Assembly (NCBI RefSeq): GCF_004114975.1
Contig: NZ_CP030052.1
Location: forward strand, 806,001 to 870,000
Length of the DNA: 64,000 nucleotides
Origin: Bradyrhizobium guangdongense
GTDB lineage: Bacteria > Pseudomonadota > Alphaproteobacteria > Rhizobiales > Xanthobacteraceae
Direction of reading: 5' to 3'
This document shows positions 1 to 64,000 of the stretch, piece after piece (the first letter of the stretch is position 1; every line of letters begins with the position of its first letter). The position numbers were made by a program, and so were the translations under genes. Below the pieces are notes generated by a model. It searched no databases. It had not been told where the DNA came from and worked only from the letters and a program-made list of their open reading frames with translations.

Positions 1-189
1 TTGCTTGCGCATCCAGCGCGACGTCCAACCAAGGCCGCACCCCAAATCGAGGACGCGCTTGCCGAAAATCGCTGGCAAAATCGCGCGTATGGAGGGCCAT
101 TCAGGCGCACCGTCCAGACCGCGAATTTGTCTCGGAAGCTGGCTGTAACCGGCGAAGAAATCGGGATTGTCGTAGATATTCTGTGCCAT
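1..189 (-). CDS. Class I SAM-dependent methyltransferase, N-terminal part (runs off the window)
   Basis: Reading the minus strand from an ATG at 189 gives 63 codons with no stop to the window edge. The protein begins MAQNIYDNPDFFAGY and near residues 46-52 carries DLGCGLG, the glycine-rich motif I that binds S-adenosylmethionine in class I methyltransferases. The N-terminus resembles small ubiquinone/menaquinone-type methyltransferases, but substrate cannot be told from this piece. A long opposite-strand frame covers the same bases and is a shadow. A perfect palindrome at 276-295 lies about 90 bases upstream and may control it. Confidence 0.75.
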   Translation of the reverse strand, partial: MAQNIYDNPDFFAGYSQLPRQIRGLDGAPEWPSIRAILPAIFGKRVLDLGCGLGWTSRWMRKQ

Positions 190-275
190 GGTGTTCTCTT
201 GTCCGGCGTAATGGGATTCGGATCATACGACAGACCGAGATTCCTTTTGTTCCCCTTTCGTCGCGTTTACGGCGC

Positions 276-295
276 GAATTGGTTTCAACCAATTC
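276..295. promoter_or_regulatory. Perfect 20-base palindrome, candidate operator
   Basis: The arms GAATTGGTT (276-284) and AACCAATTC (287-295) are exact reverse complements around a 2-base centre. The two-base centre is too short for an RNA hairpin loop, so a dimeric repressor site (TetR/MarR-like spacing) is the better reading. It sits upstream of the methyltransferase start at 189. No regulator gene is adjacent in the window. Confidence 0.4.
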
Positions 296-422
296 TCACT
301 ATTTGGGGCAGTGGCGGCGGCGAGCTTCCCCTTGAACCCAGCGATGCGGGGCTCAATCTAGACCTAGGGGATGCAGCCGACACTCTGCACGCCCAAAGCG
401 GCTGGAAGAAACGTCGGATGAT

Positions 423-740
423 GCCGGGATTATTGGGCGTCAAAAAGAACAGAGCGACTTGGAGACTCTAGACCCCATCCCGGACGCTCTATTGCCCGTC
501 GCCAATGAGGTTTGGCAAAAGCAAAATCTGTCTCGCCTTCTCATTGCTGACTTTGTCGCCCCGGAAACGGGAGAGGTCTGCCTTACGTAAATGACGCGGT
601 TCAAACGCTTCCAACCATTCTGCCGCCTGACATCACTCCGGAGTATTACCGTCGTCTCCAAGGGCCGCTCAACAGGAACTATCAGGACAACCGAGGCACG
701 GCTCGTATTACTCTTCATAGCGCAAGTGTTACTCAGTAAG
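423..740 (+). pseudogene. Frameshifted remnant of an unrecognised protein
   Basis: One frame reads from about 423 to the TAA at 588-590 and includes ETLDPIPDALLPVANEVWQ. At about 570-580 the plausible sequence moves to the next frame (GLPYVNDAVQTLPTILPP and onward) and ends at TAA 738-740. The two halves look like one proline-rich globular protein split by a one-base change. I do not recognise the family, and no start codon with a ribosome site is evident. Bases 741-986 show nothing convincing. Confidence 0.3.
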
Positions 741-986
741 GCTCTAGGTAAGCCGCTTGGAAAGAGAGCTCTGGTGGGCATCACCAAAGGACCGGGTATC
801 TCAACAGAGCGCCGTCAATTCAGATGAAGCTTGCTTTGGACTACGTGGTCATAGAGCGCTTTCGTGGAGCGGCCTGGAAGTCGCCGCCCCGTTCGCTTTC
901 GGCTTCGCAATTCAGCGATGGCCCCCCTGACATCGCAATGCGGGACTGAGGCCGGCGTTCGGATCCGAATTGCAGTTCTCCATGGA

Positions 987-1916
987 TCATTGGACTCTCG
1001 GCAGAGACTTCGCGAAATCGAGCACCCGTCCGCTTACGCTGGTATCCACCGTATTGTACGAGCTGAATTGAGAGATATGCCCATGGCCCAACAACCGGAG
1101 TAGCAGGGGGCAATGGGACGCCCGCAGCGCCAAGGTGGCGAATAGTTCTCCGGCTTGCACCTGCATCGGAACCGGATCGTATTCCGCGTAGGTGATCAAG
1201 GTCGGCACGTCCGGGGCATCTATCAGACGGGTCGTCGACATCTCCAAATATCGGGCAGTCTCCTCGCCGAAATAGGCCTGATTGCGCAGGTCGGGAGAAG
1301 GTATACCGAAAGCCGCAGCCGCGACGCGTTCGAGAGCGACGTTGTAAGACCCGGACTGCAGAACCACGCCGGCCGCTCGGAGAGGTCGCCCCTTGTGGAA
1401 GGTGGAGACGAAGGAAGCGAGAGCGACGTGCGCGGCTCCCGCCGATTCTCCGAGCAGACATATTCGTCTCGGATCTCCTCCATGATCTTGCGCATTCTCC
1501 TGGGCCCACCTCAAGGCAGCAATCACGTCGCGTGCCCCAGACGGCCACTTGCATTCCGGGGCAAGGCCATAGTTCGCGATGAAGGCCGTGACCCCGTTGC
1601 GGGCAAAGAAGTAACCCACATTGCTCCTATCGGACTTGTCGCCGCGACTGTAGCCGCCACCGTGGAAGAACAGCACCACAGGCACCGAACCCGATGTCGC
1701 AACCGGCCGATAGACGTCCAACGACTGCCTGGTCCCGTTTCCGTAGCGGATGTTGGGAATGACGTCGACTCCGTCGGTCGGCTGGTGAGCCAGGATGTCT
1801 GCGTAGATCCGCGCGGTTCCGGGCGGATCTATCACCGGCCCCAAGGCTCTTATTCTTTCTGCTATCTCGTTCGGCGGCGAAGACATCCAGCGATTGTTTT
1901 CGAATGGAGCGGTCAT
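987..1916 (-). CDS. Alpha/beta hydrolase (carboxylesterase / kynurenine-formamidase-like)
   Basis: A 309-residue serine hydrolase. The oxyanion-hole motif HGGG is at residues 85-88, the nucleophile elbow GESAG at 156-160 (Ser158), the likely acid Asp at 247 and the likely His at 278 or 280. This is the layout of the hormone-sensitive-lipase/BD-FAE esterase group, which acts on esters or amides of small acids. No signal peptide is seen, so it should be cytoplasmic. Its ATG overlaps the stop of the upstream transporter gene by four bases (ATGA), so it is the last gene of the gntR-monooxygenase-transporter operon. It may hydrolyse an ester substrate or a ring-cleavage product. Confidence 0.85.
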   Translation of the reverse strand: MTAPFENNRWMSSPPNEIAERIRALGPVIDPPGTARIYADILAHQPTDGVDVIPNIRYGNGTRQSLDVYRPVATSGSVPVVLFFHGGGYSRGDKSDRSNVGYFFARNGVTAFIANYGLAPECKWPSGARDVIAALRWAQENAQDHGGDPRRICLLGESAGAAHVALASFVSTFHKGRPLRAAGVVLQSGSYNVALERVAAAAFGIPSPDLRNQAYFGEETARYLEMSTTRLIDAPDVPTLITYAEYDPVPMQVQAGELFATLALRASHCPLLLRLLGHGHISQFSSYNTVDTSVSGRVLDFAKSLPRVQ

Positions 1917-3334
1917 GCCTCCCCCTTTGCCCTTTCATCCAAAGTCCAGCCTCCGAACCTCTGCCGGCAGGCGTACGTCAGCACGCCAGCTATCAGGACG
2001 CCGAATACGAGAGGCAACGCGGCGGTTTCGAAGAAAGCGGTACCGGAGAGTTGCTTGGACATCAGGAAGCCTCCGAACAGAGGGCCTCCGATCGCTCCGA
2101 GGCGGCCGATCGCCATTCCCCACCCGACGCAGTTCGACCGGATGGTGGTTGGATATAACATTCCGAAAGCCGAGTTGATCGCGGATTGGGTACCGGCAAC
2201 GCATATGCCGGTCACAAGAACCAACCACGGCAGGACTCCGCGATCGACGAACGGCTGGCCGATGAGCGCCATCGAGGGGATCGCGACGATGTAGAAAGCG
2301 ACGATGACGAGAAAACCATAGCGATTGAACCCCACCGTAAGCATGAAGCTTCCGATCAATCCTCCGAGACCGAACAGGGTCGCCGTGAGCGCGGCGGCTT
2401 CGGGTGAAAGTCCGATGTCACGCAAGACCGTCGGAGCCCAGCTCGCCATCAGAAGGGTCGTGAACAAATTGACCACCGCGAGTAGCCAGAGGAGCGGTGT
2501 GATGATGTGCATGCCGTTTCGAAGCGGCACGAGCGGGGACAAGGCTCCCCTCGAGCCCGTGGACTTCAAGGCGAAAACCGCGTCGTCCGGAAGGTGGCCC
2601 CTCGGGTCGAGAGCCCTGGCGATCCTGAGAAGCTCCGCTCGCTTCGATGGAACGAGCGACAGGTACTTGATGGACTCGGGCAGTACGAAAACGAGCACCG
2701 TCGCCAGCACCACCGGAGCGGCGCCTCCTATATGGAAAAGTACTTCCCAGCCGTAGCGGGAGACCAGATACGCGGCGACGAGGCCGGGTACTATGCCTCC
2801 GATCTGCACGCCGAGCTGTACGACTATGAGGAAGGCACCGCGGACGCGGCGTGGAATGAACTCCGATACGAGCGCGGTCGCGTTAGGGATGATCCCGGCA
2901 AGGCCGACTCCCGCGACGAAACGAAGAGCGCAGAACTGCGCGACGGAAGCGGCCAGCACGGTCGAGCACGTGGCTAGGCCGAAAAGCAATGTCGACAGAA
3001 CGATCAGAGGCTTCCTGCCAAAACGGTCGCCGAGATAGCCGGCTATCGGAGTGCCGATCAGCATTCCGACCAGGCTGGAGCTCAGGATGACGCCCATCGC
3101 GCTCCGATCGAAGTTCAATATCTTGATGATCTCGGGGGCGGCATAGCCCATTACGACAAGATCGAAACCATCTGCGATCGTGACCAGCAGTGGCCAAAGC
3201 ACGACATTGAGGTGGAAGGCGCCGATCGATCGGCCTTCCACGAATTCGTCCAAGTCGATCCTGCGGCCGTCCGGTCGGCTATCGACCGGAGCGGACCCAT
3301 CGAACGGAACGACGACTTGTCCTCCGATTCCCAT
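1913..3334 (-). CDS. MFS transporter, aromatic acid:H+ symporter (AAHS) type
   Basis: A 473-residue, twelve-helix inner-membrane carrier. Loop 1-2 carries DGFDL at residues 56-60 and loop 2-3 carries GYLGDRFGRKP at 99-109. These match the DG-x-D and G-x-x-x-D-R-x-G-R-[KR] signatures of the PcaK/BenK group, which imports protocatechuate, benzoate and related acids with protons. The roughly 35-residue cytoplasmic N-terminus is usual for the family. It lies between the flavin monooxygenase and the hydrolase in one operon, so it probably brings in the aromatic substrate of this locus. The exact substrate is unknown. Confidence 0.88.
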   Translation of the reverse strand: MGIGGQVVVPFDGSAPVDSRPDGRRIDLDEFVEGRSIGAFHLNVVLWPLLVTIADGFDLVVMGYAAPEIIKILNFDRSAMGVILSSSLVGMLIGTPIAGYLGDRFGRKPLIVLSTLLFGLATCSTVLAASVAQFCALRFVAGVGLAGIIPNATALVSEFIPRRVRGAFLIVVQLGVQIGGIVPGLVAAYLVSRYGWEVLFHIGGAAPVVLATVLVFVLPESIKYLSLVPSKRAELLRIARALDPRGHLPDDAVFALKSTGSRGALSPLVPLRNGMHIITPLLWLLAVVNLFTTLLMASWAPTVLRDIGLSPEAAALTATLFGLGGLIGSFMLTVGFNRYGFLVIVAFYIVAIPSMALIGQPFVDRGVLPWLVLVTGICVAGTQSAINSAFGMLYPTTIRSNCVGWGMAIGRLGAIGGPLFGGFLMSKQLSGTAFFETAALPLVFGVLIAGVLTYACRQRFGGWTLDERAKGEA

Positions 3335-3367
3335 ATTCCCTCCCGCTTTTTCGTTCGTTTTGGTTCG

Positions 3368-4990
3368 TCAAGCTCCGCGCACCCGGTCGATCACAGCCGT
3401 CGGATCCTCCGGTGGAGCGTTTCCGTGCCATGCGATGTGCTGGTCGGGCCTGACCAGAACGAGTTTGGATTGGTAGGGCTGGCCAGGAGCGGGACAACGG
3501 ACCACCGACAGCGGGAGCCTCCGCAGCTTCGCGGCCTCGAGCAACGCCTCGAGAGGTTCTCCGCTTTCGAAATCGACAAGGGTGTAGTCTCGACCCAACA
3601 GATCGTAGAAGCCGCGTCCGGGCGACGGCCAGAAGTGGGGCGAACGCGCTCCCGGAAAGTCGGCGGGCTTGTAGTTGCTCCATGTGTCCGGAGGCGCGGC
3701 AGTGCCATTGGCACAAACGATGGGGGAGGATTCGTACCGCTCGCCCAACTGCAGTCCGGACGTGTCGTATTCGTCGAGATCGTCTACGACCACGAAATCC
3801 CCGAACGTCTTCCGGGCACGCGCACCGGCCTCGCCTTCATCCTCGATGGTCGGCGGGATCAGCCACTTGCCTTTCCGTTTCGAGCAGTGGATGCCGATCT
3901 TCGAGTTCCTCAAACCGATGGATCTCCGCTCGGCCTCGTACGAATCCAGGAGGTTGGGACCGGCCCACCCCGAGTATGCTGCCGCAAGCTTCCAAGTCAG
4001 GTTCAGGACATCTCCGATGCCCGTGTTCATGCCGAAGCCACCTAGAGGTGTGTAGAGGTGCGCCGCGTCGCCAACGAGGAAAGCGGGACCTGCCCGGTAT
4101 GCCGCGGCAACCAAAGACAAACCGCCGGTCCACGGCCCCTCCGCGAGGATTTCGTACGGAAGGTCTTTGCCGAATATCGACCGCATCACCTCGTCGCTGC
4201 GGACCTGCTCCCAGCCGAGGCCTTCCGGAACCTGATAATGAATGATCCAGCGCTCGCGGCCGTCCTGGGCAAAAACGAACGCGCGGAGGTCGTGATTTAT
4301 GATCCAGGTGATGGTCGCCGGCGCACGCCTGCTCTCCTCCAGCAGAGTCGGGGCCCGAACGAAATACGTGATCATGGTGCCGGAGACGAACGCATTGTCG
4401 ATGCGCCCGTCGTCGCCCGCCATGGAAATGTTGAAGTGACGACGAACCGGACTCCGAGCCCCATCGGCACCGATGACGTACCGAGACCGGATTCGTTTGC
4501 GCACTCCCGTGCGCACGTCTTCGACCGTTGCGATCGGAGCGCCGTCCTCCCCACCGAGCGCGACCAGGCGTGTACCGAAGCGCACGTCGACCGACTCCGA
4601 GGCCTCGGCATGTCGGCGCAGCAGCGGCTCCAGAAAGAGCTGGGAGATGGACAGGCCGGACTCCGGTCCGAGCTGCCCTTCACTAAGGCGCGTCTTCAGC
4701 AGATCGATGTTACCGAATTCGTGGCCGCAGAAGCGCGTGACGAAGGCTACGCGCGGATGCATTTTGGCAAGCGGCGCCGCCGCGCGAACTTCCTCCGCCA
4801 GTCCGAGACGACGGAAATGCTCCATAGTGCGTGCATTCACGAAATTGCAGCGGGGCTGGGTCGCCGTCTCGAGGTTTTCCGTAATCAGAATGCAAGGTAC
4901 CCCCCTCTGCGCGAGATCGATCGCGGATGTCAGCCCGACGGGTCCTCCGCCTACGATAAGAACGAACGTTTCCTCGAAATCGCCTGTCAT
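3368..4990 (-). CDS. FAD-dependent aromatic monooxygenase (phenol/2,4-dichlorophenol hydroxylase class)
   Basis: A 540-residue group A flavoprotein hydroxylase. It has the dinucleotide motif VGGGPVGL near residues 13-20, the DG motif GADGARS at 174-180 and the second FAD motif GDAAH at 307-311, followed by TPLGGFGMNTGIGD. The thioredoxin-like C-terminal domain typical of the TfdB/PheA/MhpA group fits the length. The enzyme adds a hydroxyl ortho to an existing phenolic OH using NAD(P)H and O2, making a catechol-type product suitable for the extradiol dioxygenase at 6626-7570. It lies 42 bases downstream of the GntR gene on the same strand. The exact phenolic substrate cannot be read from sequence. 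Confidence 0.88.
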   Translation of the reverse strand: MTGDFEETFVLIVGGGPVGLTSAIDLAQRGVPCILITENLETATQPRCNFVNARTMEHFRRLGLAEEVRAAAPLAKMHPRVAFVTRFCGHEFGNIDLLKTRLSEGQLGPESGLSISQLFLEPLLRRHAEASESVDVRFGTRLVALGGEDGAPIATVEDVRTGVRKRIRSRYVIGADGARSPVRRHFNISMAGDDGRIDNAFVSGTMITYFVRAPTLLEESRRAPATITWIINHDLRAFVFAQDGRERWIIHYQVPEGLGWEQVRSDEVMRSIFGKDLPYEILAEGPWTGGLSLVAAAYRAGPAFLVGDAAHLYTPLGGFGMNTGIGDVLNLTWKLAAAYSGWAGPNLLDSYEAERRSIGLRNSKIGIHCSKRKGKWLIPPTIEDEGEAGARARKTFGDFVVVDDLDEYDTSGLQLGERYESSPIVCANGTAAPPDTWSNYKPADFPGARSPHFWPSPGRGFYDLLGRDYTLVDFESGEPLEALLEAAKLRRLPLSVVRCPAPGQPYQSKLVLVRPDQHIAWHGNAPPEDPTAVIDRVRGA

Positions 4991-5032
4991 TTCCTCTCTC
5001 TTCGGCTTCTTGTTTGTTTTTAGGAACGCTGC

Positions 5033-5725
5033 CTAGCAAGGCGTTCGCGTCACGACACCGGGCTGGGCTTTTCCCTGCAACAGCAGTTGCTGCCGGCAGA
5101 GTTCGGCGGTCTCGCTGAAGTGTCGTGTCAGCAGGACGACCGCCTCGTCCGGACGGTGCGCGAGCACCGCGTCGGCGATCATCTTGTGGTCGGCGGTGCG
5201 GGCTCCGCCGACGTGTGCGGCGCGAGACATGAACCGATACCTGTCGGCGCTGTCGAACAACTGATCGCAATACGCCAGAATGCGCGGCGCGCGGCACGCG
5301 GAGAGAAGCGTGGCGTGGAAGACACGATGCGCGCGCTCCCATTCCGGGTCAACGGAAGCCGGCGTAAACGGAATGCGGGACAGCCGGTGCCATGAGAGCA
5401 GGACCTGCTCCTCCCACTCGGCCCCACCGTACTCGAACGATTTTCTGAGAGCGAACTCGTTGAGCACGATCCTGGTCTGCAAGAGGTCGTCCAAATCCTC
5501 GATGCTCAACGGCGCGACGGAAAAGCCGCGCTGGTCGGAATGCATGATGAGGCCGTCTTTGGCCGCCCGGGTCAGAGCCTCGCGCATCGGAGCTGCGCTG
5601 ACCCCATAACGTTCGCACAGCGAGCGGATCTTCAGCTTTTGGCCGAAGGAAAACATCCCTCCGATCACGTCCATACGGAGCTTCTGGTAGGCGGCCGTTG
5701 CGAGCGTCTCTGATGCGTCCGACAA
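5033..5725 (-). CDS. GntR-family regulator, FadR/FCD subgroup
   Basis: A 230-residue regulator. The N-terminal winged helix spans about residues 10-75 (RSLCERYGVSAAPMREAL is the recognition region) and an all-helical FCD ligand domain follows. FCD metal-ligand candidates include the His pairs in AHRVFHATLL and in DHKMIADAVLAHRP and LLTRHFSE. The gene heads the monooxygenase-transporter-hydrolase operon and faces the SDR/dioxygenase pair across a 93-base divergent region. It is therefore the likely local regulator of both sides, with an acid from the pathway as inducer. Confidence 0.88.
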   Translation of the reverse strand: MSDASETLATAAYQKLRMDVIGGMFSFGQKLKIRSLCERYGVSAAPMREALTRAAKDGLIMHSDQRGFSVAPLSIEDLDDLLQTRIVLNEFALRKSFEYGGAEWEEQVLLSWHRLSRIPFTPASVDPEWERAHRVFHATLLSACRAPRILAYCDQLFDSADRYRFMSRAAHVGGARTADHKMIADAVLAHRPDEAVVLLTRHFSETAELCRQQLLLQGKAQPGVVTRTPC

Positions 5726-5818
5726 ACTACCCCTCCTGAAATAGAAATTTCTTGCCTTGACGTATGATAATCTTTATTTAAGTCGGGCAAGTCAAATAAT
5801 ATATTGTTTGGAGCCGAA
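5726..5818. promoter_or_regulatory. Divergent promoter between gntR gene and SDR/dioxygenase pair
   Basis: This AT-rich gap contains a TTGACG box at 5757-5762 and an inverted repeat, CTTGCC (5751-5756) with GGCAAG (5786-5791), that could be the GntR site. A GGAG at 5810-5813 serves the ATG at 5819. No clear -10 box at standard spacing could be assigned for either direction. Confidence 0.45.
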
Positions 5819-6598
5819 ATGGACCTCGGTTTGGCGGCTAAACGGGCCCTCGTATGCGCGTCCTCTAAGGGGTTGGGTTTTGCATGCGCGACTTCGCTCG
5901 CCCGCGAGGGCTGCGAAATCACACTGAACGGCCGGGATGAGGAGCGCCTTCGCCTGGCCGCAAAGTCCATCGAGGCCCTCGCGGGTAAGCCAGTGGCGTT
6001 CGTCCAGGCGGACATCGCGGAAGAATCGGGTCGCCAAACGGTTATCGAGGCCTGTCCCGAACCCGACATCCTCATCAACAACAATCACGGGCCGGCGCCC
6101 GGAAATTTCCTCGAGTTCGGCCGCACGGAGTGGTTGGAGGCGATCGAGCAGAACATGCTCGCGCCCCTTCACTTCGTAAAAACCTTTCTTCCTGGAATGC
6201 GGGACCGGAAGTTCGGGCGGATCATCAATATCACGTCTGCCATGGTGAAGGCGCCGCATCCCAAGATGGAACTCTCGTCAGGCGCGCGCGCCGGGCTCAC
6301 GGCGGCCTGCAAGTCGCTTGCCCGGCAATACGCCGCCTACAACGTCACCATCAACAACATGCTGCCCGAGCGCATCGATACCGATCGTCAGCGCTTCATG
6401 GCGGAAAGGATGATGTCGGAGCTGGGAATATCGCTTGAAGAGGCACGCACCAGGATCGCCGACTCGCTTCCGGCGAAGCGATTCGGAAAGCCAGAAGAAT
6501 TCGGGGATGCCTGTGCCTACCTCTGCAGCGTACAGGCGGGCTTCATCACCGGCCAGAATCTTCAACTGGACGGCGGCTCCTACCCCGGCCTGATTTGA
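5819..6598 (+). CDS. SDR-family oxidoreductase-like protein with degenerate catalytic site
   Basis: A protein of 259 residues from the ATG at 5819, chosen over the upstream TTG at 5804 because GGAG lies 5 bases before it. The Rossmann start reads SSKGLG, and NNNHGP stands where NNAG is usual. Where the SDR Tyr-x3-Lys is expected, after INITSAM, the sequence reads MELSSGARAGLTAACKSLA, so both Tyr and Lys appear replaced. This matches the known BKR-like SDR subgroup that lacks a perfect tetrad. The C-terminal GGSYPGLI end is normal for SDRs. It is transcribed with the dioxygenase and may oxidise or reduce a pathway intermediate, or act as a non-classical dehydrogenase. Confidence 0.82.
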   Translation: MDLGLAAKRALVCASSKGLGFACATSLAREGCEITLNGRDEERLRLAAKSIEALAGKPVAFVQADIAEESGRQTVIEACPEPDILINNNHGPAPGNFLEFGRTEWLEAIEQNMLAPLHFVKTFLPGMRDRKFGRIINITSAMVKAPHPKMELSSGARAGLTAACKSLARQYAAYNVTINNMLPERIDTDRQRFMAERMMSELGISLEEARTRIADSLPAKRFGKPEEFGDACAYLCSVQAGFITGQNLQLDGGSYPGLI

Positions 6599-6625
6599 AC
6601 GAAAACCAATACAAGGGAGGACTTG

Positions 6626-7570
6626 ATGGCGATACCGCGACCCGTATTTCGTCCACCGTTCAACATGACCCGAGCAAGCCATGTCGTGCTCGCGGTGAAA
6701 GACCTGAAAGAGAGCAAGCGCTTCTACGTCGACGCGCTCGGATTCGTAGTCAGCAGCGAAGACGAAAACCGCCTCTACCTCCGAGGACTCGAAGAAGGTT
6801 GCCATCATTCCCTCGTTCTGGAACAGGGCGGCAAGCCGAGCGCGCAACACATTGGCTTTCGCGTTCTGACCGAAGAGGATTTGGATGCTGCAGAAGCTTT
6901 CTTCCGGGATCTAGGTCATCGTCCGACCTGGGTCGAGGTACCTCATCAGGCTCGTACGCTGCGTGTTTCCGACGCCGCGGGTGTTCCTCTCGATATTTGC
7001 GCCTCCATGGAAACGAGGCCTCGTCTGATCTTGCAATCCAGCCGTTTTAGCGGCGCCTGTCCGCAGCGGCTCGACCATTTTCAGATTTTGACACCACACG
7101 TGGACCGGGCGCTCGAATTCTACACTCGTCTCGGATTCAGACTGTCGGAGTACATTACGCAGGACGGATCGGAAGAACCGAGCTTCGTTTTCCTGCAGAG
7201 AAAGGGCAATCCGCACGACATAGTGTTCGCCCCAGGTCCGGGCCCAGGACCTCTCCTTCATCACGCCGCCTTCACCATCCCGGAGACCTACCATCTCATG
7301 TTCATCTGCGATCTGCTCGCCGAGATGGGCTTCGGTAGGTCGGTGGAGTACGGCCCGGCGCGCCATTTCGCTCCCGGATATGCCCGCTTCGTTTATCTCC
7401 GCGACCCGGACGGACACCGCATCGAACTGTTCAACACTCACTACCAGACGATCGACATCGAGGACGAACCGCTCAAATGGGAGATGGCGAAGGTATTGGC
7501 CGGTGGATGGGGCCCCCCTCCTCCCCAATCGTGGATGACCGAGGCAGCTCCGTTCGGCGCGGCAGAATAG
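6626..7570 (+). CDS. Two-domain VOC extradiol ring-cleavage dioxygenase (catechol 2,3-dioxygenase type)
   Basis: A 314-residue type I extradiol dioxygenase. Each half is a vicinal-oxygen-chelate domain: the first starts SHVVLAVKDLKESKRFYVDALGF, the second RLDHFQILTPHVDRALEFY. Probable Fe(II) ligands are the His of LDHFQ in the second domain, the His of LLHHAAF, and the Glu of GHRIELF near residue 269. A histidine in HIGFRV marks the non-catalytic first domain. The ATG at 6626 follows GGGAGG at 6615-6620. The enzyme cleaves a catechol next to its hydroxyls, consistent with the monooxygenase encoded divergently. Confidence 0.87.
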   Translation: MAIPRPVFRPPFNMTRASHVVLAVKDLKESKRFYVDALGFVVSSEDENRLYLRGLEEGCHHSLVLEQGGKPSAQHIGFRVLTEEDLDAAEAFFRDLGHRPTWVEVPHQARTLRVSDAAGVPLDICASMETRPRLILQSSRFSGACPQRLDHFQILTPHVDRALEFYTRLGFRLSEYITQDGSEEPSFVFLQRKGNPHDIVFAPGPGPGPLLHHAAFTIPETYHLMFICDLLAEMGFGRSVEYGPARHFAPGYARFVYLRDPDGHRIELFNTHYQTIDIEDEPLKWEMAKVLAGGWGPPPPQSWMTEAAPFGAAE

Positions 7571-7748
7571 TCCGGCCAAACTGGCTGCGGCAGAGGGCCA
7601 CCGGCTATTCCGAATAGTACCTCTAGAAGAGGCGCACCCGGGTGGAATTCAGGACTGAAAAGCTAGAGCGACGCGAGGTTAACCATCAGCGCGCCGACTG
7701 CCTGCGTCGGGAGCTCGGTGATCAACTTGGAGCCCTAGCCTTCAAAGG

Positions 7749-7778
7749 GTGTATCCGACGTGCTATATAATGATACAC
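7749..7778. promoter_or_regulatory. vapB promoter with symmetric operator
   Basis: GTGTATC (7749-7755) and GATACAC (7772-7778) form a perfect 7-base inverted repeat with a 16-base spacer that covers a consensus -10 box TATAAT (7766-7771). The vapB ATG follows at 7800 with AGAGGA at 7789-7794. A symmetric site over the -10 is the usual autoregulatory arrangement of VapBC pairs. Confidence 0.6.
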
Positions 7779-7799
7779 GGCAACGGCTAGAGGATCCGG

Positions 7800-8045
7800 A
7801 TGGCTTTCCATATTAAGAATCCTGATACTGACGCGCTGGCCCGCAGGATCGCGGCGCTCAAGAAGATCGGCCTCACCGAGGCCGTGCATACGGCGCTCAC
7901 CCATGAGCTGGAGCGTGAGCAGGGTAAGCCTACCTTGGTCGACTTGGGCGTACAGTTCTGTCGCGATCTCCGGGCCAGGGGCAATCCGCAAAAAAGTAGG
8001 CCGGCAGACAAGGTGTTTCGCGACGGCCTTTACGAAGTTGACTGA
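7800..8045 (+). CDS. vapB: VapB-family antitoxin (Rv0623/PSK type)
   Basis: An 81-residue antitoxin. The N-terminus MAFHIKNPDTDALARRIAAL is typical of the short VapB proteins that pair with PIN-domain toxins in rhizobia. A C-terminal segment ending FRDGLYEVD would wrap the toxin. The ATG at 7800 has a ribosome site and follows an autoregulatory operator. Its TGA overlaps the ATG of vapC by one base, but that toxin gene is broken, so this is probably an orphan antitoxin whose reading frame is still open. Confidence 0.8.
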   Translation: MAFHIKNPDTDALARRIAALKKIGLTEAVHTALTHELEREQGKPTLVDLGVQFCRDLRARGNPQKSRPADKVFRDGLYEVD

Positions 8046-8439
8046 TGTTTATCGATGCCTCGGCGTTGACCGCGATGTCGATCGATGAAGACGAAGCGCG
8101 GGAGCTGTTGACGCGCCTTCAACAAGCGGCCGCGCGTTGACACTCGCCGCTGGCAGTGTGGGAGGCGGTGATCGCCGTAGCCCGAATACTTGGTCTTCCA
8201 ATCTCGGACGCTAGCGAAGCAGTCGAGAGCTATCTGGCGCTAATGGAAATCAAGATGGTGCAAGTGCCGCCCGAAACGGCCCGGATCGCGCTCGACGCCT
8301 TTGACCGTTAAGGCAAGGGCCGACACCCAGCACGGCTGAATTTCGGGACTGTTTTGCTTATGCATGCGCCTGCCATTTAGGAGAGCCTTTGATGTTCAAA
8401 GGCACCGATTTTCCGCAGACTAATATTGAAGCTGCATGA
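8045..8439 (+). pseudogene. vapC: VapC PIN-domain toxin, inactivated
   Basis: Translation from the ATG at 8045 gives MFIDASALTAMSIDEDEARELL, the first acidic site of a PIN RNase. It then hits TGA at 8138-8140, continues as SPLAVWEAVIAVARILGLP, hits TAA at 8309-8311 before GKGRHPARLNFG, and needs a one-base shift near 8345-8350 to read CFAYACA and LMFKGTDFPQTNIEAA. Together these cover a complete VapC in normal order, so the gene has been lost through two stops and one frameshift. The last acidic motif (KGTDF) is still visible. Confidence 0.75.
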
Positions 8440-8689
8440 TGCCGTCCGCGCAGGAGTGCTCACGGCAAGTGTAGGCCAGGACGAGAGCTACAAATCCCGG
8501 TCAACGACCGGCCAGTGACTGGAAAGGGCAGGTGGCTTTCCGAAGAACGCGGGCAGTCTCATCTTCTTCCCGAAGAGTGGTGCATTGACTTCCAGAGCGG
8601 ACGCGCCACCCTAGACTCCGTCGAGACAGAACTGTTGCAGCTCTCCCGAGTTTCCAACTCGTTCACCTCCGCGGTGGCTCATAAATATG

Positions 8690-9009
8690 CGCAAAACGCC
8701 TGTCGGAATACACATTCGACGCAACCATGGATGCCATCATGGAGCTCGACATGCTCACGACGGCGTTTGTCGTAGCCTATGTGCGTCTGCATCAGGGCGG
8801 AAACGGCAGCGGATTCGATCGCCATAACCTTCCTTAAACGTTTCACAAAGTTCATGATGAAATCATCGAGATGCGCAACAAGATTCGCGCATAAAGACAG
8901 CCACCTTCACGAACTCATGGGGCTCGATTTTTATGGCGAACGCTTCTTTCTTAAATGCGGCGGAGAGGATGAAGGAGGCTGCATCCGACAAGTCCGCATT
9001 GCACGATGA
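8690..9009 (+). pseudogene. Remnant of a small conserved hypothetical protein
   Basis: One frame gives RLSEYTFDATMDAIMELD and onward to a TAA near 8834-8836, then TFHKVHDEIIEMRNK. After about 8890 the sensible sequence continues in the next frame as AHKDSHLHELMGLDFYGERFFLKCGG, ending at 9009. The joined product looks like one small acidic protein with an internal stop and a frameshift. I do not know its function. Bases 8440-8690 show no convincing gene. Confidence 0.4.
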
Positions 9010-9179
9010 CGTCGACCGAGGAGAGCAAAGTGAGGAATTCAAGCGCATCACCGGCGCAGCTAGTGAACGATCGGAACGACCATGCTCGGCGCTGCCGCCG
9101 AGCATCTGAGGACCGAGGTCAAATTGACCGGCATTTAGGGCAACCGGGTGCAACGCTGCCATGTCCAAGCGGCACGCCG

Positions 9180-9500
9180 CCTATTCGCTGGATAGTTTCG
9201 ATTGTCGCACGGTCGAACGACGCCTCCTATGTCGCGACGCCGGCGGTTGTAACCGCGACACGGATTTATCACGGTAAGCGCCTTGAAGGATCAGCTCGGT
9301 TTCCCGCGGGCACCCGTGTTGGAGCGCCGATGGCGTGGCGGCCTTCCCCGATCCCGTGTTCCTGCCGACTCCGCGCTCATTTGCGGAGCACACCTACCGA
9401 CATGCCAACAGGCGGCCATTTCGCAGCGATGGGAGAGCCAAAGCTGATGCTGGCCGACTTGCGAGCTATCAACGGCAGAGTCTTGGGAGAGCGCTGCTAA
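9180..9500 (+). pseudogene. Remnant resembling the C-terminus of an epoxide-hydrolase-like alpha/beta hydrolase
   Basis: Pieces in two frames line up with the end of epoxide hydrolases: TRIYHGKRLEG, then RVGAPMA, then AAFPDPVFLPTPRSFAEHTYR, then MPTGGHFAAMGEPKLMLADLR. The GGHFAA segment holds the catalytic histidine in that family. At least two frame changes are needed and the N-terminal two thirds are missing. This is a decayed fragment, not an expressed gene. Confidence 0.45.
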
Positions 9501-9645
9501 AGTCGGAACTCTCGCTTTCCGAAGCGCGGCGCATCACGCTTGCGGCCCAGGGCTTCAATATCCCTCGTCGCGGCGGAGCCACCAGAGCGGCGCGGCTACA
9601 ACGAGCGATCAAGCGGCTCTGCCTGCTTCAAGGGGCCCATTGGTT
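9497..9645 (+). pseudogene. N-terminal fragment of a YcaQ-like winged-helix protein
   Basis: The frame through 9503-9645 reads ELSLSEARRITLAAQGF, then a basic segment ending RLQRAIKRLCLLQ. This matches the N-terminal pattern of YcaQ-family winged-helix proteins (interstrand-crosslink DNA glycosylases). The match stops after LCLLQ, where the family continues for some 300 residues, so only a fragment remains. It directly follows the epoxide-hydrolase-like remnant. Confidence 0.45.
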
Positions 9646-9650
9646 CAGCG

Positions 9651-9986
9651 TTGTTTGCTCGTCCACCTGCGGCAGAGACATCGTCGATGTCCTATCTCTT
9701 GCGACGCCGCCTTCGACAATTCGCGGACAGCTATAAGCATGACCTCACTGGAAGCCCACCGAAGGCATGCCATTCACCACCAGAGGGCCAACATCGACCT
9801 TGGTTGACATGAGAACGATCTCGGCAACTGGGATCTTTCCGTCACCGATGTCGCACAGCGCCAGCGTGCGAGCCACATTTCCGAGACAAATTGCTTGACC
9901 TAATGCGCGAGCGCGCTATCCGCGATAGTTGCTTCGTGTCGGCGGCGGCTGCTACGGAGCACCACGCATATTCTCGCAAAGAAGCA
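9651..9986. other. Non-coding stretch
   Basis: I see no gene here. Short frames on both strands have no ribosome site and no family resemblance. The stretch lies downstream of the last gene of the sulfonate operon (stop at 9987, minus strand). No clear terminator hairpin with a T run was found. Confidence 0.5.
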
Positions 9987-10925
9987 TCAGAACCCCGCCT
10001 TTCCGATCGCATCAGCAAACGAACGATCGACGATCTCCGCCGCAACCAGCTTCTGCTTGATGAGGCCCCAGCGGAAATACAGATCAATCGTGCCCTGCTC
10101 GTCCGCAACCACGCCGTCGTCGATCGGCGCGATCCGGATTTTTGCGCGCGAGAGCCAGTTCTGCGGTACTGATGTCGGGATGTTCATCCACTTGCCCCAG
10201 GTCGCGGCATAGCTGTCGATATTGTTCAGCGACCACGCGCGCGCCGCGGTGAGGCGACGGATGAAGTCGTTGAGCTCGGTGCGCTTGTCCCTGATGGCAT
10301 CGGATCGCGCCACCTGGAAGCTGAGGCCCGGCGTCAGGCCTTCCGAGGTGATGATGCGGCGCGATTTGAACAGCACCTCTTCCTGGCTGACGTACGGCTC
10401 CCAGGTCGACCAAGCATCGACCGAACCTTGCGTGTAGGCGATTTTGGCATCGGACGGCGCCAGGAATGCGATCTGCACGTCACCGGCACTCCAGCCGTTC
10501 TTTTCGAGCGCGGCCAGGATCAGCTGATGCCCGATCGAGCCACGGCCGGTCGCGATCTTTTTACCGCGCAGGTCGGCGAAGGTCTTGATCGCCGAGCTCT
10601 CGGGCACGAGGATCGCGAGCCCCTCGCGCGTCTGCCGGATCGCGGCGATCGCCTTGACGGGCGCGCCGGAGGCGGCGGCGAAAGTGAAGGGCGCGTCTCC
10701 GACCAGCCCGGTCTCGATCGCGCCGGCGCTGAGCGCTTCCAGCAGCGGCGCCGCGGCCGGAAACTCCTTCCATTCGATCTTGTAGGGAACGTCGTTGAGC
10801 AGGCCCGCGGCTTCCATCACCGCCCGCGCATTGCCCTTCTGGTCACCGACGCGCAGCGTCGTCTGCGCGCTGGCGAGACCGGCGCCCGCAAGGGCGAGCG
10901 CCAAAGCAGCGATGAGCCGGATCAT
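9987..10925 (-). CDS. Sulfonate ABC transporter substrate-binding protein (SsuA-like)
   Basis: A 312-residue periplasmic protein. Residues 1-20 (MIRLIAALALALAGAGLASA) are a Sec signal peptide. The mature start TTLRVGDQKG and the segments EWKEFPAAAPLLEAL, LRGKKIATGRGS and VDAWSTWEPYVS are typical of aliphatic-sulfonate binding proteins of the NMT1/SsuA family. Its ATG overlaps the ssuD stop by 4 bases, so it is the last gene of the operon. It is a clear paralogue of the protein at 16559-17539, with the same blocks in the same order. Confidence 0.87.
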   Translation of the reverse strand: MIRLIAALALALAGAGLASAQTTLRVGDQKGNARAVMEAAGLLNDVPYKIEWKEFPAAAPLLEALSAGAIETGLVGDAPFTFAAASGAPVKAIAAIRQTREGLAILVPESSAIKTFADLRGKKIATGRGSIGHQLILAALEKNGWSAGDVQIAFLAPSDAKIAYTQGSVDAWSTWEPYVSQEEVLFKSRRIITSEGLTPGLSFQVARSDAIRDKRTELNDFIRRLTAARAWSLNNIDSYAATWGKWMNIPTSVPQNWLSRAKIRIAPIDDGVVADEQGTIDLYFRWGLIKQKLVAAEIVDRSFADAIGKAGF

Positions 10926-12016
10926 TCCGCCGCGATGCCCCGTTGCTGGTCGCGTGTCGCGATCAGCTTGCGCGTCAGCGGGATCAGCTCGCGGCCGTAG
11001 TCGATGGCATCGGGCAGCGGATCGAAGCCGCGGATCAGGAAATGGCTGACGCCAAGATCATAATAATCGGCGAAGACCTCGGCGACCTGCTCGGGCGTGC
11101 CGACCAGCGCGGTGGTGTTGCTGTTGGCGCCGGTGAGCTTTGCGATCTCGGTCCACAGCCGCTTGTCAATGCGCGCGCCCTGGTCAGCCAGCGCCAGGAG
11201 CCGCTTGGCGCCGTCGGTGGCGTGGTTTGGCCGGCGATAGCCGGTCTGGTCCTGGAGCGCAGTTGCGCGTTCGAGGATGTGCTCCGCCTTCTGCCAGGCC
11301 TTCTCCTCGGTCTCAGCGAGGATCGGCCGCACCGACAGGCTGAAGCGCGGACTCGGCCGCCCGTGTTTCGCAGCCGCTGCGCGCACCCGCGCCGTGACGT
11401 CGCGCACCTGCGCATAGGACTCGCCCCAGAGCGCAAACGTGTCGGCATACTTGCCCGAGACCTCGATCGCGGCATCCGAGCCGCCGCCGACGAAGGTGTA
11501 GATGCCGCCCTTCTGCAGCGGCTTCACCTGGGAGAAACCGTTCTCGACGGTGTAATATTTGCCGCTGTAGTTGAACGGCTTTTCGCTGGTCCATTCCAGC
11601 CTGACCACGTCGAGGAATTCGCTGGTGCGGGCGTAGCGTTCGTCCTTGTCGTCGAAGGTGTTGCCGTCCTGACGCAGCTCGGCGGCATTGCCGCCGGTGA
11701 TGACGTGCAGCGAGACGCGGCCGCCATAGAGCTGGTCGAGCGTGGCGAGCTGGCGCGCCAGCAACGTCGGCGCGGTGAAGCCCGGCCGCTGCGCAATCAT
11801 CACCTTGAGCTGTTTGGTGATGGTCAGCACATGCTGGGCAACTTGCAGCGCATCCGGCGTGGTGGAATGAAACGCGAGCAGCGCGCGGTCGAAACCGGCA
11901 AGCTCATGTGCTTTTGCCACCGTCTCGATATAAGCGGGATCGAGGATCGGTCCCTGGCGCACGATGGTCTCGGAAGCATTGCTGTTGGCGATAAAGCCGA
12001 TGAACTCGACCGACAT
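10922..12016 (-). CDS. ssuD: FMNH2-dependent alkanesulfonate monooxygenase (LLM family)
   Basis: A protein of 364 residues from the ATG at 12016, which GGGAG precedes; an upstream in-frame start would add 36 unlikely residues overlapping the next gene. The luciferase-like fold shows in FIANSNASETIVRQGP, FTAPTLLARQLATLDQLYGGR, HVITGGN and KYYTVENGF. The enzyme uses reduced FMN and O2 to split C-S bonds of alkanesulfonates into an aldehyde and sulfite, supplying sulfur. No ssuE-type flavin reductase is encoded nearby, so FMNH2 must come from elsewhere. It is translationally coupled to the downstream binding protein. Confidence 0.9.
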   Translation of the reverse strand: MSVEFIGFIANSNASETIVRQGPILDPAYIETVAKAHELAGFDRALLAFHSTTPDALQVAQHVLTITKQLKVMIAQRPGFTAPTLLARQLATLDQLYGGRVSLHVITGGNAAELRQDGNTFDDKDERYARTSEFLDVVRLEWTSEKPFNYSGKYYTVENGFSQVKPLQKGGIYTFVGGGSDAAIEVSGKYADTFALWGESYAQVRDVTARVRAAAAKHGRPSPRFSLSVRPILAETEEKAWQKAEHILERATALQDQTGYRRPNHATDGAKRLLALADQGARIDKRLWTEIAKLTGANSNTTALVGTPEQVAEVFADYYDLGVSHFLIRGFDPLPDAIDYGRELIPLTRKLIATRDQQRGIAAE

Positions 12017-12044
12017 GATAATCTCCCTGTTGTTTTCGGAAAGG

Positions 12045-13217
12045 CTAGAGGCCCAATGCGGCGCGGCCGAGGCCGGTGCGCGTGGCATCGTCCTGCGGCG
12101 TGTGCACGCGCCCGCACAGGACATCGCGATAATGCCGCTCCAGCGGATTGCTGCGGGATAGGCCGTGATTGCCGGTCAGCGACAGCGCGTCCTCGACCGC
12201 GGCGACCGCATTGTTGGTGACCGTCAGCTTGATGACGTTGGATTCGCCGTTGGAGAGATCGACGCCGTCGTCGAAGTCGCGGGCGAAGGTGTCGAGCAGC
12301 CGAGCATTAACCGCGAGCCTGGCCTCGATCGCACCGAGGATTTCCTGCGCGCGCGGCAGCGTGGCAAGCGGCGCGCCGAGGCTGGCGGGCACGCGCTGCT
12401 TCAGGAACTGGACGAACCAGTCGCGCGCCGCACGGGCAATACCATCATAGATCGCGGCGACGAAGACGGTGTGGACGGTCGCCTGCGCGACGTCGGGGGC
12501 GCGCCAGTCGGCGGGCTTGCGGACATCGACCTCGGCGTCGAGCGGGATCACGACGTCGTCGAAAATGACGTCATGGCTGCCGCTGGCGCGCAGGCCGTGA
12601 TGGTCCCAGGTCTCGACGATCCGCGTTCCCGGCAGGCCTGCCGGCACCAGGAACTGGCCCACCCGCGGCTCGGCTTCGTCGGTCCGCGCCCATACCAGAT
12701 ACCATTTCAGGATCGGCGCGCCGGTCGAGTAGATCTTGTGGCCAGAGAGCCGCCAGCCGGTCTCGGTGCGGCGGGCCACTGTCGCCGGCAGGCCGCCCCG
12801 CGCGGGCGAGCCGAGTTCGGGCTCGACCCGGAGCGCATTGATGAGCGCGAGGCCCTCGACGCTTTCGCGCGCAAGCTTGCGCGACAGCCGCGCCGGCCAG
12901 GTCGGGCTGCGCGCCATCACCAAATGATTGATGTAGTGCATCGACAGCACCAGCGCGGTCGACGGATCGGCCTTGCCGATGATGCCGAGCACACGCGCGG
13001 CATATCGTGCGCCCGCGCCGGCCCCGCCGAGAGCCGCCGACACCGTCAGTGACAGCAGGCCGGCTTCGGAGAGCTCGCGAAAGTTCTGGAAGGGAAAGCT
13101 GGCGGCGCGGTCGTGCTCGGCTGCGCGCACGGCAAAGCCCGGCGCAAGCGCCTCGGCGCGCGCGATATAGTCGGGTTCGCCATGCGCCACCCGTCCCTGA
13201 GCGATAGAAGTCACCAT
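12045..13217 (-). CDS. Acyl-CoA-dehydrogenase-like flavin monooxygenase (SfnB/DszC type)
   Basis: A 390-residue protein with the acyl-CoA dehydrogenase fold: helical N-terminus (ALAPGFAVRAAEHDRAASFPFQNFRELSEAGLL), central beta domain (GHKIYSTGAPILKWYLVWAR) and C-terminal helices ending HYRDVLCGRVHTPQDD. The catalytic Glu of true dehydrogenases is not evident. This subgroup in sulfur-starvation operons (SfnB, DszC-like) is thought to oxidise sulfur compounds with reduced flavin. It overlaps ssuB by 7 bases and lies 28 bases before ssuD, so it is part of the operon. Substrate unknown. Confidence 0.82.
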   Translation of the reverse strand: MVTSIAQGRVAHGEPDYIARAEALAPGFAVRAAEHDRAASFPFQNFRELSEAGLLSLTVSAALGGAGAGARYAARVLGIIGKADPSTALVLSMHYINHLVMARSPTWPARLSRKLARESVEGLALINALRVEPELGSPARGGLPATVARRTETGWRLSGHKIYSTGAPILKWYLVWARTDEAEPRVGQFLVPAGLPGTRIVETWDHHGLRASGSHDVIFDDVVIPLDAEVDVRKPADWRAPDVAQATVHTVFVAAIYDGIARAARDWFVQFLKQRVPASLGAPLATLPRAQEILGAIEARLAVNARLLDTFARDFDDGVDLSNGESNVIKLTVTNNAVAAVEDALSLTGNHGLSRSNPLERHYRDVLCGRVHTPQDDATRTGLGRAALGL

Positions 13218-13993
13218 GTTGCATCCAATCCCAGCAGGCCAAGAATCTGGCGGCGCAGGTCCGCAAGATATGGATCGCCGCGATGGCGCGGATAGGGACG
13301 GTCGACGCGGATGTCGGCCTTCACGCGCGCCGGACGCTCGCTGAAGACGATGACGCGGTTGGCGAGCACCAGCGCCTCCTCGGCATCATGCGTGACGAGG
13401 AGCGTGGTAAAGCCCTTGCGCTGCCACAACGAGACCAGCTCGGCCTGCATGGTGATGCGGGTCAGCGAGTCGAGCTTGCCGAGCGGCTCATCCAAAATCA
13501 GGATCTTGGGATCGTTCACCAGCGCCCGCGCCAGCGCCACGCGCTGCGCCATGCCGCCGGAGAGCTGGTGCGGATAGGCATTGCGGAACGACGACAGTCC
13601 GACGAGATCGAGCGCATCATCGACACGCTGCCGCTGGCTCTTCAGAATGCCCTGGGCTTCGAGGCCCAGGGCGACGTTGTCCCAGACCGACCGCCAGGGA
13701 AACAGGGTCGGATCCTGGAACACGACGACGCGTGACGGATGCGGCCTGACGATGCGGACTTCGTCCTCGCGCAGACTTCCCGCCTTGGGCTTGTCGAGCC
13801 CTGCCACCAGCCGCAGCAAGGTCGACTTGCCGCAGCCGGAAGGCCCCAGCAGCGCGACGAACTCGCCGGGCTCGACGGCGATGCTGACATCGCTCAGCAC
13901 CGGCAGCGCGGCGCCGTCGATGTCGAAGGCATGGCCGACCTGCTCGATGTCGAGCGCGGCACCGGCGGCCGGATGCACGATTGCCTCTACCAT
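13211..13993 (-). CDS. ssuB: Sulfonate ABC transporter ATP-binding protein
   Basis: A protein of 260 residues from the ATG at 13993. Walker A is GPSGCGKST, the signature LSGGMAQR, Walker B ILILDEP, and the H-loop LLVTHDAEEA. The Q-loop context VFQDPTLFPWRSVWDNV is typical of the SsuB/TauB/NrtD group. Its start overlaps the stop of ssuC by 7 bases. A long in-frame extension upstream is only a shadow of the permease gene. It powers the SsuC permease on the cytoplasmic side. Confidence 0.93.
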   Translation of the reverse strand: MVEAIVHPAAGAALDIEQVGHAFDIDGAALPVLSDVSIAVEPGEFVALLGPSGCGKSTLLRLVAGLDKPKAGSLREDEVRIVRPHPSRVVVFQDPTLFPWRSVWDNVALGLEAQGILKSQRQRVDDALDLVGLSSFRNAYPHQLSGGMAQRVALARALVNDPKILILDEPLGKLDSLTRITMQAELVSLWQRKGFTTLLVTHDAEEALVLANRVIVFSERPARVKADIRVDRPYPRHRGDPYLADLRRQILGLLGLDATW

Positions 13994-15003
13994 TTCACGG
14001 TCCCCTTCTGCCAGACCAGCAGACGGTCGCGGATCGCAAACAGCAGCGTGATCGCGCCGGAGCAGAGCAGCGACATCACGATCAGCGCCGCATACATGTT
14101 GGCATAGGCAGCCCAGCCCTGCGCCCATTGCAGGTACCAGCCGAGACCGGCCTTTACGCCGATCATCTCGGCGACGACGAGCACGGCAAAGGAGGCGCCG
14201 AGCCCCATGAACAGCCCAACGAAGACGTGCGGCAGCGCGGCAGGGATCGCGACCTTCAGCACCAGGAAGGACGGTTTTTCCCCGAGCGTCCGCGCGACAT
14301 CGTAATAAGCACTGCTGACACTCGCGACGCCCGACCATGTCAGCACCGTGACGGGAAAACCGGTCGCGAGCGCGATCAGAAAGGTCGACGCGCTCCAGCT
14401 CGAGGGGAAGGTGAAGAACGCGATCGGCAGCCAGGCGGTTGCCGGCAGCGGCCCGATGAAGCGCAGCACCGGGTGCACCCAATAGCCGACCGCGCGCGAC
14501 CAGCCGATCGACACCCCCGTCAGGAAGCCGACCGCAGCGCCAATGATGTAGCCGCCGAGCTGCAGCTTGACCGAGGCGAACAGGCTGTCGAGCAGCTTCG
14601 GCAGATCGTCGGTATAGACCTCGATGATCGCCTGCGGCGGCGGGAAGAACGGCAGCGGCAGCCAGGCAAACTTGGCGGTCGCGACCTCCCACAGCGTCAG
14701 GAACGCGCCGAGCGCGATGAGCCAGGGCGCGCGCTGGCGCAGCGCCCTGCCCGCCGTGCCCAGATAGTCGGCGCCGACGGTCCCGAACAACACGACCGCG
14801 GCAATGACGAGCGCCGCGATGCCGAGCGAATGGGTGCGCGACCAGTCGCCGACATCCTCCCACCACAGGCAGGAGAGGCCGAAGGCAATCCACGCGATGC
14901 TGGCGAAAACCCCGGCGCCGGACTCGCGCACCCAGCTGGCAAACGCCGTCGTGGTCCGCGGCGCGCCGGAGGCGAGCCCGTCAGACAGAGAATACGTCGA
15001 CAT
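13987..15003 (-). CDS. ssuC: Sulfonate ABC transporter permease
   Basis: A 338-residue inner-membrane permease with about seven hydrophobic segments. It is longer than the usual 250-270 residues because of an extra N-terminal region with two additional helices, a layout known in nitrate/sulfonate permeases. The cytoplasmic EAA loop appears as VARTLGEKPSFLVLKVAIPAALPHVF, the contact point for SsuB. It overlaps ssuB by 7 bases and the upstream binding-protein gene by 23 bases. Confidence 0.9.
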   Translation of the reverse strand: MSTYSLSDGLASGAPRTTTAFASWVRESGAGVFASIAWIAFGLSCLWWEDVGDWSRTHSLGIAALVIAAVVLFGTVGADYLGTAGRALRQRAPWLIALGAFLTLWEVATAKFAWLPLPFFPPPQAIIEVYTDDLPKLLDSLFASVKLQLGGYIIGAAVGFLTGVSIGWSRAVGYWVHPVLRFIGPLPATAWLPIAFFTFPSSWSASTFLIALATGFPVTVLTWSGVASVSSAYYDVARTLGEKPSFLVLKVAIPAALPHVFVGLFMGLGASFAVLVVAEMIGVKAGLGWYLQWAQGWAAYANMYAALIVMSLLCSGAITLLFAIRDRLLVWQKGTVKW

Positions 15004-16081
15004 AGATGCGCTCCGCGAATTTGGTCGTATCGGTGCTCTGCTTGAAGACCTGCACGCTCTTGAGATCGTCGGCGTAAGCCTTCAGTTCGCGCTTGAGCAC
15101 CTCACCGGTCGGATGATGATGGTGGGTGTGGTAGCGCACCATGCCCTCGATATCGGCGAGCGTTGCGGCCTTCGGTGCGTAGGGCTGGAATGACTTTGCC
15201 GCGACGGCCGGATTCTGCGAGGTGAACATGGCGGCGTCGAGCAGCGCCTGAGTGATCGCACGCGCGACCTGGGGTTCTTCGCGAACCAGCGAGCCGCGCA
15301 GGCCGACGATGCAGCAGCTCTTGTCGCGATAGTCGCCATCGAGGTTGGAGGCGACCTCCCTGTACTGGGTGTCCTTGAGCCAGAGATAGGCAAGCGGGTC
15401 GGACGACAGGAAAGCCTGCACCTCGCCCTTCTGGACCGCAACATCGAGCAGATTGCCGGGATAGGCGCGCCAGTCGACGTCCTTGTTAGGATCAATGCCG
15501 AGTTTTGCCAACTGGATCGAGAAGAAGTTCTTGTCGGGACCAGCGAGATCGCCGACCGCACCGATCTTGCCCTTGAGATCGGCAAGCTTGTTCACGCCGG
15601 AATCGGCGCGGCTCAGCACGCGCATGCAGCCGCCATGGGTGCCGGCGGCGATCTTGACGTCAAAGCCCTGCTCGAGCGGTTTCAGCCAGCGCAGCGCCAT
15701 GCCGAGACCGGCATCGCTCTTTCCGGTCGCGATGGCCTCGAGCAACTGGTCGGTCGAACCGGAATAGTTGACGAGCTCGACATCGAGATTCTGCTTCTGG
15801 AAGAAGCCGTGCTCGATCGCAACAGGCAGCGGCGCAAGGCACACCGCGCCGGCATTCCACGAGAGCTTTAGCTTGCGCGGGGCTCCCGTGAGCACAGGAC
15901 CGTCCGCGGCCGTGCGGCATAGCGGGAATTCCGAGAAGTCTATGCCAGGCGCGGGCGCCTGCGGCACAAACGCCTGTGCGCCCAGGGCGCCGAACGGGGC
16001 CGCAAAGGCCGCCGCCAGTCCCGCCTGAAGCAAATGACGCCGGTCGAGGCTCGATCCGTTGCGCTTAATGTCGTTTCCCAT
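14981..16081 (-). CDS. ABC transporter substrate-binding protein (NrtA/SsuA-like), likely Tat-exported
   Basis: A protein of 366 residues from the ATG at 16081, preceded by CAGGAG; upstream in-frame codons are unlikely. The N-terminus has a twin-arginine context, DRRHLLQAGLAAAFAAPFGA, pointing to Tat export. The mature domain (LKLSWNAGAVCLAPLPVAIEHGFF, VQKGEVQAFLSSDP) is of the NMT1-like nitrate/sulfonate/taurine class. YHTHHHHPTGEV near the end is a striking histidine run that could bind metal, though this is a guess. It is the first gene of the six-gene sulfur operon, which therefore has two different binding proteins. Confidence 0.82.
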   Translation of the reverse strand: MGNDIKRNGSSLDRRHLLQAGLAAAFAAPFGALGAQAFVPQAPAPGIDFSEFPLCRTAADGPVLTGAPRKLKLSWNAGAVCLAPLPVAIEHGFFQKQNLDVELVNYSGSTDQLLEAIATGKSDAGLGMALRWLKPLEQGFDVKIAAGTHGGCMRVLSRADSGVNKLADLKGKIGAVGDLAGPDKNFFSIQLAKLGIDPNKDVDWRAYPGNLLDVAVQKGEVQAFLSSDPLAYLWLKDTQYREVASNLDGDYRDKSCCIVGLRGSLVREEPQVARAITQALLDAAMFTSQNPAVAAKSFQPYAPKAATLADIEGMVRYHTHHHHPTGEVLKRELKAYADDLKSVQVFKQSTDTTKFAERIYVDVFSV

Positions 16082-16237
16082 CAGCCCCACTCCTGAGTTG
16101 GCACGCTCCGCCATCGGCACAACTGTTCGCGTTGCGGATGTTCCTGAGGGAGCTGCGTAGAGAGAATATTTTTCGCGGGTCGCTTCCTGCGTCCACGTTG
16201 ATGCGATGTGCAAATCATGCGGCGCGGGTACCGCATC

Positions 16238-16250
16238 GTCAATGAAATGG
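16238..16250 (-). repeat. Regulatory repeat copy 1 (13 bases)
   Basis: GTCAATGAAATGG on the plus strand. It is the exact reverse complement of 16462-16474 and lies about 157 bases upstream of the start at 16081. Confidence 0.55.
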
Positions 16251-16461
16251 AATTTCGAATCTGGCGCGATGCGAAGTCATTCTCTCCATCGGCACACGCA
16301 ACAACGATGAAACGATTTTCGCTGACGCATCGGCTCCCAGGCAGCTTCACGACTCTGCGAGAGGATCACTGTCACCCAGTCTGAGGCATGCGCACGCCGC
16401 TTTTCTGAAAAGCACACATTCATTGAAATGTCCTTGCTCATCGCGCGCGCAATACGGTTGG

Positions 16462-16474
16462 CCATTTCATTGAC
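16462..16474 (+). repeat. Regulatory repeat copy 2 (13 bases)
   Basis: CCATTTCATTGAC on the plus strand, about 85 bases upstream of the ATG at 16559. It pairs with copy 1 at 16238-16250. Confidence 0.55.
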
Positions 16475-16558
16475 TGCGTATCACGCGGTCATAGACTTGA
16501 TCGTCTCGCCGCATCACGCGCCCACGTGTCGTAACAGGCAAGCAACAAGACAGATCAC

Positions 16559-17539
16559 ATGAGCATCAACTCTTCGGACCATTCGATCACGCACCGCCTG
16601 GCGGCCTCTCTGTTCGCCGCGGTCGTCACCTTGTCGACGGCAGCCGCGTCGTTCGCGGCCGATACAGTCGTGCTGCGCGTCGGCGACCAGAAAGGCGGTA
16701 AACGCTCGCTACTCGAGATCTCGGGTTATGCGAAGGACCTGCCTTACAAGATCGAATGGTCGGAATTCCCGGCGGCAGCTCCCATTCTGGAAGCGCTCAA
16801 CGCCGGCGCGCTCGACGTCGGCTACACGGGCGATCTGTCTTTCCTCTCCGTCTATGCAGCGGGCGCGCCGATCAAGGCGATCGGCGGCACGCGGTCGGAT
16901 GCCAAGACGCAGGCGATCCTGGTTCGTCAGGATTCACCGATCAAGTCGGCCGCCGACCTCAAGGGCAAGCGCCTCGCTGGTACGCGCGGCGGCTGGGGCC
17001 AGTTCCTGATCGATGCAACCCTGGAGAAGGCGCAGATCAAGCTGGACGAGGCGACCTTCGCGCCTCTCGGCCCTGTCGATGCCAAGGTGGCACTGGTGGC
17101 GGGGTCAGTCGACGCCTGGGCGGTGTGGGAGCCCTATGTCTCATTCGCGACGTTGAAGGACAAGGCGCGCGTCATCGCCGACGGCGACGGCCTGACGCCG
17201 ACCATCACCTTCATCGTCGCCTCCGACAATGCCATCGCCACCAAGCGCGCCGCGGTTCAGGACCTCGTGCAACGGCTGAACAAGGCACGGCTGTGGTCGC
17301 TGGACCATATTGCGGAATACGCCAGGAGCACGGCCGAGCTGACCAAGCTGCCGGAGGACGTGCTGATCTCGGCCTACACCGCGCAGCGCACCAGCCCGAT
17401 TGTGATCGACGAGGGCGTGGTGAAAGAGGTGCAGGAAGCCTCCGACCGCTCGACCCGCTACGGCATCCTGCCGAAGACGCTCGACGTCAGCAAAGCCGTC
17501 GACCGCAGCTTCACGGCTGCTGCGGCGGGATCGAATTAG
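16559..17539 (+). CDS. Second SsuA-like sulfonate-binding protein
   Basis: A 326-residue periplasmic protein. A signal peptide covers about residues 1-34 (hydrophobic core LAASLFAAVVTLSTAAASFA). The mature part VVLRVGDQKGGKRSLLEI, EWSEFPAAAPILEALNAG and VDAWAVWEPYVSFATL closely parallels the protein at 9987-10925. It stands alone on the plus strand, with no permease or ATPase of its own, so it probably feeds the divergent SsuBC transporter with another sulfonate or sulfate ester. Confidence 0.87.
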   Translation: MSINSSDHSITHRLAASLFAAVVTLSTAAASFAADTVVLRVGDQKGGKRSLLEISGYAKDLPYKIEWSEFPAAAPILEALNAGALDVGYTGDLSFLSVYAAGAPIKAIGGTRSDAKTQAILVRQDSPIKSAADLKGKRLAGTRGGWGQFLIDATLEKAQIKLDEATFAPLGPVDAKVALVAGSVDAWAVWEPYVSFATLKDKARVIADGDGLTPTITFIVASDNAIATKRAAVQDLVQRLNKARLWSLDHIAEYARSTAELTKLPEDVLISAYTAQRTSPIVIDEGVVKEVQEASDRSTRYGILPKTLDVSKAVDRSFTAAAAGSN

Positions 17540-17813
17540 GTTGGCTCAGGTGGCGGCCGTCCGGACGAACATCACCACCGATTCGCTTGAACGCGGGCGC
17601 AAAGACGCAGTGTTCGAGCTATCGGGACCTTGAGAAGGGCTCCAACTTCATCTCGATGTTCCGACTTCAAACCAGGATAAGGTAGCTTGACGTAGAGAGC
17701 GGAAAGCCTTCCTGATGAGCCTCGATCACGGCGAAGGTACGCTATTGTTGTACTATGGAATACTGCAATTCTCGGAATAGATTCGAAATACCTTCGGATT
17801 ACTTTGACATACT

Positions 17814-18070
17814 TTAATTGGAGATTTTCTCCAGATCAGACCGCTTGCCGCACGTCGCAGCCGGCTCCAAGCGAAAGTGCCGCTGTACGTAACCACGACG
17901 GGTCTTGCGCTTGAACCAGGACTCAAGCGCCTCTGCACGTGCCCATCGAACAGATCGAGCCGCCGTTGGCCGTGCCCACCGAGGCGGCCCCATTCGCGCA
18001 CCAATGCTGTATCGCCAAACAGCGTCGGCTCGATCGTCAGCACGTAGAACTTTGCGGGCTTATTGCACGG
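17814..18070 (-). pseudogene. WGR-domain protein, frameshifted
   Basis: The minus strand reads AKFYVLTIEPTLFGDTALVREWGRLGGHGQ, with the Trp-Gly-Arg signature of the WGR fold, a nucleic-acid-binding module. The expected continuation EALESWFKRKTRRGYV lies in another frame after about 17945 and ends at the TAA at 17814-17816. The joined product would be about 85 residues, normal for a stand-alone rhizobial WGR protein. No clean start codon precedes AKFYV. Bases 17540-17813 hold nothing recognisable. Confidence 0.6.
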
Positions 18071-18343
18071 TGAGTTCGGACATGCGCCAGAATCGCAATT
18101 CCCGAATCAACCGTCCAATTAAATAAGTGAATCGACCAGGGCCGACGATTCAGAAATTTCATAACGGCATTTGTGGCAATCGCTGCTGAGCTCGCGATAG
18201 GTGACCGAGGCGAAGCCCGCAAGCTCCGGGCCTGTCGGACTTCAACGAAAACGGCGAACGCACCGCGAAACAGCGCCGCGGGTACGACAGGCACGATTTT
18301 CTGAACTGCCCCGGGCAAGCGCTGGATCAAGATCATGGCGCCC

Positions 18344-19941
18344 CTACTCTTCATCTACATCACTGAATATCTCGATCAACGCTCCGGAGATCTTCGGCGA
18401 AGATTTGAAAGTTTCGCTTCGCCGCGGGGAGGCCGCTGGTCCTCATCCTCGTAGATCATCTCGTCCATCCGGCGCAAAGCCGTTGACAACGCCGCTTGCA
18501 ACGCGTCATCGTCCCAAAAATACTTTGCGGCGGCCTCGAGAGAATCGCGAAAGTCACGATACATTCCTGCCTGATCGCTCGAGCTGTAACTTCTTCGCGT
18601 GCGACCGACCGACGCACCAAGGTCGGCAAGCCATTCCCATTTCACGTCGGCGCAGAGCCGTTCGAATTCGTCAGAAGGCAACAGTGATCGCACACGTCCA
18701 TCCTGGAAAATCGACTCGTCGAAGCATTCCAGCGTATTCCCGTATCTCCCTCATCAGGTTTCAATGTCCTCTTCGGACAAAGGACGATTTGTTTGAATCG
18801 GGCAAGCAAGCGGATGTTATTGCCGTCAGCCATCGGAATATGCAGGGGAACTACCAAATCTCTGGGCGCGCCTCGACGAAAGTGCGCAGAAATCTTCATC
18901 ACAGCGCTCGGCTAGGAAGTAATGAAGGACGCTATTGATCGGCACGTCCAATAGTACCTTCTGCGCTCTATGGCGTTCTGACGCATCGACATCGCTGCGA
19001 CGTCCGCAAAACACGTACGCCAGCAGTCGCTCGGATTTGGCTCCGGGCAGGTATATCTCGACGAGGTCGGGGCCTCCCGCGACGAATAGGCATCCGCGAT
19101 CGTCGGATGACGAAAGGTCCACCTGTCGCCTTCCTCGTGCTCGGCTATAGCAAGGTCATCCAGCGCGCCAAGAGACGATATCGCCGCGATCATCGATTTG
19201 CCGGAAGCCGGATCCCGCGAAGCAAGACGAACCGGTGATCCAGCAGCGCTTCCACGCTCCGTCTATGCGCGTCCGTGGTCGCGAAGCAGCGCAGATTTGT
19301 CGCCCATCGCGCCGAGTAGATGTCATGCCTGAAGATAGGCTCCGCCGTCGATGAATTGTCGGAGATGCGTGAGGTTGTAGATTCGCGGAATTAGCATCCT
19401 CGGGGACGGGCGGCTCCGAAGCTGGGCCGCGACCCAGTCGCCTCCAAACACGCGACAACGCTGCACACCGGCCTTTTCGAAAGCCTGCAGATGCTTGCCT
19501 CGGCAGCTCCCGAAACCCCGGCGTTCGTAATGAAGATGTAATCGCCTGCGCGCCCCCTGGGCAGCGAGCTCCTTGGCATTGCCCGGCTGTCGCGCGCCAT
19601 GGAAAACTGCCCCCTCAGTTCCGGATGGCGTTTGACACCCGGCTTCTTGGTGAGGTGCGACAGAGATAGACGGGCGGCGGCATTTCCGAAATGCTTGATC
19701 TGGATCGTGCACTTTCCGGCGCGGGGCGGCCTCGCCTCCTTCCCAAGCGCCGGGAAATGCTCGTCCGACCGCCATCGTGGGAGGCCAAAAAGTTCTGTAT
19801 CGGGGACTTCAAATCTTCCGCCACGATGGCGAGGCACAAATCTTGGAATGCCTCCCGTCCGATACGAGGCAAATCGTCGATCGTACCTAAGTGGATAGGG
19901 CAGAGGGAACCCGGCCGCGCCTTCGCAAGTCTCTGGCGCAT
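18344..19941 (-). pseudogene. Decayed nuclease-STAND NTPase (probable antiphage or restriction-like gene)
   Basis: From the ATG at 19941 the pieces, in order across several frames, are: IGREAFQDLCLAIVAEDL, an Mrr-like nuclease core with CTIQIKHFGN (Gln-x-Lys motif), YIFITNAGVSGAAEA, RVFGGDWVAAQL, RIYNLTHLRQFIDGGAY, SVEALLDHRFVLLRG, a Walker A DPASGKS just above 19193, WTFRHPTIADAY, DLVEIYLPGAKSERLLAYV, LPSDEFERLCADV, and finally IFSDVDEE ending at TAG 18344-18346. The segment after Walker A jumps directly to the C-terminal part, so the NTPase core (Walker B and sensors) is deleted. This order fits nuclease-nSTAND proteins. Many frameshifts make it non-functional. Confidence 0.55.
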
Positions 19942-19986
19942 CACTACGTAGTAGTCAAATATGATATATTGAAGCAGATAACATTT

Positions 19987-20001
19987 CATATATGATGAAT
20001 T
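19987..20001 (+). repeat. Copy of a motif also found in the hipB promoter
   Basis: CATATATGATGAATT here matches CATATATGACGAATT at 21652-21666 with one difference. The two copies bracket hipBA, one at the 3' end of hipA and one upstream of hipB. It also lies just upstream of the decayed defence gene starting at 19941. Confidence 0.45.
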
Positions 20002-21232
20002 ATAGACCAAGCGCTGTGTCGCTCTGATCATGGACGAAGGCGGCTTCGTAGTCGCGCGATTGGGCACGGCCGACCCCTGCCCGTCGGAAAGTTTCCCGCC
20101 ATCCATCGGACACGCGTTGAGCTGTATCTCGGATGATCTTTCGCGCGTTGGCGTCGGTGATTTCGAAAAACTCGCAGGCCTCGAGGGCGAGCTTGATTGA
20201 TCGGTCGTGCGTGCCACCTTCCATGATCGCCGTCTCGAGATGCGGGTTGCGATCGGGCGCCGGGTTCACATCGAACATCGGCGACAGACGCCACCGTCCC
20301 GAACCGACGTACAGGAAGCCATGGTTCTTCAGATGATCATCCTTGTTCGAAACAAGGATAGTGAAGACCATCCGCCGATAGAGCTCCTCAAAATCGACTT
20401 GCGGATCCGGAGCTGACGTCCGCATGAAATCGACAATCTCCGTGTACGAACCGAGCTCTAAGCCTGTCTTCCCGAGCGCCGTTCGGGCGGAGATGTAGGG
20501 AATGCGGGCGCGGCCGCGTCGATCGAAACGCTGGACCAGCGCGACCGGAAATTTCGTGTCAGCGAGTTCCAGTCTGACCTCTGGAATGCGGATGCCGCAC
20601 ATCCTGGCAAGGTTCAGCGTCGCGACCTCGACCTGTTCGATCGGGTGCTGATCGTGGACGGAAGTGAACTTGGCAAGCCAGAGAACGTCGCCGTCACGAA
20701 CGTTGGCTTTGGGCCGAGCCCCGCCCGAGCCGCCGGCTCCGGCAAGAGCTTGCATGTCCGCAGGGGAAATCTCCTTGCCTTGTTCGTAGGCGCGGGCAAT
20801 CGCCGTGATCGCCTCTAGATCAAGAAGACGCGGTACCGCTTCGTTGGCCTTACCGGTAATGATCTTCCCATGTTCATCGATGAAACGCAGAGCACCTTGC
20901 CGGCATGTATCGTCGGACAGTGTGAGATATTCGAATTCAGAGAGGCCATTGCCATAGGCACGTTCAAGCAGTCTGCGCCCCCAGCTGTCGGGCGCAGCAT
21001 CGGAGAAGACGCCAGCAAGCGCCTCGCGCGAATTGCCAGACTGCGCCGACGCATGAAACGGCCCGCCCTCAAAGGGCATGTTCGGCTGCAATGCGAAAGC
21101 ACGCGGATCCTTCGCCCAGGCCGGGTCATAGGTGAAGATCGAAAATTGACGAGGCCCGGTCTGCGTGAAGCGTAGTTCACCGACTCGCGTTAAGCCTTCG
21201 CCAAGGGCTACTTGGGCGTAGTATTCAGTCAT
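20000..21232 (-). CDS. hipA: HipA-like serine/threonine kinase toxin
   Basis: A 410-residue protein with the HipA fold. The N-terminal domain contains FSDAAPDSWGRRLLERAYG, and the kinase part includes the ATP-site segment GAGGSGGARPKA (about 165-176) and WLAKFTS with the nucleotide-binding Lys. The catalytic loop is VSNKDDHLKNHGF (Asp299) and the metal motif is MFDVNP (Asp321). HipA toxins phosphorylate glutamyl-tRNA synthetase or related targets. All visible catalytic residues are intact. Its start overlaps the hipB stop by 1 base. It is the only intact toxin in a stretch of broken defence genes. Confidence 0.88.
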   Translation of the reverse strand: MTEYYAQVALGEGLTRVGELRFTQTGPRQFSIFTYDPAWAKDPRAFALQPNMPFEGGPFHASAQSGNSREALAGVFSDAAPDSWGRRLLERAYGNGLSEFEYLTLSDDTCRQGALRFIDEHGKIITGKANEAVPRLLDLEAITAIARAYEQGKEISPADMQALAGAGGSGGARPKANVRDGDVLWLAKFTSVHDQHPIEQVEVATLNLARMCGIRIPEVRLELADTKFPVALVQRFDRRGRARIPYISARTALGKTGLELGSYTEIVDFMRTSAPDPQVDFEELYRRMVFTILVSNKDDHLKNHGFLYVGSGRWRLSPMFDVNPAPDRNPHLETAIMEGGTHDRSIKLALEACEFFEITDANARKIIRDTAQRVSDGWRETFRRAGVGRAQSRDYEAAFVHDQSDTALGL

Positions 21233-21612
21233 CAGAAGGCCACGCCGTTCGGATCAACATCGTCCGGTTCGTTTTTCCCGTCCTTGTCGCCCTGCCTCTC
21301 CTGCTTGCGCAGCCTTGCAGCGTACGATCGACCGCGCTGCGGCAACCGCTCCGACGTCAACGCCAAACCCAGATCGTCTTTCCGTATATCGACGAGATCG
21401 GCGAGATTCTCGATAAGCCCGAGAGAGACGAGCACGTCCGCGAGCGTGCCTACGGCGACTCCCGGATCGCCTTTTTCCAGGCGTGCGATGGTGCTAGGCG
21501 ACGTACCCGCGCGCGCAGCCAAGTCGGCCACAGCCACACGACGGCGCAGGCGAGCCGATCGAAGGTCGTGACCAAGACGTTCAAGCGCGGCATTGGATTT
21601 GGGCGAACTCAT
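21232..21612 (-). CDS. hipB: HipB-like antitoxin, XRE-family DNA-binding protein
   Basis: A protein of 126 residues from the ATG at 21612. A helix-turn-helix of the XRE type spans about residues 8-62 (LGHDLRSARLRRRVAVADLA, then ARAGTSPSTIARLEKG). The C-terminal tail is polar and probably disordered (KQERQGDKDGKNEPDD). The longer frame from 21654 would run through the palindromic operator, so I prefer 21612. It should neutralise the downstream HipA-like kinase and repress the operon through the sites just upstream. Confidence 0.85.
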   Translation of the reverse strand: MSSPKSNAALERLGHDLRSARLRRRVAVADLAARAGTSPSTIARLEKGDPGVAVGTLADVLVSLGLIENLADLVDIRKDDLGLALTSERLPQRGRSYAARLRKQERQGDKDGKNEPDDVDPNGVAF

Positions 21613-21618
21613 AATATC

Positions 21619-21666
21619 ACCATATGTGGCGACTAACACTTGTTTATATGCCATATATGACGAATT
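21619..21666. promoter_or_regulatory. hipBA operator region
   Basis: TATATG (21645-21650) and CATATA (21652-21657) form a perfect palindrome around one base. A second, looser symmetric site (CCATATGTGG) is at 21620-21629. The last part overlaps the 15-base motif repeated at 19987-20001. Two symmetric sites upstream of an XRE antitoxin are typical of HipB autoregulation. Confidence 0.5.
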
Positions 21667-21669
21667 GGT

Positions 21670-22065
21670 TTACTTGACAACAGCCTGAGCAGCTCCATTT
21701 GGGTCCGGAAGCCGGACATTTCTTCGACGCTCGACGAGACATCGCGCAGCTCTAGCTCGGCCCTGATCACCGGCGTGACCTCGATCCTGACCTGCGCGGC
21801 GCCTCTCTGGACGGTCAGCTTGATGACAATCTTTCACCGGCGCTGACGACTTCCGTCACCCGTGCTGCCGGCAATCCTTTCCTGATGGCCGCCGCCATGC
21901 GCTCCATCGCCGCATCGATCGGGGCCAGAGATTTGGGGCGCGGAACCACCGGCAGATAGGTGTGGTCGATATCCACCGACAGGCGCGGCATGTCGCGGTG
22001 GAAAGGATTGATGGCGGCGCCGTCCTCGAGCGCAAAAGTAGGCTCCGCCGCGACGAATATTTGCT
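21670..22065 (-). pseudogene. AbiEii/AbiGii-type nucleotidyltransferase toxin fragment
   Basis: Minus-strand frames read FVAAEPTFALEDGAAINPFHRDMPRLSVDIDHTYLPVVPR, then ERMAAAIRKGLPAARVTEVV, then in another frame IKLTVQRGAAQVRIEVTPVIRAELELRDVS and VEEMSGF. The block RDMPRLSVDID is the nucleotidyltransferase metal-site region of AbiEii-type toxins. The reading is frameshifted once and the fragment stops at the hipB promoter, lacking the C-terminal half. Bases 22066-22301 show no gene. Confidence 0.6.
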
Positions 22066-22301
22066 AAATGTAAGCTACTCAAAGACGCCTGGGTCCGTCG
22101 ACGATCTTGTGTGTGATGAGACCAAACAAGCGGAGTAGGCCGGCAAGCAATATCTCGTCAGATTGTCAGACGTCGCAGCTACCATCTCAAAAGAAGCGAT
22201 GGTGACCGACCGGACGAAACGTTTCGAAGGTCAAATTGTGGCCGGCCCGAGGTAACATCGTTCACGCTGATTGTTCGGCGAGGTTAGATCACGATCCTAT
22301 A

Positions 22302-23078
22302 TCAAGGTGACGTGACGGGCCAGATCGATTGGCTTGCCGTTCGGTATGATGCTATTCTTTCCTTTAGGCCGACCTGCGAAGCGGACGCGATGAGCCTCAG
22401 CATGTCGAAGCCGTCACCCGTTTCTCCGCGAACGCTGCGAGCACTCGCTGCAGCCATCCAAATCGATTGATGCGTCGAACTATCTAGCCGACAGGCGCGA
22501 GCGGTCTCGCTAGACACTGCCCTTTCGATGTCTTCGTAGCCAATTTGTTTCATAGCCAAGCCGGATTCCAGCGCGGATTGCGCATCGACCGTCGCCCCTC
22601 CCATGATCCATTCCGCGGCCGTCGCGGCGCCGACGATCTCGGCGAGCCTTGAGGTACCCAAGACAAGGCCGAAATTCGCTCCCGGAAAGACGAACGACGA
22701 CCCCGGTAGGATCCAACGGATGGCACAGGCGCAGAACAGGTCGGCCCCGGCTCCGATCGCTCGCCCTCGGGCTATTGCCAACGTCGGGAAAGGTGCATTC
22801 TTGATCGCCTGGAGACAATATTCGATACGGACGAATCTTGCCAATAGCGTATCGTCTGTTTCCTCCTGGAGTCGCGACAGATCAAAGCCAGTGCAGAAGT
22901 TGCGCCCACTCGACTCGACGATCATAAGCCTGGCGCACGATCTTCGTGCCTCCTCTACCTCGCGCGTGAGGGCCGCGATCAAACCTGGGTTCAAGGCGTT
23001 GCCTACTTCCGGTCGGTTCAGGCGCAATCGCACGACACCGTCGGCGCGACCGACGAAAAGGTCTTCCGTCCCACTCAC
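22302..23078 (-). CDS. Enoyl-CoA hydratase/isomerase family protein
   Basis: A 258-residue crotonase-fold protein. Segments SSGRNFCTGFDLSRL (oxyanion-hole strand) and ARGRAIGAGADLFCACAIRW (second oxyanion glycine) are canonical. Where hydratases have catalytic glutamates the sequence (FPGANFGLVLGTSRLAEIVG) is divergent, so it may be an isomerase, a hydrolase or a retro-Claisen enzyme rather than a true hydratase. Its ATG overlaps the stop of the thiol dioxygenase by 4 bases. It is the last gene of the nine-gene operon and presumably processes the CoA ester made by the CaiB-type transferase. Confidence 0.82.
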   Translation of the reverse strand: MSGTEDLFVGRADGVVRLRLNRPEVGNALNPGLIAALTREVEEARRSCARLMIVESSGRNFCTGFDLSRLQEETDDTLLARFVRIEYCLQAIKNAPFPTLAIARGRAIGAGADLFCACAIRWILPGSSFVFPGANFGLVLGTSRLAEIVGAATAAEWIMGGATVDAQSALESGLAMKQIGYEDIERAVSSETARACRLDSSTHQSIWMAAASARSVRGETGDGFDMLRLIASASQVGLKERIASYRTASQSIWPVTSP

Positions 23079-23650
23079 TGCGCTGGCGCCCAGAGGTTGG
23101 GAGTGAGAGCATTGGAATAACCCGAGACAAACTCTTGGGTCTCACCGAGATCTTTGAAGACATGACGTCGGATTCTCCCGATATTCCCACCGTAGCAGTG
23201 GATACTAATGGACACGCGGTCATCGAACGCATTTCGCACTTGATGAATGTCGCCAACCGCTTCCGACACGATTTCCACGTCGCCTGGCTCCAGTCGCTCG
23301 GAACCACCGATCGGGTCCATCCCATAGGCCGTCCGGCCGTACCTCTGGTTGATCTCGGATCCTCGCAACATGCCGATGACACCCCACACGGAATGGTCAT
23401 GGACCGGCGTCTGCTGGCCCGGTCCCCAAACGAAGCTCACGACCGAAAAGCGATCAAGAGGGTCTCCATATAGCAGATGTTGCTGATAGAATTTGGGATC
23501 GGACAGCGCCATCGTCTCAGGCAACCAGTCATCCGTTGACACAAGCTCGCTCATCGCCTTCCTGACGCGCGAAACGACTATGACTTCGTCCTGAACGTTT
23601 TCGACACAGCGTGTCACCTCGGCCACAAATGCAAGCAGCTTTTGGCTCAC
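23075..23650 (-). CDS. Thiol dioxygenase of the cysteine/3-mercaptopropionate dioxygenase family
   Basis: A protein of 191 residues from a GTG at 23650, chosen because GGAGG lies just upstream and the previous gene stops at 23652. The cupin core has HDH (His84, His86) in PVHDHSVWGVIG and His136 in GDIHQVRN, the three-His iron site. The S-x-H-x-Y triad of thiol dioxygenases is present as SIHCY (Ser149, His151, Tyr153). The family adds O2 to a thiol to give a sulfinate; cysteine, 3-mercaptopropionate or a related thiol are candidates. Coupling to a family III CoA-transferase resembles 3-mercaptopropionate pathways, where the sulfinate is next made into a CoA ester. Confidence 0.85.
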   Translation of the reverse strand: MSQKLLAFVAEVTRCVENVQDEVIVVSRVRKAMSELVSTDDWLPETMALSDPKFYQQHLLYGDPLDRFSVVSFVWGPGQQTPVHDHSVWGVIGMLRGSEINQRYGRTAYGMDPIGGSERLEPGDVEIVSEAVGDIHQVRNAFDDRVSISIHCYGGNIGRIRRHVFKDLGETQEFVSGYSNALTPNLWAPAQ

Positions 23651-23651
23651 C

Positions 23652-24842
23652 TCAGTCCTCCGACCTTGTTGAAACTCGGTTGAGGTCCGGCTGCCTGCGG
23701 CTGTAGGCGTCACGGAACTCCTTTGTATGTTCACCCAGCAGGGGCGGTCGGCTCCGGATTTCAAAGCTTTCGCCGCCGAACTTCAGGGGCGATGCGAAAG
23801 TCTGCGTCGTTCGTCCACCCGGCAACTGGAGTTCTTTGATCCATCCCATGTGGCGCGTCTGAGGATCTCCAAGGGCCGCGTCGTAGCTATTAATCCTTGC
23901 ATGAGGCACACGAGCCTTCGCGAAGGCTCCGATCCAGTAATCGACCGGCTGGGTTTCGAATACGGCCTCCAGCAGCTCCTTGAGGGAGTGCTGGTTCGAA
24001 GCCCTGTCAGCGGTGGTAAGGAAACGCCCATCGGTGACGAGATAGTCGCGTCCGACGACACGACAGACCTCGCGCCACAGTCCGTCGTTGCCAGCCGCAA
24101 TCGCGAAGAAGCCGTCCGCCGCTCGATAAGCCTGGTAGGGCGCATTACGCGGGTGGGCGGATCCCAATCTGCGGGGGAGCAGACCAGTCCCGAAAAATTC
24201 ACTTGTCTGTAACGCGGCTATACCCAACGTGCAGCCAAACATCGGAACGTCTATGTGAGCGCCGTTGCCCCCCGCCCGAACCCGCACCAGAGCGGAGGTC
24301 ACGGCAAAAGCGGCGTATAGACCCGACGCAAAATCCGAGATCGGAACTCCGCATTTGACCGGCGCTCCATCGCTTTCGCCCGTTACGCTCATCACGCCAG
24401 CAGCGGCCTGAATGGTGAGATCAAACCCACCTTCGTCGGCTCGAGGTCCGGTTTGACCATATGCGGATATCGAGCAGTAGATAAGATCCGGCCTCTCCGC
24501 GGCGAATTGCGGATAACCGAGCCCCAAGCGCTCCATCACGCCGGGACGATTGTTCTCGATCAGCACGTCGGCATCGAGCACAAGCCGCCGCGCAATGTCA
24601 TTGTCCTCATCATTCTTGAGATCCAGGACGATCGATTTCTTGTTGCGATTGAGTGAGGCAAAGTTCTCGCTAAATCCTTCTGTCAACGGCGGCCATTGGC
24701 GTAAGCCATCTCCATTTGGCGGTTCGACCTTGATGACGCTCGCTCCCATATCCGAGAGCAGCATGGACGCGAAAGGCCCCGCTGCCGTCGAGCAGAATTC
24801 GACTACGCTAACCTGATCCAGGGGAAGTGGCTTCGACGACAT
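23652..24842 (-). CDS. CaiB/BaiF (family III) CoA-transferase
   Basis: A protein of 396 residues from the ATG at 24842 (SSKPLPLDQVSVVEFCSTAAGP). N-terminal family motifs are LLSDMGASVIKVEPPNGDGLRQ and RNKKSIVLDLKN. The catalytic aspartate is expected in GGFDLTIQAAAGVMSVTGE. Such enzymes move CoA from a donor thioester to a carboxylate. It sits directly upstream of the thiol dioxygenase and downstream of the MmgE/PrpD gene, so a carboxylate made by those steps is the likely acceptor. Confidence 0.88.
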   Translation of the reverse strand: MSSKPLPLDQVSVVEFCSTAAGPFASMLLSDMGASVIKVEPPNGDGLRQWPPLTEGFSENFASLNRNKKSIVLDLKNDEDNDIARRLVLDADVLIENNRPGVMERLGLGYPQFAAERPDLIYCSISAYGQTGPRADEGGFDLTIQAAAGVMSVTGESDGAPVKCGVPISDFASGLYAAFAVTSALVRVRAGGNGAHIDVPMFGCTLGIAALQTSEFFGTGLLPRRLGSAHPRNAPYQAYRAADGFFAIAAGNDGLWREVCRVVGRDYLVTDGRFLTTADRASNQHSLKELLEAVFETQPVDYWIGAFAKARVPHARINSYDAALGDPQTRHMGWIKELQLPGGRTTQTFASPLKFGGESFEIRSRPPLLGEHTKEFRDAYSRRQPDLNRVSTRSED

Positions 24843-24915
24843 ATTTTTTTCCGGTCGCAGTCGTTCTGCGCTGAATGGATCACGTGAGGCCGGATGCGTG
24901 GTCTTCCGGCCGCAC

Positions 24916-26322
24916 TCACGCGAAGCTCGAAGTGCGGAAAGCGTGGTTTGCCTTTGCTCCGAATCGCAGCAAACCGGTGAACCGGGACAGATGCCCTTCG
25001 CTCTCGATATTGTTGATGGCCTCGAAGAGCCTATCGGAGGATACCTTGTCCAATCTAGATTTGCAGCAATCGTCGAATTTTGCTTTGCGGTCGTCGAGGC
25101 TAAACGGGTATTTGAGGGTACCGACCGGAAGATCCCGCGACCGTTCCAGCGACCGGCCATTCTTCAACTTGACGGTAATGACATGAGGACGCATTAGGTC
25201 GACGTTCTTCTGCTCCTCCGCAGGATCGTAGCAACTGACGGTTGTCAGTCCGAAAAGTCGACGGTATTTTTCCTGCTTGACGGATTGCGGCGTGAAGTGA
25301 CTGAGCTTCGGAGCACCGTCGACAAGAGCCACGGCCATGCAATATTGCATAGAGAATCTAGCCTCCATTTCGGAGACTGGATTTGTGTACATCAGATTTC
25401 GCGAGTTACCGTATCCAATTAGCGTGTTGATGCTTTCGACCTCGTCGGCCTCGAACTTCTCTTGCGCCCTTAGCTCGAAGAACGCGTCTAGAACCCGGTG
25501 CGTCGAGGCGCAACACGGATAGCGTTTGAACATGAGACCGCGAGACTCCGCCGTCATCGGCGCGCCCAGTTTCTCGATGTTTTTTCCCCAGCCAGCCGGT
25601 CCTTTGCCGCCGAACAATTCGAGAAAGCCCATCCCTCCTTCAAGCGCATTCAGCCGTCCCTCGACGCCGGCCGCGGCCAATTGGGCCGCCTCGATGGCGT
25701 GCTGAGCGGCAAGCCCGGCGTGCAGAGGCTTTGCCATGCTGCCAAACTGGACCTTGCACCCAGACGCCATACTCGTCCCGAGGCTGAGCGCATGCGCGAA
25801 GCGCCTGGCATCCAGCTTGAGAAGCCGCGCGCAGGCGCCGGCGGCTCCGATGCACCCGATCGTCGAAGTGGAGTGCCAACCAAAATCGTAGTGGCTACGC
25901 ATCACACCGCTGCCGACCGCGAATTGGAGCTCTAGACCGACCAAATAGGCATCGATTAATTCGGCGCCCGAGGATCCCGCTTGCTCGCCAAGCGCCATGA
26001 GGGCCGAGACGAGAACCGAACTGGCGTGATTGACGCCCGGAAGGAACGTATCGTCATAGTCCAATGCATGGCCGGCCGTTCCATTTGCGAGCGCCGCCAG
26101 CTGCGGCAACACGGCCTTCTCCTCTCCGACGACCGTGCCAGGACCGGCACTATCGGAGGCGTACACCATCTTGCGGACGTTAGAGGCGCCGAGATCGTTG
26201 GATCCCGCTATGATGCAGGCAATTACGTCTTCAACAGCGTGCCGAGCGACGTCTCGCGCTGCCCTTGAATGTTCGAAGGGCGCTTCGGACCCCCACTTTG
26301 CAAGATGCTCGATGACCGTCAT
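24916..26322 (-). CDS. MmgE/PrpD family protein
   Basis: A protein of 468 residues from the ATG at 26322 (TVIEHLAKWGSEAPFEH). Family hallmarks include NGTAGHALDYDDTF, AYLVGLELQFAVG and KPLHAGLAAQHAIEAAQLA. The family covers 2-methylcitrate dehydratase, cis-aconitate decarboxylase and iminodisuccinate epimerase, all acting on small polycarboxylates. Which of these it is cannot be decided from sequence. No other methylcitrate-cycle gene is nearby, so a methylcitrate role is unlikely. It lies 40 bases after the ABC binding-protein gene. Confidence 0.85.
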   Translation of the reverse strand: MTVIEHLAKWGSEAPFEHSRAARDVARHAVEDVIACIIAGSNDLGASNVRKMVYASDSAGPGTVVGEEKAVLPQLAALANGTAGHALDYDDTFLPGVNHASSVLVSALMALGEQAGSSGAELIDAYLVGLELQFAVGSGVMRSHYDFGWHSTSTIGCIGAAGACARLLKLDARRFAHALSLGTSMASGCKVQFGSMAKPLHAGLAAQHAIEAAQLAAAGVEGRLNALEGGMGFLELFGGKGPAGWGKNIEKLGAPMTAESRGLMFKRYPCCASTHRVLDAFFELRAQEKFEADEVESINTLIGYGNSRNLMYTNPVSEMEARFSMQYCMAVALVDGAPKLSHFTPQSVKQEKYRRLFGLTTVSCYDPAEEQKNVDLMRPHVITVKLKNGRSLERSRDLPVGTLKYPFSLDDRKAKFDDCCKSRLDKVSSDRLFEAINNIESEGHLSRFTGLLRFGAKANHAFRTSSFA

Positions 26323-26362
26323 TGAATATTCTCCTCTCTCGGTGTCCAGTTGTCGATTTCCT

Positions 26363-27469
26363 CTATTGCGGTTTCCAAGCGCGGGCCTGCGCCCGGAGCT
26401 CAGCGGGATCGAAACCGCCACAATCGTTCTTGAACCGTTGGTCCGCGTACTTTGATATTTCCATCCGCTCCGGAAGGATTCCGTTCTCGTACAGCTTGTC
26501 GACGGTGTGCTGAACGGTCGGCAGTTCCTGGTAGCCGATGATGCCACCGGCTCCTCTGTGGTTCACGACGTCGAGCTTGGCTCTCAGGATGACCTCGCCT
26601 TCCCGGACCGCTTCATCAAGTGGTTTGTTCGATGGGAGCTGGCCAGGATAGACCTTAAAGTGATTGCGCACGGTCCCTTCGATGTTTCCTTCGGCGAAGA
26701 AGAACGATTCGTAGAGCGCACGGCACAGGCCTGCGACCACCTTCGGATGCTTTTCGATTTCACTGCGGGTGACAACCATACCGACCATACCAACGAGATC
26801 GTTCAGCGGGGACGGCACGTCTCTCATCTTCACGCCGAGGAGATTTCCGATCACCGCGTTCGGGCTATCGAACCCCGCGAAAGCCTGGATCTTGCCGCTT
26901 TTCAAAGCGTCCGCCGCTGGTGCTCCGAGACCGACCGGCAGGAAGGTCACGTCCTTGTCGGGATCGAGGCCGGCTTCCTTGAGGATAGCCTTGCCATACG
27001 GATAGGCCGCCGTGCCAAAACTACCGACTCCAATAACTTTACCTTTCAGGTCTAAGGGACCCTTCACCGGACTATCGGGGGGCACAATCACCCGGAGAGA
27101 ATTGCCGGGGTCGAACGAGACGATAACAAGGTTCGGGTCTTGACGGGCGAGCGGCAAGAAGGACGCTAACGCCACCAAAGTATAGAATGCATTGCCGTTG
27201 CTTACGGCCTGCACCGCAGCCGTCGCGCCAGCGGTAGGTTGAAACTTGACCGTCACCCCCGCGTACTTCTCCGGCAACTTCAAGGTGGGCTGGAGCGATG
27301 AGTAAGGCGCGGACCCGATGCTCAATGCTGTATCCGAGGATGCGAAGGTCACTTCCTTCAGACTCTCGGCTTGCGTCGCACCACAGACGAAGACGGACAG
27401 ATTGGCTGCAACCGCCAAACAACCTACTAAACGCAAGGACTTCCTCCATTCAATCGTGCCGAAAGGCAT
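26363..27469 (-). CDS. ABC transporter substrate-binding protein (NMT1/TauA-like)
   Basis: A 368-residue periplasmic protein with a signal peptide of about 34 residues (core LVGCLAVAANLSVFVCGATQA). The mature domain has SIGSAPYSSLQPTLKLPEKY, GNSLRVIVPPDSPVKGPLDLKGKVIG and AFAGFDSP, consistent with the sulfonate/taurine/thiamine-precursor class. The C-terminal LYENGILPERMEISKYADQRF is typical. It partners the permease and ATPase encoded just upstream in the same operon. The ligand is unknown; operon content suggests an organic sulfur or carboxylic compound. Confidence 0.85.
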   Translation of the reverse strand: MPFGTIEWRKSLRLVGCLAVAANLSVFVCGATQAESLKEVTFASSDTALSIGSAPYSSLQPTLKLPEKYAGVTVKFQPTAGATAAVQAVSNGNAFYTLVALASFLPLARQDPNLVIVSFDPGNSLRVIVPPDSPVKGPLDLKGKVIGVGSFGTAAYPYGKAILKEAGLDPDKDVTFLPVGLGAPAADALKSGKIQAFAGFDSPNAVIGNLLGVKMRDVPSPLNDLVGMVGMVVTRSEIEKHPKVVAGLCRALYESFFFAEGNIEGTVRNHFKVYPGQLPSNKPLDEAVREGEVILRAKLDVVNHRGAGGIIGYQELPTVQHTVDKLYENGILPERMEISKYADQRFKNDCGGFDPAELRAQARAWKPQ

Positions 27470-27488
27470 TGCGTGCCCATACCTGCAA

Positions 27489-28313
27489 TCAGCCCCACGC
27501 CATTGACTGAAGAGCTCGGGTCACCGTCCTGACGATGCTTCTAAGGCTTATGCCGATTGCGGCCGTGAGAGCGAGGACCGCATAAACGGCCGCTATGTCG
27601 CCCGTGAACGACTTTTGTTGAATGACCTGCCCCAGACCTGCGGCTCCGCCGACCAGTTCGGCAGCGATTGCTCCGAGCAAAGCCAGCACGATGGCCACAT
27701 CGAGAGAAGGCACGATGAAAGCCATCGCGAAGGGCAGCCTCAATTTGCGAAGTTCTTGTAGCCGCGTCGCCTTCATCGATCGCAGCAGATCGATCATGTC
27801 CGAGTTCACTTCAGTGAATCCGGCAAGTGTAGCGGTGAATACCGGAAAGAAGGCGAGTAGAGCCGAAATGATGACCTTCGGTCCTATGCCGTATCCGAAC
27901 CAGGCTATCAGCAAGGGAGCGATAGCGATCTTCGGGAACGTCTGAACAGCAATGACGTAGGGATAGCCGGCACGCCGCAGGAGCCCCGAATATGCGAACG
28001 TCGCCCCCAGAGTGATGGCGACGACCGTTCCAAACAGGAAGCCAAGTACGGTTTCGTTGAATGTCACGAGGATGTCGTTCAGGAAGCGTCCGCCGACCAC
28101 GCCTTCGTAGAGCGCGCCCGCTACCAGAGCTGGGCTCGGGAGGATCAGAGCGGACACAAGTCGATATTGGGACGAGAGTTGCCAGATAGCGAGAAGCAGC
28201 AGCGCAATGCCGAGCGCTAGCAGTGCTGCTCCGAATTTTCGGCCCCCCTCTAGGATCGAGGGGACTGAGCCGATCTCGGATTCGCTTCTCACGGCCTGGC
28301 TGGACACTTGCAT
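27489..28313 (-). CDS. ABC transporter permease (SsuC/TauC class)
   Basis: A protein of 274 residues from the ATG at 28313, which has GGAG just upstream; a longer frame would overlap the ATPase gene. About six membrane helices are visible. The EAA-type coupling loop is in LLRSMKATRLQELRKLRLPFAMAFIVPSL. It is 34 bases downstream of the ATPase gene and 19 bases upstream of the binding-protein gene. Confidence 0.88.
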   Translation of the reverse strand: MQVSSQAVRSESEIGSVPSILEGGRKFGAALLALGIALLLLAIWQLSSQYRLVSALILPSPALVAGALYEGVVGGRFLNDILVTFNETVLGFLFGTVVAITLGATFAYSGLLRRAGYPYVIAVQTFPKIAIAPLLIAWFGYGIGPKVIISALLAFFPVFTATLAGFTEVNSDMIDLLRSMKATRLQELRKLRLPFAMAFIVPSLDVAIVLALLGAIAAELVGGAAGLGQVIQQKSFTGDIAAVYAVLALTAAIGISLRSIVRTVTRALQSMAWG

Positions 28314-28347
28314 TCTCCGTTTACAACATCGAACGATAGGTCCCGAG

Positions 28348-29193
28348 TCACAAATGAAGCCTATCGAAGGCATCCCGGGCTCTCGCCACCTCCCGGAAAA
28401 ATTCTTGCTTCTTCCGGAGTGAGGCGTCCCTCACAGCGGGAAAGCCCTGCGCTTCGATGATGCTGTCTAAGCGCCCGGGTCTTGGGGCCATCACTCCGAT
28501 GCGATCAGACAGAAAGACCGCTTCGGATATGTTGTGCGTGACGAAGATGATGGTCTTTTGCGCGCTCTTTTGCAGACCCATCAGTTCATCGTTCAGGCGC
28601 TCACGCGTGAATTCGTCGAGCGCGCTGAAGGGCTCGTCCATGGCCAGGATTTCGGGATCTGTGATCAACGCCCGAGCTATCGCCGCTCGTTGTTGCATGC
28701 CGCCGGATAACTCGTCTGGCGAGCGATTTTTGAAAGCGGCAATTCCCATCATCTCAAGCAGGCGATCGGCCCGCGATCTCGCCTCTTGCATCGAGCATGA
28801 TTTCGTCACCTCGACGGGAAGGAGAAGATTCTGAAGAACCGTTCGCCAGGGTAGAAGCGTGGACTTCTGGAAGACCATACCGATCCGTGAATCCGGTCCG
28901 GTCACTTGCGTGCCATTTATGAAAACGCCACCTGTCGTGGGGGTGGTGAGGCCGGCGATGATGCGGAGCAAGGTTGTCTTGCCGCATCCCGACGGTCCGA
29001 TGAAGCTGAAGAACTCGCCCTTCCGGATCGTGAGGGAAAGCGGCTTGAGCGCCACGGTCTGTTCCGAAGCGCCGAGCGCGAAGATCTTCGATACATCGCG
29101 AACGTCGATGCCGGTAGCCGACGGCGCGGCGTCTTCGCTGCGTGCCGTCGGCACTTCGCGCCTCTTCGACTCAGCCGCCCGCACGAGCTGCAT
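28348..29193 (-). CDS. ABC transporter ATP-binding protein (SsuB/TauB class)
   Basis: A 281-residue ATPase. Walker A is GPSGCGKTT, Q-loop MVFQKSTLLPWRTV, signature LSGGMQQR, Walker B ILAMDEP, and H-loop IIFVTHNISEA. About 28 residues precede the fold (basic, with KRREVPTARSED). It overlaps the upstream decarboxylase subunit gene by 23 bases, which ties the transporter tightly to the ThDP enzyme. Confidence 0.9.
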   Translation of the reverse strand: MQLVRAAESKRREVPTARSEDAAPSATGIDVRDVSKIFALGASEQTVALKPLSLTIRKGEFFSFIGPSGCGKTTLLRIIAGLTTPTTGGVFINGTQVTGPDSRIGMVFQKSTLLPWRTVLQNLLLPVEVTKSCSMQEARSRADRLLEMMGIAAFKNRSPDELSGGMQQRAAIARALITDPEILAMDEPFSALDEFTRERLNDELMGLQKSAQKTIIFVTHNISEAVFLSDRIGVMAPRPGRLDSIIEAQGFPAVRDASLRKKQEFFREVARARDAFDRLHL

Positions 29194-29803
29194 CCGCCAA
29201 AGCAGCCTTGAAACGGACGCGGCACACGGCCGGATCCAGAGTTCGCTTAAACTTCGGCGGATCGGTGGGCTTGACCCGCATCAAGATGAAGACGGCATCT
29301 TCAGATTCCCGCAGCAACTTGCTGCCTTTCGGTAGCTCGGCTGCTGTACCGATAGTCAGGGTGCGCCTGATGCCGGACCCGACGGCGATCTTCTCAAGGT
29401 CTACGCCCAAACTCGTATGGCTGCGCTGGTAGCCGGTTTCGCCGTAGTGACCGTTGTCGACACAAACGATTCTCAAGTTGGGAGGATTGCGGACGCCGAT
29501 GGTGGCCAGGGACCCGACGTTCATCAGCAACTCTCCGTCACCGCAAAAGGCGATGACGGTACGATCGGGACGAGCGAGAGCGAGACCCAACCCCATCATC
29601 GTCGCCGCCCCCATGGCCCCTCCGAGACCATAGGCGGACGGACCATCGTTCACCAGCGAAGTCACATCGCGCGCGGTGCCAGCCAAGCCCGCGATGAACA
29701 GGAACTCCTTGTGACCTCCCACTAACGCTGGAACGGCCTCACGTCGATCAAGGACGTAGCGCTCGTCGAACTCCGGATTGCCAACATTTGCTTTCATGAT
29801 CAT
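29171..29803 (-). CDS. ThDP-dependent decarboxylase, cofactor-binding subunit (sulfopyruvate/phosphonopyruvate decarboxylase beta-like)
   Basis: A 210-residue subunit with the ThDP-binding domain: GDGELLMNVGSLATIG begins the GDG motif and ends about 28 residues later with VCVDNGHYGETG (Asn and Gly metal ligands). The N-terminal AVPALVG and LGGAMGAATMMGLGLA match ComE/phosphonopyruvate decarboxylase C-terminal halves. With the subunit at 29809-30366 it would form an active alpha/beta enzyme, decarboxylating a 3-sulfo- or 3-phosphono-pyruvate-like acid to an aldehyde. The ATG at 29803 follows AGGGGG, 5 bases after the partner's stop. Confidence 0.82.
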   Translation of the reverse strand: MIMKANVGNPEFDERYVLDRREAVPALVGGHKEFLFIAGLAGTARDVTSLVNDGPSAYGLGGAMGAATMMGLGLALARPDRTVIAFCGDGELLMNVGSLATIGVRNPPNLRIVCVDNGHYGETGYQRSHTSLGVDLEKIAVGSGIRRTLTIGTAAELPKGSKLLRESEDAVFILMRVKPTDPPKFKRTLDPAVCRVRFKAALADAARAGG

Positions 29804-29808
29804 GCCCC

Positions 29809-30366
29809 CTAGAACGCCTTCGCGCCGATGAGTTTTTGAGTGAGGAGGACCGCAACTGCCTCGCCGCCTTGGAAGGCCATCGTGATGGCAGCCGAGACGA
29901 CAGGCACGACGTCCTCAGGCCGGTCTACACGCAGACATCGAACCGACATCGCTTCCAGGACCGGCTCGACGGCCCTCCCCATCGGCATCTGCCAGGGATT
30001 ACCCTCGCCGAAATCTCCGCGCATACTCAGGAGCGTCAAGAAAGGGAAGCGTCCGCCCGCTATCAGGGAGAGAAGGTTGACGCAATTACCCGCGCCGCTG
30101 CTCTGCATAAGCAGCACGCCACGGGCGCCGCCCAACTCGGCACCCGCCATCATCGCGACACCTTCTTCTTCGGTTGTAAGCGCGATCGACTCGACCTCGG
30201 CATCTGCGAGCGACTCGTTGATGAGAACGGTGTGGCCGGCATCCGGGACGTAGGCAAACTGCGTGAAGTTGTTTCGTCGGAGCAGGTCGTACAACTCATA
30301 TTGCCAGCCCGCCCGGGCGGCTTCCTTCGCCTTAACGCGGCTCTCTGCGTGCACAGCTGCTGACAA
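29809..30366 (-). CDS. ThDP-dependent decarboxylase, pyrimidine-binding subunit (sulfopyruvate/phosphonopyruvate decarboxylase alpha-like)
   Basis: A 185-residue subunit starting at a TTG (30366) that is preceded by AAGGAGG. The catalytic glutamate that activates ThDP lies in LTTEEEGVAMMAGAELGG, and SSGAGNCVNLL and LLSMRGDFGEGNPWQMPMGR are typical of ComD-type subunits. Split alpha/beta organisation is the sulfopyruvate decarboxylase arrangement; most phosphonopyruvate decarboxylases are single chains. This is the first gene of the minus-strand operon, facing the aldehyde dehydrogenase gene. Confidence 0.82.
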   Translation of the reverse strand: MSAAVHAESRVKAKEAARAGWQYELYDLLRRNNFTQFAYVPDAGHTVLINESLADAEVESIALTTEEEGVAMMAGAELGGARGVLLMQSSGAGNCVNLLSLIAGGRFPFLTLLSMRGDFGEGNPWQMPMGRAVEPVLEAMSVRCLRVDRPEDVVPVVSAAITMAFQGGEAVAVLLTQKLIGAKAF

Positions 30367-30658
30367 TGAACGATCCTCCTTGTATCTCCGACCAACCCGG
30401 CAACCGGGACGACGTCGTAGTGATTGCTACGATCAGTGAGCCGGAGACGTCAAGGCGAGATCGACAGCCGGTCGCTTCCCGCGCTGCACCAAACCACGGC
30501 CGTCGCGACAAATTTACTCGAAGTCCCCGAAGCTTACGCGCAGGACAAGCCTCCTCTTTCATTTTGATCATACTTCCATAACAGCTGCTGTCGTTGCCCA
30601 TGCTGCTACCTCGATCTATTGAGCTGCTTGTTGCGAACGCTCAAACGGAGGAGATGGA
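30367..30658. promoter_or_regulatory. Divergent promoter region, decarboxylase operon / aldehyde dehydrogenase
   Basis: This 292-base gap lies between the TTG at 30366 and the ATG at 30659. Ribosome sites are visible on both sides (AAGGAGG for the minus strand; GGAGGAG before 30659). No clear palindrome or -35/-10 pair stands out and no regulator gene adjoins it, so control may come from a distant factor. Confidence 0.4.
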
Positions 30659-32107
30659 ATGCAGCACTTCGAGATGGTGATCGGAGGAAAAAAGCGCGCG
30701 TCAAAGAGCCAACGGCGATTGGAAACACAGAACCCTTTTACATCAGAGACCTGGGCGACTGTCCCGCAAGCCGATGCTTCCGACGTGAACGACGCAGTCG
30801 ACTCCGCACACAGGTCATTCGTCGAAGGACCTTGGCCTCGGCTGACCGGAAAGCAGCGAGGGGTTATTCTTCACCGGGTTGGAGATCTCGTGCTGAAGAA
30901 CATCGAGAGCCTGGCGCGATGGGAGATCCGCGACAACGGAAAGACTATTTCCGAAATGCGGACCCAAATGCAGACGATGGCGCAGTGGTATCACTACTAC
31001 GCCGGCCTTGCCGACAAGGTCCACAGCTCCGTTATCCCCGTCGATCCGGAGAATTATTTCAACTACACACGATACGAGCCGATCGGCGTCGTCGCCGCGA
31101 TCACTCCGTGGAATTCGCCGTTGAGACTTCTTTCCTGGAAGATTGCCCCGGCCCTCGCCGCCGGCAACACGGTGGTCGTCAAGCCATCAGAATTCACATC
31201 CACATCGACACTGTTGTTCGTGGATCTGCTCGAAGAGGCTGGAGTGCCGCCCGGCGTCGTGAATGTTCTTACCGGCTACGGCTCCGAGATCGGACCCGCG
31301 CTGGTCCAGCACCCACTAGTCGCCAAGATCTCCTTCACTGGTGGTGTCGACGCCGGTCGCAAAGTCTACGAGCTCGCCGCTCGCCACCTCAAACCGGTAG
31401 CCCTGGAACTGGGCGGGAAATCGCCTAACATCATTTTCGAGGACGCCGATCTGGATGCTGCGGCAGCCGGTGCCGTCGGAGGTATTTTCTCCTCGACCGG
31501 GCAAACATGTGTCGCGGGCTCCCGCCTACTCGTTCAAGAGACGGTGCTTGAACAGATCCTTGAAAAGCTGGTCCGGCGTGGAAGCGGCATGCGGCTGGGC
31601 GACCCGTTGGATCCAGCGACCGACATCGGCCCTGTCGCGACGGAACAGCAATTCCGCAAGATACTTTCGATGATTGACACAGCCAGCTCGGAGGGCGCGC
31701 GGCTAGTGCTTGGCGGCAAGCGATCCCACGCCCCGGAATGCGGCAAGGGATGGTTCGTCGAACCGACGATCTATGCCGATGTGAAGAACACGATGACGAT
31801 TTCCCAGCAGGAAGTCTTTGGTCCCGTTCTTTCTGTTATCGCGTTCAAGGATGAAGAGGATGCGATCCGCACGGCTAATGCGACCAACTTCGGCTTAGCC
31901 GGGGGATTCTGGACCAAGGACGTAAGTCGCGCTCACCGCGTCGCAGCCCGACTCCAGGCCGGAACGGTCTGGATCAACATGTATCGGAAGACTGATCCTG
32001 CCGTTCCCTTTGGTGGTTACAAGACATCCGGCTTGGGGCGTGAAAGTGGGATCGACGCGATGAAGGATTTCCTTCAGACGAAGAGCGTGTGGCTCCGATT
32101 GCAGTAG
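30659..32107 (+). CDS. NAD(P)-dependent aldehyde dehydrogenase
   Basis: A 482-residue ALDH of normal length. Nucleotide-binding and catalytic elements include TPWNSPLRLLSWKIAPALAAGN (149-170), FTGGVDAGRKV, Glu250 in LELGGKSPN and the nucleophile Cys284 in GQTCVAGSR. It oxidises an aldehyde to an acid. Facing a two-subunit ThDP decarboxylase, the expected substrate is the aldehyde made by that enzyme (sulfoacetaldehyde if the substrate is sulfopyruvate). GGAGGAG upstream fixes the start. It is transcribed with the downstream glutamate dehydrogenase. Confidence 0.9.
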   Translation: MQHFEMVIGGKKRASKSQRRLETQNPFTSETWATVPQADASDVNDAVDSAHRSFVEGPWPRLTGKQRGVILHRVGDLVLKNIESLARWEIRDNGKTISEMRTQMQTMAQWYHYYAGLADKVHSSVIPVDPENYFNYTRYEPIGVVAAITPWNSPLRLLSWKIAPALAAGNTVVVKPSEFTSTSTLLFVDLLEEAGVPPGVVNVLTGYGSEIGPALVQHPLVAKISFTGGVDAGRKVYELAARHLKPVALELGGKSPNIIFEDADLDAAAAGAVGGIFSSTGQTCVAGSRLLVQETVLEQILEKLVRRGSGMRLGDPLDPATDIGPVATEQQFRKILSMIDTASSEGARLVLGGKRSHAPECGKGWFVEPTIYADVKNTMTISQQEVFGPVLSVIAFKDEEDAIRTANATNFGLAGGFWTKDVSRAHRVAARLQAGTVWINMYRKTDPAVPFGGYKTSGLGRESGIDAMKDFLQTKSVWLRLQ

Positions 32108-32124
32108 ACATCCCGCTGCTATTT

Positions 32125-32149
32125 CGGGCCTGCGTGCTTGCACGCCCGC
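32125..32149 (+). terminator. GC-rich hairpin after the aldehyde dehydrogenase gene
   Basis: GCGTGC (32132-32137) and GCACGC (32140-32145) pair, with flanking CGGGC and GCCCG offering an alternative stem. There is no T run, so it is a weak intrinsic terminator or an mRNA 3' stabiliser between the two plus-strand genes. Confidence 0.3.
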
Positions 32150-32260
32150 AAGTTCTCACGTGATCGCCGGCGCTGCGAGACAGCCGCGCGTCCTCCATCC
32201 GCTCGCGGGCGCTTAGTCGATTGCTCCCGGGCCGTCGCTTATTGATAAATCGGAGCCAAA

Positions 32261-33520
32261 ATGAGCATCTATAGTGGGCCCGTCTTCGAGATGGCTTCAC
32301 GACAGTTCACCGTGATTGCCGATCATCTGGCAATTCCCATCGACGAACGCAGCCGCTTGCTTCTTCCCAAGCGCGCCATCTCGGTTTCTTGCCCCATCCA
32401 TTGTGATGACGGGTCGATCTCCGTATTCGAGGGCTATCGAGTCCAGCATCACCTTACACTCGGGCCGACCAAGGGAGGAACGCGCTTTGCCGCTAGTGTT
32501 GATATCGGCGAAGTCGCCGCCCTCGCGATTTGGATGAGCTGGAAATGCGCACTGGTCGGACTACCCTATGGCGGCGCGAAGGGCGGTATTCGTGTCGATC
32601 CAGCGAAGATTTCCCACCGAGAGCTTGAGGCGCTCTCGCGCCGCTATATGCAGGAGATGATTCCGTTCGTGGGTCCGCACGTCGACGTCATGGCTCCCGA
32701 TATGGGCACCAACGAGCAAGTGATGGCGTGGTTCATGGACACGTATTCCATGTACCAGGGGCGTACCGTAACGGAGATCGTAACCGGCAAGCCTGTTGGC
32801 GCGGGAGGCACCTTAGGGCGTCGGGAGGCGACAGGACGCGGCGTCGCCCATCTGGCCAAACGAGTTTTGAAGGATCTGTCGATCGACTGGTCGACGGCGA
32901 CCGCGGTGGTTCAAGGCTTCGGCAACGTCGGCTCGTACGCGGCACTGGAGTTGAGCAGGAGCGGCGTCAAGATAGTAGGTGTCGGCGACCACACGGGCGC
33001 ATTTTACGACCGTGCAGGCCTCAACGTCACACAGTTGATCCGTCATGCGGCGAGGCACGGAAGTCTGTCTGATTATCACGAAGCGCCCCGTCTCGATCCA
33101 GCCGAGCTCCTGCAGCTTCCTTGCGACGTCCTTGTGCCAGCAGCCATGGAGCGGGTGATCGATGATCGCGTGGCGCGGGATCTGCGATGTCGCGTGCTTG
33201 CTGAGGGCGCCAACGGCCCGACCACTCCGGAGGCTGATCTGGTCCTAGAGAGGCGCCGCAACGAGATATTCCTCATACCGGATATTCTCTGTAACTCGGG
33301 CGGCGTGATCGTGAGTTATTTCGAGTGGCTTCAAGACCTCCAGCAATTGTTCTGGGAAGAAGAAGAGGTTATGCGGAGGGAATATCAGATCCTCGATCGC
33401 GCATTCAACGATATGGTTACCCGCGCCGCTCGTGACAACGTCTCTCATCGAACCGCCGCCATGGCCATAGGTGTCGAACGAGTGCGGGCAGCGAAAACGA
33501 CCCGAGGGCTTTTCCCATAA
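32261..33520 (+). CDS. Glu/Leu/Phe/Val dehydrogenase, probable glutamate dehydrogenase
   Basis: A 419-residue amino acid dehydrogenase. The substrate domain includes GPTKGGTRFAASVD and the catalytic-lysine motif GLPYGGAKGGIRVDP; the Rossmann domain has VQGFGNVGSYAALEL. Length and motifs fit hexameric NAD(P)-glutamate dehydrogenase, which interconverts glutamate with 2-oxoglutarate and ammonium. In this setting it would regenerate 2-oxoglutarate for transamination of an amino acid feeding the decarboxylase, although no aminotransferase lies in the same operon. Confidence 0.88.
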   Translation: MSIYSGPVFEMASRQFTVIADHLAIPIDERSRLLLPKRAISVSCPIHCDDGSISVFEGYRVQHHLTLGPTKGGTRFAASVDIGEVAALAIWMSWKCALVGLPYGGAKGGIRVDPAKISHRELEALSRRYMQEMIPFVGPHVDVMAPDMGTNEQVMAWFMDTYSMYQGRTVTEIVTGKPVGAGGTLGRREATGRGVAHLAKRVLKDLSIDWSTATAVVQGFGNVGSYAALELSRSGVKIVGVGDHTGAFYDRAGLNVTQLIRHAARHGSLSDYHEAPRLDPAELLQLPCDVLVPAAMERVIDDRVARDLRCRVLAEGANGPTTPEADLVLERRRNEIFLIPDILCNSGGVIVSYFEWLQDLQQLFWEEEEVMRREYQILDRAFNDMVTRAARDNVSHRTAAMAIGVERVRAAKTTRGLFP

Positions 33521-33575
33521 TAAGCTCACCATTCTTCGCTAACGGCGAGCGGCACTCTGCCCATCCTCATCTCAC

Positions 33576-33605
33576 GAAAATGCCGAGACCTTTGAAGGCC
33601 TCGGC
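33576..33605 (-). terminator. Intrinsic-terminator-like hairpin for the LysR gene
   Basis: GCCGAGACC (33582-33590) and GGCCTCGGC (33597-33605) pair with one mismatch around a TTTGAA loop. On the minus strand the stem is followed by ATTTTCG, a short T run. The hairpin lies between the convergent glutamate dehydrogenase and LysR genes. Confidence 0.45.
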
Positions 33606-33718
33606 GAGTCAGGGAGGAAACGCCTCATGCGAGGCCGAGATCTAAAGCGCACGCGGCGAACTCTTTGTAAACTCGTTTCTGCCGAAAGCCGCCCTCGCGG
33701 TGGGCGAACACTGGCTGA

Positions 33719-34654
33719 TTATGTCCGCAGGGGGCCGGCATCTCCGCCGATTTCGGCGAATCGAGACCTAGTAGACCTCGCTATGTCCGCTATTAGTCTC
33801 TGCACCAGATCTGATACGGGACGATCGACCGGGAGGCAGACCACAAGATTGCGTTGGGCCCAGTTATCCGACAACTCGACAGCCCGCGCTCCTGCGTCCT
33901 TCACCGAAGAAGAGATGACGCTTACTGGGACGACGGCAACGCCGGCGCCCGCAGCCACCATGCGGCAAACACTTTCAAACCCTCGCAAACGTATGCGGAT
34001 GACCAGCTCTCGACCGAGCCTTCGCGCATGATCGGCGAGATATGTCTGAATGGATGCCTGCTCATCTAGGCCGATGAAGTGCTCGTTCAACACCTCGGCG
34101 AACCCTATTGAGGTGTAGTCGGCGAGCCAATGCCCCGGAGGAACCAGTACGACAAGGCGGTCCACTCCGAATGGCTCCGTTCGCAGCCCTTCAAACTGCG
34201 CATTCTCGGCGGCAATTCCGAGGTCTGCTTCACCCGCTCTTACCGCCACCGCGATGAGATCCGACGTCTGCTCCTGGAGATCGACCGTCACGTCGGGATG
34301 CCGGGCGAGATAGCTCGCCAAGACATCCGGAAGGAAGCTTGCGATGGCATTCGAATTGGCCCGCATCCGTATCAGGCCCCGTTCGCGCTTTCTCCACGAT
34401 CGGACCGCCCCGCTCAGCCGCTCTGCCTGCATAAGTATGCTGCGGGCGTGCCCGGCGAACTCCAGTCCCGCTGAGGTCGGTCGTGTCCCTTTGACCGTAC
34501 GCTCGAACAACTGCAGGCCAGCCCGCTCCTCTAGCGATTTCATGCGTTCGGACAGCGCAGAAACAGAGAGGTTGGCATGTCTGGCTGCCGCGGCAAGCCC
34601 ACCTCTGTCCACGACGAGCACAAGCAGCCGCAGATCCACCAGATCGAAATGCAT
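33719..34654 (-). CDS. LysR-family regulator
   Basis: A protein of 311 residues from the ATG at 34654, with GGAGAAAGG upstream; a longer frame would add an unlikely basic extension. The N-terminal helix-turn-helix (residues about 1-60: LAAAARHANLSVSALSERMKSLEERAG) is followed by a periplasmic-binding-like effector domain. It is divergent from the MaoC-like and CoA-transferase genes, 92 bases apart, and very likely controls them. A LysR next to such a pair is seen in itaconate-degradation loci (inference by analogy). Confidence 0.88.
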   Translation of the reverse strand: MHFDLVDLRLLVLVVDRGGLAAAARHANLSVSALSERMKSLEERAGLQLFERTVKGTRPTSAGLEFAGHARSILMQAERLSGAVRSWRKRERGLIRMRANSNAIASFLPDVLASYLARHPDVTVDLQEQTSDLIAVAVRAGEADLGIAAENAQFEGLRTEPFGVDRLVVLVPPGHWLADYTSIGFAEVLNEHFIGLDEQASIQTYLADHARRLGRELVIRIRLRGFESVCRMVAAGAGVAVVPVSVISSSVKDAGARAVELSDNWAQRNLVVCLPVDRPVSDLVQRLIADIARSTRSRFAEIGGDAGPLRT

Positions 34655-34682
34655 GCCTTTCTCCAACTCCGAATGCTGTTGC

Positions 34683-34718
34683 TGGATAATACGACTGTTG
34701 GTCCACCAGCGATATCCA
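34683..34718. promoter_or_regulatory. Nested inverted repeats, candidate LysR operator
   Basis: TGGATA (34683-34688) and TATCCA (34713-34718) are exact inverted repeats. Inside them TGGT-CC-ACCA forms a second symmetric site. They lie between the LysR start at 34654 and the MaoC-like start at 34747. Confidence 0.4.
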
Positions 34719-34746
34719 ATAGGTTCGACCAGAACGAGAGGTCTAG

Positions 34747-35595
34747 ATGGTTGACGGACACGACTACCAGGAATGGATCGGGCGCACAGTAACCCAGGAA
34801 GACATGGTGACAGCCAGTCCGATTGAGCGTCTGGATGCGACCCTCGAAACCGACCACCAGCTCTATTCAACGGGGGTTGCGCTGCCTCCGCTGGCCCACT
34901 GGTTGTATTTTCTACCTAACGAACGGCAATCGACATTAGGGCCTGACGGGCATCCCAAGCGCGGGGGCTTTCTTCCTCCCATCCATGACCTTCCCCGGCG
35001 GATGTGGGCGGGCAGCAGGCTCACCTTTAAGAGCCCGCTGCGCGTGGGCATGCATGTCAAGCGGACATCGACGATCGAAAGCGTGACGTCCAAACAAGGT
35101 ACGACCGGCCCTCTGGTGTTCGTCACGGTAGGGCACGCCGTCCACGACGAGAACGGCCATCTACTTCTGACGGACCATCACGACATTGTCTATCGAGATG
35201 TCACAGCGCCCGCCGACAGAGCGAGATCAACTGCACCGAAAGGACCATGGCATCGCAGCATCGTGCCGGATACCGTCATGCTGTTTCGCTATTCGGCTCT
35301 CACGTTCAACGGCCATCGTATTCACTATGACCGAACGTACGTCTTTGCGGTGGAAGGTTATCCAGGCCTGATCGTCCATGGTCCGCTCATTGCTACTCTC
35401 CTGATCGATCTCGTTAGGCGCAGTCTCCCTTCCTCAGTGGTGGTGAAGGCATATTCCTTCCGCGCGGTGTCGCCGCTTTTCGACGGCAGCGAACTTCATC
35501 TGAATGGCAGTCCGCCGGACGAAACCGGAAAAATCCTGCTGTGGGCCACGAACGATCGGGACGAGCTTATCATGAAGGCGGAAGCTACAATCTAA
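34747..35595 (+). CDS. MaoC/FAS1-like dehydratase (itaconyl- or mesaconyl-CoA hydratase-like)
   Basis: A 282-residue double hot-dog protein. The N-terminal half contains LPPLAHWLYFLPNERQS and a GGFLPPIHDLPRRMWAGSRL stretch typical of the mesaconyl-C4-CoA/itaconyl-CoA hydratase group. The C-terminal half has the MaoC-like FRYSALTFNGHRIHYDRTYV, where Asn and His/Asp positions form the hydratase site. It adds water across the double bond of an enoyl-CoA derived from a C5 dicarboxylate, or performs the reverse. It is followed 13 bases later by a CoA-transferase gene, consistent with a two-gene activation and hydration module. Confidence 0.8.
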   Translation: MVDGHDYQEWIGRTVTQEDMVTASPIERLDATLETDHQLYSTGVALPPLAHWLYFLPNERQSTLGPDGHPKRGGFLPPIHDLPRRMWAGSRLTFKSPLRVGMHVKRTSTIESVTSKQGTTGPLVFVTVGHAVHDENGHLLLTDHHDIVYRDVTAPADRARSTAPKGPWHRSIVPDTVMLFRYSALTFNGHRIHYDRTYVFAVEGYPGLIVHGPLIATLLIDLVRRSLPSSVVVKAYSFRAVSPLFDGSELHLNGSPPDETGKILLWATNDRDELIMKAEATI

Positions 35596-35608
35596 GGTCG
35601 GAGGTGTC

Positions 35609-36760
35609 GTGACGCGGCCACTGGACGGGGTATTGGTCATCGCAATCGAGCAGGCAATCGCGGCTCCCTATTGCACGCGTCAGCTTGCCGACCTCGGCGC
35701 CCGAGTCATAAAGATCGAACGGCCCGATGGTGGCGACTTTGCTCGGGCCTATGATACGCGTGCGCGTGGTCTTGCCAGTCATTTCGTCTGGACCAATCGG
35801 TCGAAAGAGAGCGTCACCTTCGACCTGAAACGGCCGGGAGCGTTGGAAGCCGTGCAACGGCTCATCGCGCACGCAGACGTGTTTGTGCAAAATCTTGCTC
35901 CAGGGGCAGCTGCCCGCCTAGGGCTCGCCGATGGCGTGCTGCGCTCCACATACAAGCAGCTGATTACTTGCAACATATCTGGATACGGTCCGAATGGGCC
36001 GTGGGAGAAGCGCAAAGCATACGATCTACTGATTCAGGCGGAGGCCGGCTTTTTGTCAACGACCGGCACGCCGGACGCCGTTGCAAAGGCCGGCATCTCG
36101 ATTGCTGACATCGCTGCGGGCACAATGGCTTTTCAGGGCATTTTGGCCTGCTTGCTGCGTCGAGCCAAAAGCGGACAGGGCGATCATGTCGAAGTCTCGA
36201 TGCTGGAGGCCATGGTGGAATGGATGGGATATCCGCTTTACTATGCGATGGACGGAGCACAACCTCCGGCTCGGGCGGGAGCTGGCCATGCCACGATCTT
36301 CCCATATGGGCCCTACGAAACTGCTGATGGCATGGTACTTTTCGGACTTCAAAATGATCGCGAGTGGGCCGCGTTCACGACGATCGTCTTACAACGGCCC
36401 GAGTGGGCCAGCGAAGCACGCTTTAAGGGCAATGCGGGCCGGATGAAAGAGCGAGCTGAGATCGATGCCGTCATCTGTGACACGTTCCGCAAGCTGCCGT
36501 CGAACGAAGCCATCTCGCGCCTCGAGACCGCCGGGATCGGTACGGCTCGCGTGAATGACATGTCCGCCGTGTGGGATCATCCGCAACTGCGCAGCCGCAA
36601 GCGCTGGGCTTATATCGAAACCCCGGCGGGCCCGATGCCATCTTTGCGACCAATTAGCGGTGAGTCCTGGCAGCCGCGTATGGACCCGGTGCCGTCCCTC
36701 GGACAACATACCGAGGCCGTCTTGAAGGAATTCGGTCTGACCGAGTTCCGCGAGAGCTGA
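35609..36760 (+). CDS. CaiB/BaiF (family III) CoA-transferase
   Basis: A 383-residue CoA-transferase starting at GTG 35609 with AGGTCGGAGG-type ribosome bases just upstream. Motifs: TRQLADLGARVIKIERPDGGDFAR, WTNRSKESVTFDLKRP, and the catalytic-Asp segment KAYDLLIQAEAGFLSTTG. The C-terminal GQHTEAVLKEFG is standard. It probably loads CoA onto a dicarboxylate whose thioester is then hydrated by the MaoC-like enzyme. The convergent gap 36761-36897 is short and shows no gene. Confidence 0.88.
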   Translation: MTRPLDGVLVIAIEQAIAAPYCTRQLADLGARVIKIERPDGGDFARAYDTRARGLASHFVWTNRSKESVTFDLKRPGALEAVQRLIAHADVFVQNLAPGAAARLGLADGVLRSTYKQLITCNISGYGPNGPWEKRKAYDLLIQAEAGFLSTTGTPDAVAKAGISIADIAAGTMAFQGILACLLRRAKSGQGDHVEVSMLEAMVEWMGYPLYYAMDGAQPPARAGAGHATIFPYGPYETADGMVLFGLQNDREWAAFTTIVLQRPEWASEARFKGNAGRMKERAEIDAVICDTFRKLPSNEAISRLETAGIGTARVNDMSAVWDHPQLRSRKRWAYIETPAGPMPSLRPISGESWQPRMDPVPSLGQHTEAVLKEFGLTEFRES

Positions 36761-36897
36761 TATCTTCCTGGGACCCGAGCCCGAAGTCATCGACTCGATC
36801 GGACGCGATCTCGCACTGCACGAATTCGCCCAAGGCTGCCCGCCTTTGATGCGTGCTCGATTGCACATTAGGTTCGACGGGCCGTCGCCTATCACGC

Positions 36898-38262
36898 TCA
36901 CCGTCGATCGGACGAGGCGCGCCGTCGAAGGATGTCTTCCAAGGAGTGGATGCTAAGGCGCGCGTCCCGAAAGGACGCGTCCTTCAATACCACCGAGTGA
37001 AGCTCGGTGTTCAACCGGATACCCTCTGCGCGCAGGTCTGCCAAGGCCGAAAGCATGCGCTCGATACACTCCGAACGATCCTCGCCCCTAGCGATCACCT
37101 TGGCTATCAAGGAGTCGTAGTGTGAAGGGACTTCCGAACCTGCCACGATATGGGTATCGACCCGAATTCCCGGTCCGCCCGGAGCCAGCCAGCTCTCAAC
37201 ACGACCAGGAGAAGGAATGCCGTCGAAAGGATGTTCCGCATTGATCCGGCACTCAATAGCATGGCCTCTGCAGGTGACCTCGGATTGACGAAGTCCGAGC
37301 GGCTCGCCCAATGCCACCCGAATCTGCTCGCGCACGATATCGATGCCGCTGGTTTCCTCGGTTATTGGATGTTCGACCTGTATGCGCGTATTCATCTCGA
37401 TGAAAGCGAATATCCCGTCCTGGTAGAGAAATTCGAAGGTGCCTACGCCGCGATAGCCGATCGCCCGGCAAGCGGCTACACAGCGCTCCCCAAGTTCGGC
37501 GATATTGGCCTCAGGCACGCCTGGCGGCGGCGCCTCTTCAATTAATTTCTGGTGGCGGCGCTGCATCGAGCAGTCGCGGGCGCCGAGCCATACTCCCTCG
37601 CCTCCCCCATCGCAGATGACCTGGATCTCGACGTGCCTCGGGTGCTCCAAAAATTTCTCCAGGTAGATCGTCGGATTGGCAAATGCCCGCCTCGCCTCCT
37701 CCCGCGTGGCTCCGATCGCTTGGTGGAGACTTGCGCTGTCTCGTACGATCCGCATGCCGCGACCGCCGCCGCCGCCCGCCGCCTTAATGATAAGAGGGTA
37801 CCCAACCTCGGTCGCACACGCTTGGCAGAGCTGCGGATCATCGGGAAGCGCGCCATGACTTCCCGCAACGCAAGGCACGCCGAGCTCGCGCATTTTCGCC
37901 TTCGCGGCGATCTTATCCCCCATTAGCCGGACAACATCGGAGGTCGGACCAATGAAGATGAGCCCAGCGCCTTCGACCGCTTCCGCGAAGTCTCCGTTCT
38001 CCGACAAGAACCCGTATCCGGGGTGAATTGCGTCGGCACCAACGGCGGCTGCTGCGAGCATCACCGCCCCAATATCCAGATAGCTCGTATCTGCCGCCGC
38101 GCCGCCGATGCAGACCGCTCGATCGGCAAGAGCAAGGTAAGCCGCCCCTCGATCTGCCTCGGAGCAGACAGCGATTGTTCGCAGCCCCAGCGTCCGACAC
38201 GCGCGAATGATCCGGAGCGCTATCTCGCCTCGATTAGCGATCAATATGGACCGCACCGACAT
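36898..38262 (-). CDS. Biotin carboxylase subunit (AccC-like)
   Basis: A 454-residue ATP-grasp enzyme. Key segments: LIANRGEIALRIIRAC (start), HPGYGFLSENGDFAEA, the ATP-binding glycine loop GGGGGRGMRIV, EKFLEHPRHVEIQV and EMNTRIQVEHPITEE. It carboxylates a biotinyl carrier with bicarbonate and ATP. Its ATG overlaps the pxpA stop (TAATG). It is the last gene of a six-gene operon with the 5-oxoprolinase subunits rather than with accA/accD, so it is probably not the fatty-acid enzyme but a dedicated paralogue. Confidence 0.9.
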   Translation of the reverse strand: MSVRSILIANRGEIALRIIRACRTLGLRTIAVCSEADRGAAYLALADRAVCIGGAAADTSYLDIGAVMLAAAAVGADAIHPGYGFLSENGDFAEAVEGAGLIFIGPTSDVVRLMGDKIAAKAKMRELGVPCVAGSHGALPDDPQLCQACATEVGYPLIIKAAGGGGGRGMRIVRDSASLHQAIGATREEARRAFANPTIYLEKFLEHPRHVEIQVICDGGGEGVWLGARDCSMQRRHQKLIEEAPPPGVPEANIAELGERCVAACRAIGYRGVGTFEFLYQDGIFAFIEMNTRIQVEHPITEETSGIDIVREQIRVALGEPLGLRQSEVTCRGHAIECRINAEHPFDGIPSPGRVESWLAPGGPGIRVDTHIVAGSEVPSHYDSLIAKVIARGEDRSECIERMLSALADLRAEGIRLNTELHSVVLKDASFRDARLSIHSLEDILRRRASSDRR

Positions 38263-39029
38263 TACGCCGCAAGCTCCGTTAGCGGAACGATACGTCCTCC
38301 GCCGTCTTCGACCACCGTCCTTACGGCTCTCGCGATTTCCACAGCGCCCGGAGTATCGCTATGGACCAGGACACATTTTGCGTCGACCTTGATCCGCTTT
38401 CCCGACACGGACGTGATAGTCCCGTCATCGAGGAACTGGCTCATTCTCCTCGCAACCTCGGTCAGATCGGTGATAAGTGCGCCCGGATGTCGCCGATTAA
38501 CCAAGCGAGCCTCGTCGTCGTATGCCCGGTCAGCAAAGATCTTGCCTACCACCCGCAATCCGAGCGACTTCGCGAATGTGCCTGCGTGACTCTTGACCGA
38601 AGCCGCGATGATCAGATCCCTGTCGAACGCCGCGAACACTTCGAGAATCTTCTCGATATATTCCTTGTTTTCCTGTGCCATCTGGCCCAGGGCGCCATGG
38701 GTCCCCGCGTGGGTAACCTTGTAGCCATTGACCTTCGCGATAGCAGAAAGCGCACCCAGTTGATAAAGCGCATGCTTCTGCATGTCACGCGGATCGATCT
38801 TCATCGGGATACGCCCGAAACCGAGTATGTCCGGCAGCCCGACATGTGCGCCGAGAGCTACGCCGTTCTCTTTCGCTGCCTCGACCATGCGCGTCATGAT
38901 GACCGCATCGCCCGCGTGAAAGCCGCAAGCGACGTTCGCTGATGAGACCAGCTTCATCAGCGCCTCGTCGTCTCCCATCCTCCAACGGCCAAGGCCTTCG
39001 CCAAGATCAGAATTGAGATCAATCTCCAT
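38262..39029 (-). CDS. pxpA: 5-oxoprolinase subunit A (LamB/YcsF family)
   Basis: A 255-residue protein with the family start MEIDLNSDLGEGLGRW and motifs SSANVACGFHAGDAVIM, GVALGAHVGLPD and YKVTHAGTHGALGQMAQEN. PxpA acts with PxpB and PxpC to open 5-oxoproline to glutamate at the cost of ATP. It lies 28 bases after the lysine-less carrier gene and overlaps accC by one base. In this operon it may act on another lactam or cyclic amide, given the biotin proteins around it. Confidence 0.88.
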   Translation of the reverse strand: MEIDLNSDLGEGLGRWRMGDDEALMKLVSSANVACGFHAGDAVIMTRMVEAAKENGVALGAHVGLPDILGFGRIPMKIDPRDMQKHALYQLGALSAIAKVNGYKVTHAGTHGALGQMAQENKEYIEKILEVFAAFDRDLIIAASVKSHAGTFAKSLGLRVVGKIFADRAYDDEARLVNRRHPGALITDLTEVARRMSQFLDDGTITSVSGKRIKVDAKCVLVHSDTPGAVEIARAVRTVVEDGGGRIVPLTELAA

Positions 39030-39057
39030 GGGTGCTCCTTTCGGCAGGACCTTCGTT

Positions 39058-39471
39058 TCAGCCCGATGCCATTATGCGGTATAGCGTCGTTCCGTATTCG
39101 ACGTCGCTCTCACTGCGGCAGACCTGCTCGATCACACGACCGGCGACGGGCGCGATCACCGGCCTGAAGATTGGTCCGATAGCGATCACCCCGAGCAAGT
39201 CACCTTCTTGAACGTGATCTCCTACGGTCGTCGCCTCTCCCAACGGGTGTCTATTCGAGAACCTACCCACAGCAGGAGCCCGAACGAACGTGGCTGCGTC
39301 GGTCCGCTCGACGCCAGCCAGCTCTAGCGCTCTCGTCCCCACCATTTTGCGGTTGTGCCGGCCCAGAGAGAGGCGGATCGAACTCTCTCCGCGTTGCGCC
39401 TCCAACTCTTTCACGCCTGCCCGTTTCATTTGGGCGATCAACTCCGCTAATTCCCAAGACTCGATGCTCAT
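39058..39471 (-). CDS. Biotin/lipoyl-carrier-like protein lacking the biotin lysine
   Basis: A protein of 137 residues from the ATG at 39471, which overlaps the pxpC stop (ATGA). The N-terminal ELAELIAQMKRAGVKELEAQRGESSIRLSL matches that of biotin carrier subunits, and the barrel half contains VRAPAVGRF, VGDHVQEGDLLGVIAIGP and FRPVIAPVAGRV. The usual E-A-M-K is replaced: the aligned stretch of the operon's true carrier (GIIEAMKLF) reads GVIAIGPIF here, so no lysine is present. It cannot carry biotin in the normal way. It may be a structural or regulatory partner. Confidence 0.82.
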   Translation of the reverse strand: MSIESWELAELIAQMKRAGVKELEAQRGESSIRLSLGRHNRKMVGTRALELAGVERTDAATFVRAPAVGRFSNRHPLGEATTVGDHVQEGDLLGVIAIGPIFRPVIAPVAGRVIEQVCRSESDVEYGTTLYRIMASG

Positions 39472-40472
39472 GGGAGCTTCGCTCGCGGGGAACACCTACA
39501 AAACTTTGCCAACCGTCGGATCTCCTCGATGTAGCTGCGCGTCACCCTCTCGACATCGCGAGCTTCGGCGAAGCTGCACCGAACGAAGTGAAGACACTGG
39601 CCTGGCCTTGCTTGCCCAATCCGCCAAAGATCGGGCTCGATGACGACACCAATCTTCGGGTAACCGCCCGCAGAGTTACCGTCCGCCAGTTGTATCACCG
39701 GATCACCGGAAGGCGGCACCTGAATGACGCCAGGTACGATCGGGTGCGACCTCATTTCCACGTCATGCGTCCGGCACAGTGTCGCGCCCGTAAGATGATA
39801 GCCCATCCGGCTGCTTTTCGTGGAAATCGTCCAAGGTGTGGTCCAAAAGGCGGTTTTGGAGGATTCGTCGAACAGGTCGTACTCCGATGCCGTAATGACG
39901 CGGAGGATGACTCCCCCCGGGCTGCTGCCCGCCCACGTCGCCGACGGCAGCTCAGACAAGGCTGGACTGGCGCCATATCCTCCTAAATCCCGCAGAGTGA
40001 CCGGAGCGGCGTGCCCTACCTCCAATTGGTCTCCGGCCTTAAGCGAGCGCCCTTCAAAGCCGCCGAAGCCATCGCGCAGCTGCGTACTGCGAGATCCGAG
40101 TATTACGGGAACTTCGACGCCACCGGCGATCGCCAAATACGTCCGCAAACCGTCCACCGGCTCGGACACCACAAGCTTTTGGCCGCCGCGAGCCGGCGTC
40201 ACCCACCAAGGAAGTACCGCCACGCCATCGAGCTTTGCACGAGCTGTCGCGCCTGTAAGCACAAAAAGAGTGTCAGAATGAAACTTCACCGCGAACGGAT
40301 ACAATTGCAGTTCGATGGCGGCCGCGTTCTCCTCGTTTCCCAAAAGCGCATTGGCCGCCGCCAAGGCCACGTGATCCATCGCCCCGGATCGTCCAATCCC
40401 AAATCCTCGAAAGCCGACACGGCCGTCATCCTGCACGGAGTTGAGCGGCGGAGTCTGAACAACCTCAATCAT
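39468..40472 (-). CDS. pxpC: 5-oxoprolinase subunit C (KipA/AHS2, carboxyltransferase-like)
   Basis: A 334-residue AHS2-domain protein: MIEVVQTPPLNSVQDDGRVGFRGFGIGRSGAMDHVA is the classic start, followed by ANALLGNEENAAAIEL and LVVSEPVDGLRTYLAIAGG. It pairs with PxpB (AHS1); the same two domains are fused in the carboxyltransferase part of urea carboxylase. Both ends are translationally coupled (ATGA overlaps with pxpB and with the carrier-like gene). Confidence 0.88.
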   Translation of the reverse strand: MIEVVQTPPLNSVQDDGRVGFRGFGIGRSGAMDHVALAAANALLGNEENAAAIELQLYPFAVKFHSDTLFVLTGATARAKLDGVAVLPWWVTPARGGQKLVVSEPVDGLRTYLAIAGGVEVPVILGSRSTQLRDGFGGFEGRSLKAGDQLEVGHAAPVTLRDLGGYGASPALSELPSATWAGSSPGGVILRVITASEYDLFDESSKTAFWTTPWTISTKSSRMGYHLTGATLCRTHDVEMRSHPIVPGVIQVPPSGDPVIQLADGNSAGGYPKIGVVIEPDLWRIGQARPGQCLHFVRCSFAEARDVERVTRSYIEEIRRLAKFCRCSPRAKLP

Positions 40473-41173
40473 CTCTCTATGCGCTCCACGCGGAAGCGAA
40501 TTCGATCACCGACATCGAGAAGATTTGGCGGATTGCGACTTAGATCAAACGGCACCGGCGCCTCCGGTACGTGCCCGATGACGTACCAGCCGGTCGGAAA
40601 CGTCGGTGGCCCACCGGCGCCGCGAGGATTTCCAAGATTTGATTGCCCGCCCCCGATCGTCACATTTCCCCCAAACGGACGCACCACGGGCACCTTTCTT
40701 CGAGGTGTGAAGAGACGTGGGTCTAAACCGAAGAGATAGCCGAATCCCGGCGTCGTGGAGGGCGCGAACACGACATATTCCGGAGTGGAATGCAGCTTTA
40801 CGACGGTCTCCGGATCGATACCGTGATGAGCAGCCAGTTCACCAAGGTCCATGCCGCGATCGCCTCCATAAACGACACCAACCTCAAGAAGCTTCCCTTG
40901 TGGACCGCCCGGTTCAACTTTCCTCCAGCTCTCCAGAAGTCTCGATGCAAGTGCTTCCGGATCGGCCTTCGAAGAGTCGAACAGGACGAGAAGATTATTC
41001 ATACCGACTTGAGTATCGACAACCACGTCCCATTGACCGACCTGCTTGCTAAGAGTCCAGATACGCTCCTGTGTGGGTAGACACATCGGCCCCTCCGCAT
41101 CGAACAAGAGCGCCGCACTTCCGCACAAGCTCACCTGCGGGTTTGCAAACTCTATCGGCCTGGAAGGCTTCAT
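40469..41173 (-). CDS. pxpB: 5-oxoprolinase subunit B (KipI/AHS1)
   Basis: A 234-residue AHS1-domain protein. Visible motifs: CGSAALLFDAEGPM, ERIWTLSKQVG, VVVDTQVGMNNLLVLFD, LEVGVVYGGDRGMDLGELAAHHG and the C-terminal GGQSNLGNPRGAGGPPTFPTGW. It forms the catalytic pair with PxpC. ATGA overlaps join it to the biotin carrier upstream and to pxpC downstream, implying fixed stoichiometry. Confidence 0.87.
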   Translation of the reverse strand: MKPSRPIEFANPQVSLCGSAALLFDAEGPMCLPTQERIWTLSKQVGQWDVVVDTQVGMNNLLVLFDSSKADPEALASRLLESWRKVEPGGPQGKLLEVGVVYGGDRGMDLGELAAHHGIDPETVVKLHSTPEYVVFAPSTTPGFGYLFGLDPRLFTPRRKVPVVRPFGGNVTIGGGQSNLGNPRGAGGPPTFPTGWYVIGHVPEAPVPFDLSRNPPNLLDVGDRIRFRVERIER

Positions 41174-41646
41174 GTCGCTTCGCCATCGCTACTGGTATTG
41201 CTATTGCACTTCACCTTGAACAATGGCCGTTCGGCCTGCACTTCCACTCCGTTTTCCACCAATATTTGCTCGATTACACCGGCTGTCGGAGCGAGCAGTG
41301 GAGTGAAGAGCTTCATCGCTTCGATGATGCCGACCTGCTGACCTGTGGAGATCCGGCTTCCAACTACTACGAAAGGTTCGGCACCCGGCGCGGGCGCGCG
41401 ATGGAAAATGCCCTGCATTGAAGCGCAGACGAACGACGTCGTTTCGTCGACGGCTTCGTTCGACACGGTCGCATCAACTGGCGGATCGGAAGGCGCCGCC
41501 CCATGCATTTCCTGCCTACCCTGTGCGGCCGCAAACATCGTGATCTTTACGCGCAAGTCTCCGTCGGATGCTTCCAGCTCCTCGACCCCTGATCCATGCA
41601 TCAAGCCAATGAGCTTTGAGATCATCTTGAAGTCTTCGCTTTTCAT
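41170..41646 (-). CDS. Biotin carboxyl carrier protein (AccB-like)
   Basis: A protein of 158 residues from the ATG at 41646, with AAAGGAG upstream. The N-terminal helix region (FKMISKLIGLMHGSGVEELEASDGDLRVKI) matches AccB, a Pro/Ala-rich linker follows, and the biotinyl domain has the attachment motif EAMKL with Lys112. It should be biotinylated and loaded by the AccC-like subunit of the same operon. It is the first gene of the operon, overlapping pxpB by 4 bases. Confidence 0.88.
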   Translation of the reverse strand: MKSEDFKMISKLIGLMHGSGVEELEASDGDLRVKITMFAAAQGRQEMHGAAPSDPPVDATVSNEAVDETTSFVCASMQGIFHRAPAPGAEPFVVVGSRISTGQQVGIIEAMKLFTPLLAPTAGVIEQILVENGVEVQAERPLFKVKCNSNTSSDGEAT

Positions 41647-41800
41647 GGCTCCTTTTCGTCTCCAAGACTCATCTTCTTGCGTCGCAAACGTCGAAGCCAT
41701 TCAGCCATCGATCCTCGATGGAGCTGCGTGCCAGCCATATGCTGGGCAACACTAAAAACAGTTCGCCAAAACAACGCCAATAACAAAAGTACCTACTTTC

Positions 41801-41815
41801 ATGCATATGATGCAT
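41801..41815. promoter_or_regulatory. Symmetric site upstream of the biotin/oxoprolinase operon
   Basis: ATGCAT (41801-41806) and ATGCAT (41810-41815) flank ATG. Each arm is self-complementary, so the site is symmetric except at its centre. It is 155 bases upstream of the first start (41646), in the only sizeable gap before the operon. It could bind a GntR-type or similar dimeric regulator. Confidence 0.35.
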
Positions 41816-41903
41816 ATAGCCCCGGCTGACGGCAGCTTCTTTTTTCCGCCGTCAAGCACCTCCTGTCGGAAGAGACCGGACGCCTTCTACACAGCAGCCG
41901 TTG

Positions 41904-42704
41904 CTATCGCCGGCCTGGCCCTCCCTCGGCCTCAGCAAACGCCTCCAAGCCAACCAACCTCTGCACAGCGATCAGTACAAAGACGGTTGCTCCGATCAAC
42001 ATCGTCGAAATTGCCGATATAATCGGACTTGCGTCCTCCTGTATCGCGGCAAAAATCTTGACTGGCAGAGTTGTGGCGTCGGGTCCGATTAGGAAGAGCG
42101 TCACGGTCGACTCGTCGAACGAAATGATAAAACTGAAGATGAGTGCCGTGACAATGCCCGGCCGCATCAGTGGAAGAATAACCTTGAAGAACATCACGAC
42201 GGGCGTCGCGCCCAGATTCATCGCCGCCTCCTCGACATCCTTCTCAAGGCTCCGCATGTTGTTCAGGATCGGTCGATAAGCGAAGGGTAACGCTAGGATT
42301 GTATGGGCCAGCACAATGCCGCTATACGTTCCATTCCAGCCGAGCGATCCGATCACGGTCAGCATCACGACACCCATTGCGGCGTGCGGCAATACCAGCG
42401 GCACCAAAATCATGAACTCGAATGATGCGCGGCCCCAAAAATGGCGGCGCGCGGTCACCAATGCGGTTGTCAGCGCTAGGGCAGTGCTCGCCACCGCGAC
42501 AACAAAAGCAATGACGACGCTGTCGGCCGCCGTTAAAATCCACTCGTCGCTACTGAAGAATTGACTGTACCACTTCAGTGAAGGCTGGCTGAGCGGAACT
42601 TCGATGAATCCCGACTCGAAGAATGAGGACAGCACCACGACCACAATCGGTGCGAGCAAAAAGGCGAGCACTAGGACGGCGACTATGCGGCAAGCGACTT
42701 TCAT
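41904..42704 (-). CDS. Spermidine/putrescine-type ABC permease (PotC-like)
   Basis: A 266-residue membrane protein with six helices. The N-terminal helix FLLAPIVVVVLSSFFESGFIEVP and the EAA coupling loop DVEEAAMNLGATPVVMFFKVILPLMRPGI are characteristic of the PotC group. It lies 9 bases after the PotB-like gene. The set matches importers of polyamines, opines or other cationic nitrogen compounds. Confidence 0.87.
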   Translation of the reverse strand: MKVACRIVAVLVLAFLLAPIVVVVLSSFFESGFIEVPLSQPSLKWYSQFFSSDEWILTAADSVVIAFVVAVASTALALTTALVTARRHFWGRASFEFMILVPLVLPHAAMGVVMLTVIGSLGWNGTYSGIVLAHTILALPFAYRPILNNMRSLEKDVEEAAMNLGATPVVMFFKVILPLMRPGIVTALIFSFIISFDESTVTLFLIGPDATTLPVKIFAAIQEDASPIISAISTMLIGATVFVLIAVQRLVGLEAFAEAEGGPGRR

Positions 42705-42713
42705 CCTACCTCC

Positions 42714-43610
42714 CTAAGAGGCCGCACTTTTCTTCGCACGAGCCTCGAGTAGCTGCAGAGGCAGCACGACCGCCAGGGCAGCGACGCAAAGAATCATCGC
42801 TAGCGCCGCGGCCTTCGGAAAATTGAAGAGTTGAAAGACATCTTGATAAATTTGCGCACCAAGCATCTTGTCACGCATGCTGCCGAGCAACAGAGGAGTG
42901 ACCACCGATCCCATTGACATCAGAAACACGATGATGCTGCCCGTCACGATCCCAGGAAAGCTCAACGGCAACAGTACCCTGCGGAACGTTTCAAACGGTC
43001 CCGCGCCGAGACTGGCTGCCGCCTCCTCCAGTGATTTGTCCAGCCGGATCAGAACTGTCACTATCGCAAGGATCATGAAGGGTGAGAATACATGAACCAG
43101 CCCGATCACGATGGCGGTCGGACTGAACAGGATTTCTAATGGACCCGCGATCAGGCCTGATGACATCAACGCCTGGCTAATGACCCCTTTCTTGCCCAGG
43201 ATCACTATCCAGCCGTACGTTCGCACGACGACGCTTACCAACCAGGGCATCATCAGAATGATGAGAAAGATGTCGCGCCTTCCCGGATATCGCGCGATCC
43301 AGTAGGCAGTGGGATAGCTTATCAGGAGCGAAATCGAGGTCGTGAGACCGGCCAACCAAATCGTTCGATAAAGAGTCTCAATGTAATCTTTACGCGCCAA
43401 GACTGCCTGGTATTGCGCGAAGCTCAATTCGTTGTTCGACGTGAACGAGCCGACCACGAGTGAGATGACACCGATCGCCAGAAGCATCAACGGTACGCTA
43501 GTTGGAACGAGAAGAAGAAATTGGGAGTCGACTTTTACCGGCCGCGCCTTGAACAACATTCCGCTGCCGCTGTGCCGCCGGGTCGTCCTCTCAGTTCCGA
43601 CATCCGTCAT
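42714..43610 (-). CDS. Spermidine/putrescine-type ABC permease (PotB-like)
   Basis: A protein of 298 residues from the ATG at 43610 (TDVGTERTTRRHSG); an in-frame start six codons earlier is also possible. About six helices; the coupling loop is LEEAAASLGAGPFETFRRVLLPLSFPGI. It works with the PotC-like protein as a heterodimeric channel. Confidence 0.87.
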   Translation of the reverse strand: MTDVGTERTTRRHSGSGMLFKARPVKVDSQFLLLVPTSVPLMLLAIGVISLVVGSFTSNNELSFAQYQAVLARKDYIETLYRTIWLAGLTTSISLLISYPTAYWIARYPGRRDIFLIILMMPWLVSVVVRTYGWIVILGKKGVISQALMSSGLIAGPLEILFSPTAIVIGLVHVFSPFMILAIVTVLIRLDKSLEEAAASLGAGPFETFRRVLLPLSFPGIVTGSIIVFLMSMGSVVTPLLLGSMRDKMLGAQIYQDVFQLFNFPKAAALAMILCVAALAVVLPLQLLEARAKKSAAS

Positions 43611-43636
43611 TGACCCGCCGCTTTCCAATTTATTGC

Positions 43637-44683
43637 TTACTTGACCTGAGAGTAGATTTGTTCGACCAAATTGACCCGCTTCTCCTGGTTCGCGGCAAGC
43701 ACCGAACAGTCTGGCTGGTAAAGTTTCGAACGCAACGATTGCGGCGAACCAACCTCCTTGAGCTGTTCCTGGCTAAGCGCGGCAGTTTGATTGAGCGGTA
43801 GGAAGCCAGACGCATCAAGCATGGCCAATTCTGGTGCTGGCCTTAAAGCATAGTTTATCCAGGCTTTCACGGCGTCCAGATTCTTCGCGCCTTTCGGCAC
43901 GATCAAGAAATATGACAGCAGCAATCCTCCTTCGGAGGGTATTGTGATATCGACGTTCTTTACACCGGAAGCCCGCATGGTCCAGACGCGGCTCGAATAG
44001 TAGGCTCCCGCCGTGACCTCTCCGCGCGACAGCAGGGCATTCATCTGAGCAGTGGAGTTCGTGACAGTCAGAGCATTACGCGCGATCGACGTAAGCAGAG
44101 GAATGCCGGGCTGAATGTTGTTTTCGTCGCCCCCTCCGACTTTCGCAAAGAGAACCAAATCATTGGGAGCAGCATAGATCGGCCGGGCGATAGCGACTTT
44201 ATCCTTGAATTTCGGGTCGGCCAATGCCCGCCAGGACTCGAAGTCTGACGCTTTTGCCTGATCGCTGTTGAATGCGGCCCCGTAATACTGAAAGTAGATG
44301 CCGAAAGCGTAAACTTCGCCGTTCTGGTCTATCAGATAGGACGACTTCTCGAAATTAGCCAGTTCGGGGAAGTCTTCCTTCTTAAAGCTTTCCAGCAATC
44401 CATCCTTTTGGAGATTTGCGGCGTTGTAGCAGGTGCCCAGTGCGACGTTGAACTGAGGTTTTCTCGCTTGGGCTCTTAACGTCGGCTCCGGATCCGACCA
44501 GTCGCGGATCTTGACCACGATACCGGACGACGCGGAGAACGGCTTGCCGACTTTCTCTCGCCACATCTCGCTGTTGCCTCCTCCCCAGGTGCCCATGACA
44601 ACTTCTCCGTCGGCGGCGCACGCAACCGTCGTCGAAAGGCTGAACAAGCTCAGGGCCATCAATAGACCGGCAGCGTGCTTCAC
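43637..44683 (-). CDS. Polyamine-type ABC substrate-binding protein (PotD-like)
   Basis: A protein of 348 residues from a GTG at 44683, which has GGAGG upstream and overlaps the ATPase stop (GTGA). A long upstream extension in the same frame is a shadow of the ATPase gene. The signal peptide ends near AACA-ADGEV (about residue 22). The mature domain GEVVMGTWGGGNSEMWREKV and KNLDAVKAWINYALRPAPELAML fits the PotD/family 1 group. Confidence 0.85.
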   Translation of the reverse strand: MKHAAGLLMALSLFSLSTTVACAADGEVVMGTWGGGNSEMWREKVGKPFSASSGIVVKIRDWSDPEPTLRAQARKPQFNVALGTCYNAANLQKDGLLESFKKEDFPELANFEKSSYLIDQNGEVYAFGIYFQYYGAAFNSDQAKASDFESWRALADPKFKDKVAIARPIYAAPNDLVLFAKVGGGDENNIQPGIPLLTSIARNALTVTNSTAQMNALLSRGEVTAGAYYSSRVWTMRASGVKNVDITIPSEGGLLLSYFLIVPKGAKNLDAVKAWINYALRPAPELAMLDASGFLPLNQTAALSQEQLKEVGSPQSLRSKLYQPDCSVLAANQEKRVNLVEQIYSQVK

Positions 44684-45837
44684 TTCCGCACCTCCTTGTT
44701 CGCGAAAACGATGGCGTCCTCCAAATCCCATGCCAACTTGACCTGAGTTCCCGGAAGCAGGCCTTGCTGCTGCACATGCCGGGCCGTCGTATCCACCACC
44801 ACGACCTTGTCGTCGACCACAACGCTTTGACGGACGGTCGCGCCCATATAGATGTTCGCCACGATCTGGCCGACCATAAGACAACTGTTACCCCACACTT
44901 CGCGTCCCACACGTACGTTCTCGGGACGAATCGATATCGCGACTTCTGCGCCGATTTTCATCTCTGGAGTTGCCACTATCAGAGCGTCGGCCGAGACCTC
45001 GCTCAGGTGCAGACTCGCACCGTTTTTCTCGAGAGACTGCACGTGGCCGACGAAGATGTTGATATCCCCGAGGAAGCCTCCGACGAATGCATTCTTCGGG
45101 TTCTCGTAGACCTCACGCGCGCTGCCCAATTGTTCGAGCTTTCCATGATTGAAAACGGCTATCCGATCCGACAGGATCATCGCCTCTTCCTGATCATGAG
45201 TCACGAATACGAATGTTGTGCCGACTTGGTGCTGGATACGCTTCAATTCGATCTGCATCTGGCGGCGCAGCTTGAAGTCCAGTGCACCGAAGGGCTCATC
45301 CAGCAGGAGAACGGACGGGCCAGTGACCAGCGCGCGCGCCAGGGCCACGCGTTGACGTTGACCGCCCGATATCTGTTGTATCCGACGTCGTCCGAGCTCG
45401 CTCAGATCCACCAACGCGAGCGCCTCGCGTACTCTTGCTACGATTTCGTCGCGTTTGACCTTTTTCACCGCCAGCCCGAAGGCGATGTTCTCCTCGACAG
45501 TAAGGTGCGGAAATAGCGCCAAACCTTGGAAGACCAAGCCGACGGGACGCCGATAAGGCGCAACGCCCGTCATCACATGGCCGCCGATCTTGATTGATCC
45601 CGCGTCCGGCTGCTCGAACCCCGCGATCATGCGCAAGGTCGTTGATTTACCGCAGCCTGACGGTCCCAAAAATGTCAAAAATTCGCCCTGCTTGACCGTC
45701 AATGACAAGTTGTCGACGATCGAGTTATCTCCAAATCGTTTCGACACTTCGATGATTTCGAGCGCGGCCACTCTATCCGCGTCGGAATCGATCGAGCATG
45801 CTGGCGGTTCGACGATCCTGACGGCGCGGTTAGGCAT
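44680..45837 (-). CDS. Spermidine/putrescine-type ABC ATP-binding protein (PotA-like)
   Basis: A 385-residue ATPase. Walker A GPSGCGKST, Q-loop VGLVFQGLALFPHLTV, signature ISGGQRQR, Walker B VLLLDEP and H-loop FVFVTHDQEEA are all intact. The C-terminal OB-type regulatory domain of the PotA/MalK group includes AISIRPENVRVG and YMGATVRQSVVVDDK. It overlaps the maleate-isomerase-like gene upstream by 8 bases and potD-like downstream by 4, so enzyme and transporter form one operon. Confidence 0.9.
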   Translation of the reverse strand: MPNRAVRIVEPPACSIDSDADRVAALEIIEVSKRFGDNSIVDNLSLTVKQGEFLTFLGPSGCGKSTTLRMIAGFEQPDAGSIKIGGHVMTGVAPYRRPVGLVFQGLALFPHLTVEENIAFGLAVKKVKRDEIVARVREALALVDLSELGRRRIQQISGGQRQRVALARALVTGPSVLLLDEPFGALDFKLRRQMQIELKRIQHQVGTTFVFVTHDQEEAMILSDRIAVFNHGKLEQLGSAREVYENPKNAFVGGFLGDINIFVGHVQSLEKNGASLHLSEVSADALIVATPEMKIGAEVAISIRPENVRVGREVWGNSCLMVGQIVANIYMGATVRQSVVVDDKVVVVDTTARHVQQQGLLPGTQVKLAWDLEDAIVFANKEVRK

Positions 45838-46591
45838 TGCTCAACTCGAATACCGGTGCTTCTTGTGGCCGCCGCTCCTTGAACAGGCGGCCTACCCCCG
45901 TTGAGGTGACATCGATCTTCATCCTTCGGAGTGCCGCCCAAAGAGAGGCTTGGTTCGAGGTGACAACCGGCAGGTTCAATTCCCTTTCCAATCGGTCGAT
46001 TTGATCCATCACCAGCAAATTGGTGCAACTGACAAACACGGCGTCACACCTTGAAATGACCTCACGGCTTGAGAGCACCTTGGAGGCAACGTCCGCCGAC
46101 GAGATGGTCAGGATCTGTCGTCCATCTGCGCAAAAGAAGGAATCGACGGCCTCCACGCCGAAGCCATAGTGCTGCAGAAAGAGGGCCTCTTCCTTGTTGA
46201 TTAGATCCGGATAGGGAGTGAGCATGAATACTCTGGTCGCCCGAACGGCCTTCAAGGCTTCGATGACGGCTGTTGAAGTGGTGACAGCGGGAATTCCGGT
46301 CAACATCGTGATGCGGTCGGCTAGCTTGGCTTCGTTGCCTAGCCCCTCTAGGAAGCTGGCACTCGTACATCCGTAAACTATCACCTCCGGATTCGCCTGT
46401 GCGAGATCCGAGGCCGCTCGATCCAACGAGTTGGCCATAGCGAGCTGCGCTTCCTTCGCTATAGCGGTGCCGGGTTTGGTGAGCCTGTTGTGATTGAGCT
46501 TGACATTGGGAGGAACGTAGGACGGTAGCTCGGTTTCCATAGCCACATTTATCGGCGGCGCGAGGATACCTATCCGTCGAATGGCGGCCAT
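45830..46591 (-). CDS. Maleate cis-trans isomerase-like protein (Asp/Glu racemase superfamily)
   Basis: A 253-residue protein of the maleate isomerase/arylmalonate decarboxylase group. Both active-site cysteines are present: Cys75 in VYGCTSASF and Cys189 in VSCTNL. Maleate isomerase converts maleate to fumarate, the end step of nicotinate-type ring degradation. It is the first gene of the polyamine-type transporter operon and follows a strong palindrome (46627-46656). A different racemase or isomerase role on a nitrogen compound is possible. Confidence 0.82.
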   Translation of the reverse strand: MAAIRRIGILAPPINVAMETELPSYVPPNVKLNHNRLTKPGTAIAKEAQLAMANSLDRAASDLAQANPEVIVYGCTSASFLEGLGNEAKLADRITMLTGIPAVTTSTAVIEALKAVRATRVFMLTPYPDLINKEEALFLQHYGFGVEAVDSFFCADGRQILTISSADVASKVLSSREVISRCDAVFVSCTNLLVMDQIDRLERELNLPVVTSNQASLWAALRRMKIDVTSTGVGRLFKERRPQEAPVFELSNA

Positions 46592-46626
46592 TACTTCCTC
46601 CCTTGTCGATCGCTTTGAGGCTAGCC

Positions 46627-46656
46627 ATTTGGTAGTATTATTTCAAGCTACCAAAT
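46627..46656. promoter_or_regulatory. Strong 9-base inverted repeat, candidate operator of the isomerase-transporter operon
   Basis: ATTTGGTAG (46627-46635) and CTACCAAAT (46648-46656) are perfect inverted repeats with a 12-base AT-rich spacer. The site is 36-65 bases upstream of the start at 46591, right at promoter distance. The rest of the gap to 46908 shows no gene; short frames on both strands lack support. Confidence 0.55.
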
Positions 46657-46908
46657 ACCTCGACTTTCGTGGAGGCGGTTTTGCAAGACCAGCTCAGCGG
46701 CCAGCTCGATGAGTTGATCTTGGCGGTTCGCCCGTTTGGCCGCGATACAGAACGCTGGTTAGAGAGCTCATGCGGCCCTGGAGCAATGATGACATCATGT
46801 CGCAGATCTCCATTTCGCATCACGGACCCGATGAACCGCAAAACGATATGAGCTGCTCGAATGTGGTCCGACATCGCTCCACACGTATTGTCAGGGCAGC
46901 GAGCTGCA

Positions 46909-48144
46909 TCAACTCAGTCGACTGCATGCCCGGGCTATGCGGACACAGGCCTCCTTTAAGGTTTCGTCCGCAGTAGCATATGAGATTCTGAAGTGGGGCG
47001 ATAAGCCATAGGCCGCTCCGTGCACCACCGCCACCCCTTCGGCATCGAGGAGATACTTGCAAAAGTCCTTGTCATCGGCAAGGACGGTTCCGTCCGGGGT
47101 CCGCTTTCCGATCAGGTCGCGGCAGGAGGGGAAGACGTAAAAGGCGCCGGACGGCTTGTCGCAAGCCAACCCGGGCACGGACGCGAGTCCTTCCAGAACC
47201 AGATTGCGCCGTCGTTGATATTTCTCTGCTCGCTCTCGAAGCCCCTCTTGCGGCCCGTTCAAAGCCTCGACGGCCGCAGCTTGGCTGATGGACGATGGAT
47301 TGGCCGTGGCCTGAGATTGCAATTTCGCCATTTGGGATATCAACTTCGCCGGACCCGCGGCATAACCGATGCGCCAACCCGTCATACAATAGGCCTTCGA
47401 GACGCCATTGACGACCAGGGTTCGCTCCGCGACGGACTGATCGATCGCCGCCGGCGTACAATATTCGAGCCCGTCATAGACAAGATGCTCGTATATGTCG
47501 TCGCTAAGGAGCCAGACGTGCGGATTTCTTCGCAATACATCGATGATTGGCTCCAGCTCCCTGCGCGTGTATACGGCCCCCGTGGGATTAGAAGGCGAGT
47601 TCAAGAGGAGCCACCGAGTCCTCGACGTGATCGCACGTTCCAAATCGATCGGATCGAGCTTGAAGTTCCTCGCCGCCGGGCAAGCGACGATTTTGGGTAC
47701 CCCACCGAAGAACGACACCATTTCCGGGTACGACACCCAGTACGGAGCCGGGATGATGACCTCGTCTCCGTGATCCAACGTCGCCGCCAACGCATTGAAT
47801 AAGATTTGTTTGGCGCCGTTGGCGACCGAAATTTGACTGACCTTGTAGGAGAGGCCGTTCTCACGCGCGAATTTCTTCGCAATTGTCTCTTTCAGGACTG
47901 CCGTACCATCCGTGTTGGTATACTTCGTCTCGCCCCTCTTCATGGCGGCGAGCGCAGCCTGCACGACATTATCGGGTGTGTCGAAGTCGGGTTCACCCTG
48001 GGTCAGATTGAGAATTGTTCGCCCCTGAGCCTGCAATTCCCGCACTCGCTGGGCCGCAGCACCACTCTGCGACGGTTGAATTCGATTCACGCGTGCGGCA
48101 AACTCGGAGCGGTTGGACGCAGACGCGGCGTCGAAGACTGTCAT
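46909..48144 (-). CDS. PLP-dependent class I aminotransferase (aspartate/aromatic type)
   Basis: A 411-residue aminotransferase. Landmarks are the N-terminal LNLTQGEPDFDTPDNV, ANGAKQILFNALAATLDHGDEVI (phosphate-cup region), LNSPSNPTGAVYT with the PLP Asn, DDIYEHLVYDG, and the PLP lysine in VVNGVSKAYCMTGWRIGYAAG (Lys250). Close in pattern to the AspC 1-gamma aspartate aminotransferases of rhizobia. It would transfer amino groups to or from 2-oxoglutarate or oxaloacetate in this nitrogen-compound region. Confidence 0.9.
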   Translation of the reverse strand: MTVFDAASASNRSEFAARVNRIQPSQSGAAAQRVRELQAQGRTILNLTQGEPDFDTPDNVVQAALAAMKRGETKYTNTDGTAVLKETIAKKFARENGLSYKVSQISVANGAKQILFNALAATLDHGDEVIIPAPYWVSYPEMVSFFGGVPKIVACPAARNFKLDPIDLERAITSRTRWLLLNSPSNPTGAVYTRRELEPIIDVLRRNPHVWLLSDDIYEHLVYDGLEYCTPAAIDQSVAERTLVVNGVSKAYCMTGWRIGYAAGPAKLISQMAKLQSQATANPSSISQAAAVEALNGPQEGLRERAEKYQRRRNLVLEGLASVPGLACDKPSGAFYVFPSCRDLIGKRTPDGTVLADDKDFCKYLLDAEGVAVVHGAAYGLSPHFRISYATADETLKEACVRIARACSRLS

Positions 48145-48240
48145 TGGTAGTTCCTCTCGTCGTTGTCATCTGCCGGATGTGCAGCAGGCCATTCGCGAGC
48201 CGATTTCGATTTCAAACCTATCGGCGCAGGAGCGGCCCCC

Positions 48241-48893
48241 TCATCGATATCGTCCGGATGCACAGGTAATCGCGTCCGTAAAACGGTCCGCACACGCTGG
48301 ATCAGATTTGCCGGTCTCTCGATCTCGTATGTGCAGAACACCGTTCGCAATCTCGAAATACGATCCATGCAACGTGAGCTGCTTGCGACCTACGCGATCG
48401 CACACCACGGAAAACTCATTAGATTGAGCAAGGACTGATCGATCGCAGCCAGCTCCAAGTCGGTGTGATCGTCGTCCAGGCCGCCGCAACACGGCCAGCT
48501 CTGTGCGCCACCGGGACCAGACGTTGCATCCATGGAGTCGTGAAGCTTTCTGGTGAGGCCGATACCTTGCCTTTGGCATAAGCGGGGACGCCCCACACCG
48601 GGCGTGACCGAGCACAACCAGAGCAGCCCCGGCGGCGTGGAATTCTCCCTCGACACCGAAGGGCGGTACGCGCTGCAACGTTTCTGATGACGAAGATTTC
48701 CTCGGGTCTCGCATTGAATATCAATTCGGGTGAAACGCGGCTGTCGCAACATCCGATCACCAGGGCTTCCGGTGACTGCCCCGCGCGCGGCCAATGAATC
48801 GAACCTTTGTCGTTCCTGAGGAAAGCGGTCCAACATGAAAGCGGCGTAGCCCTGCATCAATTGTGCGGGAAAGCTCGACACGTCACTGGACAT
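48241..48893 (-). pseudogene. Beta-carbonic anhydrase, frameshifted
   Basis: From the ATG at 48893 the pieces in order are: SFPAQLMQGYAAFM, then GCCDSRVSPELIFNA (zinc Cys and the Asp-Arg pair), then in a new frame VPPFGVEGEFHAAGA joined to VVLGHARCG (zinc His and Cys), then DLELAAIDQSLLNLMSFP, then RKQLTLHGSYFEIANGVLHI. That is the full beta-carbonic anhydrase order, but at least three frame changes and a short internal deletion before VVLGHARCG make it non-functional. The C-terminal frame closes at 48241. Confidence 0.72.
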
Positions 48894-49185
48894 TCCGGAT
48901 CCTACCACCGATGAGCAATTGCTGTCGGCCTGGCCACAGCGGACAGGATTGACCGATCGCTTATGGGGCCAAATTATCAATCACGCCTCGCCACGACGCC
49001 AATTACTAAAGCGCCTGCAACCATGCATGACGAGAATAATCTCGAAATTCGCTGTCGCGGTTGCACTTCAAACCCAAACGCGGCGTCAACTTGGCACGGC
49101 TGACGCCATTCCGGTCGGCGCCTAGCTGCCGACGGTATTTCCGAGCGCCTTGATGTTAATCGGCTCTTACAATGCGCTCCGCAAA

Positions 49186-50052
49186 TCAGCTCATCCCGTG
49201 CTTGCCTTTGTAGGGCGAGGGTTCAGGCGACTTCCAACCATTCAGCGCGCCCTTCGCGGGACGAAGGATTTCCACCTTCAGGGGATAGCACTTGGGGGTC
49301 TGCCCTGGGACCCGCGGCCCACAGTCGCCGCCGGGACAGGCGGATAGCGCACCAAGGAGATTGATCTCCGCGAAGAATTCGATGAAGTCGCCTGGACGAA
49401 CCGGGCTTGCCTTTTTGATATACTCGTGACTTTCGACATCGAAGCCTGTGCACATAAAGACGTTCATGACGTCGTGCACGTAGCCCTCGGCTTCCTTCGC
49501 CGAAATCTTTCTGAAGGCAGATAGGGCTCGAACGAGATTGGAATGGCAACAGTGATCGTAATCTTCACCGGTTATCATTCTTCTCGTGTAAGGGTCGCAG
49601 CGTGTTCCGATCACATCGTGAATTCCACAACCATCGGAATCCCACCCATACCATCCCAGACTGTCGTAAGTGATAGTCGCCATCGGCCTCAGGTATGGCA
49701 TGCTGCTCCACAGGCGATCACCAGTAGAAATGTGCGTCGCATGAATCGCCCGCGTCTTACCGCTGTAGAAGTGTTCAGAAAGATTGTCGCTATTCCAAAG
49801 ATTAAAATCACCAACCTGCGATCCCTCCACGCTCACGATCCGAAAGAGGTGCCCGGCAGGCACTTCGAACGCGCCGCCATCCCGAGCAGGGATCGTCAAC
49901 TCCGACACTTTCTCAGCACCGGACCCAACGTTCTGGTAGAATTCCATATCGAGCGCCGGAATTTGTCCGACGGCGTAGACCGTTTCTTTGCGCGCCGACC
50001 GGCGAGTCTGAGCATTCTCCGGCTCGGGCATCGAAATGGATCTGGAAGTCAT
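49186..50052 (-). CDS. Urea-carboxylase-associated family protein (DUF1989)
   Basis: A protein of 288 residues from the ATG at 50052, with TAGGAG upstream. The DUF1989 pattern is visible: IPARDGGAFEVPAGHLFRIVSVEGSQVGDFNLWN, then YDSLGWYGWDSDGCG and LSACPGGDCG with conserved Cys/Gly residues that may bind metal. In other bacteria such proteins accompany urea carboxylase (urea amidolyase) genes and guanidine-type transporters. Here it follows an amino acid ABC ATPase by 44 bases. The biotin/oxoprolinase operon lies some 7.5 kb away. Confidence 0.83.
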   Translation of the reverse strand: MTSRSISMPEPENAQTRRSARKETVYAVGQIPALDMEFYQNVGSGAEKVSELTIPARDGGAFEVPAGHLFRIVSVEGSQVGDFNLWNSDNLSEHFYSGKTRAIHATHISTGDRLWSSMPYLRPMATITYDSLGWYGWDSDGCGIHDVIGTRCDPYTRRMITGEDYDHCCHSNLVRALSAFRKISAKEAEGYVHDVMNVFMCTGFDVESHEYIKKASPVRPGDFIEFFAEINLLGALSACPGGDCGPRVPGQTPKCYPLKVEILRPAKGALNGWKSPEPSPYKGKHGMS

Positions 50053-50096
50053 TTGAGTGTCTCCTAAGAGGAATTCGACTGCTGAGACTAAGATCG

Positions 50097-50876
50097 TCAG
50101 GCGTCCAGGACCGACTTTAGAAACGCCTGGGTTCTCGCGCTTTTCGGTTGAGAAAAGAACTGGTACGGCTCTCCTTCCTCGACAATTCGGCCGTGATCGA
50201 AGAAGCAAACCCTGTCGGCGATCTCTCGCGCGAAGGACATCTGATGCGTTACCATGATAACCGTCAGTTCCTTTTGGTGAGTCAGCTCCCGAATGACCGC
50301 TAGCACCTCGCCAACGAGTTCAGGATCGAGCGCCGAGGTCACCTCGTCGAATAGGAGTATTTTCGGTCTCATCGCCATTGCTCTCGCGATCGCAACCCTT
50401 TGTTGCTGACCGCCTGACATCCTCGCAGGGTAGTAGTCGCACCGATCTTCCAGTCCCACCCTTCGAAGCAGCTCCTTTCCGAGGCTCACGGCTTTCTCCT
50501 TCGGCATCTTGAGGACGCGAATCGGTCCCTCGGTCACGTTTTCAAGCGCCGTAAGGTGAGGAAAAAGATTAAAGCTCTGAAAGACCATGCCGACATCGCT
50601 CCGAATCGTACGTGTTTGCCGGGCCGATGCTTGGCGTGCTGCGCCGGTCGAATCGCACGACCACAACTCACGGCCGCAGATAGAGACACTGCCTCTGTCG
50701 ATTCCCTCCAATGTCATGAGAACCCTGAGGAGAGTTGATTTTCCCGATCCACTCGGACCGATGACCACAAGCTTTTCACCCTGTCCGACTTCGAGATTTA
50801 GGTCATTTAGGACCGTGGACGCCCCAAAACGTTTTGTAACGTTCCTTAGCTGTACTGAGAACGGTCCGGCCGACAT
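50097..50876 (-). CDS. Polar amino acid ABC transporter ATP-binding protein (GlnQ-like)
   Basis: A protein of 259 residues. The ATG at 50876 is preferred (TAATG overlap with the permease stop, AAGGGA 8 bases upstream) over one three codons earlier. Walker A GPSGSGKST, MVFQSFNLFPHLTALENV, signature MSGGQQQR, Walker B ILLFDEVTSALD and H-loop MVTHQMSFA are canonical. The substitution of V for P in DEVTSALD is common in this subfamily. Confidence 0.9.
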   Translation of the reverse strand: MSAGPFSVQLRNVTKRFGASTVLNDLNLEVGQGEKLVVIGPSGSGKSTLLRVLMTLEGIDRGSVSICGRELWSCDSTGAARQASARQTRTIRSDVGMVFQSFNLFPHLTALENVTEGPIRVLKMPKEKAVSLGKELLRRVGLEDRCDYYPARMSGGQQQRVAIARAMAMRPKILLFDEVTSALDPELVGEVLAVIRELTHQKELTVIMVTHQMSFAREIADRVCFFDHGRIVEEGEPYQFFSQPKSARTQAFLKSVLDA

Positions 50877-51535
50877 TACCGCCATCCCTTCTGGGACAGT
50901 CGCTCGAGCCTGTTGATGAGAAACGCGCCGGCAATGCTGAGGACGAGAAACATTATCCCAACCATCGTTATGGGTTCAAAGTACTGAAACCGCCTGGCTC
51001 CTTCCGCCTGAGCAACGGCCATGAGTTCCCAAACGGATATGGATGCGAGCAGCGGCGTGTCCTTCAGCATGTAGACGAAGTAACTTCCGGCATTTGGAAT
51101 GATGAATGGGATCATCTGTGGAACAATGATCCGCCGATATGTGTCGAACGTTGAGAGATTTATGGATGTTGATGCCTCCCATTGCCCGGCCGGAACACCG
51201 ATCATTGCGGCACGGTAGACCTCGGCCATATACGCACTGTAGTGCAAGCCGAGAGCAATGACGCCGGTCACCAGCGGGCTGATCACGACGCCTGCCGAAG
51301 GCCCCACGAAGTACAGAAAATAGATCAGGACCAGGAGCGGCACCCCTCTTGCGAATTCGACGTAGCCGCGAACTAAGATTTTGGTCAGACGGTGCTTAGC
51401 GCTGTACAGCGCAAAGAGAAGGAGGCCGCCAAGCAGGGAGGCGATAAAACCGAGGACGGCGGCGAGCAATGTGGTTTGCGCCGCGACCACGAGTTGCGGA
51501 AGCAACTCCCAGGCATATTGGAAATCGACCTTCAT
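50876..51535 (-). CDS. Polar amino acid ABC transporter permease
   Basis: A 219-residue HisMQ-type permease with about five helices. ARGVPLLVLIYFLYFVGP and the coupling loop GVPAGQWEASTSINLSTFDTYRRIIVPQMIPFIIPN are diagnostic. Its start overlaps the next upstream permease gene by 4 bases and its stop overlaps the ATPase gene by 1. Confidence 0.9.
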   Translation of the reverse strand: MKVDFQYAWELLPQLVVAAQTTLLAAVLGFIASLLGGLLLFALYSAKHRLTKILVRGYVEFARGVPLLVLIYFLYFVGPSAGVVISPLVTGVIALGLHYSAYMAEVYRAAMIGVPAGQWEASTSINLSTFDTYRRIIVPQMIPFIIPNAGSYFVYMLKDTPLLASISVWELMAVAQAEGARRFQYFEPITMVGIMFLVLSIAGAFLINRLERLSQKGWR

Positions 51536-52215
51536 GCCGACCAGCCCCTGGTTGCGCCGTGCGTTGGCTTACCCTGCCATAACCCGAGACGTCGCTCTGC
51601 GTACGCGATTGCCGCTCCTATCAATTGCGCCGCAGCCACATAGAAGATCATGACAACGAGATAGATCGGCACGGTCTGAAAGGTTCTGATATTGAGAGAG
51701 TAGGCTTCAAAAGTCAGTTCCGGAACGGTCGCCAAGGCGGCAACCGAGGTGGCTTTCAATACCAGGATGCTGAGGTTACCGAGAGGTGGTATCATCGACA
51801 GCATTGCTTGAGGAAGAATGATCCGGCGCATCATCATTGATGGCACCATATTGATCGCCAAGGCGGCGTCATACTGGCCCCGCGGGATAGCGCCGATCGC
51901 CGTCCTGACGACCTCAGCTCCATAAGCCCCGAAGCACATGCCTATGGCGAGTGTGGCCGCCCAAAAGGCGGAAATCGCAACCCCGAAGAACGGCAAAACA
52001 AAGTAGAGCCAGAACAGGACGACCACCAGAGATATGCCCCTGAAGATCTCGACATAGAGCAAACTGATGGTTCGGATCCACCAGCTCTTGGATGTCCTGG
52101 CGATACCGAAAACGAGCGCGCAAGCGAACATCAATACTGTCGAGAGCGCGTAAAGGGCCATCGTCGTTACCGCACCAGAAAGGAGCAGCCATCTACCCTC
52201 GTAGAGCGCCGACAT
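51532..52215 (-). CDS. Polar amino acid ABC transporter permease
   Basis: A 227-residue HisMQ-type permease. FRGISLVVVLFWLYFVLP and the coupling loop AIPRGQYDAALAINMVPSMMMRRIILPQAMLSMIPPL define the family. It forms a heterodimer with the 50876-51535 product. It starts 28 bases after the binding-protein gene. The frame reads MSALYEGRWLLLSGAVTTM at its start with no long N-terminal extension. Confidence 0.9.
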   Translation of the reverse strand: MSALYEGRWLLLSGAVTTMALYALSTVLMFACALVFGIARTSKSWWIRTISLLYVEIFRGISLVVVLFWLYFVLPFFGVAISAFWAATLAIGMCFGAYGAEVVRTAIGAIPRGQYDAALAINMVPSMMMRRIILPQAMLSMIPPLGNLSILVLKATSVAALATVPELTFEAYSLNIRTFQTVPIYLVVMIFYVAAAQLIGAAIAYAERRLGLWQGKPTHGATRGWSA

Positions 52216-52243
52216 CTGTCACCGTCCGCTTCGGGCACGAGTC

Positions 52244-53089
52244 CTACTGCTTACAAAGAGTATCGAGCTTGACGTCGGCCGCCGGCACTTCGTTCTGCGT
52301 CATGCCGTACTTTTTCAGGATCTCAACATATTCCGAAGAATGCACGATCTTGAGCATCTCGGCATTAAATGCGTCCCGAAGCTCCGAATCCTCCTTACGG
52401 AAGGCAAATGCGCCGTAGTCTTGCTTCGGCTTGCCATCTATGAGCAGGCCCGTGTATGGTTCGGCGACTTCCAGGGTCGGATCGTTCTTTGCGTTCCAGC
52501 GTGCAGTTACCGATATAAGCAATGCCCCGTCGATCCTGCCCGCTTTCAGGCTCGCGACATTGGAGGGGATGTCCGGAAAACGCGTGATTTGGCTATCCTT
52601 CACGCCGGCCTTGACTGCATTCTGTGTCGGCTGGCCACTTATGTTGCCACCAACCTTGATGTCCTCGTGTTTGACGATGTCGTCAAGACTATGGATTTGC
52701 TTGGGATTGCCTTTGCGAACGAGAAGACCTTCCTGAACGGTGAAGTTGGGCTCGGTGAAGAGAACCTGAAGGCAGCGCGCGGGAAGGATATAGAGTCCGG
52801 TCGCGATAAAATCGAAACGTTTGGCTTGAAGTCCCGGGATGAGCGATCCGAACGCAACCACCGTTCCTTCGATCCGCTCTACTCCAAGGCGGTTGAATGC
52901 GAGCTTTGCGAGATCGTAGTCTGACCCGGCCAATGATCCATCGGCCTGCTTGAACGCGAAGGGCGGCTCGTTGCTGAAGCCGAGGGTAAGGCCGCTCTTC
53001 TTTGCGTCGTCCAGCCTGGCACCGGCAAAACTCGATGACGAGAAAGTCAGGAAAGCGAGTGCTAGAAAAATATGCAAAGTTCGTAGCAT
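52244..53089 (-). CDS. Amino acid ABC transporter substrate-binding protein (family 3)
   Basis: A protein of 281 residues from the ATG at 53089 (GAGGAA upstream), with a signal peptide ending at about residue 22 (FLALAFLTFSSSSFA). The mature LTLGFSNEPPFAFKQADGSLAGSDYDLAKLAFNRLG is a textbook family 3 binding-protein start. It heads the four-gene importer operon that ends with the DUF1989 gene, so the ligand may be linked to that protein's function. Bases 53090-53366 contain no gene. Confidence 0.9.
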   Translation of the reverse strand: MLRTLHIFLALAFLTFSSSSFAGARLDDAKKSGLTLGFSNEPPFAFKQADGSLAGSDYDLAKLAFNRLGVERIEGTVVAFGSLIPGLQAKRFDFIATGLYILPARCLQVLFTEPNFTVQEGLLVRKGNPKQIHSLDDIVKHEDIKVGGNISGQPTQNAVKAGVKDSQITRFPDIPSNVASLKAGRIDGALLISVTARWNAKNDPTLEVAEPYTGLLIDGKPKQDYGAFAFRKEDSELRDAFNAEMLKIVHSSEYVEILKKYGMTQNEVPAADVKLDTLCKQ

Positions 53090-53366
53090 GTGTTTCCTCA
53101 TCTGTCTCGAATGCGTCGCCATTGACACACCGGCATCTCTTTTGGCTTCTGCTCAGTTTGGATTGAGCCAGACTCGCATCCTACATATCTGAAGGGTTAT
53201 TCGGAACCGCAGCAATTCAATTAGCGTAATGGATGCATTACTTGCTGTAATATCGAGGACGCGCGACTTGCCGGATCCTCCCGATTCCTCAGGAAAACGT
53301 GGTCAAGTTGGCTGTGCGTACCGCCGCGACCCGCGCGTCTACAGCACTGCACGGAAGAAGTGCAAT

Positions 53367-54290
53367 TTATCGAATTGTTTGCCCTTGCACGAATTCGAAC
53401 CGCCCCATCAAATTCTCCAGAGTGCTCCTCACGATTTCGGAAAACCGGACCGCCTGCGCCGTCTTCTTCGAATGGCGCGGATAGACGAAAGCATAGTTGA
53501 GCCTTGCCGACGTCTTGCAAGGGCGAACCACGACATCTCGCTCTGCTAGCAGCGCTGCGCTGAATGGATCCGATATCGACACACCCATTCCGGCTCCCAC
53601 CATTTGGCACGCGATGAACGCCGACGACACTTCAACCCAAATGTTCGCGGCAAGGCCAGCTTGTACGTACATTCCATCAACGATCTGCCGCAACAACGTC
53701 GTCCGGTCCAGCGCAATAAAACGGTCCTCGATCAGATCACTGGGGAGAATCGTCTTATTCGCCGCAAGTGGATGATCGGGATGAAGCACCGCAACGGGAA
53801 CCAATTCGGCGAAGGAATGCGACGTCAACATTTCAAATTGAGTCGGGAGCATTACTATCCCAACGTCGAACCTAAGTCCCGAAGCCCAACGTTCGACTTC
53901 GCGTCTTTCCCTGACTTCCAAAGAAATCGAAACACTCGGAAACTCCTTCGAAAATTGGGCCAGTGCCGGCACGAGTAGACTTCGGGCGAGTTGTGGCATT
54001 GCCACGATCCGAAGGCGACCGCCTCGATTGGCGCGGATTTCTTTGCCGATGCGGGTAAGATCGTCGATATCCAGCAGGATACGCTCGCATTCCCGCGAGA
54101 AGGCTTCTCCTTGAGGAGTCGGAACCAGGCGCCCACCAAGCCGGTTGAAGAGCTTGAATCCCAGCTCCGCTTCAAGGGCAGACAGCGAACGGCTTACCGC
54201 TGGTTGGGTCAAATGAAGTCGAGTTGCGGCCCCGGTGACCGAACCGGTCACGATTACACTATGCAGCGCGCGCAACTTTTGAAGGTTCAA
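53367..54290 (-). CDS. LysR-family regulator
   Basis: A protein of 307 residues if it starts at the TTG at 54290, about 6 bases after GGGGGAG; no ATG is available and a further TTG start would lengthen it. The helix-turn-helix is VTGAATRLHLTQPAVSRSLSALEAELG, followed by the effector domain (LRIVAMPQLARSLLVPALAQF). It is on the same strand as the amino acid importer operon and is the likely candidate for its control. A TrmB-like regulator gene follows upstream. Confidence 0.85.
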   Translation of the reverse strand: MNLQKLRALHSVIVTGSVTGAATRLHLTQPAVSRSLSALEAELGFKLFNRLGGRLVPTPQGEAFSRECERILLDIDDLTRIGKEIRANRGGRLRIVAMPQLARSLLVPALAQFSKEFPSVSISLEVRERREVERWASGLRFDVGIVMLPTQFEMLTSHSFAELVPVAVLHPDHPLAANKTILPSDLIEDRFIALDRTTLLRQIVDGMYVQAGLAANIWVEVSSAFIACQMVGAGMGVSISDPFSAALLAERDVVVRPCKTSARLNYAFVYPRHSKKTAQAVRFSEIVRSTLENLMGRFEFVQGQTIR

Positions 54291-54373
54291 AGCCAACTCC
54301 CCCTTAAGATTGCTGCTCCTTGCAGGCGCGCGAAACACGCCGGCGAAGCGTGCCAATCGCCGCGACAGACGCG

Positions 54374-55303
54374 TTAGATCTTTTCTTCTTTCAGCTTGGA
54401 TTTTTTCTCAACTCGACTCGCGGTAAGCCCTAGAAGGCTTTCCAGCGCCGCAACTTGCGGTGCGGGAAGATACTTCCTTCGAAGCTCGATAATAGCGGGG
54501 CCGAACGTCTTCTGGATCGGTTGCCCGAACATTTCGAATATTTCCGCGAAGTAGATCTCGTGCCGCAATAGGGAGTCAGCAAGATTAACTATCGGCTTAT
54601 TTCGCGTGTAGGAGCCGCCTTGCGCACGAATCTCCGCCACCAGAGCTTCTTCGAAATCCACTGTAAGGGTTACAAGATGCGGTGCGATTCCCACGGGAAT
54701 GCCGTTTCCCTCGTGGAGATAAGTTCGCGACTTCGCACCGAATTGAAACTTCTCGACTTGAGTCCCGAAAAGGATGATGAGAATCGCAACCCCGCGGTCT
54801 GCAGCACGTCGAAGCGCGTCGCGGTGCGGCAGCAGTATTTTCTCTTCTGTTTTTACCCAAATGTGTGATTTCGCTCCGTCGATCATAGCCTCCATCTTGG
54901 CGGCGATCGCGTCCTCGCCGTTAATGGTCCATACGTAGCCACCGTCGTTGGACTGTGAAACAGCCGGAATCGTTCGGATCAACTTTGCGCAGCGCTTGCT
55001 CGTCGCTGTCGCAATTCGCTCAAACAGAACCTTGGGCGCTACCGCCACATACCGCAGTGGAGTTTCGGAGATCGGTTGAGCCGCCTCCTTCTTTGCCAGA
55101 CTCTCGAGGACAGAATATGCGTTCGCCTTGGGTAAGCCTGCAAGTTTGGCTACTTCGTAGGCAGTCGCCTGCGAAAGCTCATAGAGCGCGAGGTAGGCAC
55201 GCGCTTCGTACTCGCTAAAACCCAGAGCGAGCAAGTCTGGCATCAACTCACTTAGATTAGCTTGCTTATCGCCGCTCACCCGATTTTTCCTGATTTGAGC
55301 CAA
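54374..55303 (-). CDS. TrmB-family transcriptional regulator
   Basis: A 309-residue regulator. The N-terminal winged helix (about 18-80: LLALGFSEYEARAYLALYELSQATAYEVAKLAGLPKANAYSVLESLAKK) is the TrmB signature, and the middle part VWTINGEDAIAAKMEAMIDGAKSHIWVKTEE is the phospholipase-D-like ligand domain found in TrmB proteins. A basic tail ends SRVEKKSKLKEEKI. TrmB is best known in archaea, with bacterial relatives controlling sugar or amino acid uptake. Targets here are unknown. Confidence 0.82.
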   Translation of the reverse strand: MAQIRKNRVSGDKQANLSELMPDLLALGFSEYEARAYLALYELSQATAYEVAKLAGLPKANAYSVLESLAKKEAAQPISETPLRYVAVAPKVLFERIATATSKRCAKLIRTIPAVSQSNDGGYVWTINGEDAIAAKMEAMIDGAKSHIWVKTEEKILLPHRDALRRAADRGVAILIILFGTQVEKFQFGAKSRTYLHEGNGIPVGIAPHLVTLTVDFEEALVAEIRAQGGSYTRNKPIVNLADSLLRHEIYFAEIFEMFGQPIQKTFGPAIIELRRKYLPAPQVAALESLLGLTASRVEKKSKLKEEKI

Positions 55304-56061
55304 GCAGCGCCCCCACCCGTCGACAAGAAGTGCTTTGCCTCAGTTGATCAATTCGCCTTCGAAGCTTGATTGTCACGCCCTAGCTGACCATTCCGACGTA
55401 GCTCCTTGCCGCTCGACGCCGTCGGCGCTCAATTTTGATAGAAGCGCAAGTCTTTGATATCCAGCGGGCAAAGCGAAACTAACATGGGTAGCAGCCTTTA
55501 TGACTATGGCTTTCGTGTCAAGTGCATGACTTGATCGCGATGGCGCGTTCGACCAGATCGCGACCAGCCGATCGCAAAGCCAGCCAAAGCGAGCGCTCGA
55601 GATGAGATGGCCACAATCATCGACCTAATCAGGCCCACCCGACTCGCCAGATTTTCCGGAGAGCGGACTGGGGGCACAGTCTCAGCCTCCAAGCAACAGA
55701 GGACCCTGCCCAAAATATCCTGTCGGGGCGCCCCCTCGGAGAACATATTCCCATTACGGCCGCTCAAAACGAGACCTCGCTACCATTGCATCCAACGGCC
55801 AACCACCAATAATTTGCGCGTCGGCACAAGAACCGCGATGGGATGTCCTGACTACGGACCCCTCGGACGTTGATCGGATTGCAGTGCAGCAGACATCTGG
55901 CGAACTGTCTCGCTATCTATGGTGGATCGGATAAGTTGCTCTCTGGATGTTGCTGACGCAAACTGGGTTTATCTCGCGCCGCTCGCCTTTTTTGATCCGC
56001 CGTCACGTCCAGCAAAGCCTTCCGAATGACGAGACGATCCCGCGACTCCATCATATTGATG
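55304..56061. other. 758-base stretch without an identifiable gene
   Basis: Several short open frames exist on both strands, none with a good ribosome site or known family. One plus-strand frame runs about 55632-55940 without a start codon (ending SGELSRYLWWIG) and could be a remnant, but I cannot place it. No RNA gene, mobile element or repeat was seen. The region separates two regulators transcribed to the left, so it should hold the TrmB promoter. Confidence 0.5.
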
Positions 56062-56952
56062 TCATGGGGCGACACCTATGATTCGCTCAAAGGCAATCGC
56101 GGCAGGAATTTTGGTTCGTCCCCGTACTTCCACGTGCCAAAGCGTGCGCGATATCTGCAGATCCTTCATTTTTATCGCCTTGAGCCGGCCAAGCTTGATC
56201 TGATCGCCAATGGTTGATGTTGAGACGATCGAGACACCAAGACCGCATGCGACAACTTGCTTGATCGCTTCCGTGCTGCCGATTTCGAGGGTTTTGCGCG
56301 GCCGCACGCCATGGTTCAACAGCGCCTGCGCGACGATCTCCCGTGAGCCGGAGCCTGGTTCCCGAACGATCAGGATTTCATCTTCGAGGGCCGCCGCATA
56401 CACGTGATTTTCCGATAATGCGAAGGCGTGAGTCGGACCTGCTATCAGGCTCATCATGTCCGTCCGCCAGGCCGTACTGACGAGATCATCGTCTTCGACC
56501 GGTCCTTCCACGAGGGCGATCTCTATTTCATGCGCGCGCATCATTCCGGCAATATCCCGCGTGTTGGCGCTTACCAGATGCACATCGATGCTCGGATACC
56601 TGCGCCGGAAGCTGCCTATGTACTCAGCGATCATGTAGGTCGCGATCGTGGTGCTTGCCCCGATGTGAAGCGATCCGCTCGCGAGGTTGCGCAGCGACGA
56701 CAGTTCCTCTTCGGCGGCCCGCTCGGCAGCGAACAGATTTTCTGCGTGCCTGAGAAGTGCCCGCCCCTCGCGGGTCGTACGTACTCCTTTCGATGTACGA
56801 TCCAGCAAGCGACAGCCCACTTGCAGTTCGAAATCGCGTACTCCTTTCGAGACCGCGGGCTGGCTAACGCGCAAGATGTCCGCTGCTCGCGAAAAGCTTC
56901 CAGCCTCAGCGACGGTGGTAAAGAAGCGGAGGAAATGCAAATTCATTGGCAT
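56062..56952 (-). CDS. LysR-family regulator (divergent from the YeiH-like gene)
   Basis: A 296-residue LysR protein. Helix-turn-helix: FFTTVAEAGSFSRAADILRVSQPAVSKGVRDFELQVG. The effector domain starts near GSLHIGASTTIATYMIAEYIGSFRRRYP. Overall it resembles the CysB-like/CbbR-like class without a clear orthologue. A second ATG two codons later (56946) is possible. It faces the UPF0324 transporter gene across 86 bases with a LysR-type box, so it very probably controls it. Confidence 0.87.
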   Translation of the reverse strand: MPMNLHFLRFFTTVAEAGSFSRAADILRVSQPAVSKGVRDFELQVGCRLLDRTSKGVRTTREGRALLRHAENLFAAERAAEEELSSLRNLASGSLHIGASTTIATYMIAEYIGSFRRRYPSIDVHLVSANTRDIAGMMRAHEIEIALVEGPVEDDDLVSTAWRTDMMSLIAGPTHAFALSENHVYAAALEDEILIVREPGSGSREIVAQALLNHGVRPRKTLEIGSTEAIKQVVACGLGVSIVSTSTIGDQIKLGRLKAIKMKDLQISRTLWHVEVRGRTKIPAAIAFERIIGVAP

Positions 56953-56965
56953 AACGCCTGCTTAT
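56951..56965. promoter_or_regulatory. LysR-type box (T-N11-A)
   Basis: ATAA (56951-56954) and TTAT (56962-56965) are inverted around a 7-base spacer, giving the T-N11-A pattern used by LysR proteins. It touches the start of the LysR gene and lies 74-88 bases upstream of the preferred yeiH-like start at 57039, a usual place for autoregulation and activation. Confidence 0.4.
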
Positions 56966-57038
56966 CGGCCTAGATCAAAATTCTACTGTTATGAGCCCTT
57001 GGTTCTCGGGCATAGCCTTGTCGGCTGGCGAGGGACTC

Positions 57039-58097
57039 ATGGCTCCATGCAAAGATCTTCCCAAATCGAGCAAGGTAGACGCGCCTGCCGGTCGTTTGGT
57101 TGCATTGCTTCCCGGCATCCTCTTATGCGTGCTCCTGACGCTGCTGTCGATTGGAATCCAGGAGGCCGAGGAGCACATCTTCCAACATCCCTATGTTGAA
57201 GCCTTGGTCATCGCCATCCTGCTCGGGATGATGATCCGCAGCGTCTCAACTACTTCCGAGCGCTGGAAGGTCGGAATCGCCTTCAGCGCGAAACAACTTC
57301 TCGAAGTGGCCGTGATGCTGCTCGGGGCCTCGATCAGCTTTGGGGCAATCCTGCCTTCCGGATTATTTCTGATTGCCGCGATCGTCGGAACGGTTGCGGT
57401 CACGCTTGCCGTGAGTTTCGGCCTCAGCCGCATGCTCGGCCTACCCACTAAGCTTTCGCTCCTGATCGCCTCCGGAAATTCCATTTGCGGCAATTCCGCG
57501 ATCGCCGCGGTCGCCCCCGTTATAGGGGCAGATGGCGATGATATCGCGTCATCGATTTCCTTCACCGCGGTCCTTGGCGTGCTGATGGTGCTCGGGCTTC
57601 CACTGCTCATTCCACTCTTGGAGCTCTCGGCTACTCAGTACGGGATTCTCGCCGGCCTCACCGTGTACGCCGTTCCCCAGGTGCTTGCCGCGACCGTTCC
57701 GGCAGGAATCGTCAGCACTCAAATTGGCACCGTGGTGAAGCTCGTTCGGGTCCTCATGCTAGGGCCGTTGGTGGTCGGCTTGTCGCTTGTCGCACCACGC
57801 CTGCGTGGCGAAGTCGCGCCCGGCAAGCGCATTAACCTCATCAAATTGGTACCTTGGTTCATCATCGGCTTCTTGGTACTGGCCGGCCTTCGTTCGTTGC
57901 AGATCATACCCAGCAGCGTTGCCGCCCCCGTTGCGAAGCTCGCCAGCGTGCTAACCGTAGTCTCCATGTCCGCACTCGGGCTGGGTGTCGATATCCGGGT
58001 GCTTTCGAAGGCCGGCGGGAAAGTCACGATTGCGGTGACCTTGTCTCTGATACTTCTGCTCGCGATGAGCCTCGGCCTGGTTCAACTCTTCAAGTGA
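57039..58097 (+). CDS. UPF0324 (YeiH) family membrane protein, putative sulfite/sulfate exporter
   Basis: A protein of 352 residues from the ATG at 57039 (GAGGGA just upstream); an ATG at 56991 has no ribosome site. About ten membrane helices are visible. The conserved family block is ASGNSICGNSAIAAVAPVIGA near the middle. Family members near sulfonate-degradation genes have been proposed to export sulfite or sulfate; that role is not proven. A divergent LysR regulator and downstream CoA-transferase, CitE-like and sulfonate-type ABC genes support a link with desulfonation. Confidence 0.85.
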   Translation: MAPCKDLPKSSKVDAPAGRLVALLPGILLCVLLTLLSIGIQEAEEHIFQHPYVEALVIAILLGMMIRSVSTTSERWKVGIAFSAKQLLEVAVMLLGASISFGAILPSGLFLIAAIVGTVAVTLAVSFGLSRMLGLPTKLSLLIASGNSICGNSAIAAVAPVIGADGDDIASSISFTAVLGVLMVLGLPLLIPLLELSATQYGILAGLTVYAVPQVLAATVPAGIVSTQIGTVVKLVRVLMLGPLVVGLSLVAPRLRGEVAPGKRINLIKLVPWFIIGFLVLAGLRSLQIIPSSVAAPVAKLASVLTVVSMSALGLGVDIRVLSKAGGKVTIAVTLSLILLLAMSLGLVQLFK

Positions 58098-58131
58098 GGG
58101 CACTCTCTGCTTAACTTCGGGTTGCCAGCTG

Positions 58132-58152
58132 CGGTGAACATCGGGTTCACCG
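58132..58152 (+). terminator. Perfect 8-base hairpin after the YeiH-like gene
   Basis: CGGTGAAC and GTTCACCG pair around ATCGG. There is no T run downstream, so it is either a weak terminator or a protein-binding palindrome upstream of the CoA-transferase gene at 58283. Confidence 0.35.
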
Positions 58153-58282
58153 AAAGGATGTTGCAGGATGTGGTCGTATCACTTAATACTACCCCATACA
58201 AGTCAGCTTGTTGAGGATCGATGGGGACCTCCGCGGGTACTGTACAGGCACTACTTCCGCCTTGCATCGTTAAGTCGGCGCA

Positions 58283-59524
58283 ATGAAGGCCGTACCTAAG
58301 CAGTTCGAGCCAGAGGCTGCTGGCGCGCTTAACGGCGTCCGTGTCGTGGACCTTTCGCGTCTGGTCGCCGGGAATATGCTCACCCTGCAGCTCGCCGACT
58401 TCGGAGCCGAAGTCATCAAGATTGAGGACATCGTCTCGGGCGACCCTCTGCGCGCTTGGCGGGTCAACGATGTCAGCATCCATTGGAAGACCTACGCCCG
58501 GAACAAGAAGAGTGTCGCGCTAGACCTTCGCGACGAGAGAGGTCGGACGATCCTATCGGATCTGCTCGCGACGGCGGACGTGCTGGTCGAGAACTTCAGA
58601 CCCGGAGGTCTGGAAAAGCTGGGTTTGTTGCCCGAGGTCCTTCGAGCACAGAATGCAGGACTGATCATCGTGAGAATCTCGGGATGGGGGCAGACCGGTC
58701 CCTATCGGGACAGGCCCGGCTTCGGCACTCTGGTCGAAGGCATGTCAGGCTTCGCTTCCCGCAACGGATTCCCTGATCGACCTCCGCTGCTGCCACCCGC
58801 CACGCTCGCCGATATGGTCGCGGGCATTTACGGATTTGGGGCAACCATGGTTGCGCTCAGGCATCGAGAAGTGAGCGGGGGTAACGGCCAGGTTATCGAC
58901 TTGCCCTTGTTAGATCCGCTTTTTTCCCTCCTCGGTCCCGAAGCCGGAATCTATCAACTAACACAGCAGGTACGCCCGCGGACCGGCAGTCGATCGCTTA
59001 CCGGAGCGCCGCGCAACACATTCCGTACCAGCGACTCTCGCTGGATCGCAATCTCCGCCTCGATGCAAGTTGTGGCCGAGAGGTTGTTCCGGACTATCGG
59101 TCGCCCTGACATGATCGTGGATCCCCGATTTTTGACGAACTCTGATCGCATCAAAAACGCCGATGCTTGCGAGGAGCCTATCGCGGAATTCATTGCCGCG
59201 CGGACGCTTGAAGATAACATGAGTATATTCGAGCGGGCAGACGTAACTGCTGCACCAATCTACGACATCGATCAATTCTTGGATGACCCCCATGTTCAAG
59301 CTCGCGAAATCGTCGTTGGGTTACCGGACTCCGAACTCGGAACGGTTTTAATGCACAACGTGGTCCCGAGGCTCGAAACTACGCCCGGAAGGATTCGGAT
59401 GCCCGCTCCGGATCTCGGTCAACACACGTTTGCGATTCTGCGCTCCCTCGGCATCACGCAGGCCCGGTTGGAAGAACTGCGCGAGGCTGGCGTCATCGTG
59501 CAGGCTAAGCCATCATCCCAATGA
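58283..59524 (+). CDS. CaiB/BaiF (family III) CoA-transferase
   Basis: A 413-residue CoA-transferase: LNGVRVVDLSRLVAGNMLTLQLADFGAEVIKIEDIVSGDPLRAWR and RNKKSVALDLRDERGR at the N-terminus. In the segment that carries the catalytic Asp in many relatives the sequence reads GFGTLVEGMSGFASRNG with no Asp. This GFG variant is common in a subgroup that includes dicarboxylate CoA-transferases. It is followed 24 bases later by a CitE-like lyase gene, so CoA activation followed by C-C cleavage is likely. Confidence 0.88.
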   Translation: MKAVPKQFEPEAAGALNGVRVVDLSRLVAGNMLTLQLADFGAEVIKIEDIVSGDPLRAWRVNDVSIHWKTYARNKKSVALDLRDERGRTILSDLLATADVLVENFRPGGLEKLGLLPEVLRAQNAGLIIVRISGWGQTGPYRDRPGFGTLVEGMSGFASRNGFPDRPPLLPPATLADMVAGIYGFGATMVALRHREVSGGNGQVIDLPLLDPLFSLLGPEAGIYQLTQQVRPRTGSRSLTGAPRNTFRTSDSRWIAISASMQVVAERLFRTIGRPDMIVDPRFLTNSDRIKNADACEEPIAEFIAARTLEDNMSIFERADVTAAPIYDIDQFLDDPHVQAREIVVGLPDSELGTVLMHNVVPRLETTPGRIRMPAPDLGQHTFAILRSLGITQARLEELREAGVIVQAKPSSQ

Positions 59525-59548
59525 CCCGTAGGCGACCGGAAGACACCA

Positions 59549-60418
59549 GTGTACCGATCTCTGCTTTATGTCCCCGCCTCATCTGAGCGCTTCATTGCAA
59601 AGTCGGCGCTTTGTGGCGCCGATGCCATAATCCTGGATCTTGAAGACAGCGTCGCGCCCGCACAGAAGGAGGGGGCACGCAATAGGCTTGCGTCGTCGAT
59701 AAAACGATGCGCTGCCGCAGGAGCTGACATTTGGGTGCGTATTAATCGACCTCTGTCGGCTGCCGTCCGAGATATCGAGGCTTCGGTGCTCGGTGGTGCC
59801 AAGGGCATTCTGATTACAAAAGTCGAGGGCGCCGAGCACGTGCGGTTGCTTCTAGAGGTTGCTGAGCGAACCGAACGGGATCATGACCGTCGCGAGCCAC
59901 TCCAAGCGATCGCAGTCATCGAGTCCGTCAAGATTTTGGCCAAAGCGGACGACATCGCACGCGCCCACGAGCGGGTGATAGGCCTGATGGGCGGTAGTGA
60001 GGACTTAGCGCTATCGATGGGAGCTAATCCCACTCATGAGGCACTTAAGATACCCAAGATGCTGGTTCACATGGCCGCTGCCGGAGCCGGAAAATACTCG
60101 TTCGGATTGTTCGGCTCCGTTGCGGACTACAAGGATGTCCGACTAATGCGCGAGCTAGCGGAGGAGGCATTCGGTCACGGAGTTACGGGTGCGACCTGTG
60201 TCCATCCTTCAGTGGTACCGATCCTAAACAATGCCTTTGCACCGTCCGACGCTGATGTCGCAAGGGCGCAATTGATCATCGAGACCGCCCGTCAGCAAAC
60301 CGAACGTGGCGTCGGCGCCTATTCGCTGGAAGGCAGGATGGTCGACGAGCCCGTCGTCGAACGTGCCCGGCAACTCTTGGAGCGGGCGCGGCGCCACCGG
60401 CGTGCCGACGCAAGCTGA
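59549..60418 (+). CDS. HpcH/HpaI-family CoA-ester lyase (CitE-like)
   Basis: A 289-residue TIM-barrel lyase from a GTG at 59549. The start YRSLLYVPASSERFIAKSALCGADAIILDLEDSVAP is the CitE/malyl-CoA-lyase signature with the metal-binding Glu/Asp, and IAVIESVKILAKADDIARAHERVIGLMGGSEDLALSMG and ATCVHPSVVPILNNAF complete the site. Such enzymes cleave malyl-, citramalyl- or similar CoA esters to acetyl-CoA plus a 2-oxo acid or glyoxylate. With the CoA-transferase it forms a two-step module. The gap 60419-60472 to the convergent ABC genes is short. Confidence 0.88.
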   Translation: MYRSLLYVPASSERFIAKSALCGADAIILDLEDSVAPAQKEGARNRLASSIKRCAAAGADIWVRINRPLSAAVRDIEASVLGGAKGILITKVEGAEHVRLLLEVAERTERDHDRREPLQAIAVIESVKILAKADDIARAHERVIGLMGGSEDLALSMGANPTHEALKIPKMLVHMAAAGAGKYSFGLFGSVADYKDVRLMRELAEEAFGHGVTGATCVHPSVVPILNNAFAPSDADVARAQLIIETARQQTERGVGAYSLEGRMVDEPVVERARQLLERARRHRRADAS

Positions 60419-60472
60419 TCAGAGCGTTAGAGTGTCGGCCTGCGGTAATCTGGGCTATTGATTCACAGCGCT

Positions 60473-61306
60473 CTATGAGCGGCCAGCAAACGTCTGGCGT
60501 TCGCGCTTCATCGCCTTGTCGACTTCCGCCGACAGAAGAGCCGTAACCTCGTCTTCGTATCGCCGGACCTGCGGGTCCCTTAAGTCCCGAGGGTGGGGTA
60601 GCTTGATCGCCACGTCCGCAATTATTCGCGAGGGCCGTGAGCTCAGAATAAGCACTCGATCGGCAAGCTGAACGGCCTCTGATACACTATGAGTTATCAT
60701 CACGATAGTTCGATTGGCCTCGACCCAGAGGTTTTGTAGATCCTGGATCATGTAGTTCTTTGTTTGCACGTCGAGTGCGCCGAACGGCTCATCGAGTAGC
60801 AGCACCTCCGGATCGTAACTAAGTGCCCGAGCGATGGCGACGCGCTGTTTCATGCCGCCCGACAGAGACGATGGATAGGCATTCTCGAACCCCGAAAGGC
60901 CTGTCAGACGAAGCCACTTCCTCGCCCGCTCCTCAGCTTCCTGCCGTGGCACACCTTTGATGTCCAGGCCCAGCGTCGCATTACGCAACACCGTAAGCCA
61001 GGGGAACAGCACGAACTCCTGAAAGACCACGCCACGGTCGGGTCCTGGCCCCACCACGAGTTCGTTGTTGATTAGCAGTTCCCCCTGGCTTGCCTTCTCG
61101 AATCCAGCGATCAGGTACAGAAACGTCGACTTGCCGCAACCGCTTGGACCGATGATAGCCACGAATTCCCGTTCGTTGATCGTGCAAGAAATGTCCTCCA
61201 TCGCCAGCACGTTTCCGAAATACTTCTGGACATTCTTGGCGACAATCTTGGGCTTGGTACCGGCACCGTCGCGCAGCGGGAGTATTTTTGCCGTTTCAAC
61301 GCTCAT
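60473..61306 (-). CDS. ABC transporter ATP-binding protein (SsuB/TauB class)
   Basis: A protein of 277 residues from the ATG at 61306 (GGGGAG upstream, overlapping the permease stop by 11 bases). Walker A GPSGCGKST, Q-loop VVFQEFVLFPWLTV, signature LSGGMKQR, Walker B VLLLDEP and H-loop IVMITHSVSEA are intact. Last gene of a four-gene importer with two distinct permeases. Confidence 0.92.
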   Translation of the reverse strand: MSVETAKILPLRDGAGTKPKIVAKNVQKYFGNVLAMEDISCTINEREFVAIIGPSGCGKSTFLYLIAGFEKASQGELLINNELVVGPGPDRGVVFQEFVLFPWLTVLRNATLGLDIKGVPRQEAEERARKWLRLTGLSGFENAYPSSLSGGMKQRVAIARALSYDPEVLLLDEPFGALDVQTKNYMIQDLQNLWVEANRTIVMITHSVSEAVQLADRVLILSSRPSRIIADVAIKLPHPRDLRDPQVRRYEDEVTALLSAEVDKAMKRERQTFAGRS

Positions 61307-62138
61307 TGAGTACTCCCCATTTCTCGATGGTAGCAGCTTCGATCTTGCCAACCAGAACGTTCTCAAGAAGATAGCCGAGCGCCGCAATCATCATCACGCC
61401 ACCATAGATGACGCCAATGTTCATGTATTCGGAGGCGTCATAGATCATGAAACCCAGGCCATAGCTGCTGGCGGCCAGCATCTCGGCGGCGATCAGAGCG
61501 CGCCAGGCGTAACCTGTACCGAGCCGTGTGCCGGTGATCAGGCAAGGAAAAATGCCGGGAATAATGACGCGCCAAAATACCTGCCGTCGGCTCGCGCCCA
61601 TCGACCAAGCCACCCAAAGCATTTTGACGTTCAGCATTTCGATGCCGCTCGCGACGATGTATATCATTTCGAAAACCGCTGCGAGAAATACGACTAGGAT
61701 GGTCGTGCGGTTATCGATACCCATGACCAACAGCAGGACGGGGGTCCATGCTAGCGTCGGCACAGGCATCAAGATGCTAATGATTGGCTGAAACACCAGC
61801 CGCGCCCGCTGACTCATGCCAAGTCCAACCCCGAGCAGGGTACCTATGATTACCGCAAGTGATAATCCCGAGAGCAAGCGCAGCATGCTGTCTGCCACGT
61901 GCCACAGAATTGCATATGGCGGGTTTCCGTTTGGGCCGGATTGCACCCAAAGCTTGTTGAGGATCGCGGACGGCGCCGGAAACAAGAAGCCGTTTATCAA
62001 CCCTAACCGCGAGCACACCTCCCAAGCCACCAGCGGCACCAGGATCAGCGCGATACGAGCCATCGGTATCGCGAGACCGGACGAGGCTGGGGACCGAGTA
62101 TATCGCTGCAGACGGATGCCGGATGTGTCCACGCTCAT
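61296..62138 (-). CDS. ABC transporter permease (SsuC/TauC class), first of a non-identical pair
   Basis: A 280-residue permease with six helices. The coupling loop is EMLNVKMLWVAWSMGASRRQVFWRVIIPGIFPCLITG, followed by GTGYAWRALIAAEML. It overlaps the next upstream permease gene by 4 bases. Most sulfonate importers use one permease as a homodimer; here two different but related permeases suggest a heterodimer. Confidence 0.9.
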   Translation of the reverse strand: MSVDTSGIRLQRYTRSPASSGLAIPMARIALILVPLVAWEVCSRLGLINGFLFPAPSAILNKLWVQSGPNGNPPYAILWHVADSMLRLLSGLSLAVIIGTLLGVGLGMSQRARLVFQPIISILMPVPTLAWTPVLLLVMGIDNRTTILVVFLAAVFEMIYIVASGIEMLNVKMLWVAWSMGASRRQVFWRVIIPGIFPCLITGTRLGTGYAWRALIAAEMLAASSYGLGFMIYDASEYMNIGVIYGGVMMIAALGYLLENVLVGKIEAATIEKWGVLNER

Positions 62139-63004
62139 CGATGGCTACCCACTTTTCCGTTACCGTGCCAGCGGTGAATGGTAAGTGCTTCGAGCGAGCC
62201 AAACACGCCACGTTCGATAAGGAGACCGATCAGGGCCAGGCATACGATGCCGACGAACATCGTGGATACGTCCATATAGGAACGCGCCGCGAATATCATG
62301 AATCCGAGGCCATGGGTCAACGCAGCTAGCATTTCGGCCGCGACCAGCGTGCGCCACGAATGCGCCATTCCAAGCTTCAGCCCCGAGATCAGCGCCGGCA
62401 GCGCACCGGGTAACAGCACACGCCGAAAGATATCAAACCGGCTTGCGCCCATGCTGCGCACGACCCACAAGGAGTGTCGGCCGATTGCGCGCACGCCCTG
62501 GATAGTACTGTACAGAATCGGAAAGAAGGCACCGAGGAAACAGACAGCAATGATCGTGATATCGCCTTGACCGAAAATGACCAGGAAGATCGGAGCCCAG
62601 GCAACTGCCGGTAGCGGCAGTAACAGGCTCAGGAGTGGGGAAGCAATCAGATAGGCCGTCCTGTTGAGGCCCAGGAAGAGGCCCATTGGGATGGCCAGCA
62701 CGCATGCCAGAGCGAACGAACTCAGCGCACGCCACAAACTAACGACAATATGCGTCAGCAATATGCTCTTGGCGGGATCGGCTGGATCAAGCAGCACCCA
62801 CGCGCGCCGCGCGATATTTGATGGCGAAGGCAGGATCGTCGCATTGATCCAGCCGAGACGTACCGTTGTCTCCCATATTAACAGGAAGACGATGATTGGC
62901 AGCGCGAACAAGAATGCCGATGCCGCCCCGCGGTACAAGATGCTACGCAGCCTCTGCTCGTCGGCAACACCCGCGAACGGCGCCGACGGCGTCGCGTTAG
63001 ACAT
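62135..63004 (-). CDS. ABC transporter permease (SsuC/TauC class), second of the pair
   Basis: A protein of 289 residues from the ATG at 63004 (AAGGG upstream); the longer frame would overlap the binding-protein gene. The coupling loop RAIGRHSLWVVRSMGASRFDIFRRVLLPGALPALISG and GMAHSWRTLVAAEMLAALTHGLGFMIF parallel the neighbour closely, so the two genes probably arose by tandem duplication. Confidence 0.9.
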   Translation of the reverse strand: MSNATPSAPFAGVADEQRLRSILYRGAASAFLFALPIIVFLLIWETTVRLGWINATILPSPSNIARRAWVLLDPADPAKSILLTHIVVSLWRALSSFALACVLAIPMGLFLGLNRTAYLIASPLLSLLLPLPAVAWAPIFLVIFGQGDITIIAVCFLGAFFPILYSTIQGVRAIGRHSLWVVRSMGASRFDIFRRVLLPGALPALISGLKLGMAHSWRTLVAAEMLAALTHGLGFMIFAARSYMDVSTMFVGIVCLALIGLLIERGVFGSLEALTIHRWHGNGKVGSHR

Positions 63005-63014
63005 GATGGAGCCC

Positions 63015-63986
63015 TTAGTTGGTAGATGACGCGAGTTTCGCCGCTTCCTCATAGAATTGATTGCGCACGAGGCTCTTGAAGTCCGGAATGTTGGGAATCT
63101 TTCCGGCCGCCTTCATAGACTCGGCAACCGGCATGAGCTCGTCGGTCATCGCGTCGGTCAGCTTTGGATCGACGTTGATCCGCGTCAAGGCAAGCTCCAG
63201 CGCCTTTGGATCGATGTCCACGCCCTGCTTGCTGATATCGGCTGCAACCTTGCTGGCGGCATCGTCCGGTTGCGTCTTCATGTACGTGCCGGCATCGATC
63301 AACGTGGCAAGATATCGCGCCACGGCCTCGGGATGCTCATCAGCAAACTTGCGGCGCACCAGCACAAGGTTCGGCGATTCACTTACGCCCTTCATCGACT
63401 GAATACGCTTTACCACGCCCATCGTCTCGCCAATCGCAACATGCGGCTCCCATGCCACTGCAGCGTCGACAACACCTTGCTGCACGGCGGCTCGCAGGTC
63501 CTCAACCTTCATATTGACGATCTGGAAGTCGCCTTCCTTCATCCCGTTCTTGTCTAAAAAGACACGGAAAGTGCTGAAAGAGCCGGATCCGGCAACCGCG
63601 CCGATCTTCCTTCCTTTGAGTTCAGCCACCGCTTTGACAGATGAATGGTTCGCGACAATTACGCCGTAGCGATCGCCCCCATACTGATCGGCGGCAATAA
63701 TGTAGAACAGATTGGGCTGCATCGCAGCCATAGTGATTAGTCGACCTGAGCCTCCGTTGCCGATATCGATTTGCCCGGCGACAAACGCCTTGAGTATTTC
63801 GCTTCCAGAGCTATAGCTCCCGATGTCAACCTTAAGGTTGTACTTTGCGCCCCAATCCTTGGTGCGATAAACGTCGTCGGTTGGAACGGCTTGCAGACCT
63901 ATCTTTATTGTCAGCGCATCTTTGGACGTGGCGTGCGCTGGAATCAGCATCACGCAGGATGCCACAACAAATGCTACACGACGCAA
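63015..63986 (-). CDS. ABC transporter substrate-binding protein (SsuA/TauA-like)
   Basis: A protein of about 323 residues; the first codon here is a TTG at 63986 and the true start may lie outside the window. The signal peptide ends at about residue 20 (VAFVVASCVMLIPAHA). The mature domain has DVYRTKDWGAKYNLKVDIGSYSSGSEILKAFVAGQIDIGNGGSG, ELKGRKIGAVAGSGSF and VDAAVAWEPHVAIG. The glycine-rich GNGGSG differs from classic SsuA. It is the first gene of the importer operon convergent with the CoA-transferase/CitE-like genes. Confidence 0.85.
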   Translation of the reverse strand: MRRVAFVVASCVMLIPAHATSKDALTIKIGLQAVPTDDVYRTKDWGAKYNLKVDIGSYSSGSEILKAFVAGQIDIGNGGSGRLITMAAMQPNLFYIIAADQYGGDRYGVIVANHSSVKAVAELKGRKIGAVAGSGSFSTFRVFLDKNGMKEGDFQIVNMKVEDLRAAVQQGVVDAAVAWEPHVAIGETMGVVKRIQSMKGVSESPNLVLVRRKFADEHPEAVARYLATLIDAGTYMKTQPDDAASKVAADISKQGVDIDPKALELALTRINVDPKLTDAMTDELMPVAESMKAAGKIPNIPDFKSLVRNQFYEEAAKLASSTN

Positions 63987-64000
63987 CTTGTTTTGGATTG

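Follow-up and report, generated by a model that had tools for sequence, protein, structure and literature searches.

A plasmid-borne Bradyrhizobium operon in which a thiol module and a branched-diacid module may be combined

Degradation of 3-mercaptopropionate through 3-sulfinopropionate, by Mdo, Act or SucCD, and AcdA, is described for Variovorax paradoxus TBEA6 and Advenella mimigardefordensis in the accessible parts of two papers (PMC6370202, PMC5373536). The same parts report that the TBEA6 cluster includes a crotonase family gene, VPARA_05510, the deletion of which slowed growth on thiodipropionate (PMC6370202, PMC5373536). Degradation of itaconate and methylsuccinate is assigned, in the available portions of two other papers, to a cluster of the genes ich, mcd, mmgE, ict and ccl (PMC12290011, PMC9875883). 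According to the available portion of the former, MmgE proteins encoded in such clusters act as methylsuccinate isomerases, and a four-carbon diacid is common to the known substrates of the MmgE/PrpD family (PMC12290011).

The locus described here lies in a 64,000-nucleotide stretch (the window, meaning all the DNA analysed) of a Bradyrhizobium plasmid of ~980 kb. Nine close-packed genes occupy the minus strand. They specify a crotonase-fold protein (ECH, 22302..23078), a 3-mercaptopropionate-type thiol dioxygenase (MDO, 23075..23650, GTG start), a family III CoA-transferase (CoAT, 23652..24842), an MmgE/PrpD family protein (24916..26322), the NMT1/SsuA-like substrate-binding protein (26363..27469), permease (27489..28310) and ATPase (28348..29193) of an ABC importer, and the beta (TPPb, 29171..29803) and alpha (TPPa, 29809..30366, TTG start) halves of a split ThDP 2-oxo acid decarboxylase. 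According to the ORF coordinates, the gaps from the ECH end to TPPa are −4, +1, +73, +40, +19, +37, −23 and +5 nt, the +37 nt value being provisional since the start of the permease gene is uncertain. The set is divergent from plus-strand genes for an aldehyde dehydrogenase (ALDH, 30659..32107) and a glutamate dehydrogenase-like protein of the Glu/Leu/Phe/Val dehydrogenase type (32261..33520). Sulfonate genes are also found near the nine genes. The earlier note had proposed nine tightly spaced minus-strand genes and named their families; all nine are open at these coordinates, with gaps between −23 and +73 nt, and the families were borne out by matches to ECH_1, CDO_I, CoA_transf_3, MmgE/PrpD, an NMT1-type binding protein, a BPD permease, an ABC ATPase, TPP_enzyme_C (beta half), ALDH and an ELFV/Glu dehydrogenase. 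TPPa had no Pfam match at E<=0.001.

The segment 22302-32107, which does not include the Glu dehydrogenase gene, was present at 100% identity across 9,806 bp in six peanut plasmid records, and was annotated alike in NZ_CP030058.1. Since the six copies are identical, the full set represents about one lineage; within the data searched, it was held only by the B. guangdongense plasmid and a matching B. zhengyangense contig. The gene set as described is real, and chance is ruled out.

The best solved relatives of MDO were 3-mercaptopropionate dioxygenases (3uss/4tlf, E 5.5e-64; 4wvz, 1e-62). Leaving aside the copies on the plasmid itself, its nearest relatives showed 66-67% identity. The three iron histidines and the triad reported previously were located at H84, H86 and H136, and at S149-x-H151-x-Y153. 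Residues Q56-Q57 align with the QQ pair of 3uss; cysteine dioxygenase has Arg at the position where 3-mercaptopropionate dioxygenases have Gln. Judged by its sequence, MDO is a 3-mercaptopropionate-type dioxygenase, and oxidation of 3-mercaptopropionate is predicted. A mercaptosuccinate dioxygenase was considered and rejected, the match to 8vni being weak (6e-6). Thiol dioxygenases such as MDO yield sulfinates, not sulfonates.

When 80 dioxygenase loci were compared, CoAT and ECH accompanied MDO in 20; at the thresholds used, the other 60 had neither, and none had a single one. A rhodanese-like neighbour was found in 50 of these remaining loci and in none of the 20 with the module. Genes for 3-mercaptopropionate dioxygenase stand in two genomic contexts that never overlapped in the 80 loci. 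The earlier proposal that the thiol dioxygenase and the family III CoA-transferase are partners, as in degraders of 3-mercaptopropionate, is supported by these loci, and the crotonase-fold gene goes with the two. The view from the ECH side was obtained from 20 loci hand-picked across the identity range of the Alcaligenaceae genomes bearing Achromobacter ECH relatives (129 of 268 at E<=1e-35). CoAT, a nearly constant partner of ECH in these comparisons, was present in 19 and MDO in 11; MDO was absent from the other nine within the 14-15 kb read around ECH, so CoAT and ECH may act on something else. In one of the loci, L314, the pair sits with class I CoA-transferase-like and acyl-CoA ligase-like genes (names assigned by eye). 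Outside Bradyrhizobium, ECH proteins were 38-56% identical to that of the window, in a comparison of 22 rows of which three were incomplete (one, L213, from a gene split in its record, the pieces being unjoined). The clade has Gly at the second catalytic Glu position, where the second-copy crotonase homologue of L036 has Glu, and ECH has Asp at the first; in the alignment with this one other homologue, the two catalytic Glu of crotonase (enoyl-CoA hydratase) were not found in ECH. Its closest solved relative, 3isa, bears no more specific name than putative hydratase/isomerase.

AcdA over the cut-off was found neither in the plasmid's own genome (best score 245 bits, cut-off 600) nor in any of the 20 module genomes, which makes ECH a candidate alternative 3-sulfinopropionyl-CoA desulfinase. 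This absence is weak evidence, since few dioxygenase genomes that lack the module had AcdA either (1 of 30; the check covered 50 of the 80 dioxygenase genomes, with up to 30 candidates scored in each). The 20 AcdA loci have the same gene set, with AcdA occupying the place of ECH: a CoA-transferase of another lineage (33-37% identical to CoAT) was present in all, MDO in five and ECH in none. AcdA and ECH are not strict alternatives at the genome level, as 15 of 22 AcdA-bearing Alcaligenaceae also carry ECH (up to six candidates scored per genome). An AcdA relative at 12048-13217 of the window was discarded as the missing desulfinase, scoring 107 of 600 for AcdA and higher for SfnB.

The decarboxylase kept different company. 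Neither TPPa nor TPPb was found in the 79 other dioxygenase loci, and MDO, CoAT and ECH were all absent, at the thresholds used, from 45 TPPa/TPPb loci (a set that excludes five regions with the identical genes). The earlier note had given the decarboxylase an organosulfur role and had made it depend on the dioxygenase and the decarboxylase being kept together; they were separate in all the loci compared outside one plasmid lineage, so this part of the proposal was not upheld. TPPa relatives at E<=1e-10 occurred in 5 of the 20 module genomes, one of which carries the identical set; the nearest beyond the plasmid's own copies were 73-83% identical among 119 listed. The 45 loci contained an itaconyl-CoA-hydratase-like gene in 26 cases, a CaiB2-like gene in 27 and an acyl-CoA dehydrogenase gene in 27, none of which appeared in the 79 MDO control loci. 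The Bradyrhizobium loci among the 45 were mostly best-scoring matches rather than a random draw, and of the 26 loci with the hydratase-like gene, 19 seem to be a single orthologous Bradyrhizobium locus, chosen in this way; the gene was missing from the other 8 of the 27 Bradyrhizobium loci, including two paralogs in the plasmid's own genome. On a number of other plasmids ALDH is again a neighbour of TPPa/TPPb; at the threshold used, it was not found in any of the 27 Bradyrhizobium loci.

Itaconate-type genes also lie beside the operon, outside the nine-gene set. A plus-strand MaoC gene (34747..35595) specifies an itaconyl-CoA hydratase-like protein (E 2.8e-67 to itaconyl-CoA hydratase 8khg; no NCBIfam model at E<=1e-10). 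It adjoins the gene for CaiB2 (35609..36760, plus strand), a second family III CoA-transferase and candidate C5-diacid CoA-transferase; the PDB chains nearest to it carry the names formyl-CoA transferase and succinate-HMG CoA-transferase. A minus-strand block (36898..41646) specifies biotin carboxylase, PxpA, biotinyl proteins and PxpB/PxpC-like carboxyltransferases; a similar block adjoins TPPa/TPPb in Mesorhizobium AR02. A CoA transferase and a CitE-like lyase (58283..60418, plus strand), 24 kb away, are weak candidates for the last step, the best NCBIfam model of the lyase being RipC (142 bits, cut-off 375). No citramalyl-CoA lyase (RipC) over the cut-off was found within the window, and the annotation shows no acyl-CoA dehydrogenase of the itaconate type next to the operon.

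The MmgE/PrpD protein is a candidate epimerase or lyase of a 2-substituted succinate. Its identity to four MmgE proteins encoded near other TPPa/TPPb genes was just 27-31%. The nearest relatives, apart from the copies on the plasmid itself, were 90, 84 and 79% identical. Within the class, 12 of 385 genomes had relatives at E<=1e-75, its own genome among them; in the one context read, on a Ketogulonicigenium plasmid, no decarboxylase or thiol gene was around. A 2-methylcitrate dehydratase for propionyl-CoA was rejected, as the genome has no PrpB of the 2-methylcitrate cycle over the cut-off (best 173.4 versus 354.4) and the score with the PrpD model was very low (44.5 versus 950). Outside the six copies, no plasmid relative of the binding protein above 33% identity was present among the 20 matches listed, which leaves the importer without context evidence.

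The gene order, the families and the separate conservation of both modules are observed, and lead us tentatively, at somewhat less than an even chance, to a composite catabolic operon in which a thiol module is joined to a branched-diacid module. The first (MDO, CoAT and ECH) would handle a 3-mercaptopropionate-type thiol: MDO would add O2 to the thiol to give a sulfinate, CoAT would move CoA to the carboxylate of this sulfinate, and ECH, in the place of AcdA, would convert the CoA ester into sulfite and a propionyl-CoA-type product. The second (TPPa/TPPb, ALDH and the Glu-dehydrogenase-like enzyme, plus the adjacent itaconyl-CoA-hydratase-like protein and CaiB2) would make an aldehyde from a 2-oxo (or amino) diacid, and from the aldehyde a branched C5 diacid such as itaconate or methylsuccinate, which would enter central metabolism as a CoA ester. 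Its natural candidate substrate would be 4-methylene- or 4-methylglutamate; the host, peanut, has 4-methyleneglutamine among its main nitrogen compounds. The MmgE/PrpD protein would epimerise a 2-substituted succinate. We infer each of these reactions, the substrates and their uptake by the importer.

Tight co-transcription speaks against the composite reading, as it suggests one pathway rather than two. Also against it are the MDO-free ECH loci, the genomes with both AcdA and ECH, the distant MmgE, the lack of an annotated itaconate-type acyl-CoA dehydrogenase, the low lyase score, the 19 loci that may be one, and the Bradyrhizobium loci lacking the hydratase-like gene or ALDH. The modules might be metabolically unlinked, sharing a promoter or importer through recent plasmid assembly. 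This is rather unlikely: the relatives differ in depth (MDO 66-67%, TPPa 73-83% among those 119, MmgE 90/84/79%), which may reflect separate histories of the genes, and the full set is confined, in the data searched, to this plasmid and the B. zhengyangense contig, but the genes overlap or nearly touch along the whole unit, which is unchanged in six plasmid records, though the copies may be recent. One linear route for homocysteine-type compounds would suit the tight nine-gene unit: deamination would give 4-mercapto-2-oxobutyrate, and TPPa/TPPb and ALDH would produce 3-mercaptopropionate for MDO, CoAT and ECH. Most operon enzymes would be used in order, ending on the substrate type of MDO. It is nevertheless distinctly improbable, as TPPa/TPPb and MDO are never neighbours in the 79 MDO or 45 TPPa loci elsewhere, a TPPa relative at E<=1e-10 occurs in no more than 5 of 20 module genomes (one with the identical set), and MmgE is left without a job. 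Very improbable, too, is a single substrate for both modules, a thiol adduct of a methylene C5/C6 diacid such as 2-(mercaptomethyl)succinate or 4-(mercaptomethyl)-2-oxoglutarate. Formed from peanut itaconate- or 4-methyleneglutamate-derived compounds and sulfide or thiols, it would be at once a substituted 3-mercaptopropionate (for MDO, CoAT and ECH) and a 2-substituted succinate (for MmgE), and its sulfur loss would feed the neighbouring itaconate-type enzymes. If true, this would be an undescribed recovery of itaconate-type thiol adducts, on a symbiosis plasmid and by a crotonase-fold desulfinase.

Other alternatives concern single modules. CoAT and ECH could serve generally in the activation and hydrolysis of acids, with no link to 3-sulfinopropionate, the sulfinate being handled elsewhere. 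The 9 of 20 ECH loci without a nearby MDO and the neighbours of the pair at L314 favour this; it is unlikely, however, given that CoAT and ECH occur jointly in 20 of 80 MDO loci and singly in none at the thresholds used, and that ECH is 38-56% identical to the window ECH outside Bradyrhizobium. Use of a cysteate/sulfolactate-like sulfonate, with sulfopyruvate decarboxylated to sulfoacetaldehyde and then oxidised, is hardly credible. The top NCBIfam models of TPPa and TPPb are indeed sulfopyruvate decarboxylase alpha and beta, the importer is SsuA-like and sulfonate genes are near, but both scores are below the curated cut-offs (101.8 bits versus 147.95 for TPPa, 117.6 versus 221.5 for TPPb), the decarboxylase is often in itaconate-type company elsewhere, and the MDO product would be a sulfinate, not a sulfonate. 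Moreover, no Xsc over the cut-off, which would use sulfoacetaldehyde, was found in the genome (best 294 versus 676.4). LumK/LumL, a split ThDP enzyme of similar kind, decarboxylates a heterocycle according to the available part of its description (PMC12746152), so this architecture does not predict a sulfonate substrate.

No description of this gene combination was found among the open-licence papers searched. As far as the accessible parts of the cited papers describe them, the known systems compare with the operon of the composite reading as follows. The Variovorax/Advenella pathway shares a thiol dioxygenase of the same type adjoining a family III CoA-transferase, but the operon's genome has no AcdA over the cut-off and the operon has a crotonase-fold gene instead, its CoAT is of another lineage than the AcdA-side CoA-transferases (33-37% identity), and a decarboxylase, MmgE and ABC importer are added. 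The ECH clade is thus put forward as a possible further kind of 3-sulfinopropionyl-CoA desulfinase besides AcdA. The itaconate cluster resembles the locus in the adjacent itaconyl-CoA-hydratase-like gene and CaiB-type transferase and in the MmgE/PrpD of the operon, but here the lyase is weakly matched, a decarboxylase and ALDH stand in front, and a thiol module is present. The ComDE sulfopyruvate and RhiEF phosphonopyruvate decarboxylases (PMC12141560) have the same split two-subunit ThDP architecture, although TPPa/TPPb fall under both NCBIfam cut-offs, have other neighbours and show low similarity to PDB 9iz3 (E 4.1e-9 for alpha, 3.4e-14 for beta). LumK/LumL (PMC12746152) likewise form a split ThDP decarboxylase, and their genes belong to a catabolic operon. 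Split ThDP enzymes named "sulfopyruvate" or "phosphonopyruvate decarboxylase" in soil bacteria may mark branched-diacid catabolism.

The nine minus-strand and two plus-strand genes that the earlier note had joined into one candidate organosulfur system (22302..33520) are all present as it stated; gaps within the set run from −23 to +73 nt, so the operon genes are likely to form one transcription unit. The replicon, at 981,946 bp (8,437,991 minus the 7,456,045-bp first contig), has the same size as B. guangdongense plasmid NZ_CP030058.1, which is typed as mobilizable (MOBP). Six plasmid records from peanut isolates, each of 979-982 kb and belonging to several Bradyrhizobium species, are 100% identical across 22302-32107. 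Six of 242 Bradyrhizobium genomes (own genome counted) carry TPPa, one half of the split ThDP-dependent 2-oxo acid decarboxylase, at 100% identity, and the same gene set lies on a B. zhengyangense contig; together these represent about one lineage. For type II peanut strains, a symbiotic plasmid of identical sequence is reported (PMC7324677). Directly downstream of the operon are a HipA-type protein and its helix-turn-helix partner (20000-21654), and 9987-17539 holds probable sulfur scavenging genes (SsuA-type binding proteins, an alkanesulfonate/dimethylsulfone monooxygenase-like LLM protein, an SfnB-like flavoprotein and an ABC importer).

The dioxygenase (MDO, 23075..23650, minus strand) aligns to solved 3-mercaptopropionate dioxygenases across almost its full length, and its relatives in the protein collection fall from 99% to 67% identity and lower. 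Its neighbours were counted at 80 loci in named genomes (L036-L115; the best 80 of 167, 19 with one flank <4 kb), accepting the family III CoA-transferase (CoAT, 23652..24842, minus strand) at ≥50% identity within 4 kb, the crotonase-fold protein (ECH, 22302..23078, minus strand) at ≥35% within 6 kb, and a rhodanese-like protein within 3 kb. CoAT and ECH occurred together at 20 loci and, at these thresholds, at none of the 80 one without the other; the rhodanese-like protein was the commonest neighbour (50 loci), 10 loci had neither context and none had both. When presence of this CoAT+ECH module is mapped onto a tree built from the 80 dioxygenases, at least three changes on well-supported branches are required, and the module is thus spread over several subgroups. 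One Hydrogenophaga MAG carries this dioxygenase type on two contigs (L056 and L085), which may be a true second copy or an assembly effect. Seen from ECH, CoAT adjoined it in all of the 20 best hits and, at 20 loci picked across the identity range, in 19, with MDO in 11; CoAT and ECH are therefore tightly paired, and MDO often accompanies them.

TPPa (29809..30366, minus strand) and TPPb (29171..29803, minus strand) keep other company. Relatives of TPPa (E ≤ 0.001) were found in 241/242 Bradyrhizobium genomes and 45/398 of the phylum sample, the best 119 listed outside its own cluster in the protein collection being 73-83% identical. On annotated plasmids TPPa, TPPb and the aldehyde dehydrogenase (ALDH, 30659..32107, plus strand) stand in a row, on some directly preceded by LysR; Mesorhizobium AR02, Haematobacter and Bosea have genes for an acyl-CoA dehydrogenase, a CaiB/BaiF transferase, a MaoC protein and a CoA ester lyase nearby, and in Deinococcus taeanensis an MmgE gene directly precedes TPPa. 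Two cases speak against such a context: two Methylobacterium plasmids had neither ALDH nor the itaconate-type set near TPPa, and Shinella had tricarboxylate genes there. One plasmid locus (L345, 28449-31877; record 120448-123876) has genes annotated as phosphosulfolactate synthase, PrpF-domain and MmgE/PrpD proteins in succession. At fixed thresholds, 45 TPPa/TPPb loci (18 non-Bradyrhizobium) had MaoC in 26, a CaiB2-like transferase in 27, acyl-CoA dehydrogenase in 27, ALDH in 10 (all among the 18) and the thiol module in none, while 79 control dioxygenase loci had 0, 0, 0 and 2 of the first four and no TPPb.

Just beyond 33520 the window has parts similar to those of these neighbourhoods: a MaoC gene starting at 34747 matches itaconyl-CoA hydratase 8khg (E 2.8e-67), and a second family III CoA-transferase, CaiB2, starts at 35609. 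Genes for a biotin carboxylase, PxpA, biotinyl proteins and PxpB/C-like proteins at 36898-41646, that is, a putative biotin-dependent lactam-type enzyme, have a comparable block beside TPPa/TPPb on the Mesorhizobium AR02 plasmid (L342); identities of the biotin carboxylase, PxpA and an aminotransferase to their counterparts on that plasmid are 60, 41 and 57%, respectively.

The interval 22302..33520 runs across two systems, and the gene set is tentatively read, at slightly under even chances, as a composite operon. The earlier note called the decarboxylase sulfopyruvate-type; model scores, gene company and the lack of an over-cut-off match in the genome to Xsc, the sulfoacetaldehyde-using enzyme, disfavour a sulfopyruvate reading. 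4-Methyleneglutamine and 4-methyleneglutamate are peanut compounds. We propose that they would yield 4-methylene-2-oxoglutarate, which TPPa/TPPb and ALDH would convert to itaconate. The literature searched, including part of PMC11854323, yielded no mention of bacterial use of either compound or of their presence in peanut.

Among solved structures, the MmgE/PrpD protein (24916..26322, minus strand) is closest to B. subtilis "IRG1" (7bra), IDS epimerase and cis-aconitate decarboxylase. Itaconate-cluster members are (S)-(R)-methylsuccinate isomerases and known substrates of the family share a four-carbon diacid backbone (PMC12290011, PMC9875883). Identity between the window's member and four MmgE proteins near other TPPa/TPPb genes is only 27-31%, so no more than that substrate class is proposed for it.

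An ordinary hydratase role for ECH is unlikely, judging from its alignment (22 rows, three incomplete), because at least 21 of 22 rows keep Asp at the first catalytic position, Gly at the second, and three Arg. The published pathway desulfinates 3-sulfinopropionyl-CoA by AcdA (PMC6370202, PMC5373536). Of 20 module genomes, not one had a match above the cut-off of the NCBIfam AcdA model, and neither did the genome studied here; one of 30 other dioxygenase genomes did. Among 268 Alcaligenaceae genomes, AcdA was over the cut-off in 22, ECH (E ≤ 1e-35) was present in 129, and 15 had both. At the level of loci the two part ways: the 20 AcdA loci fetched of 22 all had a CoA-transferase of a lineage other than CoAT, with MDO in 5 and ECH in none. 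We infer, with reserve, that ECH takes over the job of AcdA as a candidate desulfinase.
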